From Pseudooceanicola aestuarii (GTDB lineage: Bacteria; Pseudomonadota; Alphaproteobacteria; Rhodobacterales; Rhodobacteraceae): 64,000 nucleotides of DNA. The position numbers and the translations under genes are program-made. The notes under the pieces are model-generated. The model was not told where the DNA came from. It saw only the letters and a program-made list of their open reading frames with translations, and ran no database searches. Location of the stretch: contig NZ_JAAFZC010000002.1 of the NCBI RefSeq assembly GCF_010614805.1, positions 62,001 to 126,000 of the forward strand, in the 5' to 3' direction. Shown one piece after another: positions 1 through 64,000 of the stretch (position 1 is the stretch's first letter; every line of letters begins with the position of its first letter).

Positions 1-251
1 GCCATGGACAGGGCGCCAAACAGGCCGCGGGTCAAATGCAACACCGGGCGTTTGCTGCGCAACCCGTTGGGGAATTCGCCGCGCAGGCGCATGTAGGCAA
101 GGATGGGGAGCAACGCGACGGCCGAGCGCCAGGTCATGATCTGCCCCAGCTCTGCCCGGTGACCGAGTGCGTGAACCGCCGCAGACATCGCCGTCATCAG
201 AAAGACGGAAAGAAGACGCAGCGCGATGCCGGAGAGATGGGGGTTGCGCAT
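1..251 (-). CDS. EamA/DMT-family transporter, N-terminal part only
   Basis: The reading frame starts at ATG 251 and runs off the left edge of the window, so only about 83 residues are visible. They begin MRNPHLSGIALRLLSVFLMT, a hydrophobic first helix, followed by a short polar stretch and a second helix (WRSAVALLPILAYM), then a basic loop and LTRGLFGALSM. This order of helix, TWRS-type motif and basic loop is characteristic of the first EamA repeat of drug/metabolite transporters (RhaT/RarD type), which export small molecules through the inner membrane. The substrate cannot be guessed. The gene is codirectional with the iron-binding protein gene at 499-1512 but separated from it by a terminator. 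Confidence 0.8.
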   Translation of the reverse strand, partial: MRNPHLSGIALRLLSVFLMTAMSAAVHALGHRAELGQIMTWRSAVALLPILAYMRLRGEFPNGLRSKRPVLHLTRGLFGALSM

Positions 252-445
252 GAGGGCCCGGGTCAGAGGTCGGTCACCCACGGGGCTATACCGGCTGGCA
301 TGGCTTGACCAGACGCCCAGGCGCAAGAGGTGCGTTTATGACGCGGGGTCGGGGCAGCGCAGAACGTGGCCATTTCTTCCACGGTCCGGCCATGATTGGG
401 GGGCTCGCCATAGGGGCGCCGGGGTTGGCGCCGGCGAGCGGACTA

Positions 446-476
446 CAAAAACGGCCCGGCTGCGGGGCCGGGCCGT
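446..476 (-). terminator. Rho-independent terminator of the iron-binding protein gene
   Basis: A perfect 10-bp stem (451-460 with 467-476, arm ACGGCCCGGC) is followed on the minus strand by five T residues. It lies 23 bases after the stop codon at 499. Confidence 0.85.
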
Positions 477-498
477 TCAGGTAGGCTGAATGGCGGAT

Positions 499-1512
499 TT
501 AGCCGTCGAAATCAACCTGTTCGATCAGTTTTAGCGCCTGCGGGCGCAATTGGGCCAGGTCCATGAGGTTGACGTCGTCGGCCTCGAACTCACCCCAGCT
601 TTGCACCAGCGGGGTGGCTTCTGCGTCGGGGGCGATGGGATATTCGAAATTCGCCTCCGCGTAGATTTCCTGGGCCTGGGGCGAGGACAGGAATTCCATC
701 ATTTTGATGGCGTTCTTCTTGTTCGGAGCAGAGGCGGTGAGCGCGACGCCGGAGATGTTCACATGGGCGCCGCCGTTCTCGAAGGTCGGGAAAACGATGC
801 GAACGCTGTCGGCCCATTGCTTTTGTTCATCATCCTGCAACATTTTTCCCATGTAATAGGTGTTGCCGATGGAGATGTCGCACTCGCCGGCCCAGATCGC
901 CTTGACCTGGGCGCGGTCATTGCCCTGCGGCTTACGGGCGAGGTTGGATTTGACACCTTCCAACCAGGTCAGCGTATCCTCTTCGCCGTGGTGGTGCAGG
1001 TATGCGGCGACCAGGGCGACGTTATAGGGGTGGGTGCCGGAGCGGGTACAGATTCGGCCGTCCCATTTCGGATCGGCGAGATCTTCGTAGCTGGTGACCT
1101 CACCATCCGCCACACGCTCCTTGGAGGCGTAGACGACACGGGCGCGGGTGGTCAGGCCCCACCAATGCCCCTGAGGGTCGTGGTAGGTCGCGGGTATGTT
1201 GGCGGACAGGGTGTCGCTGTGCACCGATTGGGTGACGCCGGATTCGACCACGGCTTGCAGGCGGGCGATGTCGACGGTGAAGACCAGATCGGCGGGAGAG
1301 CGGCTGCCCTCGGCCTTGAGACGTTCGACCATGCCCTTGTCCAGGTAGGCGACGTTGACGGCGATGCCCGTCTCTTCGGTGAAGGCGTCGGTCAGCGGTT
1401 TCAGAAGTTCCGGCTGACGGTAGGAATAGAGGTTCACCTCCTGCGCCATGGCGGGCAGGGCGGTCAGGCCGGCAAGGCCGAGGGCGGGAATCATGCGGGC
1501 GAGAACAGACAT
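499..1512 (-). CDS. futA: Fe(3+) ABC transporter periplasmic binding protein (FutA/FbpA type)
   Basis: This 337-residue protein has a Sec signal peptide (about residues 1-23, ending PAMAQ). It continues with EVNLYSYRQPELLKPL, the N-terminal signature of ferric-iron binding proteins of the FutA/FbpA/AfuA class. A TYYMGKML segment supplies the paired tyrosines that these proteins use to coordinate Fe(3+). It should bind ferric iron in the periplasm and deliver it to an inner-membrane ABC transporter; no permease or ATPase gene is adjacent. The start at 1512 is supported by an SD-like stretch just upstream and a promoter at 1549-1577. Length is normal for the family. A related small-molecule binding role is the main alternative. 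Confidence 0.88.
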   Translation of the reverse strand: MSVLARMIPALGLAGLTALPAMAQEVNLYSYRQPELLKPLTDAFTEETGIAVNVAYLDKGMVERLKAEGSRSPADLVFTVDIARLQAVVESGVTQSVHSDTLSANIPATYHDPQGHWWGLTTRARVVYASKERVADGEVTSYEDLADPKWDGRICTRSGTHPYNVALVAAYLHHHGEEDTLTWLEGVKSNLARKPQGNDRAQVKAIWAGECDISIGNTYYMGKMLQDDEQKQWADSVRIVFPTFENGGAHVNISGVALTASAPNKKNAIKMMEFLSSPQAQEIYAEANFEYPIAPDAEATPLVQSWGEFEADDVNLMDLAQLRPQALKLIEQVDFDG

Positions 1513-1548
1513 GACGTCTCCTTTGGTCGCTCGTTGAAGGTTGGCGAC

Positions 1549-1577
1549 GTTAAATCCGAGTTTTTTTCTCGGGTCAA
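1549..1577 (-). promoter_or_regulatory. Sigma-70 type promoter for futA
   Basis: On the minus strand, TTGACC (1577-1572) and TTTAAC (1554-1549) are separated by 17 bases and lie 37 bases upstream of the start codon. The spacer holds a small dyad, CCGAG/CTCGG around a run of seven A/T bases, which could be an operator. No clear Irr-type palindrome is present. Confidence 0.5.
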
Positions 1578-1592
1578 TGATGAGTGTTTAAG

Positions 1593-2426
1593 TCAGGATT
1601 GCGCGGCAGCTTTCTCGCGCCGCTTCGCCGCGTCCCACAAGGCGTCCATTTCGCTTAGGTCCGATTGGGAGGGTTCTTTACCCATTGCGCGAAGTTCGGC
1701 TTCTACTGCATTGAAACGGCGAGTGAATTTCGCATTCGCTCCGCGCAGTGCGACCTCCGGGTCAACATCCAGATGACGGGCGAGATTGGCCATAACGAAG
1801 AGAAGATCGCCCATTTCCTCCTCTACCTCCCGCTGGGTCAGGGTGTCGCGCGCCTCCACCAATTCGGCGGCTTCTTCGCTGATCTTGTCCAGAACCTCTC
1901 CCACGTCGGGCCAGTCGAACCCGACGCGGGCGGCGCGTTTCTGCAATTTTGCCGCACGCATCAGAGCGGGTAGTCCCAAGGCGACCCCGTCCAGTACGCC
2001 GGTCTCGGCGCGGGCAGCGCGTTCGGCGGCTTTGACCGTTTCCCAATCGCGCGTCTGCTGTTCGGCGGATTTCTCCCGGCTTTCATCGCCGAAGATATGC
2101 GGGTGACGGGCGATCATCTTCTCCGCGATCCCGGAGGCGACTGAATCGAAAGAGAAATCCCCACGTTCCTCGGCCATGCGGGCATGGAATACGACCTGGA
2201 GCAGCAGATCGCCCAACTCGCCTTCCAGCTCTGCCATGCTGCCGCGTTCGATGGCATCGGCGACTTCGTAGGCCTCCTCGATCGTGTAGGGGGCGATGCT
2301 GGCGAAATCCTGTTCGATGTCCCAGGGGCAACCGGTTTCGGGATCGCGCAGGCGGCGCATCACCTCCAGCAGGCGGGGCAGGCCCGGCGCGGTGTCATGG
2401 ATGGGATCGGCGCTTGGCTCGGGCAT
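1593..2426 (-). CDS. mazG: Nucleoside triphosphate pyrophosphohydrolase MazG
   Basis: This 277-residue protein hydrolyses (d)NTPs to NMP and pyrophosphate in the cytoplasm, cleaning the nucleotide pool. It has the two-domain plan of MazG: an N-terminal MazG domain beginning LLEVMRRLRDPETGCPWD with the EExxE-type metal site (YTIEEAYEVADAIE, then ELGDLLLQVVFHA), and a C-terminal repeat (FDWPDVGEVLDKISEEAAEL, then EEEMGDLLFVMANLARHL). An open frame continues upstream to 2633, but those 69 codons are basic and unlike MazG, so the ATG at 2426 (MPEPSADP) is chosen. It ends with an alanine-rich tail. Confidence 0.93.
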   Translation of the reverse strand: MPEPSADPIHDTAPGLPRLLEVMRRLRDPETGCPWDIEQDFASIAPYTIEEAYEVADAIERGSMAELEGELGDLLLQVVFHARMAEERGDFSFDSVASGIAEKMIARHPHIFGDESREKSAEQQTRDWETVKAAERAARAETGVLDGVALGLPALMRAAKLQKRAARVGFDWPDVGEVLDKISEEAAELVEARDTLTQREVEEEMGDLLFVMANLARHLDVDPEVALRGANAKFTRRFNAVEAELRAMGKEPSQSDLSEMDALWDAAKRREKAAAQS

Positions 2427-2673
2427 TGCGGCCTCCGGCGGTTTGCTGTTTGCTGGCAATCTAGCGAGGCGCGGCAACAGTTCCAAGAGAGGTCGGACCA
2501 AGCTGCGGCGCACCGGTTTGCGGCGCGGTCCGGGCTTGCGGTGGATCGCCTTTGGCCGAGGATGCGTTACATCAGATATGGATTGTAAGGCACTGAAAGA
2601 TTTGAAATGTCGCGACTGCTGCGGCAAGGACAACAGGAATCCCGCCCAAGGTGGCGCGCGACAGGAGGGCCGG

Positions 2674-3642
2674 ATGGCGCTGGAAGACGCAAAGACCGAG
2701 ATTGACGGAGCCTTTACCCGGCGCGATCCGCGCGGGCTGAGTTACGAGAATGCCTTTGCAGGGGCGACTTCCTTTCTGCGGCGGAAATATACAAAGGATC
2801 TCAACGGGTTCGATATCGCCATCACGGGTATTCCCTTTGACCAGGCGGTGACCAACCGGACCGGCACGCGGCTGGGGCCGCGCGCGATCCGCGAGGCCTC
2901 GACGTTGCAACCCTACGACCCGCCTTATGGCTGGGATTTCGATCCGCTGGGGGAATTCGCCATCGCCGATTATGGCGATCTGGCGTTCGACTATGCCAAG
3001 GTCGCGGATTTTCCCGACGCGTTGCAGGCCCATATCACCGGTATTCTATCGCAGGGGGCCGCCAGTATTGCCCTTGGCGGCGACCATTTCGTCACCCTCC
3101 CGATCCTCAGGGCCCATGCGGAGAAGTATGGCCCGCTGGCGCTGATTCAGTTCGATGCCCACTCGGACACCTGGCAAGATGATGACATGTCGCGGATCGA
3201 CCACGGCACCTTTGTCTACAAGGCCATTCAGCTGGGATTGATTGATCCGGCACGGTCGGTGCACGTGGGCATCCGAACCACCAATCCCGACAGCTGGGGC
3301 ATGAATATCATCGACGCCCCCGAGGTGCACGAGACCGGCCCTCGGGCCGTGGCGGAGAAGGTGCGTGCCATCGTCGGCGATGCGCCCAGCTACCTGACTT
3401 TCGATATCGACTGCCTTGATCCGGCCTATGCTCCGGGCACCGGCACTCCGGTCTGGGGCGGGCTGACCTCCGCCCAGGCGGCGGCGATCCTGCGCGGTTT
3501 GGCGGGGATCGACCTGAAGGGCGGCGACGTGGTCGAGGTCTCTCCGCCGTTTGATCCGGCGGGGATCACGGCGGTTGCAGGCGCGCATGTGGCGACCGAA
3601 TTGATCTGCCTGTGGTGCTGGACACGGCGCGGCGCGGGCTAG
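2674..3642 (+). CDS. speB: Agmatinase (ureohydrolase family)
   Basis: This 322-residue ureohydrolase converts agmatine to putrescine and urea, using a dinuclear manganese centre. The metal ligands are visible in order: GGDH near residue 129, FDAHSD near 154, and SxDxDxxDP-type TFDIDCLDPAYAPGTGTP near 244. The start at 2674 follows AGGAGGG by a short spacer and gives MALEDAKTEIDGAF; the frame is open upstream but lacks family similarity. It diverges from mazG. Related guanidinobutyrase or guanidinopropionase activity cannot be excluded from motifs alone. Confidence 0.88.
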   Translation: MALEDAKTEIDGAFTRRDPRGLSYENAFAGATSFLRRKYTKDLNGFDIAITGIPFDQAVTNRTGTRLGPRAIREASTLQPYDPPYGWDFDPLGEFAIADYGDLAFDYAKVADFPDALQAHITGILSQGAASIALGGDHFVTLPILRAHAEKYGPLALIQFDAHSDTWQDDDMSRIDHGTFVYKAIQLGLIDPARSVHVGIRTTNPDSWGMNIIDAPEVHETGPRAVAEKVRAIVGDAPSYLTFDIDCLDPAYAPGTGTPVWGGLTSAQAAAILRGLAGIDLKGGDVVEVSPPFDPAGITAVAGAHVATELICLWCWTRRGAG

Positions 3643-3674
3643 GTTCGAAGGGGAGAAGCAGCAGAAAGACGCCG

Positions 3675-4901
3675 ATGGACAGGCCCCGCCGCGAAATGAT
3701 CTCCTCCACGTTACGGAAGCTGCATGCTTTCTCCCGCAGGCTGTTGGTGCGCGTGCTGCTGATCGCGGCGCTTGTGGTGTTGGCCGTGGCGCTGGCCAAG
3801 ATCGTCGGCGCCTTCCTCCCGCCGGAGCTGGACGGGCTGATCTCCGCCCAGGCGGTCGACAACGTCCTGAGCATCATCGCGAATTCGATGCTGACGGTCA
3901 CGACCTTCTCCCTGACCGTGATGGCGGCGGCGCACCGTATGGTGTCCAACGCCTGGACGCCGCGCGCCCACCAGATGCTGCTGGAGGACACGACCACCCA
4001 CACCGTTCTGGCGACCTTTGTCGGGGCATATCTCTATGCGCTGATGGCAATCATCCTGCGTGACATGGATGTGTTCCGCGCCGAGGAGCTGGTCGTCCTG
4101 TTCGCTGTGACGGTTCTGGTGGTGGTGTTGATCGTGACGGCGATCATTCGCTGGATTTCCCATTTGGAAATGTTGGGCAGCCTGATCGAGACGGCGCAGC
4201 GGATCGAGGACCGGACCGCGCAGGCGCTGACCCTGCGCAGCCGGTTTCCTACCCTGGGCGCACGGGTGCTGGACCCTGACCGGGTTCCGGCGGCGGCGAT
4301 CACGGTGCGGGCAGAGACCTCGGGCTATTTGCGGCAGGTTTACCAGGACGTCTTGCAGGAGGCCGCTGAAACGGCGGAAGGCCATGTCTGGCTGGCCCTT
4401 CCGGTGGGGGAATTCGTCTACCAGGGGCAGGTGCTGGCCCGCGTGGATCGCAATGACGACAGGCTGAAACAGGCGGTGCGGGACAATTTGCTGCTGGGCA
4501 GCCTGCGCAATTTCGACCAGGACCCGGAATTCGGCCTGCTGTGCCTGTCGGAGATCGGCGTGCGCGCGCTGTCTCCCGGGGTGAACGATCCCGGTACGGC
4601 GGTGGACATGCTGCGCCGCATGGGGCGGGTGATGATGTCGGTCAATACCGCGATGACCGGTGGTGGCGAAGAGACCCCGCATGACCGCCTGTTCCTGCCC
4701 GCGCTGGACACTGCGGCGATGGTGCGGGTCACATTGGGGCCGTTGCTGATGGATGGTGCCGACCGGCCTGAATTGGCGGCCCCGGTGGATCAATTGCTGG
4801 AGGCGCTGCGCGGTCATGCCGATCGCGGCATCGCGGCGGCGGCCGATCGCCTGTTCCGGGATTATCGCGCCAGCAGCGCCTTTACGGTTCCGGAAATGTG
4901 A
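3675..4901 (+). CDS. DUF2254 membrane protein
   Basis: This protein of about 408 residues has hydrophobic segments near residues 20-45, 62-85, 104-125 and 130-155, followed by a long soluble C-terminal half. The helix order, the LTVTTFSLTVMAAAHRMVSN motif and the conserved LSPGVNDPGTAVDM segment match DUF2254, a membrane family of unknown function. The start MDRPRREM at 3675 is preferred over GTG/ATG codons upstream because they overlap the agmatinase end; the SD is weak, so the start is uncertain. The last 40 bases overlap the convergent HD gene. Confidence 0.8.
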   Translation: MDRPRREMISSTLRKLHAFSRRLLVRVLLIAALVVLAVALAKIVGAFLPPELDGLISAQAVDNVLSIIANSMLTVTTFSLTVMAAAHRMVSNAWTPRAHQMLLEDTTTHTVLATFVGAYLYALMAIILRDMDVFRAEELVVLFAVTVLVVVLIVTAIIRWISHLEMLGSLIETAQRIEDRTAQALTLRSRFPTLGARVLDPDRVPAAAITVRAETSGYLRQVYQDVLQEAAETAEGHVWLALPVGEFVYQGQVLARVDRNDDRLKQAVRDNLLLGSLRNFDQDPEFGLLCLSEIGVRALSPGVNDPGTAVDMLRRMGRVMMSVNTAMTGGGEETPHDRLFLPALDTAAMVRVTLGPLLMDGADRPELAAPVDQLLEALRGHADRGIAAAADRLFRDYRASSAFTVPEM

Positions 4902-5455
4902 TCCCACAGCGCCGGAACGGACCGGCGCACCACACGGCCGACGCGGCTGTCCACCATGTCATAGGTCACGCCCTGGTCCAGCCAGCTTTGCCCGGCGGAG
5001 GCGATGTTCTGGATCGGCGGCTGGAATCTGTCCAGCGCCTTGGCGAATTGGGCGTCAGGGGTTTGCGCGGCTTCGAACTCGTCCCACAGGGCACGGAACT
5101 CACGGGCCTGGGGGGCGGGCAGCAGGCCGAAGATCCGGTCGGCGGCGCGGGCTTCCGCGGCGGCGATGGCGTCGGCATTTTCGGCGCTCTGGGTATAGAT
5201 CGGCACGTCGCCGGCGTCGATCTCCACCAGGTCATGCAGCAGCAGCATGCGGATCACCCGGTCGATCTGCACACCCTCCGGCGCATGTTCGCCCAGGGTC
5301 ATGGCATAAAGCGCCAGGTGCCAGGAATGTTCTCCGGAATTCTCCCGCCGGGAGCCGTCGCAAAGCGTCGTCTGCCGCAGCACCGATTTCAGGCGGTCGG
5401 CCTGGGTCAGGAAATCCAGCTGGGCGGTCAGGCGGGGATCGGGCGTGTCAGCCAT
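4862..5455 (-). CDS. HD-domain hydrolase, YfbR-like
   Basis: This 197-residue protein shows the HD phosphohydrolase signature: H in GEHSWHLALYAM, the HD pair in MLLLHDLVEIDAGD, and a distal Asp in ALDRFQPPIQN. This arrangement matches the HD_3 (YfbR/HDDC2) family, whose members dephosphorylate deoxynucleoside 5'-monophosphates. The gene overlaps the following minus-strand upstream gene (5448-5675) by 8 bases, so the two are probably cotranscribed. Its 3' end overlaps the convergent DUF2254 gene. The substrate is inferred from the family only. Confidence 0.8.
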   Translation of the reverse strand: MADTPDPRLTAQLDFLTQADRLKSVLRQTTLCDGSRRENSGEHSWHLALYAMTLGEHAPEGVQIDRVIRMLLLHDLVEIDAGDVPIYTQSAENADAIAAAEARAADRIFGLLPAPQAREFRALWDEFEAAQTPDAQFAKALDRFQPPIQNIASAGQSWLDQGVTYDMVDSRVGRVVRRSVPALWDHISGTVKALLAR

Positions 5456-5675
5456 TGCCGGCCTGATGTGCCTTGACCTTGCGGACCAGGAAGCCGCGCG
5501 CTTTCTTGTAGGCCAGGCGCACGCGGACCTCGGTCAGGTAGGCTTCTTCAAGGGTCTGGGAGGAGGCGCCGATGATTTCGGCGACCTCCACGTAGAGGCG
5601 GTCGTTGTCGAGCGCCTCCATTGCCTTGAACGTGTCATCGGCCAGTTTGCGGGCCAGATCGTCAAGTGTTGACAT
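5448..5675 (-). CDS. Small conserved-type protein of unknown function (75 aa)
   Basis: This 75-residue protein (MSTLDDLARKLADDTFKAME) is predicted to be mostly alpha-helical and charged, with no membrane segment or signal peptide. It sits between the alpha/beta hydrolase gene, which ends 4 bases upstream of its start, and the HD gene, which it overlaps by 8 bases, so it is the middle gene of a three-gene operon. I do not recognise a family. Codon usage matches its neighbours, which supports a real gene. Confidence 0.7.
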   Translation of the reverse strand: MSTLDDLARKLADDTFKAMEALDNDRLYVEVAEIIGASSQTLEEAYLTEVRVRLAYKKARGFLVRKVKAHQAGNG

Positions 5676-5678
5676 GGG

Positions 5679-6332
5679 TCAGCGCGTCGTCTCCGTCAGG
5701 CGGCGTTTGACGTAGCCGGTGACGCTGTCGATCATCGTGTCCATATGCGGCTCTTCGAAGAAGTGGCCGGCGCCGTCGATCTGGTCATGGGTGACGGTGA
5801 TGCCGCGCTGTTCCTGCAACTTGCCGACCAGGGTCTGGGTGTCGGCGGGCGGCGCGACACGGTCGGCGCTGCCATTGACGATCAGGCCCGAGGACGGGCA
5901 GGGCGCAAGGAAGGAAAAATCGTACATGTTCGCCGGGGGCGACACGGAGATGAAGCCGGTGATCTCCGGCCGGCGCATCAGCAATTGCATTCCGATCCAG
6001 GCCCCGAAGGAGAAGCCCGCGACCCAGCAATGCTTGGAATTCGTGTTCATGGATTGCAGGTAATCCAGTGCGGAGGCCGCATCCGACAGCTCGCCCACGC
6101 CCTGGTCATACTCGCCCTGCGACCGGCCGACACCACGGAAGTTGAACCGCAGCACGGTAAAGCCCATGTTGTAGAAGGCATAGTGCAGATTGTAGACGAC
6201 CTTGTTGTTCATCGTGCCGCCGAATTGCGGATGCGGATGCAGCACGATGGCGATGGGCGCGTCTTTTTCCTTCTGCGGGTGATAGCGGCCTTCCAGGCGA
6301 CCTTCCGGTCCGGGAAAGATGACCTCGGGCAT
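5679..6332 (-). CDS. Alpha/beta hydrolase (dienelactone-hydrolase/Tex30-like)
   Basis: This 217-residue cytosolic alpha/beta-hydrolase lacks a signal peptide. The oxyanion region is LHPHPQFGGTMNN, the nucleophile elbow is GFSFGAW (Ser near residue 107), a candidate acid follows in NGSADRVAPP, and the His lies in DGAGHFFEEPH. The HPHPxxGGTMxN motif is typical of the KANL3/Tex30-like hydrolases common in Alphaproteobacteria. The substrate is unknown. It is the first gene of the operon with the two small genes downstream and diverges from iscR. Confidence 0.85.
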   Translation of the reverse strand: MPEVIFPGPEGRLEGRYHPQKEKDAPIAIVLHPHPQFGGTMNNKVVYNLHYAFYNMGFTVLRFNFRGVGRSQGEYDQGVGELSDAASALDYLQSMNTNSKHCWVAGFSFGAWIGMQLLMRRPEITGFISVSPPANMYDFSFLAPCPSSGLIVNGSADRVAPPADTQTLVGKLQEQRGITVTHDQIDGAGHFFEEPHMDTMIDSVTGYVKRRLTETTR

Positions 6333-6374
6333 AGGGGTGCTTGTCTCCTTGGCGATCTCTCGGGCGCTCTATTC

Positions 6375-6411
6375 TTGACGAATTTTCTCAAGCACCTTAG
6401 AAATGTTCTAA
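6375..6411 (+). promoter_or_regulatory. iscR-suf promoter with an overlapping Irr-type palindrome
   Basis: TTGACG (6375-6380) and TAGAAA (6398-6403) are spaced by 17 bases, forming a promoter pointing into iscR. A perfect dyad, TTAGAA-ATG-TTCTAA (6397-6411), covers the -10 element. The half-sites match the iron control element bound by Irr in Alphaproteobacteria. An activator or repressor bound there would compete with RNA polymerase; by position, repression under low iron/haem signalling is inferred. Confidence 0.75.
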
Positions 6412-6501
6412 ACCGGCGGAATACCCGCTCGGGCTTCAAGCGAGATAAGCCGTGCCGCTGGCAAGGTCAATGAATTCAACCCGTGGGCGAAGGGGGTTTG
6501 T

Positions 6502-6969
6502 GTGAAACTCAGTACCAAAGGCCGCTACGCGATGGTGGCATTGGCCGATATCGCCTTGCAGACAGGGCCCGGCCTTGTCACCCTGGCGGAGATTTCCAAG
6601 CGCCAGTCCGTGTCCTTGCCCTATCTCGAACAGCTGTTCGTGAAGCTTCGGCGCGCGGGGCTGGTCGAAAGTGTTCGCGGACCGGGGGGTGGCTATCGTC
6701 TTGCGCGTCCGGCAGAGGAGATTCGCGTCGCCGATGTCCTGGCCGCCGTGGACGAGACGGTGAATGCGCTGCACAAGGGCGCCGGCGCCAGCGGTGGCCA
6801 ATCGGGCAGCCGCGCGCAGTCGGTGACCAATCGATTGTGGGAAAGCCTGTCGGCGCATGTCTATGTCTTTCTGCACGCCGCGACCCTGAAGGACGTGATC
6901 AACAACGGCCTGGCACCGTGCCGCGCGGTGCCCAGCCTGCTGGAACTCGAAGTGGTGGACGAGACGTGA
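6502..6969 (+). CDS. iscR: Rrf2-family regulator IscR (lacking the three usual Cys ligands)
   Basis: This 155-residue Rrf2 regulator begins MKLSTKGRYAMVALADIA, the canonical IscR start, with a winged-helix domain to about residue 75 and a dimerisation helix. The start is GTG at 6502 with AAGGGGG upstream. Between residues 90 and 110, where Escherichia coli IscR has three cluster-binding cysteines, it reads HKGAGASGGQSGSRAQSV and has none. The only cysteine is C140. Related Rhodobacter IscR has been described as having a single cysteine with atypical cluster binding. It probably controls the suf operon it heads; its stop overlaps the next gene's GTG. Confidence 0.92.
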   Translation: MKLSTKGRYAMVALADIALQTGPGLVTLAEISKRQSVSLPYLEQLFVKLRRAGLVESVRGPGGGYRLARPAEEIRVADVLAAVDETVNALHKGAGASGGQSGSRAQSVTNRLWESLSAHVYVFLHAATLKDVINNGLAPCRAVPSLLELEVVDET

Positions 6970-8009
6970 ACCGCGTCTACCTGGACCATAACGCCACCAT
7001 GCCGCTGCGCCCCGAGGCGCGGCAGGCGATGGTCGATGCGATGGATCTGGTGGGCAATCCCTCTTCTGTTCATGCGGAGGGACGGCTGGCCAAATCGCTG
7101 GTGGAGAAGGCCCGCGCCCAGGTCGCCAGCGCGCTTGGCGCCGATGGCGCCGACGTGGTCTTCACCTCCGGCGCGACCGAGGCGGCGGCCCTTGCCCATG
7201 CCGGGCGGGGGTTGCATGGCGCGGCGGTCGAACATGATGCCGTTTCCGCCTGGATTGTCGAGGATCTGCAAGTCACCCCCCAGGGAACCGTGCAGATTCC
7301 CGATGCGAATGTCGCCTCCGTGCAGGTCGCAAATAGCGAAACCGGAATCATCCAGTCCCTGCCGCAGGGGCTGGCCGTGTCGGATCTGACCCAGGCGTTC
7401 GGGAAAATCCCCATGGCCTTCAACTGGCTGGGCTGCGAGATGGCGCTGATCTCCGCGCACAAGCTGGGCGGGCCCAAGGGGATCGGCGCTGTGGTTCTGA
7501 AACGGGGCGCCGATCTGGCCGCGCAGCTGAAAGGTGGCGGCCAGGAGATGGGGCGCCGGGCCGGAACGGAAAACATCATCGGCATCGCCGGGTTCGGCGC
7601 CGCCGCCGCCGCCGCCGCCCGCGATCTGGATCAGGGCCGCTGGGACGAGGTCGGCGCCCTGCGCGACCGGTTGGAGGCCCGGCTACACGAGGCCGCCCCG
7701 GACCTGACGATCCCCGGCGCCGGAGTTCCGCGACTTCCCAATACGTCTTGCCTTGTCTCCCGGGGCTGGAAGGGGGAAACGCAGGTGATGCAGATGGACC
7801 TGGCCGGATTCGCGATCAGCGCCGGATCGGCCTGTTCCAGCGGCAAGGTGCGCGCCAGCCGGGTGCTGGGCGCCATGGGATTCGACGAAACCGACGCGGC
7901 CAGTGCGATCCGCGTCAGCCTGGGGCCGGAGACGCGGAGCGACGACGTGGATCGTTTCGCCCATGCCTGGTTGGCCCAGCGAAAGAAACACCGCGCCCGT
8001 GCGGCGTGA
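6966..8009 (+). CDS. Cysteine desulfurase (IscS/NifS-like, short)
   Basis: This 347-residue aminotransferase class V enzyme removes sulfur from cysteine for Fe-S cluster assembly. The start [18 protein letters not shown] uses a GTG at 6966 overlapping the iscR stop (GTGA). The PLP lysine is in [15 protein letters not shown], the PLP-contacting His in VEHDAV, and the catalytic loop Cys in [14 protein letters not shown]. It is shorter than IscS (about 400), with a compact middle region. A second desulfurase, SufS, closes the same operon, so the two may divide labour. Confidence 0.88.
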
Positions 8010-8031
8010 TCGCAGACCGAAAGGATTGGTC

Positions 8032-9569
<1,538 letters not shown>

Positions 9570-9570
<1 letters not shown>

Positions 9571-10355
9571 TGATCGACCGCGTCGCCCGTTTGTCGAAAC
9601 GCCTGGCCCTGGGCCGGCCGGATGTCAGCGATCCGCTGCAACTGGTCCATGCCCGGCCGCTGGATCGGCCCGTGATCTTCTGCACCCGCATGGAAAACGA
9701 TCCGATCCAGCGCAACCACCGCAAGGGGCGTTTTTACGAACAGGACGAATTGCGGCGGCTGATCGGACTGATGCCGGCGGGCGGGTGTTTCGTGGATATC
9801 GGGGCGAATGTGGGCAATCACAGTCTCTTCGCCGCGCTGCACCTGGGCGCCGGTCGGGTGATCCCGTTCGAGCCGAATGTGCTGGCCTACGACCTGCTGA
9901 TCCAGAACGTGCTGGTCAACCGGCTGGCCGATGTGGTGACGCTGGACCATCTCGGCTTCGGCCTGTCCGATCGTCCCTCCGATGGCTTCGGCATGGCGGA
10001 GAAGGCGCGCAACCTCGGCTCTGCCCGGATGCTGGAAGGCGCGGGCGATCTCGAAATGCGGACCGGCGACGCCATGCTGGCGGATGTCTTGCCGCACTTC
10101 ATCAAGATCGACGTGGAAGGCATGGAAATCGCTGTGCTTTCCGGTCTTGAGGATACGATACGCCGCGCCCGTCCTGTGATGCAGATTGAGGTGGATACCG
10201 ATAACGACGCCGCCTTTGCCGGATGGCTCGCGGCGCAGGAATACACCGTCCTGCACGAGGACAGCCGCTACAAGGCGAACCGAAACTTTCTTGTCTGCCC
10301 GTCCGACCGGGCAGCGGAACTGACCCGGACCCTGGCGCAGGAGGACAGCGCATGA
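9570..10355 (+). CDS. FkbM-family methyltransferase
   Basis: This 261-residue protein has the FkbM Rossmann-type methyltransferase plan: [20 protein letters not shown] (SAM motif I), [13 protein letters not shown] (motif II), and [17 protein letters not shown], the FkbM signature. The acceptor is unknown; FkbM enzymes methylate sugar or small-molecule hydroxyls. It is the first of three genes with no known Fe-S role inserted between sufB and sufC, and overlaps both neighbours by 1 and 4 bases. Operon position may reflect cotranscription only. Confidence 0.85.
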
Positions 10356-10669
10356 TCATCACGACCACCAGCACGATCGAAGGTCACCCGGTCCGCGATT
10401 ATCGCGGCCTGGTGGTGGGCGAGGCCATCATGGGCGCCAATGTCGTCCGCGATTTCTTTGCCGGGATCACCGATATCATCGGCGGTCGCTCCGGCGCTTA
10501 CGAGGCCAAGTTGCAGGATGCCCGCGACGTCGCCATGCGCGAGATCGAGGCCCGCGCCCGGGCGCTTGGCGCCAATGCGGTGGTGGGGGTGGACCTGGAT
10601 TACGAGGTTGTCGGCGACTCGATGCTGATGGTGTCGATCTCCGGCACCGCCGTGGTGATCGACCAGTGA
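10352..10669 (+). CDS. YbjQ/DUF74 family protein
   Basis: This 105-residue protein starts [20 protein letters not shown] and contains [15 protein letters not shown] and [20 protein letters not shown], the signature of YbjQ (UPF0145). These are small beta-rich pentameric proteins annotated as possible heavy-metal binders; the function is not established. It overlaps the FkbM gene by ATGA and the following gene by GTGA, so it is expressed with suf. Confidence 0.9.
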
Positions 10670-11271
10670 CACCGGCCGCCGCATCCTCTTCGGCCACGCG
10701 CCCGGCCTTTACCTTCCCCGAACGGGAAGGCGCGGCATTGCGCACGGCCTATCAGGAGGCGGAGGTCATCCTGGAATATGGTGCTGGCGGCTCTACCGTT
10801 CTGGCGGCGGAATTGCCGGGCAAACAGGTCTTTTCGGTCGAAAGCGACGCCGATTTCCTGCACGGGATCGCCGCCTGGTTCGACGACAATCCACCGCGCG
10901 CCCAGGTGGTGCTGCACCACGCCGATATCGGCCCGACCAGGGAATGGGGCCACCCCAAGTCCGAAGCCGGGTGGCGACGCTTTGCCAGCTATCCGCTGGG
11001 GATCTGGGATCGCGACGATTTCACCCACCCCGATGTGGTGCTGGTCGATGGCCGGTTCCGGGCCGGCTGCGCGCTGGCCACCGCGTTTCGGATCACCCGT
11101 CCCGTCACGTTGCTGATCGACGATTATCGGCACCGTGACCAATATCACGAGGTCGAAGATTTCCTGGGCGCACCGATCCTCATCGGGCGTCTGGCGGTTT
11201 TCGACGTCACCCCCATGCCCATCCCCGCGGACCGTCTCGGGGATGTCATTCGAATGATGACGCGCGCCTAG
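10666..11271 (+). CDS. Rossmann-fold, methyltransferase-like protein
   Basis: This 201-residue protein has a SAM-binding-like segment, [19 protein letters not shown], followed by [14 protein letters not shown] and, later, [19 protein letters not shown], giving the G-rich loop, acidic strand and VDG strand of class I methyltransferases. It is similar in plan to small family members found near FkbM or glycosyltransferase genes; the substrate is unknown. The start is GTG at 10666, overlapping ybjQ by 4 bases. Fifty bases separate it from sufC. Confidence 0.7.
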
Positions 11272-11320
11272 GCGTTGCGTGAAAGCGCGCTTGATGCGTT
11301 GCGTGAAGAAGGAATTAAAT

Positions 11321-12076
11321 ATGCTGAATATCAGTGACTTGCACGTCAAACTTGAAGAAGAAGACAAGCAGATCCTCAAAGGTGTGAACCTTGAGGTCCA
11401 GGCGGGGAAGGTCCATGCGATCATGGGGCCCAACGGTTCGGGGAAATCGACGCTGTCCTACGTGCTGTCGGGCCGCGACGGCTACGAGGTGACCGGCGGC
11501 GCCGCCACGCTGGATGGCGATGACCTGCTGGACATGGAGCCCGAGGAACGCGCCGCCGCCGGTCTGTTCCTGGCATTCCAATACCCGGTGGAGATCCCGG
11601 GCGTCGGCAACATGACCTTCATGCGGACGGCGCTGAACGCGCAGCGCAAGGCCCGCGGTCAGGAGGAGATGAGCGCCGCCGATTTCCTCAAGCTGATCCG
11701 GGAGAAGGCCAAGGAGCTGAAGATCGACGCGGACATGCTGAAACGTCCTGTCAACGTCGGCTTCTCCGGTGGTGAGAAGAAACGGAACGAGATCCTTCAG
11801 ATGGCCCTGCTTGAGCCACGGATGTGCATCCTGGACGAGACGGATTCCGGGCTGGATGTCGATGCGATGAAACTGGTGTCCGACGGGGTGAACGCTCTGC
11901 GGGACGCCGGGCGCGGGTTTCTGGTGATCACCCATTACCAGCGCCTGCTGGACCACATCAAACCCGACGTGGTGCATATCATGGCCGATGGCCGCATCGT
12001 GAAGACCGGCGGGCCGGAACTGGCCCTGGAAGTCGAGAAGAACGGCTATGCCGATATCCTGGCGGAGGAGGCGTGA
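11321..12076 (+). CDS. sufC: Fe-S assembly ATPase SufC
   Basis: This 251-residue ABC-type ATPase powers SufBCD. It has Walker A GPNGSGKST, Q-loop LAFQYPVEIPGV, signature FSGGEKKRNEI, Walker B MCILDETDSGLDVDAM and H-loop VITHYQRLL. The FSGGEKKRNEI and LDETDSGLD forms are specific to SufC. The start at 11321 (MLNISDLHVKLEEED) is preceded by AAGGAA; an in-frame start 42 bases upstream is unlikely. sufD follows after two bases. Confidence 0.97.
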   Translation: MLNISDLHVKLEEEDKQILKGVNLEVQAGKVHAIMGPNGSGKSTLSYVLSGRDGYEVTGGAATLDGDDLLDMEPEERAAAGLFLAFQYPVEIPGVGNMTFMRTALNAQRKARGQEEMSAADFLKLIREKAKELKIDADMLKRPVNVGFSGGEKKRNEILQMALLEPRMCILDETDSGLDVDAMKLVSDGVNALRDAGRGFLVITHYQRLLDHIKPDVVHIMADGRIVKTGGPELALEVEKNGYADILAEEA

Positions 12077-12078
12077 AC

Positions 12079-13371
12079 ATGACGCTGCCCAAGGTCAAAC
12101 AGGACGCCACCGACGCGCGGCTGGCCGCGCTTGGCCCCGTGCCGGCGGGGGGCTGGTCCGCCGCCGCGCGAGCCGAGGCGCTGGCGCGGGTGCAGGCCGC
12201 GGGCCTGCCCGGCGCGCGCGATGAATATTGGAAATACACCAGGCCGCAAAGCCTGGTGCAGCCCGACGCCCCCGAGGCCGCGCCGGTCGAAGCGGAGGCG
12301 GGCGATGTCCCTACTTTCGACGGGGTCGACGCCCTGACCCTCGTCTTCGTGGACGGGGTGTTCGACGCTCAGGCCTCTGACCCGCTGGAACTGGAGGGTG
12401 TCAGCATCGAGCGGCTGGCGCAGAGCGATGCCGACATCCATTGGGCGCAAGCCCATTACGGCACGCTGGAGGCGCGCGGGCAAGACCCAGTCAGCCGGCC
12501 GCTGGCCGCGCTGAACACCGCCTATGCCACCGATGGCCTGCTGATCCGCGTCACCGGTACCGCGCCGCGCCCGATCTCGGTTGTCTATCGCCACGAGGCG
12601 ACGACCTCCGACGCGATGCTGCACCACGTGGTGAAGCTGGAACAGGACGCGGAACTGACATTGCTGGAAAGCGGCCCGGCCGCCGCCCGGCTGAACCATG
12701 TTCTTGAGGTCGAGGTCGCGGATGATGCGACTTTCCACCACGTGCGCGCGCAGGGCCGGGACCATGCCCGCCGGGCCGCCACGCATATCTTCACCCGGCT
12801 GGGTCGGGAAAGCACCTTCAAGTCGTTCACCATGACGATGAACGGCGCGCTGACCCGCAATGATTGCGTGATCGAGATGACGGGTGACGATGCTGTGGCC
12901 CATGTCGCCGGCACCTGTCTGGGCGATGGCGATTTTCACCATGACGACACCGTGTTCATTACCCATGACGCCCTGAATTGCGAAAGCCGGCAGGTGTTCA
13001 AGAAGGTTCTGCGCAACGGCGCCGTTGGGGTATTCCAGGGCAAGATTCTGGTCAAGGAAGGCGCGCAGAAGACCGACGGCTACCAGATCAGCCAATCGCT
13101 GCTGCTGGATGGCGACAGCGAGTTCTACGCCAAGCCGGAGTTGGAAATCTATGCCGATGACGTGGCCTGTTCGCATGGCTCCACCTCGGGGGCGATCGAC
13201 GAGGAAGGCCTGTTCTACCTGCGCGCGCGCGGCGTACCGCTGGCCGAGGCGCAGGACCTGATGACCCTGGCCTTCCTGGCCGAGGCGTTGCAGGAGATCG
13301 ATGATGACGACCTGGCAGAACTGCTGAGCGCGCGGCTCTGGTCCTGGCTGGAACGGCGCCGCGCGGGCTGA
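12079..13371 (+). CDS. sufD: Fe-S assembly scaffold protein SufD
   Basis: This 430-residue partner of SufB has the conserved DEYWKYTRP motif at the N-terminus, the right-handed beta-helix core, and the C-terminal signature YADDVACSHGSTSGAIDEE followed by LFYLRARGVPLAEAQ. The ATG at 12079 is used; a GTG six bases upstream would overlap sufC as GTGA and is an equally possible start. The stop is followed by the GTG of the next gene after six bases. Confidence 0.95.
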   Translation: MTLPKVKQDATDARLAALGPVPAGGWSAAARAEALARVQAAGLPGARDEYWKYTRPQSLVQPDAPEAAPVEAEAGDVPTFDGVDALTLVFVDGVFDAQASDPLELEGVSIERLAQSDADIHWAQAHYGTLEARGQDPVSRPLAALNTAYATDGLLIRVTGTAPRPISVVYRHEATTSDAMLHHVVKLEQDAELTLLESGPAAARLNHVLEVEVADDATFHHVRAQGRDHARRAATHIFTRLGRESTFKSFTMTMNGALTRNDCVIEMTGDDAVAHVAGTCLGDGDFHHDDTVFITHDALNCESRQVFKKVLRNGAVGVFQGKILVKEGAQKTDGYQISQSLLLDGDSEFYAKPELEIYADDVACSHGSTSGAIDEEGLFYLRARGVPLAEAQDLMTLAFLAEALQEIDDDDLAELLSARLWSWLERRRAG

Positions 13372-13377
13372 TCCGGG

Positions 13378-13878
13378 GTGTCGCTGCTTCGCAATATCGC
13401 CGCGACCTATCGCGGGCCGGGCCAGGTGGCGCGCCGCCTTCTGGATCCGGCCCCGCGTGAGGACCGGACGCTGGTGATGATGATGGGGAGCTGTGCCACC
13501 ATCTTCGTCGCGCAATGGCCGCAATTGTCGCGCCAGGCTTTCGAGACCGGCCAGGAGCTGGATATGCTGATGACCAACACGCTGTTCGGTTTGCTGTTTC
13601 TGCTGCCGCTGGCGCTTTACGGGCTGGCGGCGCTGGCGCATCTTGTGGCCAAACCGCTGGGCGGGCAGGGCAGTTTCGCCGCCGCCCGCGCAGTTCTGTC
13701 CTGGGCGCTGGTGGCCGCGATGCCGGCCTATCTGCTGTGGGGGCTGACGGCGGGATTCGTCGGGCCTGGTGCGGCCAAGGATCTGACAGGGCTGGTTTTC
13801 CTGGCCCTGTTCCTGTGGTTCTGGAGCATGGGAATGCGGGTGGCCGAATTCGGCCGGCAATCGGAGGGCCAGGCGTGA
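13378..13878 (+). CDS. YIP1-family membrane protein (first of two)
   Basis: This 166-residue inner-membrane protein begins with a short amphipathic stretch (GPGQVARRLLDPAPREDRT) and then has about four hydrophobic helices, ending FLWFWSMGMRVAEFGRQ. It fits the bacterial YIP1 domain family seen in Rhodobacteraceae suf operons. No catalytic motif is seen. It starts at GTG 13378 and overlaps the next gene by GTGA. Its role in Fe-S assembly, if any, is unknown. Confidence 0.75.
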   Translation: MSLLRNIAATYRGPGQVARRLLDPAPREDRTLVMMMGSCATIFVAQWPQLSRQAFETGQELDMLMTNTLFGLLFLLPLALYGLAALAHLVAKPLGGQGSFAAARAVLSWALVAAMPAYLLWGLTAGFVGPGAAKDLTGLVFLALFLWFWSMGMRVAEFGRQSEGQA

Positions 13879-14435
13879 ACTGGGTCGAATTCGGCAAGCA
13901 GACGATACTGGATCCCCGTGCCGCCGGGGCGCAATTGGTGCGGATGCACCTGCCGCGTGACGCGGGCTGGAGCCTTCTGGCCCTGCTGGCAATCCTGAAC
14001 GGCATTCTCTACTGGGCGTTGTTGCCGGCAGAATTCCTGACCGCGCCGCTGGACGGGCCCGTCGCCCTGACGCTGGTGGTGGGGGTGGCGCTGCTGCTGT
14101 CGTCGGCCACGCTGACGCTGGCCGGGCGGATGCTGGGCGGGCAGGGTGATTTCGACACCCTGCTGCGGGTCACCATCTGGCTACAGGTGCTGCGCCTGGT
14201 GGCACAGATCGGGGTCTCGCTGCTGAGCCTCGCCCTGCCGCCGCTGGCCGCGCTGGCCTCCTTTGCCGTGGGGGTCTGGGGGCTCTATATCGTCACCTGC
14301 CTGGTGACGGAGGCGCATGGCTTCTCCAGCCTGTTGCGCGGGCTGGCCGTGATCGGCCTGTCCTTCATCGCCGCCGTGATGTTTCTGGCGGTGCTGCTCA
14401 CGCTTGTCGGGGTGACGCCCCAGGGAACGATCTGA
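13875..14435 (+). CDS. YIP1-family membrane protein (second of two)
   Basis: This 186-residue protein has about five transmembrane helices, with the opening WVEFGKQTILDPRAAGAQLV resembling the amphipathic start of its neighbour. It matches the YIP1 domain pattern. The GTG start at 13875 overlaps the preceding gene, and its TGA overlaps the sufS ATG by one base, so expression is coupled to sufS. The pair may be an ancient tandem duplication or a heterodimer. Function unknown. Confidence 0.78.
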   Translation: MNWVEFGKQTILDPRAAGAQLVRMHLPRDAGWSLLALLAILNGILYWALLPAEFLTAPLDGPVALTLVVGVALLLSSATLTLAGRMLGGQGDFDTLLRVTIWLQVLRLVAQIGVSLLSLALPPLAALASFAVGVWGLYIVTCLVTEAHGFSSLLRGLAVIGLSFIAAVMFLAVLLTLVGVTPQGTI

Positions 14436-15655
14436 TGTACGATGTCGATGCCATTCGAAGCGATTTTCCGATCCTCTCGCGGGAGGTCAACGGCAAGCCG
14501 CTGGTCTATCTCGACAACGGGGCCTCTGCCCAGAAACCGCAGGCCGTGATCGACGCGGTGACGCTGGCCTATTCGCATGAATATTCCAATGTCCACCGCG
14601 GGTTGCACTACCTCTCCAACCTCGCGACCGAAAAATACGAAGCCGTGCGCGGTACCGTCGCCCGGTTCCTGAACGCCCCTTCGGAGGAGGAGATCGTGCT
14701 GACCTCCGGCACGACGGAGGGGATCAACCTGGTCGCCTATGGCTGGGCGATGGAACATATGCAGGCCGGTGACGAGATCGTCCTGTCGGTGGCCGAGCAC
14801 CACGCCAATATCGTGCCCTGGCATTTCCTGCGCGAACGCATGGGGATCAAGCTGGTCTGGGTGGATGTGGAGGCCGATGGCGCCCTGGACCCGGAGAAGG
14901 TCATCGCCGCCATGGGGCCGCGCACCCGGCTGGTCGCCGTGACCCACATGTCCAACGTTCTGGGCAGCGTCACCGATGCACGCAGCATCTGCCACGCCGC
15001 ACGCGCGCGCGGGATCGCCAGTCTGCTGGACGGCTCTCAGGCCGCGGTGCATGGCCCGGTGGACGTGGCCGATCTGGGCTGCGATTTCTACCCGATCACC
15101 GGGCACAAGCTGTATGGGCCCAGCGGCTCGGGTGCGATCTATATCCGCGCGGAGCGGCAGGCCGAGATGCGCCCGTTCATGGGCGGCGGCGACATGATCC
15201 GGGAGGTCACGAAGGACGCCGTGACCTATGCCGATCCGCCGATGAAGTTCGAAGCCGGTACCCCCGGTATCGTCCAGACCATCGGGTTGGGCGTGGCGCT
15301 GGACTACATGATGTCCGTGGGCATGGCCGATATCGCCGCGCATGAGGCCGATCTGGCCGCCTATGCCCAGGCGCGGCTGTCAGGATGCAACTGGCTGACC
15401 TTGCAGGGCAATGCCGCGGGGAAGGGGGCGATCTTCTCCTTTACCATGGCCGGGGCGGGGCATGCGCATGACATCTCCACCATCCTCGACAAGAAGGGCG
15501 TGGCGGTGCGCGCCGGCCATCATTGCGCGGGGCCGTTGATGGCCCATTACGGCATTACCGCAAGCTGCCGGGCCTCTTTTGGCATGTACAACACCCGGGC
15601 CGAGGTCGACGCGCTGATCGACGCGCTGGAACTGGCGCACGACCTGCTGGGATGA
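14435..15655 (+). CDS. sufS: Cysteine desulfurase SufS
   Basis: This 406-residue group II cysteine desulfurase supplies sulfur to SufBCD. It begins [19 protein letters not shown], has PLP lysine in [19 protein letters not shown] and the loop Cys in [16 protein letters not shown], with [11 protein letters not shown] near the end. This RxGHHCA form separates SufS from the shorter desulfurase at the front of the operon. It is the last suf gene visible; no sufT or A-type carrier gene follows, because a tRNA gene and the island lie next. Confidence 0.97.
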
Positions 15656-15657
15656 CC

Positions 15658-15706
15658 CGTCAGGCCGCCACGCCGCCGTTCCCGGCGCGCGCGCGCCGGC
15701 CTGACG
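15658..15706 (+). terminator. GC-rich hairpin after sufS
   Basis: Ten-base inverted repeats CGTCAGGCCG (15658-15667) and CGGCCTGACG (15697-15706) lie directly after the sufS stop. No T-run follows, so termination efficiency is uncertain; it may instead protect the mRNA 3' end. No gene is seen between here and the tRNA at 15788. Confidence 0.45.
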
Positions 15707-15787
15707 CAAGGGCCTCGTGAATTTCCCGCGATCGGTCGTTCGGAATGCATTGCAGCCCGGCACCGGATCGCCTATAGACCCTCGCAC

Positions 15788-15829
<42 letters not shown>

Positions 15830-15925
15830 GGAAGTCGTTTCAGCAAAGCGCTTGAAGGAAAAGATAAAAAGAGGCACGATAGAAGAAGTCGCACAGTTTT
15901 CCGCACAGATACTGCGGGAATCAGG

Positions 15926-16002
15926 GCACCCATAGCTCAGCTGGATAGAGTGTCGCCCTCCGAAGGCGAAGGTCGTAGGTTCGAATCCTACTGGGTGCGC
16001 CA
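15926..16002 (+). tRNA. tRNA-Arg(CCG), complete, island-borne
   Basis: This 77-base cloverleaf has acceptor GCACCCA pairing with TGGGTGC, D arm GCTC...GAGT, anticodon arm TCGCC-CTCCGAA-GGCGA (anticodon CCG), T arm GTAGG-TTCGAAT-CCTAC and an encoded CCA end. All stems pair. It differs from the split chromosomal gene in the anticodon stem, variable region and T arm, keeping pairing by compensatory changes. It lies inside the island, 97 bases past attL, and is the only intact CGG-reading tRNA in the window. Confidence 0.95.
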
Positions 16003-16077
16003 TCTTCTTTCTGCCGGTATACCCTCGTTTGCTCGTTCAGTGGTGCGGGGCGTAGGGGGTGGTAGGAGTGAGCGAGA

Positions 16078-16332
16078 ATGCGTCTTTCGCACAGATACTT
16101 CAAAAACTTCTCTGAGAAGTCGGAATTTGTGGATTGGCTTGGCCTATATGAAGGCCGTGCTTACCACAAAGGGTTCGCAGTTTCGTTCGATAATGAAGAA
16201 GCATTTTTCAAGTTCAGAGATGCGTTGAAGAAGGATCCTAAGCTCGCGGTCTTGGCTGACACCACTCCGCACCGCGACCAGTTAGGGTATAGCTTCTTAG
16301 CGTCGTGGGAACGGCGCTTGTTCCAAGTCTAA
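16078..16332 (+). CDS. Small protein of unknown function (84 aa)
   Basis: This 84-residue protein (MRLSHRYFKNFSEKSEFVDW) is soluble, with aromatic and charged residues and no recognisable motif. AGGAG lies about ten bases upstream of the ATG, which supports translation. It is the first island gene after the tRNA and points the same way as the methyltransferase gene that follows after 163 bases. I do not recognise the family. Confidence 0.55.
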   Translation: MRLSHRYFKNFSEKSEFVDWLGLYEGRAYHKGFAVSFDNEEAFFKFRDALKKDPKLAVLADTTPHRDQLGYSFLASWERRLFQV

Positions 16333-16495
16333 AATCTCGCTCAGCGCTTTCGTAACCGGTGAACATCGCGGCGTTCTGGGTTTTTGAGCCTTGTTTAGCC
16401 GATTTTTGACATATTTCGGCTATCGTGAATTGCCGGTTACCAGATATTGTTCTACAAGTGAAAGAAACCAAAACAAAGAAAACAAGGGGGGCTCT

Positions 16496-17155
16496 ATGAC
16501 TGCGTCTGACGACCTGCGCTCATTTCTGAAAGGCGACCGGTTCGCGACTGTTATGGCAGACCCGCCTTGGCGTTTCCAGAACCGCACCGGTAAGATTGCT
16601 CCCGAACACAAGCGGCTCGCACGGTACCCTACGATGACCTTGGAAGAAATCTGTGAGCTTCCTGTTTCCGAACACTTGGAAGACAGAGCGCATTGCTATC
16701 TCTGGGTTCCCAATGCCTTGTTGCCGGAAGGTCTTAAGGTTCTGGATGCCTGGGGCTTTCAATATAAATCTAATATCGTTTGGGAGAAGATCCGCAAAGA
16801 TGGCGGCCCTGATGGCCGTGGCGTGGGCTTCTATTTCCGCAATGTTACGGAAATCCTCCTCTTTGGAACGCGGGGGAAAGATGTGCGCACACTTCAACCT
16901 GGCCGGAGTCAGGTCAATTTCATTGAAGCTGAAGAGCCGGACAGTGACCTATTGAAAACTCGTAAACGAGAGCACAGCCGTAAGCCCGATGAACAATACG
17001 ACATTATCGAGTCGTGCTCTTGGGGGCCGTACTTGGAGTTGTTTGGTCGTGGCAAGCGTAAAGGCTGGACGGTTTGGGGAAATCAAGCCGAAGATGATTA
17101 CAAGCCAACTTGGAAAACCTACGCATATAATTCTTCGGCTCCTGCCGCCGAGTAG
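16496..17155 (+). CDS. MT-A70 family DNA N6-adenine methyltransferase
   Basis: This 219-residue SAM-dependent methyltransferase has the catalytic DPPW tetrad at residues 22-25 (MADPPWRFQNR) and the MT-A70 features CYLWVPNALLPEGLKVLDAW, NIVWEKIRKDGG and RNVTEILLFGTRG, then REHSRKPDEQYDIIESCS near the C-terminus. It probably methylates adenine in DNA. The start at 16496 has AAGGGGGG upstream; longer starts are not supported. It converges on the nuclease gene at 17156 with no base between the stops, suggesting a modification partner; a phage-type orphan methylase is the alternative. Confidence 0.88.
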   Translation: MTASDDLRSFLKGDRFATVMADPPWRFQNRTGKIAPEHKRLARYPTMTLEEICELPVSEHLEDRAHCYLWVPNALLPEGLKVLDAWGFQYKSNIVWEKIRKDGGPDGRGVGFYFRNVTEILLFGTRGKDVRTLQPGRSQVNFIEAEEPDSDLLKTRKREHSRKPDEQYDIIESCSWGPYLELFGRGKRKGWTVWGNQAEDDYKPTWKTYAYNSSAPAAE

Positions 17156-17992
17156 TCATTCCTTAACAACGGACGCCGGTAGGCCGATTAGCAAAAGCGG
17201 GCACGGGTTGCCTACACCCCTATCTATTCGGTCCTTGAGCTTGCTCCAGTGCGTTGTTGCTTGACCAAATTTATCGTTCACAAATTGCTTGGCAAACGCC
17301 TCAGAGAAGGGCGTTTGTCTGTCGAGTAGCTTCTGAACAGCTTCTCTTTGACGCTTGGTTCTGTCCTTCATCCCGAAGGCTTCAACCATCTCGCTCTCAT
17401 CTATGAAACCGTGCTTTTCAATACAACGCTGTACAATGCCAAGCATACCTTCTTGAAGACTCGCTCCTCGCGTAATCAAGACACCCACCGATATTGCTGA
17501 TTGAGCGTGGAGCCTTTGAAAGTTTTCCAGGTCTCTGTCAAAGAATGGGTCTTTGTTGTTCCATTCGATTTCAAGGGCAATGTTTCCTGTTTCCGACCAT
17601 CTGACATGGTCAATCTCGTGGCTGTTAGAGACGGTTTCTTTGCCATCGACTATCAGGCGAAAATCGAAATTATGTTTGGGCCATTCCACTTCGTAGAGCC
17701 GACGCCGTAGACGCTGCGTAGAAGGTGCCTCACCGCCCCCCGAGCCGATGAGCTCTTCGGCTGGGATCTCTACTTCCAGAAGCGCTTTTTCAAGTTCGCC
17801 CGATATTTCAGGGAAATCGACGGACAAAATCGCTCCGGCGTGGTTGCGGATAGCAATATCAAATCCTTTATCGGTTAAGCTTTCGAACACTCCTGCCCCC
17901 AACTTTGTCAGTACCAGGGAATGTTCAAGCGCAAGCTGTGTGCGTGGCGTCGATTCCCTCTTGGAAAGCAGTCTGCAACGGGCTGCGGGCAA
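17156..17992 (-). CDS. BglII/BstYI-like type II restriction endonuclease
   Basis: This protein of about 278 residues carries HEIDHVRWSE followed by IALEIEWNNKDPFFDRDL and a later SAISVGVLITRG strand, the pattern of the BglII/BstYI nuclease family, with acidic residues D128, E141 and E143 as candidate metal ligands. It should cut DNA at sites protected by the abutting MT-A70 methyltransferase. The start shown is TTG at 17992; the frame is open further upstream without ATG, so the N-terminus is uncertain. The target sequence cannot be read from the protein. Confidence 0.7.
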   Translation of the reverse strand: MPAARCRLLSKRESTPRTQLALEHSLVLTKLGAGVFESLTDKGFDIAIRNHAGAILSVDFPEISGELEKALLEVEIPAEELIGSGGGEAPSTQRLRRRLYEVEWPKHNFDFRLIVDGKETVSNSHEIDHVRWSETGNIALEIEWNNKDPFFDRDLENFQRLHAQSAISVGVLITRGASLQEGMLGIVQRCIEKHGFIDESEMVEAFGMKDRTKRQREAVQKLLDRQTPFSEAFAKQFVNDKFGQATTHWSKLKDRIDRGVGNPCPLLLIGLPASVVKE

Positions 17993-18070
17993 TGCAAAGG
18001 CGAAAGAGTTCGGAACAAGAGGCAGTCCAAAGCGACGCGAGCTAGTTATTTTCTCTTGGATGTACAGATG

Positions 18071-18103
18071 AAAAAGACCCTACCGATTTGCCTCGGTAGG
18101 GTC
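18071..18103 (-). terminator. Terminator of the VirB2-like operon
   Basis: Perfect 11-bp stem GACCCTACCGA (18076-18086) with TCGGTAGGGTC (18093-18103), loop of six, followed on the minus strand by TTTTT. It ends the two minus-strand genes at 18174-18766. Confidence 0.85.
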
Positions 18104-18173
18104 TTCTGTGCCGCCCAACTTTCACACAAGGTTAGACCAGAAAAAGATAGGTCGGGTTGGCCTGTTCTCAAAG

Positions 18174-18455
18174 CTATGAGCATACTTTTTTGTGAGTTTT
18201 GAAATACCCCAGGTATCTCATATCTTCATAAACAAGCCGCCCGCCTTCCGGCGCCAACGGCGGGTAATAATAAACCCCGTGCGTATCGAACCTAATACAC
18301 AATTGACCGAACTCCGTCCGGTCCTCTGGATTGTGTTTTGGGATTGTTCCTTGGCACCCCGTCGGGTCCGGCGCTACGCGAACCCAGGAGCACAACGCAG
18401 AAGCGGGCGACGCAAGCGTCGCCCCTACTGCTGTGGCTATTAGGAACTTGCGCAC
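18174..18455 (-). CDS. Small exported protein (93 aa)
   Basis: The protein has a clear signal peptide (MRKFLIATAVGATLASPASA, cleavage about residue 20) and a 73-residue mature part with four cysteines, prolines and tyrosines (THGVYYYPPLAPEGGRL). It is probably periplasmic or surface-located. It overlaps the pilin-like gene at 18440-18766 by 16 bases and is translated after it, so the two probably work together. No family recognised. Confidence 0.65.
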   Translation of the reverse strand: MRKFLIATAVGATLASPASALCSWVRVAPDPTGCQGTIPKHNPEDRTEFGQLCIRFDTHGVYYYPPLAPEGGRLVYEDMRYLGYFKTHKKVCS

Positions 18456-18766
18456 GAGTCCAATCCCCCTTTGTCGCCGGTTATGAAACTTAGGAGAAGG
18501 TCAGCCATCGCAACAATGAAAAGGCCACCCCCCAAAGCAATCAGATGGGCGAACTTGAAACGACCCAAGAACGCAGAAACTGCGATAACCACAAGGCCGA
18601 TGGCCCCAATTACGTAAGCAGCACCAAAAACAAACTCTTGGATTGCGTTAAGTTTGGAGCAAGATTTTTTAAAGATTTCATTCTCATCTGCGAATGCGGG
18701 ACCAGCAACAAAAAGAACTATCCCTATCAGCAATATTTGAATGATGTGTATGTGTTTGAGTGTCAT
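18440..18766 (-). CDS. TrbC/VirB2-like pilin protein
   Basis: This 108-residue protein has a signal peptide ending GPAFA and two hydrophobic helices (about residues 48-67 and 72-95) joined by a short basic loop, GRFKFAH. That is the layout of VirB2/TrbC conjugative pilins, which are inserted in the inner membrane before assembly. None of the other type IV secretion genes is present in the island, so it is an orphan. Transcription diverges from the Flp-like gene across a palindrome. Confidence 0.65.
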   Translation of the reverse strand: MTLKHIHIIQILLIGIVLFVAGPAFADENEIFKKSCSKLNAIQEFVFGAAYVIGAIGLVVIAVSAFLGRFKFAHLIALGGGLFIVAMADLLLSFITGDKGGLDSCASS

Positions 18767-18797
18767 TGTAACCTCCTGCTTTTCTTTGACAGTAGTC

Positions 18798-18837
18798 AGA
18801 TAGAGAATTTTGGGACGCGTCCCAAAGTTCTCTATCT
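18798..18837. repeat. 40-bp near-perfect palindrome between two divergent pilin-like genes
   Basis: The two 20-base halves meet at ACGCGT (centre 18817/18818) and are complementary except for one position. It sits 32 bases upstream of the VirB2-like start and 30 bases upstream of the Flp-like start. It could be a shared operator or a cruciform; a terminator is unlikely because no T-run follows. Confidence 0.9.
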
Positions 18838-18866
18838 CCTGGTCAGAACAAACAGGAGGATTTCAA

Positions 18867-19583
18867 ATGTTCACGATTTCAAAACTTAAATCATCTACGC
18901 GGGCGGCTGCCTTTGTTGAGTATGTTGCTTTGCTCGGGCTGGTCGGCATTATCACGATAACAGCCGTTGTCGAGTTCGGTGGGGAAGCGGCTGCGGCATT
19001 TGATGGGGCGGAAGCAGTCCTCGCAACTCAAGCCGCAGGTACTGTCGGAACGGAGGCCGATACGATACCAATGGCAACTCAGGGCCTGGAGCCTATCGAG
19101 GCACTCGCTCTCACCCCATACGCGCCGGTTACTTCAAGCCGCGACCCAGGCCGTTTCTATGAGGAATTTGTTGTTGTCCGTGTCCTTGGCGGTGGTGGGC
19201 GCTATTGGCACACTTGGGCTTTCGCAGAGGGCTACAATCCTGGTGAAGTTGTCACTTCCGCCCCTTCTGGTTTCATCGCGGAGCCAATCTCTTCGGCGTC
19301 ACTTCCCTCAGCACTTTGCGCTGAGGCGTCAATGAACCTGGGGACTGTTATGGACCCGAATGAAACATTCTTCCCGGGCGTTTCGCCTTCCCTGACTGAT
19401 GAGGACCAAATCCAGGTGGAAGAGTTTGTTGTCCTGGACAGAACGTCCGATGAAACAGGCCTTAACACGACAGATGGATACAATACCGTTGATGCGGTTG
19501 CTTCCGCTTCATACACGCCGTGGAATGGCCCTGGGGAGAGCGTCCAAGCAATTTACGCCTTTACTTGTTCTCGACCGCTCTGA
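18867..19583 (+). CDS. Flp-pilin-like N-terminus with a large C-terminal domain
   Basis: The 238-residue product starts MFTISKLKSSTRAAAFVEYV. The basic leader, small residues, then FVEYVALLGLVGIITITAVV with Glu early in the helix resemble type IVb (Flp/Tad) pilins. Flp pilins are about 50-60 residues; here some 185 acidic and serine/threonine-rich residues follow, with two cysteines. The start has a strong AGGAGGA at 18854-18860. No prepilin peptidase or Tad ATPase is nearby. It may be a surface-exposed minor pilin or adhesin. Confidence 0.6.
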   Translation: MFTISKLKSSTRAAAFVEYVALLGLVGIITITAVVEFGGEAAAAFDGAEAVLATQAAGTVGTEADTIPMATQGLEPIEALALTPYAPVTSSRDPGRFYEEFVVVRVLGGGGRYWHTWAFAEGYNPGEVVTSAPSGFIAEPISSASLPSALCAEASMNLGTVMDPNETFFPGVSPSLTDEDQIQVEEFVVLDRTSDETGLNTTDGYNTVDAVASASYTPWNGPGESVQAIYAFTCSRPL

Positions 19584-19607
19584 CTCCTGTGGGGTGCGAG
19601 AGAAGCA

Positions 19608-19636
19608 ACCCTCGGCCTTTCAGGTCGGGGGTTTTT
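19608..19636 (+). terminator. Terminator of the Flp-like gene
   Basis: Stem ACCCTCGGCC (19608-19617) with GGTCGGGGGT (19623-19632) including two G-T pairs, followed by TTTTT. It overlaps the stop of the convergent relaxase gene. Confidence 0.8.
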
Positions 19637-20702
19637 ATCTGCCGCCGTTACTGGCGGCATTTCGCGTAGTGTCCTCTATGTGTTGCGAAGGAAGACGAGA
19701 AGCGGCCAGCCCTGAAGTCTGACCGTCTTTGTTGAAGCGAGGAATTCGGGGGAAGGTCCGCATCTGGCTTCCGAATTTGTCGGTGTTTGCGGGCGTCTTG
19801 TTTGCTTCTTCTTTTACTTCCGAACGATTGAGGAAGCCAAGTTTTGACCGCCAAGAGTCTAAAAACTTGGGGAGCCTCCAACGCTTCGGAATGGCGCGAA
19901 TTTGCTTCGCCTTGCTGCCGCCCTGGTCGCGGATGTTCTGGGCGATTATTTCGCTGTTTGACTCGATCCGCTCGTTAGCGGCCACGCTGAACTCATGCCC
20001 ACGTTCAAGCTTATCTTGAACTTCGACGCCCTCGTGAAGCTGAGGCGCTCTATCAATTCCTTGGTCTTTTAGGCTGCGGTGCTCTGCCTTTTTCCGTCCG
20101 TGCTTCTCGGCGACTTGGTTTACAACTCCCGCCATCCGCTCACGCCAGTCTTGGCGGCTCCCGCCTTCGTTCAATCTGAGTTGGTCACGTTGTCGAACTC
20201 GCTTGGCTTCTGGGTTTCTGGCTATCGCTGCCTCCCTGGTTTCAAGGCCATCAACTGCCCACCAATGAAGGTGTTTGTTCCCCTTCTTGTCGTGATGGAT
20301 AGACGCAACCACAAGGGCTTGGCTATCGCCTGCCATGTCCGCCACTAAGGTTTCGGCAATCTCTCGTTGCTCTTCCGTCGATGCGTCATTCGGAAGTGAG
20401 ATATGGCCGGTGTCGCAAAGTCGAATACCGTTTTTCTCGGTGTGTTTCTTGGCGCGAGCGGCGAGGGCGGCATAGGCCTTGCTTTTGACTGCTTGTTTGT
20501 CGCCCGTGAGAGATTGGCCTTCAGTGTGGCATATTACATCTTCATCGCCACAGGCGGCGTCTCGCGTCTGGTAGCGAAAGCGAGCCTTGGCGGTGGCTAT
20601 GGCTTCAGTCAAGGAAAGGACTTTGCGAGCTTTTGGACTGGTGCTGATATGTTTGATGTTGATGCTCGCCGCGTATGAAGCCGCCATATGTGATTTCTCC
20701 AA
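19635..20702 (-). CDS. MobA/MobL-family relaxase
   Basis: This 355-residue relaxase should nick one DNA strand at the element's oriT and pilot it into a recipient. It shows the MobA/MobL features: an alpha/beta N-terminus, a metal-binding histidine cluster in SIHHDKKGNKHLHWWAVDGL, then SRQDWRERMAGVVNQVAEKH and the signature EHRSLKDQGIDRAPQLHEG. The usual catalytic Tyr near the start is not obvious. It lacks the primase or helicase domain of larger MobA proteins. The start may be 20702 or the Met at 20687. The oriT-like sequence lies 69 bases upstream. Confidence 0.82.
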   Translation of the reverse strand: MEKSHMAASYAASINIKHISTSPKARKVLSLTEAIATAKARFRYQTRDAACGDEDVICHTEGQSLTGDKQAVKSKAYAALAARAKKHTEKNGIRLCDTGHISLPNDASTEEQREIAETLVADMAGDSQALVVASIHHDKKGNKHLHWWAVDGLETREAAIARNPEAKRVRQRDQLRLNEGGSRQDWRERMAGVVNQVAEKHGRKKAEHRSLKDQGIDRAPQLHEGVEVQDKLERGHEFSVAANERIESNSEIIAQNIRDQGGSKAKQIRAIPKRWRLPKFLDSWRSKLGFLNRSEVKEEANKTPANTDKFGSQMRTFPRIPRFNKDGQTSGLAASRLPSQHIEDTTRNAASNGGR

Positions 20703-20770
20703 TGCGGCCCTGAGCCGCGTTCCCCGCTGGAAGCGTCTCGATGAAATCGCTCCGCAGCGCGGCCCCCGGA

Positions 20771-20818
20771 GGGCGCACGCTTAAGACCCGCAGGGGCTTA
20801 AGCTTCCAAGTGCGCCCT
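20771..20818. other. Putative oriT, MOBQ (RSF1010/pSC101-like) type
   Basis: Nested inverted repeats GGGCGCAC (20771-20778)/GTGCGCCC (20810-20817) and GCTTAAG (20779-20785)/CTTAAGC (20797-20803) lead into AAGTGCGCCCT (20808-20818), the nick-region core known for RSF1010-type origins. It is directly upstream of the MobA/MobL relaxase, the usual place. Confidence 0.75.
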
Positions 20819-20864
20819 CAATCGGCGGGGCCTGGTAGGCAAATAGGAAAAAATCACACACATC

Positions 20865-20887
20865 AAAAAACCCGCCACAAGGGCGGG
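20865..20887 (-). terminator. Terminator of the rep operon
   Basis: Stem CCCGCC (20871-20876) with GGCGGG (20882-20887) followed on the minus strand by six T residues. It lies 26 bases past the stop of the gene at 20913-21230 and separates that operon from oriT and the relaxase. Confidence 0.8.
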
Positions 20888-20912
20888 TCAGTTTGTTTCA
20901 GTTTGTCAAAAC

Positions 20913-21230
20913 CTAACGGGTTAGGTCGTCGCCAACTCTTAGCATTTTCTGGGCGGCTGTGACGCCCTTTTGTAGAGCGGCATCGGTCTTTCTGCCGCGC
21001 TCCTTCTTCTTCTTTTCCTTCTCATTTTTCTTCTTATTATTGTTGGCTTCTTCTTCGCGCTTTTTGAATTCAGCGTCTCTTGCTTCCATCCGCTCGTGCC
21101 AGCTTTGGCGCTTCGCCGTCAGTCCCGGTTGAGTCTGCTGGACCGTGTCTTTTTTTTTGCCAGACACGAACAACCTTCTGAATGTGTTGAGCGCCTCCGA
21201 CGGTGCTTCTGTAGCCTTCATATTTTCCAT
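20913..21230 (-). CDS. Lysine-rich coiled-coil protein (105 aa)
   Basis: The product is very basic and charged, with a central run of Lys/Glu/Asn (residues about 52-80) predicted as coiled coil, flanked by FRRLFVSGKKKDTVQQ and AALQKGVTAAQKMLRVGDD. No family recognised; a DNA-binding or relaxosome accessory role would fit the position next to oriT, but this is inference. It overlaps the upstream gene by 13 bases and is last in the rep operon. Confidence 0.6.
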   Translation of the reverse strand: MENMKATEAPSEALNTFRRLFVSGKKKDTVQQTQPGLTAKRQSWHERMEARDAEFKKREEEANNNKKKNEKEKKKKERGRKTDAALQKGVTAAQKMLRVGDDLTR

Positions 21231-21652
21231 CCCTTAGCTGTAGCCGGGTTCTTTCTTTGCCCCGTCGATATATTGAAAATCTGTTGCTTTAAATTTCTTG
21301 CCGCAGCCTCTGCGACCCAATCTGGCACTGCGTCCAACCGCCCAAAGCGTTCGCGGTACTCACTATTTCCGCTCAACCAATCCAAACGATGAAACAACTC
21401 GTCCCGCGCTGCTATCAGCTTAGCCCTCATCCTCTTCTCGTAGTTCGTTTGGGCTTGAAACACGTTTGCCTCTATCGGTGTCTCAGGGCCACCCTCAAGC
21501 AGGAATTCTAAATATTTCAAAGCACAAGTGCGGACCCAGTCGGGGCAGTCAGCCAAATCTCCAAGTTCTGGCGCGTCTGTTGTCTGGGCAAGAAAACAAA
21601 CGCCACGCTTTAACTCGTCGTCATTCCACATTTTCAAGTCCCGCAGCATCAC
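21218..21652 (-). CDS. Protein of unknown function (144 aa)
   Basis: The protein begins MMLRDLKMWNDDELKRGVCF and is soluble and helical. Two similar tryptophan-containing segments occur, CPDWVRTCALKYLEFLL and VPDWVAEAAARNLKQQI, suggesting an internal duplication of a short helical unit. It overlaps its upstream neighbour by 4 bases and its downstream neighbour by 13, so it is firmly within the rep operon. I do not recognise a family. Confidence 0.62.
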   Translation of the reverse strand: MMLRDLKMWNDDELKRGVCFLAQTTDAPELGDLADCPDWVRTCALKYLEFLLEGGPETPIEANVFQAQTNYEKRMRAKLIAARDELFHRLDWLSGNSEYRERFGRLDAVPDWVAEAAARNLKQQIFNISTGQRKNPATAKGWKI

Positions 21653-21831
21653 AAACCCTCTATCGGTAGTATCTGTTGATTGGGATTTGACTTCGACCTT
21701 GGGGCAGGAAGAGAAGCGGCAAAAGCCTTTACTTCGTTGGCGTGCTCGGCGGCTACACGCACCCGTATTTCACGCCACCCCGCGGCCTTCCAGCGGCGGC
21801 GTTGTTCTCTCTTCTTTTCGGCGTTGTCCAT
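21649..21831 (-). CDS. Small basic protein (60 aa)
   Basis: Starting at ATG 21831 (MDNAEKKREQRRRWKAAGWR) the product is 60 residues, with an Arg/Lys-rich N-terminus and a strand-like WREIRVRV followed by the helix EHANEVKAFAASL, reminiscent of small ribbon-helix-helix copy-control or mobilization proteins. A longer start at 21885 would run through the hairpin that holds the SD and is less likely. It is cotranscribed with the rep-like gene upstream. Confidence 0.6.
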   Translation of the reverse strand: MDNAEKKREQRRRWKAAGWREIRVRVAAEHANEVKAFAASLPAPRSKSNPNQQILPIEGL

Positions 21832-21836
21832 TTGCG

Positions 21837-21860
21837 TCTCCTTCGTGTTTACGAAGGAGA
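21837..21860 (-). promoter_or_regulatory. Hairpin burying the SD of the 60-aa gene
   Basis: A perfect 9-bp stem TCTCCTTCG (21837-21845)/CGAAGGAGA (21852-21860) includes, on the minus strand, the only good SD (AAGGAGA), five bases before the ATG at 21831. The fold would block ribosome entry. Confidence 0.6.
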
Positions 21861-21908
21861 TGGGGAAAGAAGACGCGTACCCCAAAAAAAGTTTGTGTTG
21901 TCATTGGC

Positions 21909-22526
21909 TCAGGTCTGCTCGGTCGGGTCTTTTTCATGCTCATCGTCTGCGACCTGAAGCATCTTTTCAACGTCTTCATAAAGTTCGAAATCTTCCTCTT
22001 TGACGGTGCCTTCTTCCTTTCCTACGAGGGTCGCCAGCCGCTTTTTGACAAACGGGTTCTCAGACTTGGAGACAAGTGTTTTTGTGTTGAATGCCGCGTG
22101 GCTTTTGGCTTCGCTGAAGCTCTTCCAAACTTCTCCTGGGTTCAAACAATACACATTGGCTGTGCCCAGTTTAAGAATGACGATTGCGCCTTCTTTTTCG
22201 AGCGTCTTTGTGTGTCTGGAAATGGTCTTTTCTGAGTATTTCAAGGCTTCGGCAAGTGTCCTACGGCTCGCGCATACTGCTCCATCTGGACCAATGTTTT
22301 CAGCCAGAAAAACATACACACGCGCAGCGGATGGGCTGATGTTCAAAAGGCTTTGAATGCGATACCAACCGGCAGGATAAACCTGAGTAAAGTCTTTGTT
22401 GAGCCTGCGTTTCTTTTGCTCTTTCTCTTTGTCCTTTTCAGTTTTCTGCTGCTTCAAAAACTCGTTGGCAATGTCTTGCCCTACGACTTTTTCAATTTTC
22501 TTAATCTGGTCTAAATTGAGTATCAT
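21909..22526 (-). CDS. RepL-like replication initiator / winged-helix protein
   Basis: This 205-residue protein has a charged N-terminal helix (KQQKTEKDKEKEQKKRRLNK), then GWYRIQSLLNISPSAARVYV and a winged helix: CASRRTLAEALKYSEKTISR, TLEKEGAIVILKLGTANVYC, LNPGEVWKS. The wing and the LNPxxVW motif resemble the RepL family of plasmid replication proteins. It heads the minus-strand operon of four genes and faces an array of GGGACA repeats at 22607-22660. A plasmid-type transcription regulator is the alternative. Confidence 0.65.
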   Translation of the reverse strand: MILNLDQIKKIEKVVGQDIANEFLKQQKTEKDKEKEQKKRRLNKDFTQVYPAGWYRIQSLLNISPSAARVYVFLAENIGPDGAVCASRRTLAEALKYSEKTISRHTKTLEKEGAIVILKLGTANVYCLNPGEVWKSFSEAKSHAAFNTKTLVSKSENPFVKKRLATLVGKEEGTVKEEDFELYEDVEKMLQVADDEHEKDPTEQT

Positions 22527-22845
22527 TTTCTTCCTCTTGATTGTCTAACCGGGAGTTAGGTAAGAGACATAGGTTTCCCAAATAAATGACAGATTTGTCC
22601 GATTGCGGGACAGTTAGGGACACCAGCTCTGTCCCGATAATGGGACATCGTAGGTGTCCCTATAGAATTCGCTAAGATATTGTAATTTAACATTAATAAA
22701 TGATTGTATATCTCATCTATAGGCCGAGGTGAGCTCTGGGGAGATGGTGATTGGTTTCCTGTTCGAAATGCGGTTTGAGAAAGGGCTTCTTTCTGTTTTT
22801 TGTCCCTGCCTCTTGAAAACCCACCAGATCCGCTAAATAGTCTCC
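22527..22845. other. Intergenic control region of the island (rep and xis, possible origin)
   Basis: This 319-base gap separates the divergent rep-like and excisionase genes. It contains the GGGACA repeats and then an AT-rich block (about 22666-22720) with long runs of A/T, the combination expected of an iteron plus DNA-unwinding element. No open frame with an SD is seen in it. Confidence 0.5.
22607..22660. repeat. Five GGGACA/TGTCCC elements, iteron- or operator-like
   Basis: GGGACA occurs at 22607, 22617 and 22642, and its complement TGTCCC at 22630 and 22655, at intervals of 10-13 bases (about one helical turn). The outermost pair extends to AGGGACACC/GGTGTCCCT. Confidence 0.75.
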
Positions 22846-23151
22846 ATGAAAGCCAAGCTCGCATACAGTCCCCAAGAAGTCGCAGAACTTCTTAACGTTC
22901 CATACGGAACGGTGTGCGCTGAAATTCGCTCGGGCCAGTTGGTTGCCAGACGCGTAGGCAAGTCTTACCGTATTCACCATCAAGCCCTTGATAAATATTT
23001 GTTATGCCCAGACCAAGAAAGCCAGCGAGACTCTACTGTCGTCCCGATACGGGCGAGTGGGTCATCCGTGACGGTGGCAAAGATACAAGAACAGGACATC
23101 GCGGCACAGGCGGCCGTGAAGCTGCTGAAAATGCGCTCGCACGCTATCTAG
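22846..23151 (+). CDS. Excisionase-like helix-turn-helix protein
   Basis: The first 52 residues, with YSPQEVAELLNVPYGTVCAE and GQLVARRVGKSYRIHHQALD, form a MerR-like helix-turn-helix of the excisionase family, which would bend attachment-site DNA and steer recombination. The remaining 49 residues are read in a second frame over the integrase N-terminus and look less constrained. The integrase start lies 147 bases before its stop. It diverges from the rep-like gene. Confidence 0.8.
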   Translation: MKAKLAYSPQEVAELLNVPYGTVCAEIRSGQLVARRVGKSYRIHHQALDKYLLCPDQESQRDSTVVPIRASGSSVTVAKIQEQDIAAQAAVKLLKMRSHAI

Positions 23152-24065
23152 CACAACGCATTGACGTGCCAAGTACTCCGATGGCTCCGGATGATGTAAG
23201 TGTGTCGGTTGTTCTTGCGCGGTATATTGAAGACTTAAGAGCGGATATGGCCGCGCCTGAACGGCAAGCCTACGCTGTGAAGCAATTGGTGTTGTTTTGG
23301 TCGGGTAAAAGCTGCGGCCAGGTCAGCGAAAAGACCTGCCAAGCATATGTTAGAACACGGCAAACGGCCAGCACGGCTCGCCGTGAACTTTCGGTGTTAC
23401 GCGCGGCGCTAAATAAAGCTCATCGGGACCGTCTGCTTGTGGGGGCTCCCGCCGTTTGGTTGCCACCAACAGGCAAGCCCAGGACTGAATGGCTGACGCG
23501 CGACGAGTTCGCCCGGCTTCTTTGGGCGTTGTGGCGAAATAAGCGAAGCCGGCACGCTGCTCGCCTCGCGCTTTGTCAGTTTTATACAGGGAGCCGTCCG
23601 AGGACTGTTGCTAAGTCAACTTGGGAGCGGCGCACCGACGGACCTTGGGTAGACCTGGCACGGGGCATTTGGTGGCGTGCAGGGGAGGACGAAGCGCAAA
23701 CGGTCAAAGCACGGCGACCCCACGCCATACCAGGCCGGTTGTTGGCTCATCTCGAGCGTTGGAAACGGCTTCACGATGGGCGCTTCATCGTTGAGCACCC
23801 AAGACATCCGGGCAAGCCCGTTTTAGACATTGGCAAGGCTCTTGAAGGTGCAGCAAAGCGGGCAGGTGTAAAACGTATAACCCCCCATACTCTAAAGCAC
23901 ACAGCGATTACCCTTGCGATCCAGAGCGGAATGTCAGCCGAAGACGCTGCCGACTATTTCAGCACCAGCATTGAAACCATACAATCAAACTATTGGCATC
24001 ACAGCCCCGAACACCAAAAGAGGGCTGTTACTCGAATGCTATCCCTCGGCAAGAAAGTCGGTTGA
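23004..24065 (+). CDS. int: Tyrosine recombinase (integrase) of the island
   Basis: This 353-residue integrase has a SAM-like N-terminal arm-binding domain (about 60-145) and the catalytic domain with YTGSRPRTV (R198), PHTLKHT (H295, K298) and SNYWHHSP (Y330). The second conserved arginine of the HxxR box is lysine here. It should catalyse integration into tRNA-Arg and excision with the upstream factor. No good SD precedes ATG 23004, so translation is probably coupled to the overlapping xis gene. It lies about 2 kb from attR. Confidence 0.92.
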   Translation: MPRPRKPARLYCRPDTGEWVIRDGGKDTRTGHRGTGGREAAENALARYLAQRIDVPSTPMAPDDVSVSVVLARYIEDLRADMAAPERQAYAVKQLVLFWSGKSCGQVSEKTCQAYVRTRQTASTARRELSVLRAALNKAHRDRLLVGAPAVWLPPTGKPRTEWLTRDEFARLLWALWRNKRSRHAARLALCQFYTGSRPRTVAKSTWERRTDGPWVDLARGIWWRAGEDEAQTVKARRPHAIPGRLLAHLERWKRLHDGRFIVEHPRHPGKPVLDIGKALEGAAKRAGVKRITPHTLKHTAITLAIQSGMSAEDAADYFSTSIETIQSNYWHHSPEHQKRAVTRMLSLGKKVG

Positions 24066-24092
24066 ACGAAGACTTCGATAGAAATTCAAAAT

Positions 24093-25292
24093 CTAGAAGA
24101 GCGTTTGCTGTTTTGACTGCTTGTCAGACAAACCAGACTCGTCCAGCAAGCGATTGTAGAGTGTGGAGACACCTGAACTACCTGGCAAAAAGTGCTCTCG
24201 CGTCAACTCTTCATCGGGAATGCTGATACCTCTAAAGACTTCGTCACAAGCGTCACGGGTGAGTATTTCGCCTTTGTCACACTTGGACAAATAGACAGGG
24301 CGCAAAAATTTCATCAGGGCCCCGTACCCAGTGGTTCGGTTAAGAACCGTACCTGCTGGCGCATCATCCCAGAGCTTTGGCCATCTCGCCTTAACAGCGT
24401 TAAAGTAGTTGGTAAGACAAAGGAAAACTGCCGCATCGTTGTCATCGTCATAGAACGGCTGGAATATATGGCGCGTCCAAGCGTTTACTGGCCTCTTAGA
24501 CGAGAAAATGCCTTTGTAGCGCTTATTGCGGTCACCTTCGGGATCTGGAGTGATGTAATCAAGAAGCGGTTTGACAACAGTTGCCTGCGCAAGTGTTTGA
24601 ATATGCCCCTTACCAGCTTCCGCCTTTCCCAGTCGTTTTATCTTATCGTGGAACGGCCCTTCTTCGTCGTGGTTCATTGCCAAAATGATTTCGTGCGCAA
24701 ACTTCATGGGGCCGCGTTCTTCGTAAAACGAAGCAAGGTCCACAACCAGGCTGGGATTCACCTTAGTTTGAGCTTGGTTGACACGAGCGAAAATCTCAGC
24801 CTTGTCGGCCTCTGACGCGCCTATAAAAATGGAAACATTAACGTCGAACAACTTGCCATCTTTCAGCCCTTCCAGGCCGGCGACCCTGTGTTGGCCGTCG
24901 ATAATGAAAGCGATACGGTCAAGCGGCGTGTAGTCCTCGTCGCCTTCGTTGCCAAAGGGCTTCAAGGTCATTTTCTGTATCGCTGACCCTTCATCGGCAT
25001 TTTCGCAGTACGGCTCAAAATCGACACACTCTGGGGGTACTGAGATAATTACAGATGTTGGAAAAGTTGCGTACTCAAGGTTCACATATCGTTTAATTTC
25101 GTTAATGCGACCTTCGTTGCGCTCACGCTGAATGCCTGCGATTTTCTTTTGAGTTCCTTCAAGGAAGGCGCGGATTTCAACATAGGAAATAGCGCGTAGC
25201 TGCCTCGACTCGATGCTCCCAACGTAAAATTCTCCGATAGGCTGGGAAACCTTTGAAACTACGATTTTGACGGGCTCTAGTTCATTTTCCAA
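24093..25292 (-). CDS. DGQHR-domain protein (DndB-like)
   Basis: This 399-residue protein carries DGQHR at residues 132-136 in IAFIIDGQHRVAGLEGL, followed by AEIFARVNQAQTKVNPSLV, both hallmarks of the DGQHR/DndB superfamily. DndB regulates DNA phosphorothioation genes; other family members occur in phage-defence islands with unknown chemistry. No dndA, C, D or E genes are here. It overlaps its upstream membrane-protein gene by 11 bases and ends 27 bases from the convergent integrase. The likely role is defence-related, by inference. Confidence 0.82.
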   Translation of the reverse strand: MENELEPVKIVVSKVSQPIGEFYVGSIESRQLRAISYVEIRAFLEGTQKKIAGIQRERNEGRINEIKRYVNLEYATFPTSVIISVPPECVDFEPYCENADEGSAIQKMTLKPFGNEGDEDYTPLDRIAFIIDGQHRVAGLEGLKDGKLFDVNVSIFIGASEADKAEIFARVNQAQTKVNPSLVVDLASFYEERGPMKFAHEIILAMNHDEEGPFHDKIKRLGKAEAGKGHIQTLAQATVVKPLLDYITPDPEGDRNKRYKGIFSSKRPVNAWTRHIFQPFYDDDNDAAVFLCLTNYFNAVKARWPKLWDDAPAGTVLNRTTGYGALMKFLRPVYLSKCDKGEILTRDACDEVFRGISIPDEELTREHFLPGSSGVSTLYNRLLDESGLSDKQSKQQTLF

Positions 25293-25782
25293 TTTGTGCC
25301 GCCTTCCTTGGCATATCGGTAATCCGATTGTTTTCCGCTGCGCCCGCCTCTTCGCTGCTGGGGATTGTTGGTTTCAGTGCCAGTATCAAAAACCAGACCA
25401 AGTGAAGCCCGAAGTAGAACTGCCAAAGCAAGGATACGTTTGTAGAGGTTAAAACCTCTTTCTCAAAACCAGGATTTATCCCGATTATGAACGCGGTTGC
25501 CACAAGCGGAATGATGAAACACAGGTAAAGGACGATAGAGACAATCTCATTTAGTTTCCCGTGCTTCCGCAGTGCTAGAAACATCACACCAGATATGGAA
25601 AGCACAGATAGGCCGATTTGGCCTTCGTTGAAGTACCTGCTAAACGAAGTAGTTACTTTGCCTTCTTCGATTTGTCTGGAGAGAATGAAAGCGATTACAA
25701 AAACTATCCCAAGCGTCCCAATGAGTGAGGCGAGAACTTCTGTAAGAGCTTCTTTCCAATTTTTTTGTAACGAATCCAACAT
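25282..25782 (-). CDS. Four-helix membrane protein, partner of the DGQHR gene
   Basis: This 166-residue protein has hydrophobic helices at about residues 13-34, 57-74, 80-103 and 119-139, with a charged loop (SRQIEEGKVTTSFSRYFNEG) after the first and a polar tail rich in Glu, Ala and Asn. No enzyme motif is visible. It is first in a two-gene operon with the DGQHR protein, and the 11-base overlap implies coupled translation. A membrane effector or anchor would fit, but this is inference. Confidence 0.7.
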   Translation of the reverse strand: MLDSLQKNWKEALTEVLASLIGTLGIVFVIAFILSRQIEEGKVTTSFSRYFNEGQIGLSVLSISGVMFLALRKHGKLNEIVSIVLYLCFIIPLVATAFIIGINPGFEKEVLTSTNVSLLWQFYFGLHLVWFLILALKPTIPSSEEAGAAENNRITDMPRKAAQIGK

Positions 25783-26040
25783 TGAAAGCCTTAAAGTTTC
25801 TTCGGCCTAGAGTTGAGCGACAGAGGCTTTGGTGTCAAGCGGGAGCGTTGATCTGGCCTTCTTAAGGTTCGACGAAAGAGCGGTTGTAAATCGCCTGTTT
25901 GTTTGGGTTGGTTGGTTTGTAAACTCGAGCGAGTGTCGTGAAGCAACTGGGCGCACAGAAATGCCCAGAAACGCACGAAAACAACGGCAAATATCCGAGT
26001 GATGGCTGTAGGTTTGTTAATAAAAACAATAGCATAAAGT
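25783..26040. other. Gap between the cassette and attR
   Basis: This 258-base stretch must hold the promoter of the minus-strand cassette and any integrase arm sites next to attR. It is AT-rich near attR (25990-26040). Open frames exist but none has an SD and sensible composition. Confidence 0.4.
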
Positions 26041-26063
26041 ATAGAGCGCTGCCCTCCGAAGGC
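26041..26063 (+). repeat. Right attachment site core (attR)
   Basis: Twenty-three bases identical to 15807-15829; the tRNA-Arg 3' half continues directly from it. Confidence 0.88.
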
Positions 26064-26098
26064 AGAGGCCAAAGGTTCGAATCCTTTCGGGTGCGCCA
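26041..26098 (+). pseudogene. 3' half of the chromosomal tRNA-Arg(CCG)
   Basis: From the anticodon stem onwards this reads as tRNA: variable region, T arm AAAGG-TTCGAAT-CCTTT, acceptor CGGGTGC, discriminator G and CCA ending at 26098. Upstream of 26041 the sequence (ATAGCATAAAGT) is island DNA, so no 5' acceptor or D arm is present. The partner piece is at 15788-15829. Confidence 0.9.
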
Positions 26099-26271
26099 CT
26101 TCCCGTTGAAACCGTAGAAATCTGACCGTGGCCGGTGAATGGTGCGGCGTGGCCTTGTGAGCTGGCCAACGGGGCAATTGAGTGATCATAGGCCTTGCCC
26201 ATTCGGCCCTTTCGATCCTATTATTTGCGCAAGGTCGCTGTTGCGGGTTTGGTGGATGTATTGGCGCGGCT

Positions 26272-26826
26272 ATGGATGCGGATAATTCCTACAGGCTGAG
26301 CGGAGAGGATATCATCCTGTCCGTCGGGCCGCATTGGGACGCTTTCGCGACGAAGAACAACGCGCCGGGCGCACGGTCCGAACTGGTGTTGGGGCAACGT
26401 CTCTGGGCCTTCGTGACGGAGTACCAGACGCAGCTTTTCCTTAGTGACATCTTCTTCGCCTGTCGCATGGACATGCAGCCGTTCCAGATGCTGTACCGAT
26501 GCGACGCACCAACGGTCAAACGCCTGTTCCGTCTGACCATCACGCCCGAGCTGGACGGCGCACTGCGGCTGGATCACAGGGTGGTCCTGACCCGGCAGAA
26601 ATTCCTCAGCGGGGCCGTTGCGGCCTTCGCAGATCATTATGACCACAGCCGCTGCTCCATCTGCTGCGCCTTCCTGATCGGGGAAAACTGGGTGGATACT
26701 TTTGCCCGACCGGATGAACGGTATTTCGCCAGAAGCTACGCGATCTGTCCCGATTGCCGATCGTCCGCGCGCAATTCGCGCCAACAAGGTGACACCGTCA
26801 GCCCGTTTTCCCCGCGTCCTGACTGA
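26272..26826 (+). CDS. Protein of unknown function with paired cysteines (184 aa)
   Basis: The product starts MDADNSYRLSGEDIILSVGP and is soluble. Near its C-terminus HYDHSRCSICCAFL and YAICPDCRSS give two CxxC pairs that could bind zinc. The upstream open frame begins with a hydrophobic stretch but overlaps the tRNA-proximal region, so the ATG at 26272 is chosen. Base composition is back to that of the chromosome, so it belongs to the flank, not the island. I do not recognise a family; PAS-like folding is possible. Confidence 0.6.
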   Translation: MDADNSYRLSGEDIILSVGPHWDAFATKNNAPGARSELVLGQRLWAFVTEYQTQLFLSDIFFACRMDMQPFQMLYRCDAPTVKRLFRLTITPELDGALRLDHRVVLTRQKFLSGAVAAFADHYDHSRCSICCAFLIGENWVDTFARPDERYFARSYAICPDCRSSARNSRQQGDTVSPFSPRPD

Positions 26827-26941
26827 GCGATCGGGCGCGCCCCGGTGCCGGCATAGTGCCCGGCCGACAGGGGCCGTGACGCAGCGCAGAAAATATCCGC
26901 ACGGTCAGGGAACGCCCGACCTCCGGCGGCGTTACCATCAC

Positions 26942-27967
26942 ATGGTGGTGAGGTCGCGCGTCAGTTTGTCTGGATCGGGGGCCGGGCTTGGTGCCCGGCG
27001 GGTCGGGGCATTTCTGCTGCCGCTGGTGTTGGCGGGCTGCGCGGGGCGTCAATCCGCACTGAACGCCGCGGGCGAGGACGCCGCTGCCATCGCGCAGCTG
27101 TGGTGGGTGTTGCTGATCGGCGCCGTCGTGTTGTGGCTGGCGATGAACGGAGCCTTCTTCTACCTGTCGCGGATCGCCAAGGGCCGGTTTCCCGAAGCCT
27201 GGACCCGACCGCTGCTGATCGGCGGCGGCATCGTCTTTCCCACCGCTCTGCTGGCCGGATTGCTGGTCTGGGGGCTGGGCCTGCTGCCCGATCAGCGCCA
27301 GCCCGGCGACGGCTTGCGGGTCCGCGTCACAGGCGAACAATGGTGGTGGCGCGTCGAATACTGGCCCGAGGGGGCAGACCAGCCGATCGTCTCCGCCAAC
27401 GAGATTCGCCTCCCCGCCGGCGAACGAACGGAGTTCCTGCTCGATAGTGATCGCGTCATCCATTCCTTCTGGATCCCTGCCCTGGGCGGCAAGATGGACA
27501 TGTTTCCGGGGCGGGAGACATTCCTGTCGTTGCGCCCGGAAAAGCCCGGCACCTATCGTGGTCAATGTGCGGAATTCTGCGGTGCAAGCCATGCCTGGAT
27601 GGCGTTCGAGGCCGTCGTGATGCCGCCCGAGGCCTTTGACGACTGGCTGCGCGCCGAGGCGCGACCGGCCGTGCCGGCCGAAAGCGCCGCCGCGCGGCGA
27701 GGCGCCGCGCTGTTCCGGTCGGAGGGCTGCGGCGCCTGCCACACCGTGCGCGGCACAGCCGCCGTGGGGCAGGTGGGACCGGACCTGACCCATGTCGGCA
27801 GCCGGCTGTCGCTGGGCGCCGGGCGGCTGGGTGCGACGCTGGACGATTACCGTATGTGGGTCGAACATACCGGCGCCCTGAAGCCTGAAGTCCGGATGCC
27901 CGCCTATTCCCATCTGTCCGACGCCCAACTTGATGATCTGGCGCGCTATCTGAAAGGGCTGAAATGA
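26942..27967 (+). CDS. coxB: Cytochrome c oxidase subunit II fused to cytochrome c (caa3 type)
   Basis: This 341-residue lipoprotein has a lipobox, LVLAGC (Cys33), and two transmembrane helices (about 50-75 and 90-115). The CuA domain contains GEQWWWRVEYW, HSFWIPALGGKMDM and the ligand loop GQCAEFCGASHAWM. After residue 245 a haem-binding CGACH and a distal MPAYSHLSD methionine form a fused cytochrome c. It accepts electrons outside the membrane and passes them to subunit I. It is first in a five-gene operon with 4-base overlaps. Confidence 0.94.
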   Translation: MVVRSRVSLSGSGAGLGARRVGAFLLPLVLAGCAGRQSALNAAGEDAAAIAQLWWVLLIGAVVLWLAMNGAFFYLSRIAKGRFPEAWTRPLLIGGGIVFPTALLAGLLVWGLGLLPDQRQPGDGLRVRVTGEQWWWRVEYWPEGADQPIVSANEIRLPAGERTEFLLDSDRVIHSFWIPALGGKMDMFPGRETFLSLRPEKPGTYRGQCAEFCGASHAWMAFEAVVMPPEAFDDWLRAEARPAVPAESAAARRGAALFRSEGCGACHTVRGTAAVGQVGPDLTHVGSRLSLGAGRLGATLDDYRMWVEHTGALKPEVRMPAYSHLSDAQLDDLARYLKGLK

Positions 27968-30543
27968 CCGACAGCGATCCGCGTCCCGACCCGTTGCCGG
28001 TGGCCACCGGGCCCTATCCGCCGACCTGCGAGTCATTGGAAACACCGGTCTCCGAGGAGACGCAGCGCGCCCAGGCGGAGCGTCTGCGCCGGGCCTGGGC
28101 GACGCCACGCGGCTGGCGCTATCCCACGGCGGTGAACAATACGGAAGTCGGCAAATGGTATTCCACCACGGCGCTGATCTTCATGCTGATGGCCGGGGTC
28201 ATGGCGCTGCTGATCCGGGCGCAGCTGGCGGTGCCGGAGAATGACCTGATCTCCGCCGACCGGTTCAACCAGCTGTTCACCATGCATGGCTCTGCCATGA
28301 TGTTCCTGTTCGCCGTCCCCATGTTCGAGGCGATCTCCATCCTGATCCTGCCGGGGATGCTGGGTGCGCGGGACATGCCGTTTCCGCGCCTGTCGGCCTT
28401 TGGCTACTGGTGTTTCCTGATCGGCGGCATCTTTGTCATCGGTTCGTTGGCCTTTGACAGCGCGCCGCGGGCGGGATGGTTCATGTATCCGCCGTTGGCC
28501 ACGCAGGATCCCGGACCGGGCAGCGATATCTGGCTGCTCGGCCTCAGCTTCATCGAGATCGCCTCCATCGCGGCGGCGGTGGAGCTGATCGTGGGGACGC
28601 TGAAATGCCGCCCGCCGGGGATGCGGGTGAACCTGATGCCGCTTTATGCCTGGTATGTGCTGGTGGTTGGCGGGATGATCCTGTTCGCCTTTCCGCCACT
28701 GATCGCGGGCGATTTCCTGTTCGAGCTGGAACGCTCCTTCGACTGGCCGTTCTTCGATCCGACGCGCGGTGGCGATCCGATGTTGTGGCAGCACCTGTTC
28801 TGGATCTTCGGCCATCCCGAGGTCTACATCATCTTCCTGCCTTCCGTCGCCATCGCCGCCATGGTGATCCCCACCGTCGCGCGGCGGCCGATCGTGGGCT
28901 ATTCCTGGATCGTTCTGTCAGCGGTGGGCACCGGGTTCCTGTCCTTCGGGCTGTGGGTGCATCACATGTTCACCACCGGGCTGCCGTCGATATCGCTGGG
29001 CTTCTTCTCTGCCGCGTCGGAGGCGGTGGTGATCCCGACGGGCATCCAATTGTTTGCATTCCTTGCCACGCTGATGGCCGGGCGGGTGCGCCTGAACCTG
29101 CCGATGCTGTGGATCGCGGGGGCGCTGGCGATCTTCATCATGGGGGGGCTGACCGGCGTGATGCTGGCGCTGGCGCCATTCGATTTCCAGGCGCATGACA
29201 CCTATTTCGTGGTCGCGCACCTGCATTACACGCTGTTCGGTGGCATGGTCTTTCCGGTTATGGCGGGGGTCTATTACTTCTTCCCGTTCATCCGCAAACG
29301 GATGCTGTCCGAGGTCCTGGGCCGCTGGGCCTTCTGGCTGATCTTCATCGGGTTCAACCTGACATTCCTGCCGATGCACCTGACCGGGCTGCGCGGGATG
29401 CCGCGCCGCGTCTATACCTATCCCGACGACCTGGGGTGGAGCACGCTGAACCTGGTGTCCTCGGCCGGGTCGGTGGTGATCGCGGCGGGTTTCGCCGTCT
29501 TTGTCTGGGATCTGTTCCGGCCCAAGGGTGGCCAGCCCCGTATCGCGCGCAACCCCTGGCAGGCGGGCACCCTGGAATGGACCCACGACGTGCCCGAACA
29601 GGCCTGGGGCGTGCGGTCGATCCCGCATGTCACCACGCGCTACCCGCTTTGGGATCAGCCGGAGATGGTCGCGCGCATGGATCAGGGCCGCTATTACCTG
29701 CCTGATGCGCAGGAGGGACGCCGCGAGACGCTGATCACCTCCGTCATCGATGCCGAACCGATCCAGGTGCAGCGCGTCACCGGTCCGACCTGGATCACGC
29801 ATCTGGCGGCGGCCTTTACCGGAGGAGCCTTCATCCTGCCGACCTTCAGCCTCTATACCCCCGCGATCATCAGCGGCGCGCTGGCGGTCTGCACGATCAT
29901 CTGGTGGCTCTGGACGGCGACAGCGCGCCCGCCCGCGCCGGAAGACACGCGCAAGGATGTGGGGCTGGGCCTCAACCTCCCCACCTATGCCTCTGGCCCG
30001 GCCTCGACGGGGTGGTGGGCGATGTGGATCACCATGCTGGGGGATGCGACGGCCTTTGCCTCTGTCATCTTCGGGGTGTTCTTCTATTGGACCGCGCGGC
30101 CCGATTTCCCGCCCGAGGGTGCGCTTCATGCCGATGCGGTTCTGGTGGCGCTGTCCTGTGGCGCGCTGCTGCTGTCCTGGGCCTTGACGCTGTTCGCCCG
30201 TCGGTCCAACCGGCGCGGAGCCGTGACCGGCGCCCGGATCTGTCTGGGCACCGGTGCGGTGCTCGGCAGCCTGGGCATCGCCGCGATGCTGGGTGCGGTC
30301 ACGGCGTTGGAGCCGACCACCCATGTCTATCCCGCCATCCTGTGCGCGCTGGCGGTCTGGATCATCGTCCATGCCGGGCTGGGCACGATCATGCAGCTCT
30401 ATTGCCTGGCCGGATCCATCTTCGGCAAACTGACGCCGCGCTATGACGCGGATCTGTGGAACATCTCTCTGTTCTGGCATTTCCACGCGCTGTCGGTGGC
30501 TGTCGCCGGGGCGGTCATGATCCTGGTGCCGGGGGTCGCATGA
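27964..30543 (+). CDS. coxA: Cytochrome c oxidase fused subunits I and III
   Basis: This 859-residue protein carries subunit I (about residues 45-580) with haem a ligand in FTMHGSAMMFLF, the CuB/Tyr motif GHPEVYIIFLP, the CuB pair LWVHHMFTTG and HDTYFVVAHLHYTLFGG. A C-terminal part (about 600-859) has subunit III-like helices, STGWWAMWITMLGDATAFAS and FWHFHALS. It reduces oxygen to water and pumps protons. The I+III fusion is known in some caa3 and ba3-like oxidases. ATGA overlaps join it to both neighbours. Confidence 0.93.
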   Translation: MTDSDPRPDPLPVATGPYPPTCESLETPVSEETQRAQAERLRRAWATPRGWRYPTAVNNTEVGKWYSTTALIFMLMAGVMALLIRAQLAVPENDLISADRFNQLFTMHGSAMMFLFAVPMFEAISILILPGMLGARDMPFPRLSAFGYWCFLIGGIFVIGSLAFDSAPRAGWFMYPPLATQDPGPGSDIWLLGLSFIEIASIAAAVELIVGTLKCRPPGMRVNLMPLYAWYVLVVGGMILFAFPPLIAGDFLFELERSFDWPFFDPTRGGDPMLWQHLFWIFGHPEVYIIFLPSVAIAAMVIPTVARRPIVGYSWIVLSAVGTGFLSFGLWVHHMFTTGLPSISLGFFSAASEAVVIPTGIQLFAFLATLMAGRVRLNLPMLWIAGALAIFIMGGLTGVMLALAPFDFQAHDTYFVVAHLHYTLFGGMVFPVMAGVYYFFPFIRKRMLSEVLGRWAFWLIFIGFNLTFLPMHLTGLRGMPRRVYTYPDDLGWSTLNLVSSAGSVVIAAGFAVFVWDLFRPKGGQPRIARNPWQAGTLEWTHDVPEQAWGVRSIPHVTTRYPLWDQPEMVARMDQGRYYLPDAQEGRRETLITSVIDAEPIQVQRVTGPTWITHLAAAFTGGAFILPTFSLYTPAIISGALAVCTIIWWLWTATARPPAPEDTRKDVGLGLNLPTYASGPASTGWWAMWITMLGDATAFASVIFGVFFYWTARPDFPPEGALHADAVLVALSCGALLLSWALTLFARRSNRRGAVTGARICLGTGAVLGSLGIAAMLGAVTALEPTTHVYPAILCALAVWIIVHAGLGTIMQLYCLAGSIFGKLTPRYDADLWNISLFWHFHALSVAVAGAVMILVPGVA

Positions 30544-30944
30544 CCGAAGAGCACCAGCCCCGCCCGGACGAAGAGGAAGCCGAATTCGCCGAGGAATCCG
30601 CCAGCCTGTGGCGGATCACCCTTGCGCCGGTGGCCTGGGCCGCGCATTTCGTCATCTGCTACGGGCTGGTCGCCATGTCCTGCGCCAAGGGCTGGCCAAT
30701 CACCGAGGTGCGCCAGGGCCTGGGCCTGTTCAGCGCCGCCGTGCTGCTGCTGATCGCCTGGATCGGCTGGCGCGCGCTGCGGCAATGGGACGTCCGGCGC
30801 ACCGGCGATTTCGTCAACCGGCGCGGCCGGGCCGAGGACCGGCATCATTTTCTGGGACATGCCGCGTTTCTGCTGGCGGTGATCTCGTTCATCGGGGTGG
30901 TCTTCGTCTCCCTGCCGCTGATCCTGATCGAGGGCTGCCAATGA
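30540..30944 (+). CDS. Small membrane protein in the oxidase operon
   Basis: This 134-residue protein has an acidic N-terminus (about 24 residues rich in Glu), then about three helices: APVAWAAHFVICYGLVAM, FSAAVLLLIAWIGWRA and FLAVISFIGVVFVSLPLIL-type segments. It has no recognised catalytic motif. Its place between fused subunit I/III and ctaG, with ATGA overlaps on both sides, suggests a small oxidase subunit or assembly factor. Confidence 0.72.
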   Translation: MTEEHQPRPDEEEAEFAEESASLWRITLAPVAWAAHFVICYGLVAMSCAKGWPITEVRQGLGLFSAAVLLLIAWIGWRALRQWDVRRTGDFVNRRGRAEDRHHFLGHAAFLLAVISFIGVVFVSLPLILIEGCQ

Positions 30945-31513
30945 AGGCGCTGTTCCTCCTGCCCGGTCTGGCCCTGCTGGCGGCGATCTGGCTGGTCCCG
31001 CTGAACAGCCTGATGCCGCTGTTCGCCGCCCATATGCTGCGCCACATGACGCTGGTGGCGCTGGCCGCGCCGTTGATCGTGCTGGGCTGGCCCGCGCTGC
31101 TGCGCCATGTGCCGGTACCGCCCTTGCTGGCGGCGGCGGTGGAATTCGTCGTGGTCTGGGGCTGGCACCTGCCGCAGGCGCATGGGCTGGGCCGCACCGA
31201 GGCGTCGGGGTTCGCGGCGGAACAGGCGTCGTTCCTGGCGGTGGGGCTGCTGGTCTGGGCTGGCTGCCTGCGCCCCGACCGGCCGCTGGCCGGGGCGGGG
31301 GGCCTGTTGCTGACCTCGATGCACATGACGTTGCTGGGCGCGCTGATCGTGCTGGCGCCGCGCGATCTTTATGCCGCGATCTGCGGCACCGCGCCGGACC
31401 TGGCCGGGCAACAGGTGGGCGGGATGCTGATGCTGGCAATCGGCACGCCGGTCTACCTGGTGGCCGGGCTGATGCTGACCGGCCAGGCGCTGCAAGACAG
31501 GGGGATGGCATGA
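30941..31513 (+). CDS. ctaG: CtaG-like cytochrome oxidase assembly factor
   Basis: This 190-residue polytopic membrane protein has histidine-containing helices AAHMLRHMTLVALAAPLIVL and LTSMHMTLLGALIVL typical of the caa3_CtaG family, which is needed for assembly of caa3-type oxidases, probably in copper delivery. It is shorter than Bacillus CtaG (about 300), lacking the first helices. Overlaps of four bases bind it to both neighbours. Confidence 0.85.
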   Translation: MKALFLLPGLALLAAIWLVPLNSLMPLFAAHMLRHMTLVALAAPLIVLGWPALLRHVPVPPLLAAAVEFVVVWGWHLPQAHGLGRTEASGFAAEQASFLAVGLLVWAGCLRPDRPLAGAGGLLLTSMHMTLLGALIVLAPRDLYAAICGTAPDLAGQQVGGMLMLAIGTPVYLVAGLMLTGQALQDRGMA

Positions 31514-32622
31514 GGACGATCGCACTCACACTCGCCGTATTGGCCGGGTTGGGCGCCGCCGGAGGCGCGGCGGTGGTGGGCATGGGCCTTTACAACGTGT
31601 CCGCCCAGGCGGGGCATCTGCCAGGCGTGTCCTGGGTGCTGCACACCACGTTCCGCAATTCCGTCGCCTTGCGCGCCCCGGACAAAAGCGCGGTTCCACC
31701 GCTGGAGGATCCCGACCTGATCGCCCTGGGCGCACACCATTACGCCAGTGCCTGCGCGACCTGCCACGCCCGACCCGACGCGCCGCGCAGTGCCACGATG
31801 CGCGCCATGGTTCCGGCGCCGCCGCCGATCACGGAGGCAATCACCGATTGGCAGCCGCAGGAACTGCACTGGATCATCGAGAACGGGATCAAGATGTCCG
31901 GCATGCCCGCCTGGCCCGTGGCCGGACGCGGCGACGAAATCTGGTCCGTAGTGGCCTATCTGGAGGCGGTGAAATCCGGCACGGCCCCCGGCTTCCCCGC
32001 AGGAGAGGCATCCCAACCCGACCGATCCGCGCAGTTGCCGCACCCGCCCGCGGCGGGCTACTGCGCGAGCTGCCACCTCGAGGCGGGCGATCCGGTGCCC
32101 CGGCTGGACATCCAGAACGCGCCCTATCTTGAGGAACAGATGCGTGCCTATCTTTCAGGGCGGCGTCCTTCCGGCATCATGGCCCAGGCGATGAGCGTGA
32201 TCCCGGCCAGAGAGATCCCGGAACTGGCGCGCCACCTGTCCCGCAGGGCTGTCGATCCCGCCCTGCGCGGCCCTGCGCCCGGCGATCCGCTGGCGGATTC
32301 CGAACTGGCGGCGCGCGGCGCGACACTGGCTGCCTCCGGCACCCGCGATGTGCCTGCCTGCGACGCCTGCCACGGTGCCGATGCCGCGCGGCCGCAAAGC
32401 GGCGCGGCCCGAGGCGGCGACCGTGGACCGGTGCTGGCCGGGCAGGGCAGGCAATACCTGGCGGCGCAATTGCGGCTCTGGGCGTCGGGGGCGCTGGACC
32501 ACGATCCGCTGATGTCCGCCGCCGCCCGCGATCTGGCCCCTGCCCAGATCGAGGCCCTTGCCGCCCATTACGCCGCCCGCCCGGCGCCGCAAACGACCCC
32601 GGAACCGGCGGAAACCGACTAG
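31510..32622 (+). CDS. Tri-haem cytochrome c
   Basis: This 370-residue exported protein has an N-terminal signal or anchor (MRTIALTLAVLAGLGAAGG) and three CxxCH haem sites: CATCHARPD, CASCHLEAG and CDACHGAD. The first domain resembles a class I cytochrome c with MSGMPAWP as distal ligand; the last two resemble a diheme c4-type cytochrome, with SGRRPSGIMAQAM and DHDPLMSAAARDL as candidate methionines. It probably feeds electrons to the oxidase. ATGA overlap joins it to ctaG; it is the last gene of the operon. Confidence 0.88.
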   Translation: MRTIALTLAVLAGLGAAGGAAVVGMGLYNVSAQAGHLPGVSWVLHTTFRNSVALRAPDKSAVPPLEDPDLIALGAHHYASACATCHARPDAPRSATMRAMVPAPPPITEAITDWQPQELHWIIENGIKMSGMPAWPVAGRGDEIWSVVAYLEAVKSGTAPGFPAGEASQPDRSAQLPHPPAAGYCASCHLEAGDPVPRLDIQNAPYLEEQMRAYLSGRRPSGIMAQAMSVIPAREIPELARHLSRRAVDPALRGPAPGDPLADSELAARGATLAASGTRDVPACDACHGADAARPQSGAARGGDRGPVLAGQGRQYLAAQLRLWASGALDHDPLMSAAARDLAPAQIEALAAHYAARPAPQTTPEPAETD

Positions 32623-32739
32623 GCGCCGGGACGCGATGGAACAGGGGGGCGGACCCTTCGTTGGTTTGTCAGACCCGGTCGCCGCGCGGGTGGCCGGACC
32701 GCTACCAAAGCACCCAGACCGCTGAAGAGGGAGATCCGC

Positions 32740-33255
32740 ATGACCCGCCTATTCGCCACCGCAACCGCCGCCACGCTGCTTGCGCTTGGGGCCTCGGGCG
32801 CCGTTCACGCCGCCGAAGTCGCAGCCCAGGTTCAGGACCGCGAGGGCACATCCCTTGGCGGAGTGACCGTCGCCGATACCGAAAGCGGCACGGCCCTGGT
32901 GACGCTGACCCTGACCAATCTGCCGGATGGGCTGCACGGCATCCACCTGCACGAGACCGGCGATTGTTCGGCGGACGATTTCACATCCGCCGGCGGCCAT
33001 ATCGCAGGTGATGCCGATCACGGGGTCTTGTCGGCCAACGGCCCGCATCCGGGCGACATGCCCAACCTGACCGTGAAATCCGATGGTATCGGCGAGGCGC
33101 AGGTCTTCCTGCCCGATTTTTCCGTTGAAGCCCATCTTCTCGACGAGGACGGCGCCGCCTTCGTCATGCATTCCGGCAGCGACGATTACCAAAGCCAACC
33201 GGCCGGTGACGCGGGCGATCGGATTGCCTGCGGGGAGTTCACCACCCGTAACTGA
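32740..33255 (+). CDS. sodC: Periplasmic Cu/Zn superoxide dismutase
   Basis: This 171-residue protein has a signal peptide (MTRLFATATAATLLALGASG...) and the SodC metal sites: GIHLHETGDC, SAGGHIAGDADHG and FVMHSGSDDYQSQPAGDAG, with the disulfide partner in RIACGEF. It detoxifies superoxide in the periplasm. It follows the oxidase operon after 117 bases with GAGGGAG upstream of the ATG, so it may have its own promoter. Confidence 0.95.
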   Translation: MTRLFATATAATLLALGASGAVHAAEVAAQVQDREGTSLGGVTVADTESGTALVTLTLTNLPDGLHGIHLHETGDCSADDFTSAGGHIAGDADHGVLSANGPHPGDMPNLTVKSDGIGEAQVFLPDFSVEAHLLDEDGAAFVMHSGSDDYQSQPAGDAGDRIACGEFTTRN

Positions 33256-33555
33256 GCGTACCGCCTGGCGGGCTCGATCAGCCGGTAAACGACTGACCGA
33301 CCGTTTGTGCGCGGCCCTGGCGAACCTCAGGCCAGCGTGTGCACCCCCCGGCCATCAATTGAATCCCGAAGGGGGGCGCCAAATCCGGCGCCCCCCCCTT
33401 TGTGGTTCTTTTCAAAGCAGTCTTGCCGGACGGAAACGGGCCCTTTGAAACGCCGGCCAGCAAGGTTGGCGGCCCGCAGGTCGGCCCCGTCCCAGGAATG
33501 ACCGGCCGCAAGGACGACCCGGCCCGAGCTTTCGACCCGGACCAGGCCCGACATC
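33256..33555. other. Intergenic region between convergent sodC and paoC-like genes
   Basis: Three hundred bases between stop codons. Apart from a GC-rich terminator at 33371-33396 nothing is seen: no open frame with SD, and no RNA fold beyond that hairpin. Confidence 0.5.
33371..33396 (+). terminator. GC-rich terminator downstream of sodC
   Basis: Perfect 10-bp stem GGGGGGCGCC (33371-33380)/GGCGCCCCCC (33387-33396) followed by a pyrimidine-rich tail (CCTTTGTGGTTCTTTTC). Confidence 0.6.
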
Positions 33556-35742
33556 TTATCCCAGCCCGGCCAGCACGCGGTCCGGCGTGGCGGGGAAATC
33601 GCGAAGGCGCACCCCGCAGGCATGGTGCACCGCGTTCAGGATCGCGGCACCGGCGCCGCAGATCCCCAGTTCTCCGATGCCCTTGGCCTGCAAGGGGCCG
33701 GCCCAATCGTCGCGCTCCTTGATGAAATGAACCTCCAGCGGCGGTACATCGGCATTGGTGGGCACGTGGTAGGCGGCGAAATCGCGATTGACCACCTGAC
33801 CGTCGCGCGGATCATGTTCCAGCGCTTCGGTCAGGGCCATGCCGATGCCCCAGGTCATGCCGCCATGGCATTGCGATCGGGCGGTGCGCAGGTTCAGGAT
33901 GCGCCCGGCGGCAAAGCTGCCCAACATGCGCCGCACGCGGACCTCACCGGTAACATCGCTGACCGCGACTTCGGCGAAATGCGCGCCAAAAGTCGCCTGC
34001 CGCACCTTTTTCGCCGCAGCGCCAGGGGTCAGGTGGCCGTGGCCTTCCAGCCGGTCGCCTTGCAGAATCTCCGCCAGCGCACGACGGGTGTTGCCCTGCA
34101 CCACCGCGCCATCCTTCAGGGTCAACGTCGCCTCCTCGCATTCCAGGCGGTTGGCAATCTGGCGGCGGATCTCCATCGCGGCCAGCCAGACGGCCGTCCC
34201 GGTGGACGCCGCCCCGACCGACCCGCCGGAGCCGGAGCCGGGCGGCAGATCGGTATCGCCCAGCAGTACCTCCACCTGGCCCAGGGGCAGGCCCAGCACT
34301 TCGGCCGCGATCTGCTGAAAGATCGCGTAGCTGCCGGTGCCGATATCGGTCATGTCGCTGCGAACCTGCGCACCCTCGGTGGTCAGGGTGATCGCGGCTT
34401 CGGCCTCCATAACGGCATTGACGCGGAACGCTGCCGCCATGCCGCTGCCGATCCACCATTCCCCGTCCTGCCGCTGACGCGGGGCCGGCGGGCGATCGGA
34501 CCAACCAAAGCGGCGCGCGCCATCGTCCAGCACCGCAGCCAGCCGGTGCGAGGAAAACGGCACGTCCCGTTCAGGATCCCGGGACGGGATGTTGCGGCGG
34601 CGCAGCTCCACCGGGTCCAGCCCGGCCGCGCAGGCCAGCTCGTCCATCGCCACTTCGAAGGCGGTGACGCCAACGGCTTCCCCCGGGGCGCGCACCGAGC
34701 CGGCAGCGGGGCGGTTGATCCGCGCGATCTGCATTCGCAGGGCGCGGTTTTCGGCGCCATAGGCGAAATGGCTGGCCTGCAACACCGGTTCGGCGAAGGC
34801 CTCGCCACGCAGGTTCGACACCAGCGCCTCGTGGCCAAGCCCGATCAGGCGACCCTGCGCATCGGCGGCCAGGCGAATGCGCTGCCGTGTTTCAGAACGG
34901 CGGGTGTTGACCTCGAACACCTGGCGGCGGTGCTGCACCACGCGGACCGGGCGACCCAGCTCCATCGCGGCCAGTGCGGCGGCGACACAATCGGGCGAAA
35001 TCCCCAGCTTGGACCCGAAGCCGCCGCCGACATAGGGCGCCAGGACGCGCACCTGAGCGGCAGGCAGGCCGACGGAATCGGCCAGTTCGTTCCGGTTGAA
35101 GCGCAGCATCTGCAACGCGCCGCGCAGGGTCAGCACCGCGCCGTCCCATTCGGCCAGCGCGGCATGCGGCTCCATCGCGGCGGAGATCATCGAGGGGGTG
35201 GTATAGGTCGCCTCCACCCGGAAGGCGGCCTCCCGCATCGCTTGGTCCAGATCGCCCCGGGCAAATTGCTTGTCCTCCGGCGTCTCGGGGGTGGTGTCCC
35301 GGGGCCGTACGGGGTGGTCGGCCCCGGCGCAATCGACCTGCACGGCCTGCGCGGCATGGCGCGCCTGTTCGAAGGTTTCCGCGACGACCAGGGCGATGGG
35401 CTGGCCGATGTACTCGGCCTCCTCCACCCCTTGGATCGGGGCTTCGTTCGCCGTGCCCTGAGCGGCGTTGCGGATCAGGCGCGCGTCCTGAAGGACCAGT
35501 TGCACACCCGCCATGGCGCGCACCGCCTCGGCATTGGTCAGCCGCACCCGGCCCAGCCCCGGCGCCCGGACCAGCATCCCGTGGAGCATCCCGGCAGGCT
35601 GCGGTTCGGCCGCATAGGGAGCGGTGCCTGTGACCTTGACCCAACCATCGGGGCGGTCCTGCTCCCGACCCAGAACACCCTGCGCCATGTCGTCGGCGCG
35701 GTGCGCGGGATGGGGGTCGTCCAGTTTCAGATCCAGGGTCAT
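33556..35742 (-). CDS. paoC: PaoC-like molybdenum-binding subunit of an aldehyde oxidoreductase
   Basis: This 728-residue catalytic subunit of the xanthine oxidase family holds the molybdenum cofactor. Motifs include [31 protein letters not shown] (Moco-binding loop), [14 protein letters not shown] and, at the end, [20 protein letters not shown] with the catalytic Glu. The order A-B-C on the minus strand, and lengths near 730, 325 and 167, match periplasmic PaoABC. The XdhC/PaoD maturation partner is not adjacent. The substrate, probably aromatic aldehydes, is inferred. Confidence 0.85.
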
Positions 35743-36713
35743 TGCGTTGCCTCCCTCAGCACTGCGGCGACGACGCGCCGGGCCAGCGGTACCTTGAATT
35801 CCGTGCCCTCATGCGGGTGAGCATCCCGCAAGAGCCGGTCCGCCACCGCAGCGAACAGCGCCTCGGACGGGCGCTCGCCGATCAGCAGGCTTTCGGCTTC
35901 GGTGTCGCGCCAGGGCCGGGGCGCCAGCCCGCCATAGGCCAGCGCCGCATGGGTGATCCGCCCCGCGTCCATCGCCAGCACCGCGCCCATCGACACCAGC
36001 GCAAACGCATAGGAGGCGCGGTCACGCACCTTGCGGTAAACCTGCCGGTCGCCGTGGGGCGCAGGCAGGTGAACGGCGGTGATCAGCTCCGCCGGGGCCA
36101 GTGTCGTTTCCAGGTCAGGCCGGTCGCCGGGCAGACGGTAGAGGTCATCCATCGCGATCACCCGCGTCAGGCCATCGCCGTCCCGCAGGGCAACGCGCGC
36201 ATCCAGGGCCCGCAAGGCGACGGCCATATCGCTGGGATGCAGCGCCACGCAATGATCCGAGGTGCCCAGGATCGCATGGTTCCGCTGCACCCCGCCGAGG
36301 GCCGCGCATCCCGCACCGGGATCGCGCTTGTTGCAGTCGGCGGAGGTGTCGTAAAAATAGGGGCAGCGGGTGCGTTGCAGCAGATTGCCGCCGGTCGTCG
36401 CCTTGTTGCGCAGCTGGCCGGAAGCGCCGGCCAGCAGGGCGCGCGACAACACCGGCCATTGGCTGCGGATGCGCGGATCGGCGGCCAGGTCGGAATTGGT
36501 GACGGTGGCACCCAGGCGAAGACCCTCGCCGTCTTCCTCGATCCGGTCAAGGCCAAGGCGCGACAGATCGACCAATGCGGTGGGGGCCATCACCTCCAGC
36601 TTCATCAGGTCGACAAGATTGGTGCCGCCCGCGAGGAATTTTGCCCCGGCTTCGGCGGCGGCGTGGCAGGCGGCGTCGGGAGCATCGGGGCGGTGATAGT
36701 CAAAGGGCCTCAT
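35739..36713 (-). CDS. paoB: PaoB-like FAD-binding subunit with a 4Fe-4S motif
   Basis: This 324-residue subunit begins [20 protein letters not shown] and has the FAD loop [18 protein letters not shown] central insert, [20 protein letters not shown] followed by CAALGG and SDHC, gives four cysteines that in PaoB and 4-hydroxybenzoyl-CoA reductase bind a 4Fe-4S cluster. Electrons pass from Mo via Fe-S to FAD here. ATG 36713 is chosen over an upstream start; it overlaps both paoA and paoC by 4 bases. Confidence 0.85.
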
Positions 36714-37213
36714 TCCGCCGTCTCCCGCGCCTGGCGGATTGCCGCGTTGATGCCGGGATAACATGAGCAGCGGCACAGATTGCCGCTCATCCGTTCGGCC
36801 AGCTCTGCCTCTGTCAGGTCATAGGGGCCGTCCAGCTCCGCGCTGACATGGCTGGGCCAGCCCTGGTCAAGCTCGGTGAGCATGGCGGTGGCGGAACACA
36901 ATTGTCCGGGGGTGCAATAGCCGCATTGCATCCCGTCATGTTCGACAAAGGCCCGTTGCAGCGGCGACAGTTCATCCTGCCCCAGACCCTCGACAGTCGT
37001 GACGGCGCCCCCGTCATGGGTGACGGCCAGGCTGAGGCAGGCATTGATCCGGCGTCCACCGGCGATCACCGTGCAGGCGCCGCATTGGCCGTGGTCACAG
37101 CCTTTCTTCGAGCCGGTCAGTCGCAGGTGGTCACGCAGCGCGTCCAGAAGCGTCACACGCGGATCCAGGTCCAGCTGATGCGTGTCGCCATTCACGGTGA
37201 GTTCGATGTTCAT
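36710..37213 (-). CDS. paoA: PaoA-like 2x[2Fe-2S] subunit
   Basis: This 167-residue subunit has a plant-ferredoxin-type cluster in [20 protein letters not shown] and CLSLA, and a second in [14 protein letters not shown] with [12 protein letters not shown]. Both are standard for xanthine oxidase-family small subunits. The start is ATG 37213 ([16 protein letters not shown]). E. coli PaoA has a Tat signal; none is seen here, so the complex may be cytoplasmic. Transcription probably starts from the promoter at 37412-37440. Confidence 0.88.
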
Positions 37214-37411
37214 GTGCGATCCTCTGTTCTTCAAAGGATCAACAACCCCGGCCCATCTAGGTTCCGGCCCTGAGCAAGGGCGCGGGACGCAACGGTCGGG
37301 GGGGGGGGCAGCACGAAGCGGAGGCCCCGGTGGGGGCACGTCGACGCATTATGCAGATACCGGAGAGGTTTGGATGGCTGGCTGGCGGTGGCTGGCTTGC
37401 TATCTGAGATC

Positions 37412-37440
37412 TGGATAGCGGCACCTCCAGCCGAGGTCAA
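37412..37440 (-). promoter_or_regulatory. Possible promoter for the pao-like operon
   Basis: Minus strand TTGACC (37440-37435) and TATCCA (37417-37412) with a 17-base spacer, about 200 bases upstream of the paoA-like start. Confidence 0.4.
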
Positions 37441-37643
37441 GAAAAAATTGTACAAAATCAAATGGTTGAGTGTTATTGTCAGGGATTTAAGGCCGAGTGT
37501 TTTGATCGGAATTATCCGGCGCGGTGGCGCGGGAGCGCGCCAGGGCAGGGATTTGAGAAAAAGTCACGGGATTTCGGGAACTTCGCGGGGAGTGGCGGGT
37601 TGGTCCGGCGATGACGATGCACGACCGCCATATCCCCCAACGG

Positions 37644-37675
37644 AAAAAGCCGCAGCCTCCCGGCTACGGCCTTTT
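37644..37675 (-). terminator. Terminator after the DUF882 gene
   Basis: Stem GCCGCAGCC (37649-37657)/GGCTACGGC (37662-37670) with one weak pair, five T on the minus strand and four on the plus strand. It lies 61 bases past the stop at 37737. Confidence 0.75.
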
Positions 37676-37736
37676 CAAACGGACCTGTGATCCGGCACCG
37701 GACCTGCCTGGCGGCAGGGGCCGGAGGCCGAAGCGC

Positions 37737-38306
37737 TCAGGCGCCCCAGGTGCGGACGGGTCCGCAATCCATGTGCACGAAGTTCGACCGGGAGTAGCGC
37801 CCGACGCCACCCGCCGCACAGGCCGATGCGGCCTTGGCCACTTGTCCGACGGATCGGGAGGACAGGCGCAGGTCGGCCGCCTGTCCTTTCATGTGGAGCG
37901 AGTTCTTGGCCACGCCGCTGGACCGGGCGCGAAGCATCGCGTTGGTCTTCGGGCTGCGGTAGCCCGACAAAAGCATGAACGGTTCCGTCACATTCAGCAG
38001 ATTGTGGGAGGCGGCCATGATGTCCATCGTTCGCATGTCGATATTGATCAGTTCGTCCGTGCGCCAGTCGCGCATGAAGTGGGTCACTTCCTTGACCGCG
38101 TCGGCAATATACTCGCCCTCGATCCAGTAGATCATGTCGAGCCGTTCACCGGTGCGGGCCGAATACATGCGCAGGCGGCGAATATCGCCGGAGTTGCGCA
38201 AGAAGCCTGCCGCCTTTGAGAAAGTCGGCGCCGCCGTCACGGCGGTTGCTGCGAAAGCGCCCAACAGGGCGCGGCGCGAATAGTTCGCTGTTCTTGAGTC
38301 AGTCAT
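37737..38306 (-). CDS. DUF882/YcbK-like exported murein peptidase-type protein
   Basis: This 189-residue protein has a twin-arginine signal (YSRRALLGAFAATAVTAAPT) and the DUF882/peptidase M15-like fold: SGYRSPKTNAML, SLHMKGQAADLRL and SNFVHMDCGPVRTW, containing the His/Asp zinc ligands. YcbK (MepK) cleaves 3-3 crosslinks in murein in E. coli. The gene diverges from the L,D-transpeptidase that makes such crosslinks, which supports a joint role in cell-wall remodelling. Confidence 0.88.
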   Translation of the reverse strand: MTDSRTANYSRRALLGAFAATAVTAAPTFSKAAGFLRNSGDIRRLRMYSARTGERLDMIYWIEGEYIADAVKEVTHFMRDWRTDELINIDMRTMDIMAASHNLLNVTEPFMLLSGYRSPKTNAMLRARSSGVAKNSLHMKGQAADLRLSSRSVGQVAKAASACAAGGVGRYSRSNFVHMDCGPVRTWGA

Positions 38307-38664
38307 TGAGAGCGCTGTCCCGTCGCTTACCTGTGTTGCCGCGATGTTACGCAGCTTTTGCTATCTATCCCCAGATGCCCGGTTTTTATTGCACGCACGG
38401 CCCGCTCCTCCAAGACGCGATTGGTTCGTATTGTAACGAACCTGTGATTTTCGGCAGAAACCCGCTTAGATGCAGGATGTTTTTCGCCAATCTCCACTGC
38501 GATCGCGGTTTGTTCATGGCGCTTGCGGGGCCTTGCAGAGGCCTTGTCGCGGCCCTGCACCGCAGCGGCGGCATCCACCATCCTGACCTTTTTGTGTCTG
38601 GACAGAGGGATGCGGGTACCATCACATTGGGGGTCACAAATTCGCGATCAAGAGGACGCCACGC
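38307..38664. other. Divergent promoter region of the murein genes
   Basis: This 358-base interval separates two divergent cell-wall genes and is AT-richer than its surroundings. It holds the dyad at 38423-38442. No supported open frame is seen. Confidence 0.5.
38423..38442. promoter_or_regulatory. 20-bp dyad, possible shared operator
   Basis: GGTTCGT (38423-38429) and ACGAACC (38436-38442) form a perfect inverted repeat with a six-base A/T-rich centre. No T-run follows, so an operator is more likely than a terminator. Confidence 0.45.
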
Positions 38665-40281
38665 ATGATTTCCAAGCTGTTTTCCGCCAGGGCGATGACG
38701 CTTCTCTGTCAGGCGGGGGCCGTCGCGGTCACGCTGGGCACGGCCAGCCCGGCGCAGGCTCAGGTCACGGCCCTGAAACAGGCGGTTGCCGAAGCCGCGT
38801 CGCGCGACCGGCAGTTGGCGGCTTTCTACCGGGAACGGGATTTCGCCCCGATCTTCACCGCCGAGGGCGAAGAGGGGCTGGCCCGCCGCCGCGCCCTGTT
38901 GGCGGCCATGGAAATGGCCCCCGCCCATGCGCTTCCCGCGGGCCAATACAATGCCAACCGCCTGATGGCCTTGCTGAAATCCGGCGCGGCCAATCCACGG
39001 GAAATGGGCTTTCTGGATGTCGAGCTGACGCGGCTTTACCTGGATTTCGCGGTGGATGTGCAAACCGGCATCCTGACCCCGTCCAAGGTGAATTCCGAGA
39101 TCGTGCGCAAGGTGCCGTTGCGCGACAAAAGCCAGTATCTGCACGGAATCACCTCTGCCGATCCGGTGGGGTTCGTCCGTGCCCTTCCGCCGGCGAACGC
39201 CGAATACGTGCGGCTGGTGAAAACCCGGATGGAGATGCAGCGCGCACTGGACATGGGCGGCTATGGCCCGGCGGTGCCCGCCAAGGCGCTGGAACCCGGC
39301 GACCGGGGCCGCGCCGTTGTCGCCCTGCGCGACCGGCTGCACACGATGGGCTACATGGGGCGCAGCGCCTCTGCCGAATATGACGGCGCGCTGCAAAAGG
39401 CGGTGCAGGCGTTCCAGATCGACCATGGCCTTGCCGATGACGGTGTGGCGGGCGGTGCCACGATGCGGGAAATCAACACCCCGCTGGAACAGCGCCTGAA
39501 GTCCATCACCGTCGCGATGGAGCGGGAACGCTGGCTGAACCGTACGCGCGGTGATCGCCACGTGCTGGTGAACCTCACCGATTTCTCCGCCCGGATCGTC
39601 GATTTCGACCGTGTGACCTTCCAGACCCGCGCCGTCATCGGGTCCAAGCAATCGGGCCGTCGCACGCCGGAATTCTCCGACGTGATGGAGCATATGATCA
39701 TCAACCCGACGTGGAATGTTCCGCGTTCCATCACCGTCAAGGAATACCTGCCGCTGCTGCGCCAGAACCCCCATGCGGTCAGCCACCTGCGCGTCGTCGA
39801 CAGTCGCGGCCGGACGGTGCCGCGCGGCGCGGTCAACTTCGCCGGCTATAACGCCCGCAACTTCCCCTTTGACCTGAAACAGCCGCCTTCGAACACCAAT
39901 GCCCTGGGGCTGGTGAAGTTCATGTTCCCCAATTCGAACAACATCTACCTGCACGACACCCCGGCCAAGAGCCTGTTCCAGCGTGAGGTCCGCGCCTTCT
40001 CCCACGGGTGCATCCGCCTGGCCGATCCGTTCGATTTCGCCTATGCGCTGCTGGCCGTGCAGGAGGACGATCCCAAGGGGCTGTTCCAGTCGATCCTGAA
40101 CACCGGCCGCGAAACCAAGGTCGACCTGGACACGCCGATCCAGGTGCACCTGATCTATCGCACCGCCTTTACCGATGCGCAGGGCCGCACCAATTTCCGC
40201 GCCGACATCTATGGCCGTGACGCTCAGATCTGGGAGGCGCTGGACGCAGCGGGGGTTTCGCTGCACGCCATTCGCGGATAA
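38665..40281 (+). CDS. L,D-transpeptidase (YcbB/LdtD-like)
   Basis: This 538-residue exported enzyme crosslinks murein stem peptides (3-3 links). It has a signal peptide (about 1-33), a helical N-terminal domain, a peptidoglycan-binding domain near 215-270 (LRDRLHTMGYMGRSASAEYD) and the YkuD catalytic domain with NIYLHDTPAKSLFQ and FSHGCIRLADPFDF (catalytic Cys in HGC). The layout and length match YcbB. The start at 38665 follows AGAGGAC. Convergent with nothing; lpxD follows after 29 bases. Confidence 0.92.
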   Translation: MISKLFSARAMTLLCQAGAVAVTLGTASPAQAQVTALKQAVAEAASRDRQLAAFYRERDFAPIFTAEGEEGLARRRALLAAMEMAPAHALPAGQYNANRLMALLKSGAANPREMGFLDVELTRLYLDFAVDVQTGILTPSKVNSEIVRKVPLRDKSQYLHGITSADPVGFVRALPPANAEYVRLVKTRMEMQRALDMGGYGPAVPAKALEPGDRGRAVVALRDRLHTMGYMGRSASAEYDGALQKAVQAFQIDHGLADDGVAGGATMREINTPLEQRLKSITVAMERERWLNRTRGDRHVLVNLTDFSARIVDFDRVTFQTRAVIGSKQSGRRTPEFSDVMEHMIINPTWNVPRSITVKEYLPLLRQNPHAVSHLRVVDSRGRTVPRGAVNFAGYNARNFPFDLKQPPSNTNALGLVKFMFPNSNNIYLHDTPAKSLFQREVRAFSHGCIRLADPFDFAYALLAVQEDDPKGLFQSILNTGRETKVDLDTPIQVHLIYRTAFTDAQGRTNFRADIYGRDAQIWEALDAAGVSLHAIRG

Positions 40282-40310
40282 GCCTGCCCGCACGTTTCAG
40301 CGGGGACCAC

Positions 40311-41402
40311 ATGACCTATAGCGTTCAACAGATTGCCGATGCCCTGGGCTGCGAAGCCCGGGGCGATGTGTCTCTGGCCATGGACAGCGTGGCCGAGCCG
40401 GCCGACGCCGCCGCCACCCAGCTGGCGCTGGCGATGAAGCCGGAATTCGCCGAAAGGCTGGGGCAGGGTGCCGCCCGTGCCGCGATGGTCTGGCAGGATG
40501 CCGATTGGCAGGACCTGGGGCTGGAGGCCGCCATCCTGGTGCCGCGTCCGCGCATGGCCATGGCGGGGATCACACGGATGATGGATGCCGGGCCGGGCTA
40601 TGGAACGGGGATCCACCCCCAGGCCATCGTCGATCCCGGTGCGGATCTGGGCGCCGATGTGCATGTCGGCCCCTTCACCATCATCGCGGCCGGGGCGCGG
40701 ATCGGCGCCGGATCGGTCATCGGACCGCAATGCTATATCGGACCGGACGCGGTGATCGGCGCGGGGGCCACGCTGCATGCGGGGGTGCGCATCGGCCCGC
40801 GTGTGCGGATCGGCGACCGCTTTGCCGCCCATGCCGGCGCGGCCATCGGGCAGGATGGGTTTTCCTTTGTCACCCCCGAGGAAAACGCGGTGGAGCAGGC
40901 CCGCGCCACGTTGGGCCATGCCGGCGACAGCAAGGCCCAGGCCTGGGTCCGCATCCATTCGCTGGGCGCCGTGGTGATCGGTGACGACGTCGAGATCGGG
41001 TGCAATTCCTGTGTCGATGCCGGCACGATCCGGCCCACGCGGATCGGCAATGGCACCAAGATCGACAACCTGTGCCATGTCGCGCACAATTGCATCGTTG
41101 GCAATGATTGCCTGTTCGCCGCCATGGTCGGCATCGCCGGGTCGACCACCATCGGCAACAATGTCGTGTTTGGCGGCCAGGTCGGCGTGACCGACAACAC
41201 CACCGTGGGCGACGGCGTCGTCGCGGGCGGGGCCTCGGTCATTCTGTCCAAGGTGCCGGCGGGCCGGGTGATCCTTGGGTACCCGGCGACGAAGATGGAA
41301 ACCCATCTGGACGGCTACAAGGCGCTGCGCCGGTTGCCGCGTCTTTTCGCGCAGGTGGCAGAGTTGCAGAAAGCGGTTTTCAAGTCGGGTGAGAAAGACT
41401 AA
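40311..41402 (+). CDS. lpxD: UDP-3-O-acylglucosamine N-acyltransferase LpxD
   Basis: This 363-residue left-handed beta-helix acyltransferase adds the amide-linked 3-hydroxyacyl chain in lipid A synthesis. An N-terminal uridine-binding domain (about 1-100) is followed by hexapeptide repeats (GIHPQAIVDPGADLGADVHV onwards), the catalytic histidine region NLCHVAHNCIVGNDC, and a C-terminal helix (LPRLFAQVAELQKAV). It overlaps nothing; the acyl carrier protein gene follows after 29 bases. Confidence 0.94.
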   Translation: MTYSVQQIADALGCEARGDVSLAMDSVAEPADAAATQLALAMKPEFAERLGQGAARAAMVWQDADWQDLGLEAAILVPRPRMAMAGITRMMDAGPGYGTGIHPQAIVDPGADLGADVHVGPFTIIAAGARIGAGSVIGPQCYIGPDAVIGAGATLHAGVRIGPRVRIGDRFAAHAGAAIGQDGFSFVTPEENAVEQARATLGHAGDSKAQAWVRIHSLGAVVIGDDVEIGCNSCVDAGTIRPTRIGNGTKIDNLCHVAHNCIVGNDCLFAAMVGIAGSTTIGNNVVFGGQVGVTDNTTVGDGVVAGGASVILSKVPAGRVILGYPATKMETHLDGYKALRRLPRLFAQVAELQKAVFKSGEKD

Positions 41403-41431
41403 ATACCGCCCGAGTATCGGAAGGGGTGCCC

Positions 41432-41695
41432 ATGGCAGAGGTCAAGGACAAGGTCATCGACATCATCGCCGAACAGGCCGTGCTGGAGCCGTCGGACGTG
41501 ACCATGGACAGCACGTTGGAGGATCTGGGCATCGACAGCCTCGGGCTGGTCGAATCGATCTTCGCGATCGAGGAAGCCTTTGACATCCAGGTGCCGTTCA
41601 ACGCGAACGAGCCTGAGCAAAGCGATTTTGATATCTCCAACGTTCGCGCCATCATCGCAGGCGTCGAAAAGCTGGTGGCGGAACAACGCGCGTGA
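41432..41695 (+). CDS. Acyl carrier protein (specialised)
   Basis: This 87-residue acyl carrier protein has the phosphopantetheine serine in LGIDSLGLVE (Ser36). It differs from the housekeeping AcpP, and with the adjoining ketoacyl synthase and lpxD recalls the AcpXL systems that make very-long-chain lipid A acyl groups in rhizobia; this is only an analogy. ATG 41432 is preferred over GTG 41426; GGAAGGGG lies upstream. It overlaps the next gene by GTGA. Confidence 0.9.
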   Translation: MAEVKDKVIDIIAEQAVLEPSDVTMDSTLEDLGIDSLGLVESIFAIEEAFDIQVPFNANEPEQSDFDISNVRAIIAGVEKLVAEQRA

Positions 41696-42900
41696 AACGG
41701 GTTGTCATTACCGGCGCGGGAACGATCAACGCGCTTGGCCATGATGTTGCGGAAACGCTGGCGGCGTTTCGCGAGGGGCGTTGCGGCATCGGAGAGCTGG
41801 ACGTGCGCGATGTCGAACGTCTGGCGATCCGTATCGGTGGACAGGTGCGCGGCTTCTCCTCGGAGGGGCTGTTCAACCGCCAGCAAATGGCGCTCTACGA
41901 CCGGTTCACCCAGTTCACCCTGGTGGCCGCGCGCGAGGCCATTGCCCAATCCGGCCTGGTCTTCGAAGGGGAACTGGCCGCCAAGGCCGGCGTCGTTCTG
42001 GGCAATTCCGGCGGCGGGATGACCACGCTGGACGAGAATTACCGCCATGTCTACGAGGACGGCAAGAATCGCGTGCATCCCTTCGTGGTGCCCAAGCTGA
42101 TGAACAATGCCGCTGCCTCGCATGTGTCGATGGAATTCAACCTGAAGGGGCCCAGCTTTACCGTGGCCTCCGCTTGCGCGTCATCCAATCACGCCATGGC
42201 CCAGGCCTTCCAGATGGTGCGGTCGGGCATGACGCCTGCAATGGTGTCGGGCGGGTCCGAATCCATGCTGTGCTTTGGTGGGGTGAAGGCCTGGGAAGGG
42301 CTGCGGGTGATGTCCAAGGACGCCTGCCGCCCGTTCAGCGCCAACCGCAACGGCATGGTGCAGGGGGAGGGGGCCGGGGTCTTCGTCTTCGAGGAGATGG
42401 ACCATGCCCGCGCACGTGGCGCCGACATCCTTGCCGAAATCGTCGGCTTCGCCATGACCTCCGATGCGTCGGATATTGTCATGCCCTCCAAACAGGGGGC
42501 CGCCCGCGCGATGAAGGGGGCGATGAACGACGCTGGCATCAATCCCGAACAGGTCGGCTATATCAATGCGCATGGCACCGGCACCGCCGCCAATGACAAG
42601 ACGGAATGCGCCGCCGTGGCGGATGTGTTTGGCAAACATGCGGACGATCTGATGATCTCCTCCACCAAGTCGATGCATGGCCACCTGATCGGCGGTACCG
42701 GCGCGGTTGAGCTGCTGGCCTGCATCATGGCGGTGCGGGATGGCGTGATTGCGCCGACCATCGGCTACGAGGAGCCCGACCCGGAATGCGCGCTGGACGT
42801 GGTCCCGAACGAGGCCCGCGAGGCCAGGATCGACGTGGCGATTTCCAATGCATTCTCCTTTGGCGGGCTGAATGCGGTGCTGGCCCTGCGCGGGGTCTGA
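41692..42900 (+). CDS. Beta-ketoacyl-ACP synthase (FabF family)
   Basis: This 402-residue condensing enzyme has the active Cys in FTVASACASSNHAMA (C162), a His in NAHGTGTAANDKTE and another in KSMHGHLIGGTGAVE, and the GGLNAVL end. Extends an acyl-ACP by two carbons. The GTG start at 41692 overlaps the ACP stop, so the pair is translationally coupled and probably functions together, perhaps for a special lipid A or hydroxy fatty acid. A polyketide-like role is possible but no other PKS gene is near. Confidence 0.9.
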   Translation: MKRVVITGAGTINALGHDVAETLAAFREGRCGIGELDVRDVERLAIRIGGQVRGFSSEGLFNRQQMALYDRFTQFTLVAAREAIAQSGLVFEGELAAKAGVVLGNSGGGMTTLDENYRHVYEDGKNRVHPFVVPKLMNNAAASHVSMEFNLKGPSFTVASACASSNHAMAQAFQMVRSGMTPAMVSGGSESMLCFGGVKAWEGLRVMSKDACRPFSANRNGMVQGEGAGVFVFEEMDHARARGADILAEIVGFAMTSDASDIVMPSKQGAARAMKGAMNDAGINPEQVGYINAHGTGTAANDKTECAAVADVFGKHADDLMISSTKSMHGHLIGGTGAVELLACIMAVRDGVIAPTIGYEEPDPECALDVVPNEAREARIDVAISNAFSFGGLNAVLALRGV

Positions 42901-43025
42901 GCCGGGCAAAACATGACGCGCCGGACCTGCGGTTCGGCGCTCAATATTTTGATATCCCATGAAAAATAGAAGTTCCGCGCGGCACCTTTGCAGCATTCCC
43001 GATGCGTCTGGCGCAGCTGCCCATG

Positions 43026-43056
43026 AAAAACGCCGCCCCCGGATGGGGAGCGGCGT
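43026..43056 (-). terminator. Terminator of ialB
   Basis: Stem around CGCCGC.../...GCGGCG with a CCCC/GGGG inner part, and TTTTT on the minus strand, 27 bases past the ialB stop at 43083. Confidence 0.8.
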
Positions 43057-43082
43057 GAAACAGCACGTATCGGTGATGCGGC

Positions 43083-43709
43083 TTATTGCGCGACGACGGA
43101 CACTTTCTCGAACCCGGCGGTGAACCCGATCAGCGACAGGTTCAGACGCACCTTCACGTCGGGGGCGGCGACGGGCACGATTGTCAGGTTCGCTTCCTTG
43201 CCATTGCGGAAGGAGGCAATGTCATCCGCCGTCAGGCCGATGCGGGCAAAGCAGCCGATCTGGTTGCAGAAGGCAAAGCGGTATTTCTTGCCCTTGGAGC
43301 CATCCACGCCCAGCGACAGGTCGGCGGTCAGAAGTGTTTCAAGCGGCACGATGACGGTGGCGCCGGCGGTTGCCTGACTGCCTTCGGGCACGCGGAACAG
43401 ACTGAATTCGGCGACGGAATTGCCGTCTTCGTCCTGAAGCAACTGGTACAGCTGGCACGGGTCTTCACCCTCTTCTGTGCGGATGCATTGCAATTGCCAA
43501 TCGCCGATCTCTTCCTTGACATAGGGCTGGCCCAATGTGGGATCGGCATCGGGATCTTCGCCCATGGTCAGGGCCGGGCCGGTGCCCGCGGCGGCGCCGC
43601 TGTCGGCCTGGGGGGCGGTTTCGGTGGCGGCGGCGTCTTGCGCGGAGACGGCTGCCGTCGTCAGGAGGAGAGCGGCCAGCGCGGCGCCGATGGTGTTGGA
43701 AATGGTCAT
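43083..43709 (-). CDS. Invasion-associated locus B (IalB) family protein
   Basis: This 208-residue exported protein has a signal peptide (about 1-23, ending VSAQ), an Ala/Asp-rich linker, then the IalB domain with GDWQLQCIRTEEGEDPCQLY, SLFRVPEG and FAFCNQIGCFARIGL, including paired cysteines. The family is common in free-living Alphaproteobacteria; the molecular role is unknown despite the name taken from Bartonella. Confidence 0.9.
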   Translation of the reverse strand: MTISNTIGAALAALLLTTAAVSAQDAAATETAPQADSGAAAGTGPALTMGEDPDADPTLGQPYVKEEIGDWQLQCIRTEEGEDPCQLYQLLQDEDGNSVAEFSLFRVPEGSQATAGATVIVPLETLLTADLSLGVDGSKGKKYRFAFCNQIGCFARIGLTADDIASFRNGKEANLTIVPVAAPDVKVRLNLSLIGFTAGFEKVSVVAQ

Positions 43710-43851
43710 GACGGTCCCATGATTATCTGAGTGTTTGAGTTGGAAGTATCACGCCCGGAAAACGATGTCAGGCCCGATTTCCGGAGCCCGCGGCGAGCTG
43801 CCGCCAATTGCGGCAGGCGCCGGTTCAATGCGGCGCGGCCCGGACAAAAGA

Positions 43852-43877
43852 AAAAGAGGCCACTCGGGGCCTCTTTT
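43852..43877. terminator. Bidirectional terminator-like hairpin
   Basis: Perfect 10-bp stem AAAAGAGGCC (43852-43861)/GGCCTCTTTT (43868-43877) with a six-base loop; T-runs on both strands, longer on minus. Confidence 0.75.
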
Positions 43878-43885
43878 CCATTTCT

Positions 43886-43904
43886 CTCCCTGTCGGACTG
43901 GCCG
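43886..43904 (+). repeat. Copy 1 of a 19-bp inverted repeat
   Basis: CTCCCTGTCGGACTGGCCG on the plus strand; copy 2 at 44075-44093 has one mismatch and opposite orientation. Confidence 0.8.
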
Positions 43905-44051
43905 ACTTGTCGTTGACTGGACGCTATGTCGTTTGATTAACGACGTCAACCACGATTTTGTGAGGATGCGGCCGGTTTCCTCCTGAAATCATTCAGAAAT
44001 AGATGCTGGATACATGCATTTGATCCTGCCCGTTGCCGCGAAGTGGGAAGG

Positions 44052-44077
44052 AAAAAGGACCGCGTCCGAAGACGCGG
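44052..44077 (-). terminator. Terminator hairpin with no known gene upstream
   Basis: Stem CCGCGTC (44060-44066)/GACGCGG (44071-44077) with the stable CGAA loop, followed on the minus strand by TCCTTTTT. The only thing upstream on that strand is about 120 non-coding bases, so it may end a small RNA. Confidence 0.7.
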
Positions 44078-44093
44078 CCAGTCTGACAGGGAG
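44075..44093 (-). repeat. Copy 2 of the 19-bp inverted repeat
   Basis: On the minus strand it reads CTCCCTGTCAGACTGGCCG, one base different from copy 1 at 43886-43904; it partly overlaps the terminator stem. Confidence 0.8.
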
Positions 44094-44200
44094 GTAAAGA
44101 CCGGCACACAGAGGACATTTCAGCACCGGTCGGAATAGGTGTGACATGAAAGGGTTAACTTAGTATTGCGGGAGGAGGCAAAAGTTTCGGGGAGCGCGGC

Positions 44201-45748
44201 GTGGATCTGGTCGGCAAGGTTTTCATCGGCGGTGGGGGCAAGGATTACGCCACCCGCCAGACGCTTCGACTGGGTTATGCCAACCGCCACGGCCTGATCG
44301 CCGGCGCGACCGGCACTGGCAAGACCGTCACCCTCCAGATCCTGGCCGAGGGGTTCTCTGCCGCCGGGGTGCCGGTTTTCGTGTCGGACATCAAGGGCGA
44401 CCTGTCCGGCCTGGCCGCCGCCGGCCGCGCGGAAGCCAAGCTGCACGAAGCGTTCCAATCCCGCGCCGCCACCATCGGGTTCGAGGATTATACCTATGAC
44501 GCCTTTCCGGTGCTGTTCTGGGATCTGTTCGGCAAGGCCGGCCACCCGATCCGCACCACCGTCGCCGAGATGGGGCCGCTGCTGCTGTCGCGTCTGATGG
44601 AGCTGACGGAGGCGCAGGAGGGCATCCTGAACATCGCCTTCCGGCTGGCCGATGAACAGGGGCTGCCGTTGCTGGACCTGAAGGACTTGCAGGCGCTGCT
44701 GGTCTGGGTCGGCGAAAACCGGGGCGAACTGTCGCTGCGTTACGGCAATATCTCGGTCCAGTCGATCGGCGCGATCCAGCGGCGGTTGCTGGTGCTGGAG
44801 AACCAGGGCGCAGCGGAGATCTTTGGCGAACCCGCGCTGGAATTGTCGGATCTGATGCGCCGCGATGCGGATGGACGGGGCGTGATCTCCATCCTGGCCG
44901 CCGACCGGCTGATGGCGGCTCCGCGCCTTTACGCGACCTTCCTGTTGTGGCTTCTGTCGGAGCTGTTCGAAAGCCTGCCGGAGGTCGGAGACCCGGACAA
45001 GCCCAAGCTGGTGTTTTTCTTCGACGAGGCCCACCTGCTGTTCGATGACGCGCCCAAGGCCCTGGTGGACAAGGTCGAGCAGGTCGCCCGGCTGATCCGG
45101 TCCAAGGGCGTTGGCGTCTATTTCTGCACCCAGTCGCCCGGCGACGTGCCGGAGGATATTCTGGGCCAGCTGGGCAACCGGGTGCAGCATGCGCTGCGCG
45201 CCTTCACCGCGCGCGACCGCAAGGAATTGCGCATGGCGGCGGAGACCTATCGCGACAATCCCCGCTTCTCCACCGAGGAGGCGATCCGAGAGGTCGGCGT
45301 GGGGGAGGCGGTCACGTCTTTTCTTGAGAAGAAGGGCATCCCCGGCGTGGTGGAGCGCACCCTGATCCGCCCGCCATCCTCGCAATTGGGCCCGCTGGAG
45401 GCGCAGGCCCGGAGCGCGGTTATCGAGGCCTCTGCGATCAAGGGCAAGTACGACCGGCGCATCGATCGCGAAAGCGCCTACGAGATCCTGCGCCAGCGCG
45501 CCGAGGACGCCGCCCGCGCCGCCGAGGCCGCCGAGGAGCAGGAAGACGACATGCGCCCCGCCGATCGCGAATACAACGCCGGGCGTCGCTACAGCGGTAC
45601 GCGGGTCGGGCGCTCCACCTCGCGGGCGCGGCGCAGCACGGATACCTTCGGCTCGGCCATCCAGACCGCCGTGATCAAGGAACTGAAAGGCACCACCGGC
45701 CGCCGCATCGTGCGTGGCATTCTGGGCGGGTTGTTCAAGGCGCGGTAA
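44201..45748 (+). CDS. HerA-like ATPase, DUF853/YjgR family
   Basis: This 515-residue cytosolic ATPase has Walker A GATGTGKTVTLQ near residue 30, VFVSDIKGDLSGLAAAG, Walker B KLVFFFDEAHLLFDDAPKAL near 270, and the sensor-like VGVYFCTQSPGDVPEDILG. This order is typical of DUF853 (YjgR) proteins related to HerA/FtsK translocases. The role is unknown. The C-terminus is a coiled, charged segment ending with a basic tail. It starts with GTG at 44201 and GGGGAG upstream. Confidence 0.9.
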   Translation: MDLVGKVFIGGGGKDYATRQTLRLGYANRHGLIAGATGTGKTVTLQILAEGFSAAGVPVFVSDIKGDLSGLAAAGRAEAKLHEAFQSRAATIGFEDYTYDAFPVLFWDLFGKAGHPIRTTVAEMGPLLLSRLMELTEAQEGILNIAFRLADEQGLPLLDLKDLQALLVWVGENRGELSLRYGNISVQSIGAIQRRLLVLENQGAAEIFGEPALELSDLMRRDADGRGVISILAADRLMAAPRLYATFLLWLLSELFESLPEVGDPDKPKLVFFFDEAHLLFDDAPKALVDKVEQVARLIRSKGVGVYFCTQSPGDVPEDILGQLGNRVQHALRAFTARDRKELRMAAETYRDNPRFSTEEAIREVGVGEAVTSFLEKKGIPGVVERTLIRPPSSQLGPLEAQARSAVIEASAIKGKYDRRIDRESAYEILRQRAEDAARAAEAAEEQEDDMRPADREYNAGRRYSGTRVGRSTSRARRSTDTFGSAIQTAVIKELKGTTGRRIVRGILGGLFKAR

Positions 45749-45823
45749 GGGGCCGGGTGGGGCATGGCGTCGCGCGTGGTCCGGGGCCAAGGGCATCGTC
45801 GGTTCCGGTGTGCCGGGACATGC

Positions 45824-46660
45824 CTATTCTTCGGGCACGCAGGCGCGGACCTGTTCCAGATAAGTCTGGCTGACCGGCAGGCTACGCCCGTCCGACAGAT
45901 CCACCCAATAGCGCCCCTGGTTCCGGCGCAGCATCACCAGATGCGCGGTCACCGCCCAATGGGATCGGTGGAGCCGCTGACCGGGCAGGCCCGCCGCCTC
46001 CGCCAGCGCATCCGACAGGCGCAGCAGCACCAGATGGGCGCCGCGCGTGGTCGTCAGCTCAGCATAGTGATCCTGCATGGAGATGGAGACCAGATCCTGC
46101 CCCAACTCTGGCGGCAGGCGACGGTGCAACGCGGTGATCAGGGGCTGCGCAGGGCGGTTCGGATCGGCGTCTGGCGCCGGGACGCCATCGGTCAGGGGCG
46201 CCGCGTCGTCGGGGGGAAGGGAGGTCCGGTCCGGGGTTGCGCGATCGGCAGGCGTCGTTTTGCGCCATTCAAGGAACTGCACCCCGCCGATGACGCATCC
46301 CAACAGCGCCACCTGTCCGTAGATCAGCAGGAAATAGCGTTCCTCCAGAATCGGCGGCGCCATGACCCCATGGGTGAACACCACGACCGCCGCTCCCGGT
46401 GCCGCCGCCAACGCAGCTCCGACGCAGACGCATAGCGTGCGGGGCAGACGCTCCATGTAGCGGGCGCGCAGACAAAAGGAGATGGCGAAATGCATGAACA
46501 GACCGACGCCAGTTAGCGACACGCTCCAGAACACCAGCCGTTCAATCAGCGACATCCGGCTCCAGGTCCCGAACGGGCCCAGAATGGTCAGCAAAAGCAA
46601 CGCAGCAAAGAAGACATAGACCTTCTTGTCGCCCGGCGGTCGCCAAATGATTTCACGCAT
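45824..46660 (-). CDS. Membrane-anchored LytTR-domain regulator
   Basis: This protein of about 278 residues has four hydrophobic helices (about 16-35, 45-63, 77-97 and 110-130), a proline- and acid-rich linker, and a C-terminal LytTR DNA-binding domain with VSISMQDHYAELTTTRGAHL, LHRSHWAVTAHLVMLRRNQG and LPVSQTYLEQVR. LytTR domains bind direct repeats in promoters; here the sensor would be the membrane part. An in-frame start seven codons upstream (46681) is possible. Three CACGA repeats lie just upstream. Confidence 0.88.
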   Translation of the reverse strand: MREIIWRPPGDKKVYVFFAALLLLTILGPFGTWSRMSLIERLVFWSVSLTGVGLFMHFAISFCLRARYMERLPRTLCVCVGAALAAAPGAAVVVFTHGVMAPPILEERYFLLIYGQVALLGCVIGGVQFLEWRKTTPADRATPDRTSLPPDDAAPLTDGVPAPDADPNRPAQPLITALHRRLPPELGQDLVSISMQDHYAELTTTRGAHLVLLRLSDALAEAAGLPGQRLHRSHWAVTAHLVMLRRNQGRYWVDLSDGRSLPVSQTYLEQVRACVPEE

Positions 46661-46683
46661 CGTGAGGCCCTTTAGCGTCATAT

Positions 46684-46735
46684 TTCACGAACATAACTCC
46701 AAATTCACGAAGAGCTGTTTGTATACAAGTCACGA
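46684..46735. promoter_or_regulatory. Three CACGA direct repeats, possible LytTR binding sites
   Basis: TTCACGA occurs at 46684-46690 and 46704-46710 (20 bases apart, about two helical turns), and GTCACGA ends at 46735. LytTR proteins bind pairs of short direct repeats at about 21-base spacing. Confidence 0.5.
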
Positions 46736-46811
46736 ACCGACAACACTATCCTTGTTTGCAGGAAGACTTAAGAACACTACGTTTTCAGTTACCATCCATA
46801 TTTCAAAACAG

Positions 46812-46856
46812 CCCGACGATGGCGCGGGGGCATTGCGCCTTTGCACCATCGTCGGG
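46812..46856. terminator. Strong hairpin between the LytTR and livM genes
   Basis: Perfect 11-bp stem CCCGACGATGG (46812-46822)/CCATCGTCGGG (46846-46856) with an inner GGCGC/GCGCC stem, followed by TTATTTTG on the plus strand and a weaker T-run on minus. No annotated gene ends here. Confidence 0.6.
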
Positions 46857-47134
46857 TTATTTTGTCCTACAACTGGCGTAAGCCCCGAAGCGGGGGCGTA
46901 TCGCAGGGCACACGCAGGACAATCGCGGGACGCGGCAGTTAAGCTGCCCCGCGGCAGGGATGTTCCACCGAATTTTCGTGAAACCCCATGGCGTTGCGGC
47001 CTGGCCGGGGCCACCCGGGAGGCGAATTCGCGATCCCGGTTGTTGCGTCGGCGGCCTGCGCCCGCCCCCGTGGGCCTGGCCCGCGCCGGCGTCCGCGTCG
47101 CACGGCATCTGCGGCTGGGGCCGAATGCCTGCCC

Positions 47135-48439
47135 TCAACGTTCGGGAAGCAGCCCGCGTGGCGCGAATCTCAAGGTGACCAGCATCAGCACCCCCATGGT
47201 CAGCAGGCGCATATGCGCGGCGCTTTCCACCAGGTGGGCGCGGATGGGGCTATCGGCATCCATGCCGGCGGTGATCAGGTCCACCAGGCCCCGGCCCAGC
47301 GGTTCGACCTGCACCCAGAGGAACCAGATGAGGAACCCGCCCAGAACGGCGCCCAGGTTGTTGCCCGACCCGCCCACGATCACCATCACCCAGACCAGGA
47401 AGGTAAAGCGCAACGGCTGGTAGGTGCCGGGCGTCAACTGACCGTCCAGCGTGGTCATCATGGCGCCGGCGATCCCGCAGATGGCCGAGCCGAGGATGAA
47501 CACCTGAAGATGGCGCCCGGTGACGTCCTTGCCCATGGCCTCGGCGGCCGTCTCGTTGTCGCGGATGGCGCGCATCATGCGGCCCCAGGGCGATTTCAAC
47601 GCCCGTTGCGCCAGCCACAGCAGCACTACCAGCACGATGGCGAACAGCACGGCATATAGCCCCTTCACCCACAGGGTGGAGGCGGTGACCGGATCCAGAC
47701 CCAGCCCCTGCGCCCGTTCGACAAAGGCGGGGGTCTGCTGCAACTCGATCTCGAAGGGGACAGGGCGCGGCAGGCCGATCACGTTCTTCACGCCGCGCGA
47801 CAGCCAGTCCTCGTTCTTGAGCACGGCGATGATGATCTCCGCGATGCCCAGCGTGGCGATGGCCAGGTAATCCGACCGCAGGCCCAGGGCGGTCTTGCCG
47901 ATCAACCAGGCAGCGCCGGCGGCCATCACGCCGCCCACCGGCCAGGCGAGCAGCACCGGCAGGCCCAGCCCGCCAAGATAGCCGGTGGAGGCCGGGTTCA
48001 CCGCCTCGACACCCGCGACCCCGCCGTCGAAGATCCAGCGGAAGACAAAGAAGCCCACGACAAGGATCGCCGTCGTGACCAGGCCCCGCGCCCGTCCGCG
48101 CGCCATGCGGCCCCAGGCGACGATGGCCAGCGCCACGGTGGCGGCGCCTGCGATCAGCCCGGCGATCACGCGCAGCCCGCCTGTGGCCCAGGCCTCCGCC
48201 ACGGGCGGCTGTGCGACCAGAACGGTGGCCAGCCCGCCAAGGGCGACAAAGCCCATGACGCCGACGTTGAACAGCCCGGCAAAGCCCCATTGCAGGTTCA
48301 CCCCCAGGGCCATCACGGCGGAGACAAGGCCCATGTTCAGGATCAGCAGGGCGGAGTTCCAGCTTTGCATCAGACCGGTGCCGAGGATCAGCATCGCGAC
48401 CAGCGCGAACAGAAGGGTGGCGCGCAGGCTGTCGTTCAT
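47135..48439 (-). CDS. livM: Branched-chain amino-acid-type ABC transporter permease LivM
   Basis: This 434-residue inner-membrane permease has about nine hydrophobic helices and the LivM signatures NLQWGFAGLFNVGVMGF, LRSDYLAIATLGIAEI, RAIRDNETAAEAMGKDV and LRFAPRGLLPER at the end. It forms the channel with LivH. It overlaps livH by ATGA and is the last gene of the cluster. A longer-than-usual centre (about residues 105-150) adds extra helices. Confidence 0.93.
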   Translation of the reverse strand: MNDSLRATLLFALVAMLILGTGLMQSWNSALLILNMGLVSAVMALGVNLQWGFAGLFNVGVMGFVALGGLATVLVAQPPVAEAWATGGLRVIAGLIAGAATVALAIVAWGRMARGRARGLVTTAILVVGFFVFRWIFDGGVAGVEAVNPASTGYLGGLGLPVLLAWPVGGVMAAGAAWLIGKTALGLRSDYLAIATLGIAEIIIAVLKNEDWLSRGVKNVIGLPRPVPFEIELQQTPAFVERAQGLGLDPVTASTLWVKGLYAVLFAIVLVVLLWLAQRALKSPWGRMMRAIRDNETAAEAMGKDVTGRHLQVFILGSAICGIAGAMMTTLDGQLTPGTYQPLRFTFLVWVMVIVGGSGNNLGAVLGGFLIWFLWVQVEPLGRGLVDLITAGMDADSPIRAHLVESAAHMRLLTMGVLMLVTLRFAPRGLLPER

Positions 48440-49446
48440 ACCGATTTCCCCCGGAATAGTCCCGTGGGCCGGAACAGCAGCACCACGAGAAGGATCATGA
48501 AACTGACGGCGAACTTGTAATCCGTCGACAGCAGCTGCACCAGGCCCGAGGGTTCCAGCCCCTCGGGCGCCAGGTAGCCCAGCACTTTCTTCCAGGCATA
48601 GGTGATGGTCACCTCGGAGAAGGAGATGACGAACCCGCCCGCGATCGCCCCGAGAGGCGAGCCCAGGCCGCCGACGATGGCGGCCGCGAAGATGGGCAGC
48701 AGCAGTTGGAAATAGGTGAACGGCTTGAAGCTTTTGTCCAGCCCGTAAAGCGTCCCGGCGATGGTCGCCAGTGCGGCGACGATGATCCAGGTGACGGTCA
48801 CGACGCGTTCGGGATTGATGCCCGACAGCAGGGCCAGATCCTCGTTGTCGGAATAGGCGCGCATGGACTTGCCGGTGCGGGTGCGGTTCAGGAACCAGAA
48901 CAGCGCCGCCACCACGACCACCGCCGTGACCAGCGTCAGCGCCTGGGTGGATTTCAGCGCCAGCCCCTCGTCCAGGCCGGACCAGGCCTTGAACTCCCGG
49001 GCGGAGATGATGAACCGTTCGCCATCGGCAAAGCGCTGGTCATCCGGGCCGATGATGAACCGCACCAGCCCGTTCATCACGAACATCACCCCCATGGAAA
49101 CGATGACCAGAATCACCGGTTTGGCCTTTTGCGTGCGGTAGAACCGGTAGACGACCCGGTCGGTGCCCAGCACCAGAGCCGCGCAGCCCGCGATTCCGAT
49201 GGGCAACGCCAACAGCGCGGTGGGAAAGGGGCCAAGGGACACGCCCAGGGATTGCAACCACCAGGTCGCCAGCACCACGATCGCGGTGCCAAAGGCCATG
49301 GTGTCGCCATGCGCGAAGTTGGAGAACCGCAGGATGCCGTAGATCAGCGTGACCCCAAGCGCGCCGAGGGCCAATTGGCTGCCATAGGCCAGCGCGGGAA
49401 TGATGACGAAATTGGAAAGCGCCACGACGGCGTTGAGAAAATCCAT
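48436..49446 (-). CDS. livH: Branched-chain amino-acid-type ABC transporter permease LivH
   Basis: This 336-residue permease has about eight helices, with LGALGVTLIYGILRFSNFAH near residue 28, MRAYSDNEDLALLSGINPER (the coupling EAA-like loop) and VGGLGSPLGAIAGGFVISFS. It is the partner of LivM. The gene starts 3 bases downstream of the small exported protein gene's stop at 49450. Confidence 0.94.
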   Translation of the reverse strand: MDFLNAVVALSNFVIIPALAYGSQLALGALGVTLIYGILRFSNFAHGDTMAFGTAIVVLATWWLQSLGVSLGPFPTALLALPIGIAGCAALVLGTDRVVYRFYRTQKAKPVILVIVSMGVMFVMNGLVRFIIGPDDQRFADGERFIISAREFKAWSGLDEGLALKSTQALTLVTAVVVVAALFWFLNRTRTGKSMRAYSDNEDLALLSGINPERVVTVTWIIVAALATIAGTLYGLDKSFKPFTYFQLLLPIFAAAIVGGLGSPLGAIAGGFVISFSEVTITYAWKKVLGYLAPEGLEPSGLVQLLSTDYKFAVSFMILLVVLLFRPTGLFRGKSV

Positions 49447-49449
49447 GGG

Positions 49450-49860
49450 CTATCCCGTGATCTGGCAGGTCAGGAAGTGGATGTCGGCATTGGTCTCGAC
49501 ATCATCGGGGCCGGGCAGGGTCTGCCGCAGCCACAGGGCCGTGCCCTCGCCGGTCAGGGACAGGCTGTCGCGGTGGCCGGTGTCGGGCGACCAGACGAAC
49601 GGGCCGGTCAGGGACAGCCCCTGTGCCGTGACCTTCGCCCCGTCATCCAGTTGCAGGGTATAGCGGCCCGCGCCGGTGGCGTCCGTATCCTGCGGTGCGA
49701 TCTCGAAGACCGGCGCGCCGAACCCGGGCCGGCAGGCGCCGGTCTCGGCGCAGGTGGTGGTGATGCGGCATTCGGCCAGCAGGCGCGCGCCCTCGGCTGC
49801 GGCGGGCCGGACCATGGCCAGGGTCGCGGGCATCAAGGTCATCAGCAGCGCCACCTGCAT
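49450..49860 (-). CDS. Exported protein of unknown function in the liv cluster
   Basis: From ATG 49860 the product is 136 residues with a signal peptide (MQVALLMTLMPATLAMVRPA...) and a beta-rich mature part with four cysteines (CRITTTCAETGACRPGFG...). The frame is open to ATG 50043, five bases after livF, but the extra 61 residues are Arg/Pro-rich and fed by imperfect direct repeats, so the short form is preferred. It lies between livF and livH, an unusual place. Function unknown. Confidence 0.65.
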   Translation of the reverse strand: MQVALLMTLMPATLAMVRPAAAEGARLLAECRITTTCAETGACRPGFGAPVFEIAPQDTDATGAGRYTLQLDDGAKVTAQGLSLTGPFVWSPDTGHRDSLSLTGEGTALWLRQTLPGPDDVETNADIHFLTCQITG

Positions 49861-50047
49861 CGGTGCGCGTGGCAGGAAAGTGGCGGGGCATGCGGCAATC
49901 CCGGCCAGGCGGCGGACAAGATCCGAGTGGCGGCCATGCCGCGCAGGGCACATCAGTCTGACCAAGCGGAGAGGCCTGACGAAGCGGAGGGGGCTGGCCA
50001 TGCGGAGGCGCTTGGCAAGGGCCGGACGGGCAGGGCGGGCCATGACC

Positions 50048-50881
50048 TCAGCCCCCCAGAAAACTGCGGCGGACCTCGGGGTCGGCCAGCAGATCCTTGC
50101 CGCTGCCGGTATGGGCGTTGGCGCCCTGAACCAGCACATAGCCCTTGTCGGCGATCTCCAGCGCCTGACGGGCGTTCTGCTCGACCATCAGGATCGGGAT
50201 GCCGGTGCGCGCCACCTCGATGATGCGGTCAAAGAGTTCGTCCATGACGATGGGGCTGACCCCGGCGGTCGGCTCGTCCAGCATCAGCACCTTGGGTTGG
50301 GTCATCAGCGCGCGGCCCACGGCGACCTGCTGGCGCTGCCCGCCGGACAATTCGCCCGCCGCCTGGCGCCGCTTGTCGCGCAGGATGGGAAACAGGTCGT
50401 AGACCTGTTCCATCGTGGCGCGGAACTCGTCGCGGCGGATGAAGGCCCCCATCTCCAGGTTTTCCTCAACACTCATCGAGGGGAAGATGTTGTTCACCTG
50501 CGGCACGAACCCCATCCCCTTGCGCACCCGGTCCTGCGGCGACAGGGCGGAGATGTCCTCTCCGTCCAGGCGCACGGATCCGCCGCGCAAGTCCAGCATG
50601 CCAAAGACGGCCTTCATCGCGGTGGATTTACCGGCGCCGTTGGGGCCGACGATCACAGCGATTTCGCCGGGATCGACGGCGATGGTGCAACCATGCAGGA
50701 TGTTCGGCCCCTTGCCATAGCCACCCGACATGGTGTCCCCGATCAGGAAGGCATTGCCGGAATGCACCGGACGGGTGGAGCCGGTGGCGGGCCCCGTCGC
50801 GGAGGCGGTGCCGGCGCCGGAGGGGTTGGTGATCGAACGGTCCTTGTTGCCGCGGTCGTCCTGGTAGGGGGTCGTGCTCAT
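50048..50881 (-). CDS. livF: Branched-chain amino-acid-type ABC ATPase LivF
   Basis: This 277-residue ATPase has Walker A VGPNGAGKST, signature LSGGQRQQVAVGRAL, Walker B VLMLDEPTAGVSP and a H-loop-like VEQNARQAL typical of LivF. Compared with E. coli LivF (237) it carries about 50 extra N-terminal residues rich in Gly, Thr and Ser (SGAGTASATGPATGS). An internal Met (MSGGYGKGPNILHG, near residue 51) could be the true start. Confidence 0.93.
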   Translation of the reverse strand: MSTTPYQDDRGNKDRSITNPSGAGTASATGPATGSTRPVHSGNAFLIGDTMSGGYGKGPNILHGCTIAVDPGEIAVIVGPNGAGKSTAMKAVFGMLDLRGGSVRLDGEDISALSPQDRVRKGMGFVPQVNNIFPSMSVEENLEMGAFIRRDEFRATMEQVYDLFPILRDKRRQAAGELSGGQRQQVAVGRALMTQPKVLMLDEPTAGVSPIVMDELFDRIIEVARTGIPILMVEQNARQALEIADKGYVLVQGANAHTGSGKDLLADPEVRRSFLGG

Positions 50882-50912
50882 GCGTGATGGTCCTTCGGCG
50901 CGAAGATGGGGG

Positions 50913-51692
50913 TCAGCCCACCATCTCCTTGTTCTTCAGGCCGGTGCCCAGATAGGCCTCGATCACCCGTTCGTCGGATTTGATCTGGTCCAGCGTGCCT
51001 TCGGCCAGCACGCGACCCTCCGCCATGCAGATCACGGGATCGCAGAGACGGCCGATGAAATCCATGTCGTGTTCGATCACCACAAAGGTATAGCCGCGTT
51101 CACGGTTCAGCCGCAGGATCGCATCGCCGATGGTGTTCAGCAGGGTGCGGTTCACCCCGGCGCCGACCTCGTCCAGAAAGACGATGCGCGCATCCACCAT
51201 CATGGTGCGGCCCAGTTCCAGCAGCTTTTTCTGGCCGCCGGACAGGTTCCCGGCCTTTTCGTCGGCCAGATGCGCGATGGTGAGAAACTCCAGAACCTCG
51301 TCGGCCTTGGCGGCCAATGTGCGCTCTTCCTCCGCGATGCGGGTGCGGCGGAAGAACGCGTTCCACAGGGTTTCGCCGGATTGCCCGCCGGGCACCATCA
51401 TCAGGTTCTCCCGCACACTCATGGAGGAGAATTCATGCGCGATCTGAAAGGTGCGCAGCAGCCCCTTGCCGAACAATTCGTGCGGGGGCAGGCCGGTGAT
51501 CTCCTCCCCCCCCATCGTCACCCGGCCCGAGGTCGGCGGCAGCACGCCCGCGATCACGTTGAACAGCGTCGTCTTGCCCGCGCCGTTGGGACCGATCAGC
51601 CCGGTGATCGAGCCTTCGGCGATCTCCAGCGTGGCGCCATCGACGGCGTGGAAGCCGCCGAAATGCTTGTGCAGGTTCTCGACGCGGATCAT
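50913..51692 (-). CDS. livG: Branched-chain amino-acid-type ABC ATPase LivG
   Basis: This 259-residue ATPase has Walker A IGPNGAGKTTLFNVI, signature LSGGQKKLLELGR, Walker B IVFLDEVGAGVNRTL and FVVIEHDMDFIGRLC, the LivG-specific end. Walker B is DEVGAGVN rather than the usual DEPxAGxN. It overlaps the preceding binding-protein gene by one base. Confidence 0.94.
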   Translation of the reverse strand: MIRVENLHKHFGGFHAVDGATLEIAEGSITGLIGPNGAGKTTLFNVIAGVLPPTSGRVTMGGEEITGLPPHELFGKGLLRTFQIAHEFSSMSVRENLMMVPGGQSGETLWNAFFRRTRIAEEERTLAAKADEVLEFLTIAHLADEKAGNLSGGQKKLLELGRTMMVDARIVFLDEVGAGVNRTLLNTIGDAILRLNRERGYTFVVIEHDMDFIGRLCDPVICMAEGRVLAEGTLDQIKSDERVIEAYLGTGLKNKEMVG

Positions 51693-52885
51693 CAGCGATA
51701 CCGCACCGTTTCCATCTTTCCGCCCGTCACTTCGATCTCCCTGTAACTTCCGGCGCTTTCGCCGCCATTGATCAACTCCACCGAGGATGCACCGGCATAG
51801 TCGATCTCTCCCCCTGCGGCAATGATTTCAAGCGCGCGGCCCAGCTCGCCGGGCAGGATGACCTCGCCCGGTGCGTTGGCGACATCTTCGATCATCGGTG
51901 CGTAATCGGCGGGGGCGGCGGACCCGGCCTGCGCCATCGCCAGCAGCATCAAGGCGGCGGCATCATAGCTTTCGGGCGCATAGGTGGAGGTGCCGTCGAC
52001 GCCGCCGGCCTCGGCCAGGGCATGGAACCGGGTGACCCCTTCGCCCTGTGTGCCCGCGATCTGCCCGAAGGAGCCGTCCAGCACATCGCCCAGCGCATCC
52101 GTCAGGCTGTCGCCCACCATGCCGCCGGGCAGCATGAAAGTGTCGAACGCATCCGTATCGGTGGCGGCGCGGATGATGCCCAGCCCGCCCTGATCCAGAT
52201 AGCCCGCGACGACCAGAACATCGCCGCCTGCGGCATCCAGCGTCGCGACCTCGGCGCTGTAATCGCCCTTGCCGTCCTCATGCGCCAGCGCGGTGGTGAC
52301 GGTGCCGCCTGCCGCCTCGAACGCGGTCTGGAAACTGTCGGCCAGTCCTTTGCCGTAATCGTTGTTGGTATAGGTCAGCGCGACGCTCCCTATGCCACGT
52401 TCGCCCAGCATCTCGGTCATCACCTGACCCTCGCGCGCGGCAGAGGGCGCGGTGCGGAAGAACAGGCCCCGGTCCTCCATGGCGCCCAGCCCCGGTGACA
52501 CGGCGGAGGGGGAGATCAGCGCCATGCCGTTGGGCACTGCGACATTCTGCAAGACCGCACCGGTGACGCCCGAACAATCCGGCCCGACAAGGCCGCTGAC
52601 CCCTTCGCCGATCAACCGTTCGGCGCCAGAGGTCGCAAGGTCGTTGTCGATGCAGCCGGTGTCGGCCTCCAGCGTCTCGACCATGCGACCGTCAAGGATG
52701 CCACCGGCGGCGTTCACCTCGTCGACCGCAAGGCGGGCCGAGGCGGCCATGGTCGCCGCCAGGCTTTCGATCGGGCCGGTCAGCCCGAACATCAGGCCCA
52801 GCCGCACCGGATCACCCGATTGGGCAAGGGCGGGCGTGGCCAACGCCAGAAGCGCGGCGGAAGTCGGAAGGATACGTCTGATCAT
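51692..52885 (-). CDS. ABC transporter binding protein, LivK-like (second paralogue)
   Basis: This 397-residue periplasmic binding protein has a signal peptide (to about residue 21, PALAQ) and type I binding-protein fold with VRLGLMFGLTGPIESLAATM, GPDCSGVTGAVLQNVAVPNG, SPSAVSPGL and YTNNDYGKGLADSFQ. It is clearly paralogous to the gene at 52976-54163. It is directly coupled to livG. The ligand may be an amino acid, amide or urea; not decidable here. Confidence 0.92.
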   Translation of the reverse strand: MIRRILPTSAALLALATPALAQSGDPVRLGLMFGLTGPIESLAATMAASARLAVDEVNAAGGILDGRMVETLEADTGCIDNDLATSGAERLIGEGVSGLVGPDCSGVTGAVLQNVAVPNGMALISPSAVSPGLGAMEDRGLFFRTAPSAAREGQVMTEMLGERGIGSVALTYTNNDYGKGLADSFQTAFEAAGGTVTTALAHEDGKGDYSAEVATLDAAGGDVLVVAGYLDQGGLGIIRAATDTDAFDTFMLPGGMVGDSLTDALGDVLDGSFGQIAGTQGEGVTRFHALAEAGGVDGTSTYAPESYDAAALMLLAMAQAGSAAPADYAPMIEDVANAPGEVILPGELGRALEIIAAGGEIDYAGASSVELINGGESAGSYREIEVTGGKMETVRYR

Positions 52886-52937
52886 GATCGGCCCCGAGGG
52901 TTTGAAAAATGGAATATCGGCAATGCAGGAAAGAAAT

Positions 52938-52968
52938 GGACCGGCCCCGATGAACGCGGGGCCGGTCC
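52938..52968 (-). terminator. Hairpin between the two binding-protein genes
   Basis: Perfect 12-bp stem GGACCGGCCCCG (52938-52949)/CGGGGCCGGTCC (52957-52968), loop of seven, then ATTTCTTTCC on the minus strand. It would cut or stabilise the livK1 message within the operon. Confidence 0.8.
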
Positions 52969-52975
52969 GGGTGGA

Positions 52976-54163
52976 TCAGCGGAAGGTGACGGTGCTGTAA
53001 TCGCCGTCCTTGATCTCGTATTCGCGGTAGGTGCCTGCGGCTTCGCCCGGGCCGATCAGCTCGACGTTGGTGGCGCCGACGTAATCGACGTCACCGCCTT
53101 CGGCCAGGATCTCCAGCGCGCGGCCCAGTTGGCCCGGCAGGATCTTTTCGCCGGGCGCATTGGCCACGTCCAGCATGTTGGCGGCCACGGCTTCGGAGGT
53201 CGCCTCTCCGCCGGCCATCATCGCCAGCGCGATCAGGGCCGCCGCGTCATAGCTTTCGCGGGTAAAGGAGCTCTCGCCGTTCACGCCCGCATCTGCCGCC
53301 AGCTTGGTGAAGGCCTCGGTACCTTCGCCTTCGGACCAGGGCACGGTGCCGAACGACCCTTCCATGTCGGCGCCCAGATCGGCGGTCAGGCTGTCGGCGA
53401 ACATGCCGTCACCCATGACAAAGGTATCGAAGGCGCCGCTGTCCAGCGCGCCCTGGATCATGCCCTTGCCGCCCTGATCGGCATAGCCCAGCACCACCAG
53501 AACTTCGCCCCCGGCCGAGGCAAGCGCACCGATTTCAGCCGCGTAATCGGCCTTGCCGTCCTCATGCGGGGCAGACAGCGTGATGGTCCCGCCAAAGGAG
53601 GAGGCGAAGGCATCGGCCAGACCCTTGCCGTAATCGTTGTTGGTGTAGGTCACGGCGACTTCGGAGATATCCTTGTCCGCCAGAATGGCCGCCAGAACAT
53701 CGCCTTGACGCGCGTCGGAGGGCGAGGTGCGGAAGAACAGGCCGTTGTCCTCCGCCGTGGACAGCGCGGGGGATGTCGCGGAGGGCGACACCATCGGCAC
53801 GCCGTTCGGCACGGCCACGTTGGACAGCACGGCGCCCGTCACGCCGGAGCAATCGGCGCCCATGATCGCGACCACGCCATCGGTGGTGACAAGACGTTCG
53901 GCGGCGGCCGTCGCGGCGGCGCTGTCGATGCAGGTGCTGTCCGCACGGACCGAAGCCAGCATCTTGCCGTCCAGGAACTTGCCGCTGTCGTTGACTTCCT
54001 TCATCGCCAGCTCGGCGCTGTCGGCCATCTGCGGGGTCAGCGATTCAATCGGGCCGGTATAGCCCAGGATAACCCCGATCTTGACCTCTTCGGAATGGCT
54101 TTCCGCGAATGCGGCGCCGGTAAGGGCGGCGGTGGCAACACCTGCCAGCAATACTTTTTTCAT
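52976..54163 (-). CDS. ABC transporter binding protein, LivK-like (first paralogue)
   Basis: This 395-residue periplasmic binding protein has a signal peptide (MKKVLLAGVATAALTGAAFA) and follows the same plan as its neighbour: VKIGVILGYTGPIESLTPQM, GADCSGVTGAVLSNVAVPNG, SPSATSPAL and YTNNDYGKGLADAFA. It is first in the liv cluster and followed by a strong hairpin, as is usual for highly expressed binding proteins. Confidence 0.93.
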   Translation of the reverse strand: MKKVLLAGVATAALTGAAFAESHSEEVKIGVILGYTGPIESLTPQMADSAELAMKEVNDSGKFLDGKMLASVRADSTCIDSAAATAAAERLVTTDGVVAIMGADCSGVTGAVLSNVAVPNGVPMVSPSATSPALSTAEDNGLFFRTSPSDARQGDVLAAILADKDISEVAVTYTNNDYGKGLADAFASSFGGTITLSAPHEDGKADYAAEIGALASAGGEVLVVLGYADQGGKGMIQGALDSGAFDTFVMGDGMFADSLTADLGADMEGSFGTVPWSEGEGTEAFTKLAADAGVNGESSFTRESYDAAALIALAMMAGGEATSEAVAANMLDVANAPGEKILPGQLGRALEILAEGGDVDYVGATNVELIGPGEAAGTYREYEIKDGDYSTVTFR

Positions 54164-54313
54164 GACATGTCTCCCTATTGGACAATGGTCCCGACTCGTG
54201 ACCCTAGCAGGACGTTTGCAAAAGAAAAGCCGCCATGCGCTCCCTGCAACCCCCGGTTTTGCAAGGCGCTTGGCCGCCGTGGAGCGTGACGCCGGGGCAG
54301 GGCGCCCGCGTGC

Positions 54314-55360
54314 TCAGATCGACAGGCGCGTCGACTGGCTGCCACGTTCGCGATAGGGGGTCGTGTGGTATTGCGCGCGGTAGCATTTGGAGAAATGCGA
54401 CGGCGAGGCAAAGCCGCAGGCCAGCGCCACGTTGATCACCGACATGTCGGTCTGCATCAGCAGGTTGCGCGCCTTTTGCAGGCGCAGTTCCATGTAATAC
54501 CGCTTGGGCGACCGGTTCAGATAGCGGCGGAACAGGCGTTCCAGCTGCCGCGTGGACATGCCGACATCGCGGGCCAGAATGGCGGGGCTGATCGGTTCCT
54601 CGATATTGGCTTCCATCATGTGCACCACCTGGCTCAGCTTGGGATGGCGGACGCCGATGCGGGTGGGGACGGACAGACGTTGCGTGTCCTGATCGGTGCG
54701 GATGGAGGAATAGATCAGCTGGTCGGCCACGGCGTTGGCCAGATCCTCGCCGTGGTGATCGGCGATCAGCTTCAGCATGAGGTCGATGGAGGAGGTGCCG
54801 CCGGCGGTCGACAGGCGGTTGCCATCCACCACGAAGACCGATTTCGTCAGCGTCACGTCTGGAAAATCCTCGGCGAAACTGTCCTGATTTTCCCAGTGGA
54901 TCGTGGCGCGCTTGCCGTCCAGCAGTCCGGCCTTGGCCAGCGCATAGGACGCCGTGCACAGCCCGCCCAGTGTCAGCCCGCGCCGCGCCTCCCGCCGCAA
55001 CCAGCTGAGCAGCCGGCGATCCGTCTCATCCTGTACGGCGATGCCCGAACACAGCAGGATCGTATCGTCACGGGCCTGTTCGCGGATCGTCCCGCTGACG
55101 GCAAAGACGGTGCCGCCGGAACAGGTGACCGTCTCTCCGTCCAGGCTTTGCAGTTCCCAGGTGTAGAGCGCATAGCCCGCCATCCGGTTGGCGATCCGCA
55201 GGCATTCCAGGGCGGAGGAAAACGACAGCAGGGAAAAGTTGTTCAGCAGCACGAAGGCGAAATGCCGGGGCCGCGCCGCATCGGCGCCGCGCAAGTCCGA
55301 TCCGGTGCCGGGGCGCGGATCGTCGGGCAGGGGCGGGGCCGAGGAGGGAGAATGCGGCAT
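54314..55360 (-). CDS. GlxA-family AraC-type transcription regulator
   Basis: This 348-residue regulator has an N-terminal DJ-1/PfpI-like domain (FAFVLLNNFSLLSFSSALEC, and LTLGGLCTASYALAKAGLLD with the nucleophile-elbow Cys) and a C-terminal AraC helix-turn-helix pair (LARDVGMSTRQLERLFRRYL and INVALACGFASPSHFSKCYR). It lies upstream of and codirectional with the liv cluster, separated by 150 bases, so it may regulate it. A first choice for ligands would be quaternary amines or amino acids, by family analogy. Confidence 0.9.
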   Translation of the reverse strand: MPHSPSSAPPLPDDPRPGTGSDLRGADAARPRHFAFVLLNNFSLLSFSSALECLRIANRMAGYALYTWELQSLDGETVTCSGGTVFAVSGTIREQARDDTILLCSGIAVQDETDRRLLSWLRREARRGLTLGGLCTASYALAKAGLLDGKRATIHWENQDSFAEDFPDVTLTKSVFVVDGNRLSTAGGTSSIDLMLKLIADHHGEDLANAVADQLIYSSIRTDQDTQRLSVPTRIGVRHPKLSQVVHMMEANIEEPISPAILARDVGMSTRQLERLFRRYLNRSPKRYYMELRLQKARNLLMQTDMSVINVALACGFASPSHFSKCYRAQYHTTPYRERGSQSTRLSI

Positions 55361-55556
55361 GGGCGCCTCGCGCAGGGTGGCAGGAGTGGCAGTCGGCGGC
55401 GGACAACCGGGGTGCGGATGATCCGCGGCGGCAATCCCGTTCCAAGCATTTCAAGACGAGGCCATCTGCGACGTCAAGGGTCGCAATTACGTTATGGAAC
55501 TTTCGCCGAGTGTCGCCTATACACCATCGACGATTGACCAGAATGCGGAGGAAGCA

Positions 55557-56924
55557 ATGGGCACGTGGTCCAAGTCCGATTGGCGCAACAAGCCGCGGGT
55601 GCAGATGCCCGAGTATCAGGATGCCGAGGCGCTCGGCCGGGTCGAGGCCCAGCTTTCCAAGTATCCGCCGCTGGTCTTTGCCGGGGAGGCCCGGCGCCTC
55701 AAGGATCAACTGGGCGCCGCCTCGCGTGGCGAAGCCTTCCTGTTGCAGGGTGGCGATTGCGCAGAAAGCTTCGAACAATTCAGCGCCGATGCGATCCGCG
55801 ACACCTTCAAGGTGATGTTGCAGATGGCCATGGTCCTGACCTTCGGGGCCAAGGTTCCGGTGGTGAAGGTCGGGCGCATGGCCGGTCAGTTCGCCAAGCC
55901 GCGCTCCGCCCCGATGGAGGCCGTCAATGGTGTGGAGCTGCCCTCCTACCGCGGTGACATCATCAACGAACTCGACTTCTCCGAAGCCGCGCGGTCGCCC
56001 AATCCCGACAAGATGTTGCAGGCCTACATGCAATCGGCGGCAACGCTGAACCTGCTGCGCGCCTTCTCGACCGGCGGCTATGCCGATGTGAACGAGGTCC
56101 ATCGCTGGACCCTCGGCTTTACCGAGACGGACGAGGCAGAGCGGTTCCGCGACATGGCCAACCGGATCTCCGACACGCTGGATTTCATCCGTGCCGCCGG
56201 CGTCACCTCCGACCGTCAGCACGCGCTGCGGCAGGTGGATTTCTACACCAGCCACGAGTCGCTGCTGCTGGAATACGAAGAGGCGTTGACCCGCATCGAC
56301 AGCACCACCGGCAAATGGCTTGCGGGCTCGGGTCACATGATCTGGATCGGCGACCGCACCCGCCAACCCGACGGTGCCCATGTGGAATTCGCGCGGGGCG
56401 TTCAGAACCCGATCGGCCTGAAATGCGGTCCTTCCATGACGTCTGAGGATCTGAAGATCCTGATGGCCAAGCTGAACCCCGACAACGAGGCCGGGCGGCT
56501 GACGCTGATCGCGCGGTTCGGCGCGGGCAAGGTGGGCGAACATCTGCCGCGCCTGATCCGCACCGTGCGGGAGGCCGGCGCCAATGTGCTGTGGGTCTGC
56601 GACCCGATGCACGGCAACACGATCAAGTCCGACAGCGGCTACAAGACCCGGCCCTTCGATGCGGTGCTGCGCGAGGTTCAGGAGTTCTTTGCCATACATC
56701 GCGCCGAAGGCACGATCCCTGGTGGCGTGCATTTCGAGATGACGGGCCTGGACGTGACCGAATGCGTCGGCGGCGTGAAGGCCGTCACCTACGAGGATCT
56801 GTCGGATCGGTATCACACGGCCTGCGACCCGCGTCTGAACGCCTCGCAATCGCTGGAACTGGCGTTCCTTGTGGCCGAGGAACTGACCGCCCTGCGCGAA
56901 ACCCGCCTCGCCGCCGCGGGCTGA
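55557..56924 (+). CDS. aroG: Class II 3-deoxy-7-phosphoheptulonate synthase
   Basis: This 455-residue class II (plant-type) DAHP synthase condenses phosphoenolpyruvate and erythrose 4-phosphate at the entry to aromatic amino-acid synthesis. Motifs: [35 protein letters not shown]-type [39 protein letters not shown] and [18 protein letters not shown]. The ATG at 55557 follows CGGAGGAAG; an upstream in-frame start is discounted. A terminator follows. Confidence 0.95.
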
Positions 56925-57004
56925 CGGGCTCGGGCCTGTGGGTACAGCCTGACAGGCGCGCTCTCTTCCGGGCCCGGTCCGGGACGCGCGGCACAGGAGA
57001 ATCA

Positions 57005-57038
57005 ACCGGCGCGACGCAGCCCGTCGCGCCGGTTTTTT
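57005..57038 (+). terminator. Terminator of the DAHP synthase gene
   Basis: Perfect 12-bp stem ACCGGCGCGACG (57005-57016)/CGTCGCGCCGGT (57022-57033) followed by six T. Confidence 0.92.
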
Positions 57039-57144
57039 GTGCCAAGCGCGGAGATAGGTCAGCAGGCCGCCGAACAGGCGATAGGCCCAAGCGATGCGGA
57101 ATCGCCCCCTCTGCCTCGGTTCGCGGCGCGCTTCGGTTGTGGTG

Positions 57145-57807
57145 CTACTCCGTCTCGCTGTCGACAACGCGCAGGTAGGGGCGCGGGCCGGGGCGCAGGC
57201 GGGCGGTGTCACTTTCGTCGTGCCGATCTCTGCCGCGCGGTGCAAAGGGAGTCTGCCGCTCCGCCAGTCCAGGCATGGGCCGGGAGGGACGCAGCGGCCT
57301 GGACCTCGGCCCCGCTACCAACTGCGTGACCTCATGCGCCAGAACGTTGAACCGGAGTGGCGCCTTGCCGATCGGGCCTGCTGTCGCGATGCAGCCCAGA
57401 ACACGGCTACAGGCATCGGCCTCGTCGCGCAGCGGCAGAAGGATCATGCGCGCCGCCAGCGCCGCGCCATTCATGGAATCCGGTCCTTGAAGGGTCAACC
57501 GGGCCTTGGACGGGCCTTCGAAGACCTGGCGCAGAACCACGGCCAGCCCGTCCCGTGCGGGCGGGACCATCAGCGCGGAGGCCGGCATGCCGCGCAGGTC
57601 CATCCCCATCAGCGCGATCAGGTGCGAACCCGCGATTCGGAACCGGGCCAGGCCGGGGGCGATCTGTTCAAGGATGAAGGCATGGGGCAGGGCGGTTTCT
57701 ATGCCGCGCGGATCGATCTCGGCGCGGGCCGGGATCAACGCCTCGCCGCGCAACGCCTCCCAATAGGCGTCAAGCATGTTCAGCATTTCGAACCGCGCCT
57801 CGTTCAC
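57145..57807 (-). CDS. PAS-domain protein
   Basis: This protein of 220 residues has a single PAS-like domain near residues 25-130 (IETALPHAFILEQIAPGLAR, IAGSHLIALMGMDLRGMPAS, ILLPLRDEADACSRVLGCIA) and an Arg/Pro-rich tail. PAS proteins of this form are common in Rhodobacteraceae as small regulators without output domains. The only start is GTG at 57807; the same frame is open upstream reading ADRTEPDRAVLPRTGIK, but has no start codon. An 18-codon frame from ATG 57860 with a good SD ends in a TGA overlapping the GTG. Confidence 0.78.
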   Translation of the reverse strand: MNEARFEMLNMLDAYWEALRGEALIPARAEIDPRGIETALPHAFILEQIAPGLARFRIAGSHLIALMGMDLRGMPASALMVPPARDGLAVVLRQVFEGPSKARLTLQGPDSMNGAALAARMILLPLRDEADACSRVLGCIATAGPIGKAPLRFNVLAHEVTQLVAGPRSRPLRPSRPMPGLAERQTPFAPRGRDRHDESDTARLRPGPRPYLRVVDSETE

Positions 57808-58177
57808 CTTGATGCCCGTCCGGGGCAGTACCGCCCTGTCAGGTTCCGTTCGATCCGCATGGCATCACTCCCCACGATCCGACGCTGCCACATTGGTCCC
57901 CTTCGAACTGTGCGCGATAATGACAGCTGTACCAAGCGTTTCGCGCCCTCCCGGAATGGTTAATCCTACGGGCATCAAGGTTACTCAGCCGTTAATATGC
58001 CACAATTTCGCCGAATTTTAGCAGAAACGTTGCGAAAGGGTTAACTGGCTGGCGCGCGACCGTACCGGCCCGTGCCGTCCTGCCGCAAAGCCGATCGGCC
58101 TTGACGCTGCTCTGCGCCTTGATCCGGAGCGGATCATGCGCTTCCCTGACCCCACATAGCTGGAAGGACCAGACCCC
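57808..58177. other. Intergenic region between PAS and yicC genes
   Basis: In these 370 bases I see the short upstream frame at 57804-57860, an AT-rich block with GTTAA elements (57958-58046) that probably contains the yicC promoter, and nothing else. Confidence 0.45.
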
Positions 58178-59071
58178 ATGACCCGATCCATGACCGCCTT
58201 CGCCTCGGGCACCGGCAGCCGCGAGGGTTACAGCTGGTCCTGGGACGTGCGCAGCGTCAATGCCCGTGGGCTGGACCTGCGGGTGCGGGTGCCGGACTGG
58301 CTGTCGGGGCTGGAAACGGCGTTGCGGCAGAAACTCTCCGGCGCGCTGGCGCGGGGCAACGTGACCCTGAACCTGCGTATCAACCGCGAGGACCAGGGCA
58401 GCAGCTTGCGGATAAACGCCGCCCAGCTGCGCGCGGTTCTGACCCTGATGCAGCAGGTTGAGGCCCAGGCCCAAATCCAGGGCATCGCCCTGCAACCGGC
58501 GCGCGCCACCGACATCCTGCACCAGCGCGGCGTTCTGGAACAGGCCGGGGCGGAGGGCGACGCCAACAGCCAGCTGGCCGCCGCTCTGGCGGCGGATTTC
58601 GACGCGGTGCTGGCGGAATTCCTGGCCATGCGCATCGCCGAGGGCACCGCCCTGTCGGCCGTGCTGGCCGAGCAGCTCGACCGGATCGAGACCCTGACGC
58701 GGGACGCCTCGCGGATCGTGCGCGCCCGTGCCGACCGCATCGCCGCCCACCACCGCGCTGCGCTGGACCGCGTGGCCGACAGCCTTGGCCCGGTAGAGCC
58801 GGAGCGCATCGCCCAGGAACTGGCGATGCTGGCAATCAAGGCCGACGTGTCGGAAGAGCTGGACCGCCTGCATGCCCATATCGGTGCCGCCCGCGACCTG
58901 CTGGCGCAGGAGGCCCCGGTGGGCCGTCGGCTGGATTTCCTGACCCAGGAATTCAACCGCGAGGCCAACACCCTGTGCGCCAAGGCTCAGGACACCGACC
59001 TGACCGCCCTCGGGCTCGAGCTGAAGGCGGTGATCGACCAGCTGCGCGAGCAGGTGCAGAATATCGAATGA
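58178..59071 (+). CDS. yicC: YicC-family endoribonuclease
   Basis: This 297-residue protein has the N-terminal YicC domain (MTRSMTAFASGTGSREGYSW, SVNARGLDLRVRVPDWLS) and the C-terminal DUF1732 domain (VGRRLDFLTQEFNREANTLC, LTALGLELKAVIDQLREQVQ). E. coli YicC is an endoribonuclease that acts with polynucleotide phosphorylase on small RNAs. It is upstream of gmk, as in many proteobacteria. Confidence 0.95.
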   Translation: MTRSMTAFASGTGSREGYSWSWDVRSVNARGLDLRVRVPDWLSGLETALRQKLSGALARGNVTLNLRINREDQGSSLRINAAQLRAVLTLMQQVEAQAQIQGIALQPARATDILHQRGVLEQAGAEGDANSQLAAALAADFDAVLAEFLAMRIAEGTALSAVLAEQLDRIETLTRDASRIVRARADRIAAHHRAALDRVADSLGPVEPERIAQELAMLAIKADVSEELDRLHAHIGAARDLLAQEAPVGRRLDFLTQEFNREANTLCAKAQDTDLTALGLELKAVIDQLREQVQNIE

Positions 59072-59234
59072 CAGCTGCACCGCATCGCCGCCGGCAGGCG
59101 ACGGGCGGGCGCAAGAGCCGCCGCAGGGACGACCCCGCGCGCGGGTGCTGCGCCGGGCGCCGGGGGCACGACGTTGCACCCCAGGGCGAAACCTGCGATC
59201 AGATCCCCGAAATCGACGCAACCGGACCTGAACC

Positions 59235-59876
59235 ATGACGCAGCGCCGCGGTCTTCTGATCATTCTGTCTTCGCCCTCGGGGGCGGGAAAATCCACCCTG
59301 GCCCGGCGCTTGTTGGACTGGGACAGCGACATCCGCTTTTCCGTATCCGCCACGACCCGCCCGCCGCGCCCAGGCGAAGAGAACGGCGTGCATTATTATT
59401 TCCACTCCGACACGGAGTTTCAGCAAATGGTGGCCGGCGGGGACATGCTGGAACACGCGCTGGTCTTCGGCAACCGCTACGGCAGCCCGCGCGGGCCGGT
59501 GGAACAGGCCATCGACGCCGGGCAGGATCTGCTGTTCGACATCGATTGGCAGGGCGGTCAGCAGGTGCGCAATTCCGCCCTGGGCAAACATGTGCTGTCG
59601 ATCTTCATCCTGCCCCCCTCCATGGCGGAACTTGAACGGCGCCTGCGCGCCCGCGCCCAGGACGCCGACGAGGTGATTGCCAGCCGGATGCAGAAAAGCC
59701 GCGATGAAATCAGCCATTGGCCGGAATATGATTACGTCCTGGTGAACGACGATCTGGACGAGACGGAAACCCGTCTGCGCATCATCATCAAGGCAGAGCG
59801 GATGCGCCTGTCGCAGCAGCCCGGCATCATGGCCGTGGTGCAGGATCTCAACACACAGTTCGAGGAACGTGGATGA
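59235..59876 (+). CDS. gmk: Guanylate kinase
   Basis: This 213-residue enzyme phosphorylates GMP to GDP. It has the P-loop [16 protein letters not shown], the GMP-binding [20 protein letters not shown] and [20 protein letters not shown]. The start at 59235 lies 163 bases after yicC without a visible hairpin between them. The carbonic anhydrase gene overlaps its end by 4 bases. Confidence 0.96.
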
Positions 59877-60403
59877 CCCTATACGCCCTGAACGATGCCC
59901 GCCCCGAAACTCCCGAGGACGGCGATTTCTGGATCGCCCCCGATGCCAATGTGATTGGCCGTGTCGTGCTGGAATCCGGCAGCTCCGTCTGGTTCGGCGC
60001 CACCTTGCGGGGCGACAACGAGGTGATCCGCATCGGCGCGGGCAGCAATGTGCAGGAAAACTGCGTGCTGCACACTGACATGGGCTTCCCCCTGACGGTG
60101 GGGCGCAATTGCACCATCGGTCACAAGGCGATGCTGCACGGCTGCACCATCGGGGACAACACGCTGATCGGCATGGGCGCCACGGTGCTGAACGGCGCCA
60201 GGATCGGGCGCAACTGCCTGATCGGGGCAGGGGCGCTGGTGACGGAAGGCAAGGAGATCCCCGACGGCTCCATGGTGCTGGGCGCGCCGGGCCGGGTGGC
60301 ACGCGACCTGAATGCGGCCGCGATCGCGAAGATCGAGGCCTCGGCCCTGGGCTACCAGCGCAATATGCGCCGGTTTCGCGACGGGCTGGCGCCGCTGGAC
60401 TGA
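59873..60403 (+). CDS. Gamma-class carbonic anhydrase family protein
   Basis: This 176-residue hexapeptide-repeat protein has the [20 protein letters not shown] segment and the zinc histidines in [20 protein letters not shown] and [20 protein letters not shown], as in YrdA/CaiE-type gamma carbonic anhydrases. It probably handles CO2/bicarbonate in the cytoplasm, though many family members have no demonstrated activity. Coupled to gmk by ATGA. Confidence 0.9.
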
Positions 60404-60537
60404 AGACGGAGACGGGACTGACCGGGGCCCGGCCAGAAACGCCTTGGCCTCGGATCGGGCTGTCGCCTTTACAGCCCGACATCGGTGGGGGTAGGACAGC
60501 GCGACCACCACGACCGGAGCCAGAGGGCCAAGGGCAC

Positions 60538-61578
60538 ATGACAGGCGATTCCCTGACCGCGCTTCTGCGCGCCATTCCGCTGCCGTCCCTGTTGGTGGGG
60601 CGGGGCGAACGCATCATCGCCGCCAACAACCTGGCGCTGGAACTGCTGGGGCCGGGCATCACCGGGCGCCACTTCATCACCGCGATTCGCCAACCCGCCG
60701 TTCTGGACGCGGTGGAGGCCTCGCTTGGTGACAAGCAGACCCGCGAAACCCGGATGCTGACCACGCGCGGCGGGCAGGACCACAATTTCGATGTGACCTG
60801 CACCTATGTCGAAACCTCCTTTGGCAGCGGCGTTCTGACCTGTTTCGAGGACATCACCCATGTCGAGAAGGCAGAGAAGATGCGCCGCGATTTCGTGGCC
60901 AATGTCAGCCATGAACTGCGCACCCCGCTGACCGCGCTGCTGGGGTTCATCGAAACGCTTCAGGGTCCGGCCCGCAACGATCCGGATGCGCAGCAGCGGT
61001 TCCTGCACATCATGGCCAACGAGGCCGGGCGCATGGAGCGGCTGGTCAAGGATCTGCTGTCGTTGAGCCGGGTCGAAAGCGAGGAGCGGATGCGTCCGGC
61101 CGAACGGGTGGAGATGGGGGCGCTGGTGCGGTCCGTGCGCTCTACCCTGGCGCCGCTGGCGACCGAGGCCGCGATCGACCTGCGAATTCTGGGCGATGAT
61201 CAGCCGCTGCATGTGCAGGGCGATGCAGACCAGCTGCGCCAGGTGCTGACCAATCTGGTCGAGAACGGCATCAAGTACGGCGGCAGCGGCGGCGAAGTCG
61301 CGATCACGCTGGAGGCACAGGCGATGGCCCGGCAGCTGAAAGGCCCGGCGGTGATCCTGACTGTCGCGGACAAGGGACAGGGCATCGACGAGGTGCACCT
61401 GCCGCGGCTGACGGAACGGTTCTACCGGGTGGACAGTCACCGCTCCCGCGAGATGGGAGGGACCGGACTGGGGCTGGCCATCGTGAAGCATATCGTCAAT
61501 CGGCACCGGGGCCGGCTGCGCATCGACAGTGAGGCAGGGCAGGGCACGCGCATCACCGTCATCCTGCCCGCCAGCTGA
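60538..61578 (+). CDS. phoR: PhoR-like sensor histidine kinase without membrane segments
   Basis: This 346-residue kinase has a PAS domain (about 5-105; SLLVGRGERIIAANNLALEL), HisKA box FVANVSHELRTPLTALLGFI (His125), N box LTNLVENGIKYGG and ATP-lid motifs DKGQGIDEVHLPRLTERFYR and GGTGLGLAIVKHIVNRH. Its place upstream of pstS and the HELRTPLT form identify it as the phosphate sensor kinase. The classical PhoR membrane anchor is absent. The start at 60538 follows the carbonic anhydrase gene by 134 bases. Confidence 0.85.
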   Translation: MTGDSLTALLRAIPLPSLLVGRGERIIAANNLALELLGPGITGRHFITAIRQPAVLDAVEASLGDKQTRETRMLTTRGGQDHNFDVTCTYVETSFGSGVLTCFEDITHVEKAEKMRRDFVANVSHELRTPLTALLGFIETLQGPARNDPDAQQRFLHIMANEAGRMERLVKDLLSLSRVESEERMRPAERVEMGALVRSVRSTLAPLATEAAIDLRILGDDQPLHVQGDADQLRQVLTNLVENGIKYGGSGGEVAITLEAQAMARQLKGPAVILTVADKGQGIDEVHLPRLTERFYRVDSHRSREMGGTGLGLAIVKHIVNRHRGRLRIDSEAGQGTRITVILPAS

Positions 61579-61898
61579 CACCCCTTCGGTTCCGGCTGAT
61601 CTGGCCTGACCCTGCACAGCCTGGCGCGTCAGCGCACGGAGCAGGGGACACACCCTGCCTACCCGGAAAGTTCTCTTCCATACCCGGACCGAAGCGGCCC
61701 GTCATCGGGGCTTTCTGCACCCCTCGGCGCAATGCCTTGACGCGGCGTATCGGCTTTTTTTCGCGGATCAACGGGGCGGCCCGGACGAGTGTCATGAAAC
61801 CGTTACACAGGTGTCACAAAAGCATCGCGGGCCATGGCTACCCCCCGCTCATGAGGTTGCCCAAGGGGGGGCGGCCGAACATCAATCAGGAGCAATCC
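61579..61898. other. phoR-pstS intergenic region
   Basis: In these 320 bases the Pho box at 61789-61817 is the only clear element; a TTTTTTT run follows a weak dyad near 61755. No open frame is supported. Confidence 0.5.
61789..61817 (+). promoter_or_regulatory. Pho box (PhoB binding site) of pstS
   Basis: Three 7-base repeats GTGTCAT, CCGTTAC and GTGTCAC start at 61789, 61800 and 61811, exactly 11 bases apart with 4-base A-rich spacers, as in PhoB sites. The centre repeat is the weakest. Confidence 0.8.
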
Positions 61899-62942
61899 AT
61901 GTCTTTCATGAAACTGACCGCCTCCGCTGTGGCGATCGCTGCCGTTTCCGCATCCGCCGCCGCCGCGCGCGACCAGGTGCAGGTTGCCGGCTCTTCCACC
62001 GTGCTGCCCTATGCCTCCATCGTGGCCGAGGCTTTCGGTGAAAACTTCGACTTCCCGACCCCGGTCGTGGAATCCGGTGGCTCCTCCGCCGGTCTGAAAC
62101 GCTTCTGCGAAGGCGTGGGCGAAAACACCATCGATGTGGCCAACGCGTCCCGCAAGATTCGCGAAAAAGAGATCAAGGCCTGTGCCGAAAATGGCGTCTC
62201 CGACATCATCGAAGTGCGCATCGGCTATGACGGCATCGTCTTCGCCTCGCAGATCGACGGCCCGGAATACACCGCCTTCGAAGCCTCTGACTGGTTTCTG
62301 GCCCTGTCGCCGAAAGTCGTCAACGACGCCGGCGAGATCGTCGAAAACCCCAACATGACCTGGGCCGATGTCAACGCCGACCTGCCCGCCGAAGAGATCA
62401 TGACCTTCATCCCCGGCACCAAGCACGGCACCCGTGAAGTGTTCGAGGAAAAGGTGCTGCTGCAAGGCTGCGAAGACACCGGCGCCATGAAGGCCTTCAT
62501 GGACAGCGGCATGGACGAAGATGCGGCCGAAGGCGCCTGCATGGCGGTCCGCACCGACGGCAAGTCCGTGGACATCGATGGCGATTATACCGAGACCCTG
62601 GCCCGTATCGACAGCAACACCAACGGTGTCGGCGTCTTTGGCCTGGCGTTCTACGAGAACAACACCGACAAGCTGAAAGTGGCCACCATGGGCGGCGTCG
62701 AGCCTTCCACCGAGACCATCGCCTCCGGTGACTACCCCGTGTCGCGTCCGCTGTTCTTCTACGTGAAGAAAGCCCACATCGGCGTGATCCCGGGCGTCAA
62801 GGAATACGCCGAATTCTTCGTCTCCGACGACATGGCCGGCCCCGATGGCCCGCTGAGCGAATACGGCCTGGTCTCCGACCCCGAGCTGGGCGCCACCCAG
62901 GACGGCGTGTCCAACGAAGACACCATGGGTTCGGCGATGTGA
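61899..62942 (+). CDS. pstS: Periplasmic phosphate-binding protein PstS
   Basis: This 347-residue binding protein has a signal peptide (MSFMKLTASAVAIAAVSASA..., cleavage near AAA/RDQ) and the PstS motifs VQVAGSSTVLPYASIVAEAF, VESGGSSAGLKRFCEGVG and VANASRKI. It delivers phosphate to PstCAB. SD AGGAGC precedes ATG 61899. The Pho box above it predicts induction at low phosphate. It ends 106 bases before pstC. Confidence 0.95.
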   Translation: MSFMKLTASAVAIAAVSASAAAARDQVQVAGSSTVLPYASIVAEAFGENFDFPTPVVESGGSSAGLKRFCEGVGENTIDVANASRKIREKEIKACAENGVSDIIEVRIGYDGIVFASQIDGPEYTAFEASDWFLALSPKVVNDAGEIVENPNMTWADVNADLPAEEIMTFIPGTKHGTREVFEEKVLLQGCEDTGAMKAFMDSGMDEDAAEGACMAVRTDGKSVDIDGDYTETLARIDSNTNGVGVFGLAFYENNTDKLKVATMGGVEPSTETIASGDYPVSRPLFFYVKKAHIGVIPGVKEYAEFFVSDDMAGPDGPLSEYGLVSDPELGATQDGVSNEDTMGSAM

Positions 62943-63048
62943 TCGCCGACGCCGGGGCCCACGGCGGCCCCGGCACCTGATCCCACCGCGTCCCGTCACG
63001 AGGACTGGGGCGCGGTTTTCCATTCTCAACTCTCCGGGTACGTTTCCC

Positions 63049-64000
63049 ATGTCGGCAACTTGGATTTTCCTGATCGTTCTGGCGCTCGCCGTCGTCGGCT
63101 ACGTTCTCGGACGCGGGCGTGCGATGCGCTCTGCCGACGGGAACAGTCGTAATCTTCATTCGCTGCCGTCCTATTACGGCTTCAACACCGCGCTGTTCGT
63201 GCTGGTGCCCGCGCTGCTGCTGCTGGGCGTCTGGCTGATCGCGCAGCCTGCGGCCATCCAGTATCGCGTCGCCGACCTGATCCCGGCGGCCAGCTATGAA
63301 AACAGCGGTCAGCTTAACCTGATCATGTCCGACGTGCGCCGGGTCGCCGACGGGCTGGACCTGGCGGTCACACGCGGGGCCCTGACCGCGGGCGCGGCAG
63401 ATGCGCTGGATGCCGGCTCCACCGACGTGCGCGGCACGCTGGCCCAGGTCGGTGTCGCCCTCGGATCGGATGTGGACAACGCGACGTTGAACGCCGCGCA
63501 ACGCTACCGTGAACTGAACACCCTGGGCAGCACCGCGCGCAGTGTCGTCGTTTTGCTATTGGCGCTGGCCGGGCTGGGCTATGCGCTCAGCCGGACCAAC
63601 CGTGACTTCCGCGCCCGCAATTCGGTCGAGAAGGTCGTGATGGCGCTGCTGATCGCCGCCGCCTCCATCGCCATCCTGACCACCGTCGGCATCGTCCTGT
63701 CGCTGGTCTTCAACACCATCGAGTTCTTCCGCCTTTATCCGGCCGACGAGTTCTTCTTTGGCCTGACCTGGAGCCCGTCCTTCGGCGGCGGCTCGGAGCT
63801 GGGGATTCTGCCGCTGTTCTGGGGCACGTTCTACATCTCCATCCTGGCGCTGCTCGTGGCGGTGCCGATCGGGCTGTTCGCCGCGATCTACCTGTCCGAA
63901 TACGCCAGCCCCACAACCCGCGCCTTTGCCAAGCCGCTCCTGGAGGTCCTGGCGGGCATCCCGACCATCGTCTACGGCCTTTTCGCGCTGCTGACCGTCG
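63049..64000 (+). CDS. pstC: Phosphate ABC transporter permease PstC, N-terminal part
   Basis: The frame starts at ATG 63049 and is open to the window's end (about 317 codons). It has a first helix (ATWIFLIVLALAVVGYVLG), a second (FVLVPALLLLGVWLIA), a periplasmic-like segment of about 90 residues, then VVVLLLALAGLGYALSRTN and the PstC core FWGTFYISILALLVAVPIGL with LEVLAGIPTIVYGLFALLTV. The long N-terminal extension is normal for the alphaproteobacterial form. The C-terminal part is outside the window. Confidence 0.9.
   Translation, partial: MSATWIFLIVLALAVVGYVLGRGRAMRSADGNSRNLHSLPSYYGFNTALFVLVPALLLLGVWLIAQPAAIQYRVADLIPAASYENSGQLNLIMSDVRRVADGLDLAVTRGALTAGAADALDAGSTDVRGTLAQVGVALGSDVDNATLNAAQRYRELNTLGSTARSVVVLLLALAGLGYALSRTNRDFRARNSVEKVVMALLIAAASIAILTTVGIVLSLVFNTIEFFRLYPADEFFFGLTWSPSFGGGSELGILPLFWGTFYISILALLVAVPIGLFAAIYLSEYASPTTRAFAKPLLEVLAGIPTIVYGLFALLTV

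Follow-up and report, generated by a model that had tools for sequence, protein, structure and literature searches.

The stretch of DNA analysed here, hereafter the window, comprises 64,000 nt of Pseudooceanicola aestuarii (GCF_010614805.1, NZ_JAAFZC010000002.1, positions 62,001-126,000, forward strand). It contains a small, mobilizable element, integrated at a tRNA-Arg gene, that carries as cargo a DGQHR-domain gene and a gene for a membrane protein. The features of the element are as follows.

15945..16002, + strand: left att repeat, identical with the 3' part of tRNA-Arg(CCG) 15926-16002
16391..17155, + strand: MT-A70 family DNA adenine methyltransferase (Pfam MT-A70, 98.7 bits; PADLOC MTase_II, 293 bits)
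17156..17992, - strand: BglII/BstYI-type restriction endonuclease (Pfam Endonuc-BglII, 80.9 bits)
22846..23151, + strand: small HTH_17 protein (Pfam HTH_17, 40.7 bits)
23004..24065, + strand: tyrosine integrase of the element (Pfam Phage_integrase, E 8e-5, 22.9 bits, under the cut-off of 27.1)
24093..25292, - strand: DGQHR/DndB-domain protein, 399 aa, TTG start (TIGR03187 and Pfam DndB)
25282..25782, - strand: four-helix membrane protein, 166 aa, ATG start (hydropathy helices; conserved position)
26041..26098, + strand: right att repeat (attR), a 58-nt, 81% copy of the tRNA-Arg 3' end

The initial annotation had described two genes overlapping by 11 bases beside the integrase and attR, and both open reading frames do lie there. 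The HTH_17 protein may be excisionase-like, a role suggested by its position. At the opposite end of the element from the pair, the MT-A70 gene (16391-17155) adjoins the BglII-type gene (17156-17992), as expected of a type II restriction-modification system. The BglII-type enzyme is the single match to PF09195 in this genome, its EWNNKDPFFDRDL block is common to four relatives, and the methyltransferase lies 6.9 kb from the pair on the linear map. Neither of these two genes figured in the initial annotation. That annotation rightly reported no dnd partners: there are none among the ten window proteins scanned, and the DndC and DndD of locus L004, used as queries, match nothing within 8 kb. Nor do the ten proteins include any dpd gene.

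The two proteins

The window DGQHR protein is a member of the DGQHR domain family, passing both curated cut-offs: 175 bits to TIGR03187 (cut-off 58.85) and 36 bits to Pfam DndB (PF14072; cut-off 29.1). The motif that the initial annotation had called clear reads IDGQHRV, and FARVNQAQTKVNP is present as well; in an alignment of DGQHR proteins (39 rows), the GxQR, DGQHR and FxxxNxxQ residues are invariant. The protein falls short of the cut-offs of TIGR04172 DGQHR_dnd_1 (150.2 bits, cut-off 450) and of the DpdB model NF041060 (76.9 bits, cut-off 300). At E values up to 1, a range in which the filters discard most matches above 0.1, Pfam returned DndB and DUF6551 only, with no match to DUF4747. 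Neither a nuclease nor an HEPN domain was found in the protein, a search of PHROG gave a weak ParB-like match (E 2e-4), and no credible PDB homologue was found by sequence. The AlphaFold2 model has a mean pLDDT of 86.2. We propose that the DGQHR protein may act as an NTP-binding, DNA-sensing switch; a DndB-like protein has been described as binding ATP and GTP (in part of PMC12704722).

For the membrane protein, as for those of all other loci, helices were counted from hydropathy alone, which places them at residues 16-34, 53-71, 83-101 and 118-136 (three at threshold 1.6, four at threshold 1.3). It has no NCBIfam or PADLOC match, and its Pfam matches are weak and below cut-off. We propose that it may be an effector or a membrane sensor.

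Conservation of the pair and its DNA-modification neighbours

Used as a single-sequence query, the window DGQHR protein found three loci in genome contigs, one of which (L007) is a fragment beside transposase-like sequence, and nothing in viral contigs or phages; the membrane protein had no match in plasmids. Wider relatives of the pair were recovered by alignment-based searches, and a second viral-contig scan yielded outgroups only, with no new member of the paired clade. Plasmid records H1, H5, H6, H10 and H13 were taken in (5 of the 19 in the first search), and the 39 of a further search were left out. Also left uncounted were DGQHR ORFs of less than 250 aa (L007, which is a fragment, and a second piece of L074 that measures 93 aa), L077, where no ORF matched, L110, which duplicates L005, the E. 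coli loci L138 and L139, and the TIGR03187 loci without an A1-profile ORF match (L120, L121, L123, L124 and L135). Outside the classification stand G293, three fragments, some with stops (G1064, G979 and G987), and 7 of the 24 genomes with matches (G401, G436, G545, G645, G656, G688 and G689).

A membrane gene was scored as directly upstream when its ORF measured 140-300 aa, had at least two helices at threshold 1.6 and was separated by a gap of -160 to +100. Two genes outside the clade come near these limits but do not fall within them: L125 (202 aa, 2 helices, gap 200) and L146 (310 aa, 5 helices, gap 72).

Such a gene precedes the DGQHR gene in 42 of the 43 loci of the window's branch (near-copies included; 36 clusters at 85% identity), the upstream position in the 43rd being cut off by the contig end, as against 0 of 30 DGQHR genes outside the branch and a base rate of 3/239 among the other 300-450 aa ORFs of the same loci. 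This is the opposite of the two genes being rarely together, which the initial annotation had named as a finding that would speak against it. The DGQHR proteins with a membrane partner form one clade (support 99/87), made up of the window's methyl-type subclade (37 loci) and a dnd-linked sister subclade (6 loci). Between the window pair and the 92%-identical pair of L005, dN/dS is 0.03 for the DGQHR gene and 0.12 for the membrane gene, and DNA similarity spans 24093-25840, that is, the pair and the 58 bases before it. Together with the layout in 42 of 43 loci, the low dN/dS and this narrow similarity argue that the pair is not a product of chance. The membrane partner is less conserved than the DGQHR protein in all 16 pairs compared. 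The pair occurs on plasmids, in viral contigs, in phages and in islands, including the integrated window element.

In the window's subclade, a methyltransferase, mostly of Dam type, lies within 8 kb of the pair in 36 of 37 loci, and within 300 bp in 30. As many as 28 of the 37 are viral contigs, where Dam is common; of the remaining 9 loci, 8 also have a methyltransferase. The nearest methyltransferase is convergent on the opposite strand in 14 loci and is therefore not in the same operon as the pair. The exception is Amaricoccus L006 (66% identical), where the pair is flanked by flagellar and transporter genes and no methyltransferase was recognised within 8 kb. A recognised restriction enzyme is present in 8 of the 37 loci. 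BglII-type enzymes lie near the pair in the window, L001, L003, L073 and L076, L071 has a DpnII match of 338 bits, and HNH_2 is found near the pair in L005 and L112.

The sister subclade has dndC and dndD near 5 of its 6 loci, and in E. coli 55989 the same pair sits between dptFGH and dnd. A concern of the initial annotation, that the DGQHR gene might normally sit in complete dnd or dpd clusters, hence applies to this sister subclade and not to the window's own. In four prophage loci (L062, L068, L069 and L070) the pair lies 24-74 bp behind a CI-like repressor gene, a call checked with PHROG for L062 only. A second, long DGQHR class has Dam alongside nuclease-DGQHR-HEPN-like fusions; among its 13 loci with Dam, Dam follows the DGQHR gene in 5 and flanks it on both sides in a sixth.

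The comparison of loci shows that, in gene layout, the DGQHR gene and the multi-helix membrane gene directly upstream of it form a fixed unit near DNA-modification genes, be these Dam-type, MT-A70 or N6_N4 methyltransferases or dnd. The stand-alone two-gene cassette of the initial annotation has thus to be given up: the pair is almost always accompanied by a gene for DNA modification, and a restriction-modification pair is part of the same element. Its idea of a putative defence module, on the other hand, is supported by context, namely the restriction enzyme, dnd and prophage repressor neighbourhoods.

A proposed anti-phage role and its alternatives

That the pair recurs next to genes for DNA methylation or DNA sulfuration suggests an anti-phage system not described so far. 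With a role read from genomic context, we lean slightly towards the view that the pair is an anti-phage module, guarded by DNA modification and coupled to the membrane, which the tRNA-Arg-integrated mobilizable element carries as cargo. The methyltransferase would mark resident DNA; the DGQHR protein, as an NTP-binding DndB relative, would bind invading DNA, or DNA in replication, if this is unmarked or carries a phage-made structure, and would then signal to the membrane protein. The latter could be an effector that depolarises or arrests the cell, as RexB does, or could alternatively hold the complex at the membrane so that incoming DNA is blocked, in a Kiwa-like manner. In window-type loci, cutting by the classical restriction enzyme would come first, and the pair would act as a backup against DNA that escapes it.

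This module is favoured by the fixed pair and its single clade, by the proximity of methyltransferases and restriction enzymes, by the dnd-linked sister subclade, the placement behind CI-like repressors and the less conserved membrane partner, and by the Dam-associated nuclease-DGQHR-HEPN-like fusions, the precedent of phage CarolAnn and the NTP-binding DndB-like protein. It is weakened by L006, by the 6.9 kb between pair and methyltransferase in the window, by the viral origin of 28 of the 37 loci, by the 14 loci with a convergent methyltransferase, and by the description of DndB as a transcriptional repressor (in part of PMC4507180).

Among the alternatives, an entry block is unlikely without being far-fetched. 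The membrane protein would sense phage attachment or DNA ejection, the DGQHR protein would coat incoming DNA, as KwaA/KwaB reportedly do, and the methyltransferase would just spare resident DNA. Kiwa does combine a membrane sensor with a DNA-binding, non-cutting partner (in part of PMC12904381), and the pair likewise consists of two genes, one of which encodes a small membrane protein. However, PADLOC names Kiwa neither for the window pair nor among the 39 membrane proteins scanned, and the position behind CI-like repressors is also consistent with rexAB. Kiwa models are included in PADLOC 2.0.0, and Kiwa is not known to have a methyltransferase partner.

We doubt more strongly that the DGQHR protein is a DndB-like, NTP-modulated repressor limiting the neighbouring modification enzyme, with the membrane protein anchoring or controlling it. 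Salmonella DndB represses dndCDE through two palindromes (in part of PMC4507180), and the methyltransferase found near the pair in 36 of 37 methyl-type loci would suit such a role, but the window contains no excess of the DndB palindrome (8 matches with at most one mismatch, 7.8 expected), the membrane partner is absent from all 30 DGQHR genes that lie outside the clade, the L006 pair has no recognised modification gene to regulate, and a membrane protein that is the less conserved member in 16 of 16 pairs is unexpected for a plain anchor.

Restriction-modification systems can behave as addiction modules. A pair that kills the cell upon loss of the methyltransferase would serve to stabilise the mobile element instead of countering phages, and its presence on plasmids, viral contigs and the integrated window element would accord with this. 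We regard this as improbable, given that a restriction enzyme able to do that job is already recognised in 8 of the 37 methyl-type loci and that L006 has no recognised methyltransferase within 8 kb. That the genes are functionally unlinked hitch-hikers is barely credible: all three kinds are indeed found on mobile elements, but the upstream membrane gene in 42 of 43 loci, compared with 3/239 as the base rate, the monophyly of the clade and the 30 of 37 methyltransferases within 300 bp speak against it.

Returning to the modification-guarded module, the Dam genes beside the nuclease-DGQHR-HEPN-like fusions suggest a switch with exchangeable effectors. A wider reading, to which we attach a real though minority chance, is that of an undescribed defence-system family built on a DndB/ParB-type NTP switch, which reads the modification state of DNA and fires such effectors. 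The state read in the window's branch would probably be adenine methylation at GATC-type sites. In the compact class, to which the window pair belongs, the effector would be the four-helix membrane protein; the long Dam-linked class would have its effectors built in, as a PD-(D/E)xK nuclease and an HEPN-like domain. The compact class would be expressed by prophages from the lysogeny operon, their own Dam serving as the antidote on induction.

The module can be put to the test as a candidate of three genes, for a methyltransferase, a four-helix membrane protein and a DGQHR switch. In the libraries scanned, the membrane protein belongs to no family, and the DGQHR protein is known only from its domain and from a resemblance to DndB and DpdB that stays below cut-off. 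If true, the module would suggest what the "hypothetical" genes that separate dpt from dnd in E. coli islands may do, and would give the DGQHR domain a role in addition to the transcriptional control of phosphorothioation. Should DGQHR proteins be modification readers with swappable effectors, one switch domain would link restriction-modification, Dnd and RexAB-like exclusion.

Comparison with known systems

DndB/DGQHR_dnd_1 proteins of phosphorothioation have the same DGQHR domain as the window protein, and the dnd-linked sister subclade likewise has a membrane partner, but the window protein is far under the TIGR04172 cut-off, no dnd genes were found in its element, and its partners are methyltransferases. 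With DpdB of the Dpd 7-deazaguanine system it has the domain in common (77 bits), although below the 300-bit cut-off, and the scan of ten window proteins showed no dpd gene; no membrane partner of DpdB is known. BglII- or DpnII-like enzymes of type II restriction-modification lie near the pair in six loci (window, L001, L003, L071, L073 and L076), and the pair is not known to belong to any described type II system. Kiwa (KwaA/KwaB) resembles the proposed pair in joining a membrane protein to a DNA-binding partner, and is not known to be accompanied by a modification gene. The long Dam-linked DGQHR class appears to be of the same kind as the ParB-HEPN fusions (Swt1-like HEPN, e.g., Saro_3948), whereas in the window a separate membrane protein takes the place of the nuclease and HEPN domains.

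In layout, the pair resembles lambda RexA/RexB and CarolAnn gp44/gp43, which also consist of a soluble and a membrane protein. In the Gordonia phage CarolAnn, gp43 (178 aa, 4 predicted TM helices) and gp44 (370 aa), similar in size to the window pair, are cotranscribed with the repressor and provide RexAB-like defence (in part of PMC6426606). RexA and gp44 match DUF4747 (same source), unlike the window DGQHR protein, and the portions of that account drawn on here mention no methyltransferase partner for RexAB or CarolAnn. The window pair nevertheless has the four-helix membrane partner overlapping or adjoining its soluble partner that characterises RexAB and CarolAnn, and the co-expression with a repressor in lambda and CarolAnn has its counterpart in the pairs of L062, L068, L069 and L070, which directly follow a CI-like gene.

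A fixed membrane-DGQHR pair

24093-25292, reverse strand: gene for a 399-aa DGQHR protein, right end of the element at tRNA-Arg
25282-25782, reverse strand: gene for a 166-aa membrane protein, right end of the element, overlapping the DGQHR gene by 11 bases

These two genes form a real and fixed pair. Among relatives drawn from plasmids, genome contigs, viral contigs and whole-genome draws, a small multi-helix membrane ORF lies directly upstream of the DGQHR gene in 43/44 rows of what we call the paired branch. The initial annotation's treatment of the two overlapping genes as a unit is borne out: removing L110, a duplicate of locus L005, leaves 42/43 (the 43 loci make up 36 clusters at 85% identity), against 0/30 for other DGQHR rows under the same upstream rule and a base rate of 3/239 among the loci's remaining 300-450-aa ORFs. 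The sole paired-branch locus lacking the upstream ORF, L063, starts at a contig end, and among 20 further outgroup rows only L146 has a comparable gene, a 310-aa, 5-helix ORF 72 bases upstream that lies beyond the size rule. The paired branch is one clade (support 99/87, L063 included) with a dnd-type subclade of 6 rows (100/100) and a methyl-type subclade of 37 rows (100/99), the latter including the window. A 39-row profile, itself built from paired-branch members, gives these 342 bits or more and no other DGQHR protein in the first set above 149.

Comparison of the window with L005 shows purifying selection on both genes, with dN/dS of 0.03 for the DGQHR gene and 0.12 for the membrane gene. 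DNA similarity between the two loci covers 24093-25840, that is, the pair plus 58 bases, and the methyltransferase gene is likewise similar (71% over 610 positions). We also note an uncultured Erythrobacter locus (L007, 8001-8426) carrying a DGQHR fragment that is 52% identical to the window protein and has transposase-like sequence before it; this is a decayed relative.

The membrane protein was less conserved than its DGQHR partner in 16/16 pairs compared. In 38 aligned rows it shares 6-17% identity with the window protein, bar three (84, 43 and 21%), and the DGQHR partners, the two closest excepted, keep 20-45%. At threshold 1.3, 30 of 42 membrane proteins have four helices, 9 have three and 3 have more. 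Helix 2 carries a weak GEL-like motif in their alignment, and 28/39 contain, at some point in the sequence, G[EDQ] with L, F, I, M, V or A as the next residue. The window protein has no family match above cut-off; for 39 members, Pfam at E up to 1 gave matches to 51 families, weak and scattered among the first 25 listed, and PADLOC gave three weak families (two being RT-associated SLATT), each in no more than two members.

The paired branch is rare. Counting the centre genome in every draw, it occurs in at least 5/398 genomes of a phylum draw (G000, G349, G051, G259, G276; a weak match in G293 is unclassified), in at least 6/394 of a family draw (G000, G1053, G1054, G797, G992, G798; fragments in G1064, G979 and G987 are unclassified), and in 1/369 of a class draw around G276, namely G276 itself. 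A class draw of 385 genomes gave a DGQHR match in 24; besides G000, no paired-branch member was found among the 16 other genomes with flanks fetched. We found no description of the pair, or of the triple with a methyltransferase, in the literature covered, which lies mostly outside subscription papers and preprints.

Modification, restriction and mobile settings

That the DGQHR gene usually sits in complete dnd or dpd clusters, named in the initial annotation as a refuting possibility, is true only of the dnd-type subclade, where dndC and dndD lie within 8 kb in 5/6 loci. In the methyl-type subclade a DNA methyltransferase is found within 8 kb in 36/37 loci and within 300 bp in 30/37. In 16 of these 30 it immediately precedes the pair, on the same strand, and in 14 it immediately follows, on the opposite strand. 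Within 8 kb, a methyltransferase is present in 28/28 viral-contig loci and 8/9 other methyl-type loci, and the Dam-like genes exceeded the TIGR00571 dam cut-off in 9/9 tested. A restriction enzyme was recognised in 8/37 methyl-type loci, the remaining 29 having been checked by BglII and HNH references only, so that other nucleases were possibly overlooked. BglII-type and/or HNH-type enzymes occur in the window, L001, L003, L005, L073, L076 and L112, and DpnII (338 bits) in L071. BglII recognises AGATCT, BstYI RGATCY and DpnII GATC, and Dam methylates GATC; because all of these sites contain GATC, a GATC core common to the BglII-, BstYI-, DpnII- and Dam-type partners is suggested.

In L071 the membrane-DGQHR pair lies inside a DpnII-type restriction-modification operon with two methyltransferases.

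L071 operon, 789-6978, in order: D12 methyltransferase, DpnII, DUF6996/6997, 90-aa ORF, membrane protein, DGQHR, N6_N4 methyltransferase

In the window, whose host genome is 4.2 Mb and whose DGQHR gene has its nearest named relatives in Rhodobacteraceae/Paracoccaceae, the pair is carried by an element of about 10 kb.

15926-16002: tRNA-Arg(CCG), border
left end: MT-A70 methyltransferase
left end: BglII-type endonuclease
within the element: tyrosine integrase (Pfam match under cut-off)
within the element: HTH_17 protein
18440-22526 (backbone): MobA/MobL relaxase
18440-22526 (backbone): RepL-like protein
18440-22526 (backbone): TrbC/VirB2-like pilin protein
26041-26098: 58-nt copy of the 3' part of the tRNA (81%), border

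Judging from its genes, the backbone looks mobilizable; a complete transfer apparatus is absent among the element genes scanned. Should the two repeats recombine and release the element, its four cargo genes would become neighbours in the circle; by coordinates, 704 bases (~0.7 kb) spanning the joined att site would then separate the membrane gene from the methyltransferase ORF. Neither a Dam-family match nor a second BglII-type enzyme occurs in the host genome. An additional tRNA-Arg-like stretch (15800-15838) lies some 140 bases before the intact gene, with a start-to-start spacing of 138, and may be what is left of a different insertion into this site.

In place of dndC/dndD, the dnd-type locus L104 encodes a helicase with a weak PLD-type domain. 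The dpt-dnd island of E. coli 55989 (L139) holds the pair at 12083-13762, between dptH and dndE.

E. coli 55989 order: dptF, dptG, dptH, four-helix protein, DGQHR, dndE, dndD, dndC, dndB

The four-helix protein is annotated there as 'accessory gene regulator B family' and the DGQHR gene as two pieces. The stretch has matches in 123/5426 complete E. coli genomes, covering 80% of the query or more in 122. A 2015 survey, in its accessible text, describes dpt and dnd as often separated by '1 to 3 hypothetical proteins' (PMC4373003).

Long DGQHR proteins

Outside the paired branch, 14 loci encode DGQHR proteins of 678-811 aa (among them L080 7293-9617, L106 7025-9310 and L159 7296-9575), and by the upstream rule all 14 are without a membrane partner. 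In 13/14, a same-strand ORF or fragment resembling Dam overlaps the DGQHR gene or lies no more than 275 bp away. It precedes the DGQHR gene in 7 loci and follows it in 5 (L125, L126, L160, L162, L163), while L161 has one on each side; none was detected beside that of L154. In a profile comparison the window-type protein aligns to residues 226-596 of the long class (99.8% probability). The N-terminal part has a PD-(D/E)xK-like pattern (D...ECK) in 10/13 rows and weak Pfam nuclease matches in 2/4 proteins scanned; the C-terminal part has weak HEPN_Swt1 matches in 2/4 and an R...H pattern in some rows. ParB fused to Swt1-like HEPN domains was reported in 2013 (PMC3710099, accessible text). Long DGQHR with Dam is a candidate for a separate two-gene system, and an economical reading would make DGQHR a switch with different effectors, nuclease and HEPN-like in the long class and a membrane protein in the paired class.

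Proposed action and known systems

The window protein scores above general domain cut-offs (TIGR03187, Pfam DndB) and below those of DGQHR_dnd_1 and DpdB. In its AlphaFold2 model (mean pLDDT 86.2, pTM 0.78) the DGQHR motif is predicted at a strand-helix turn and the C-terminal half as helical. In the available portions of these sources, the DGQHR domain resembles GmrS/DUF262, for which a ParB/Srx fold is predicted (PMC4619093), a DndB-like member binds ATP and GTP (PMC12704722), and a nuclease or NTP-consuming effector is discussed as a possible role (PMC10853773, whose available portion does not mention a membrane partner).

We favour, by analogy, a module in which the DGQHR protein would sense unmodified or abnormal DNA and act via the membrane protein, much as RexA is proposed to act via RexB. 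The closest rival is a Kiwa-like block of entry (PMC12904381, known from its accessible text). It is also possible that the DGQHR protein is a DndB-like regulator, DndB being described as a repressor of dnd transcription in the accessible part of PMC4507180; such regulation alone leaves unaccounted for the membrane gene, its lower conservation, and the Amaricoccus macauensis locus L006 (7490-9161, 66% identity), an exception in which the pair lies between flagellar and ABC-transporter genes and no methyltransferase was recognised within 8 kb. This locus raises the question of whether the pair works without a modification partner.

The pair also occurs in prophage loci. L062 has, on one strand, a CI-like repressor (phrog_4), then after 47 bp the membrane gene, and then the DGQHR gene; Dam is convergent, and genes for DNA polymerase, primase and tail proteins lie nearby. 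Seven loci have a CI-like gene, PHROG-based in identity for L062 alone, upstream on the pair's strand; in L062, L068, L069 and L070 it immediately precedes the membrane gene, by 24-74 bp. In L061 and L075 such a gene is downstream on the other strand. In the four loci with the CI-like gene immediately before it, the pair has the same position behind the repressor as lambda rexAB, and the same as CarolAnn 43/44, a 178-aa four-helix protein with a 370-aa partner that, according to the accessible text of PMC6426606, acts in phage defence and is co-transcribed with the repressor.
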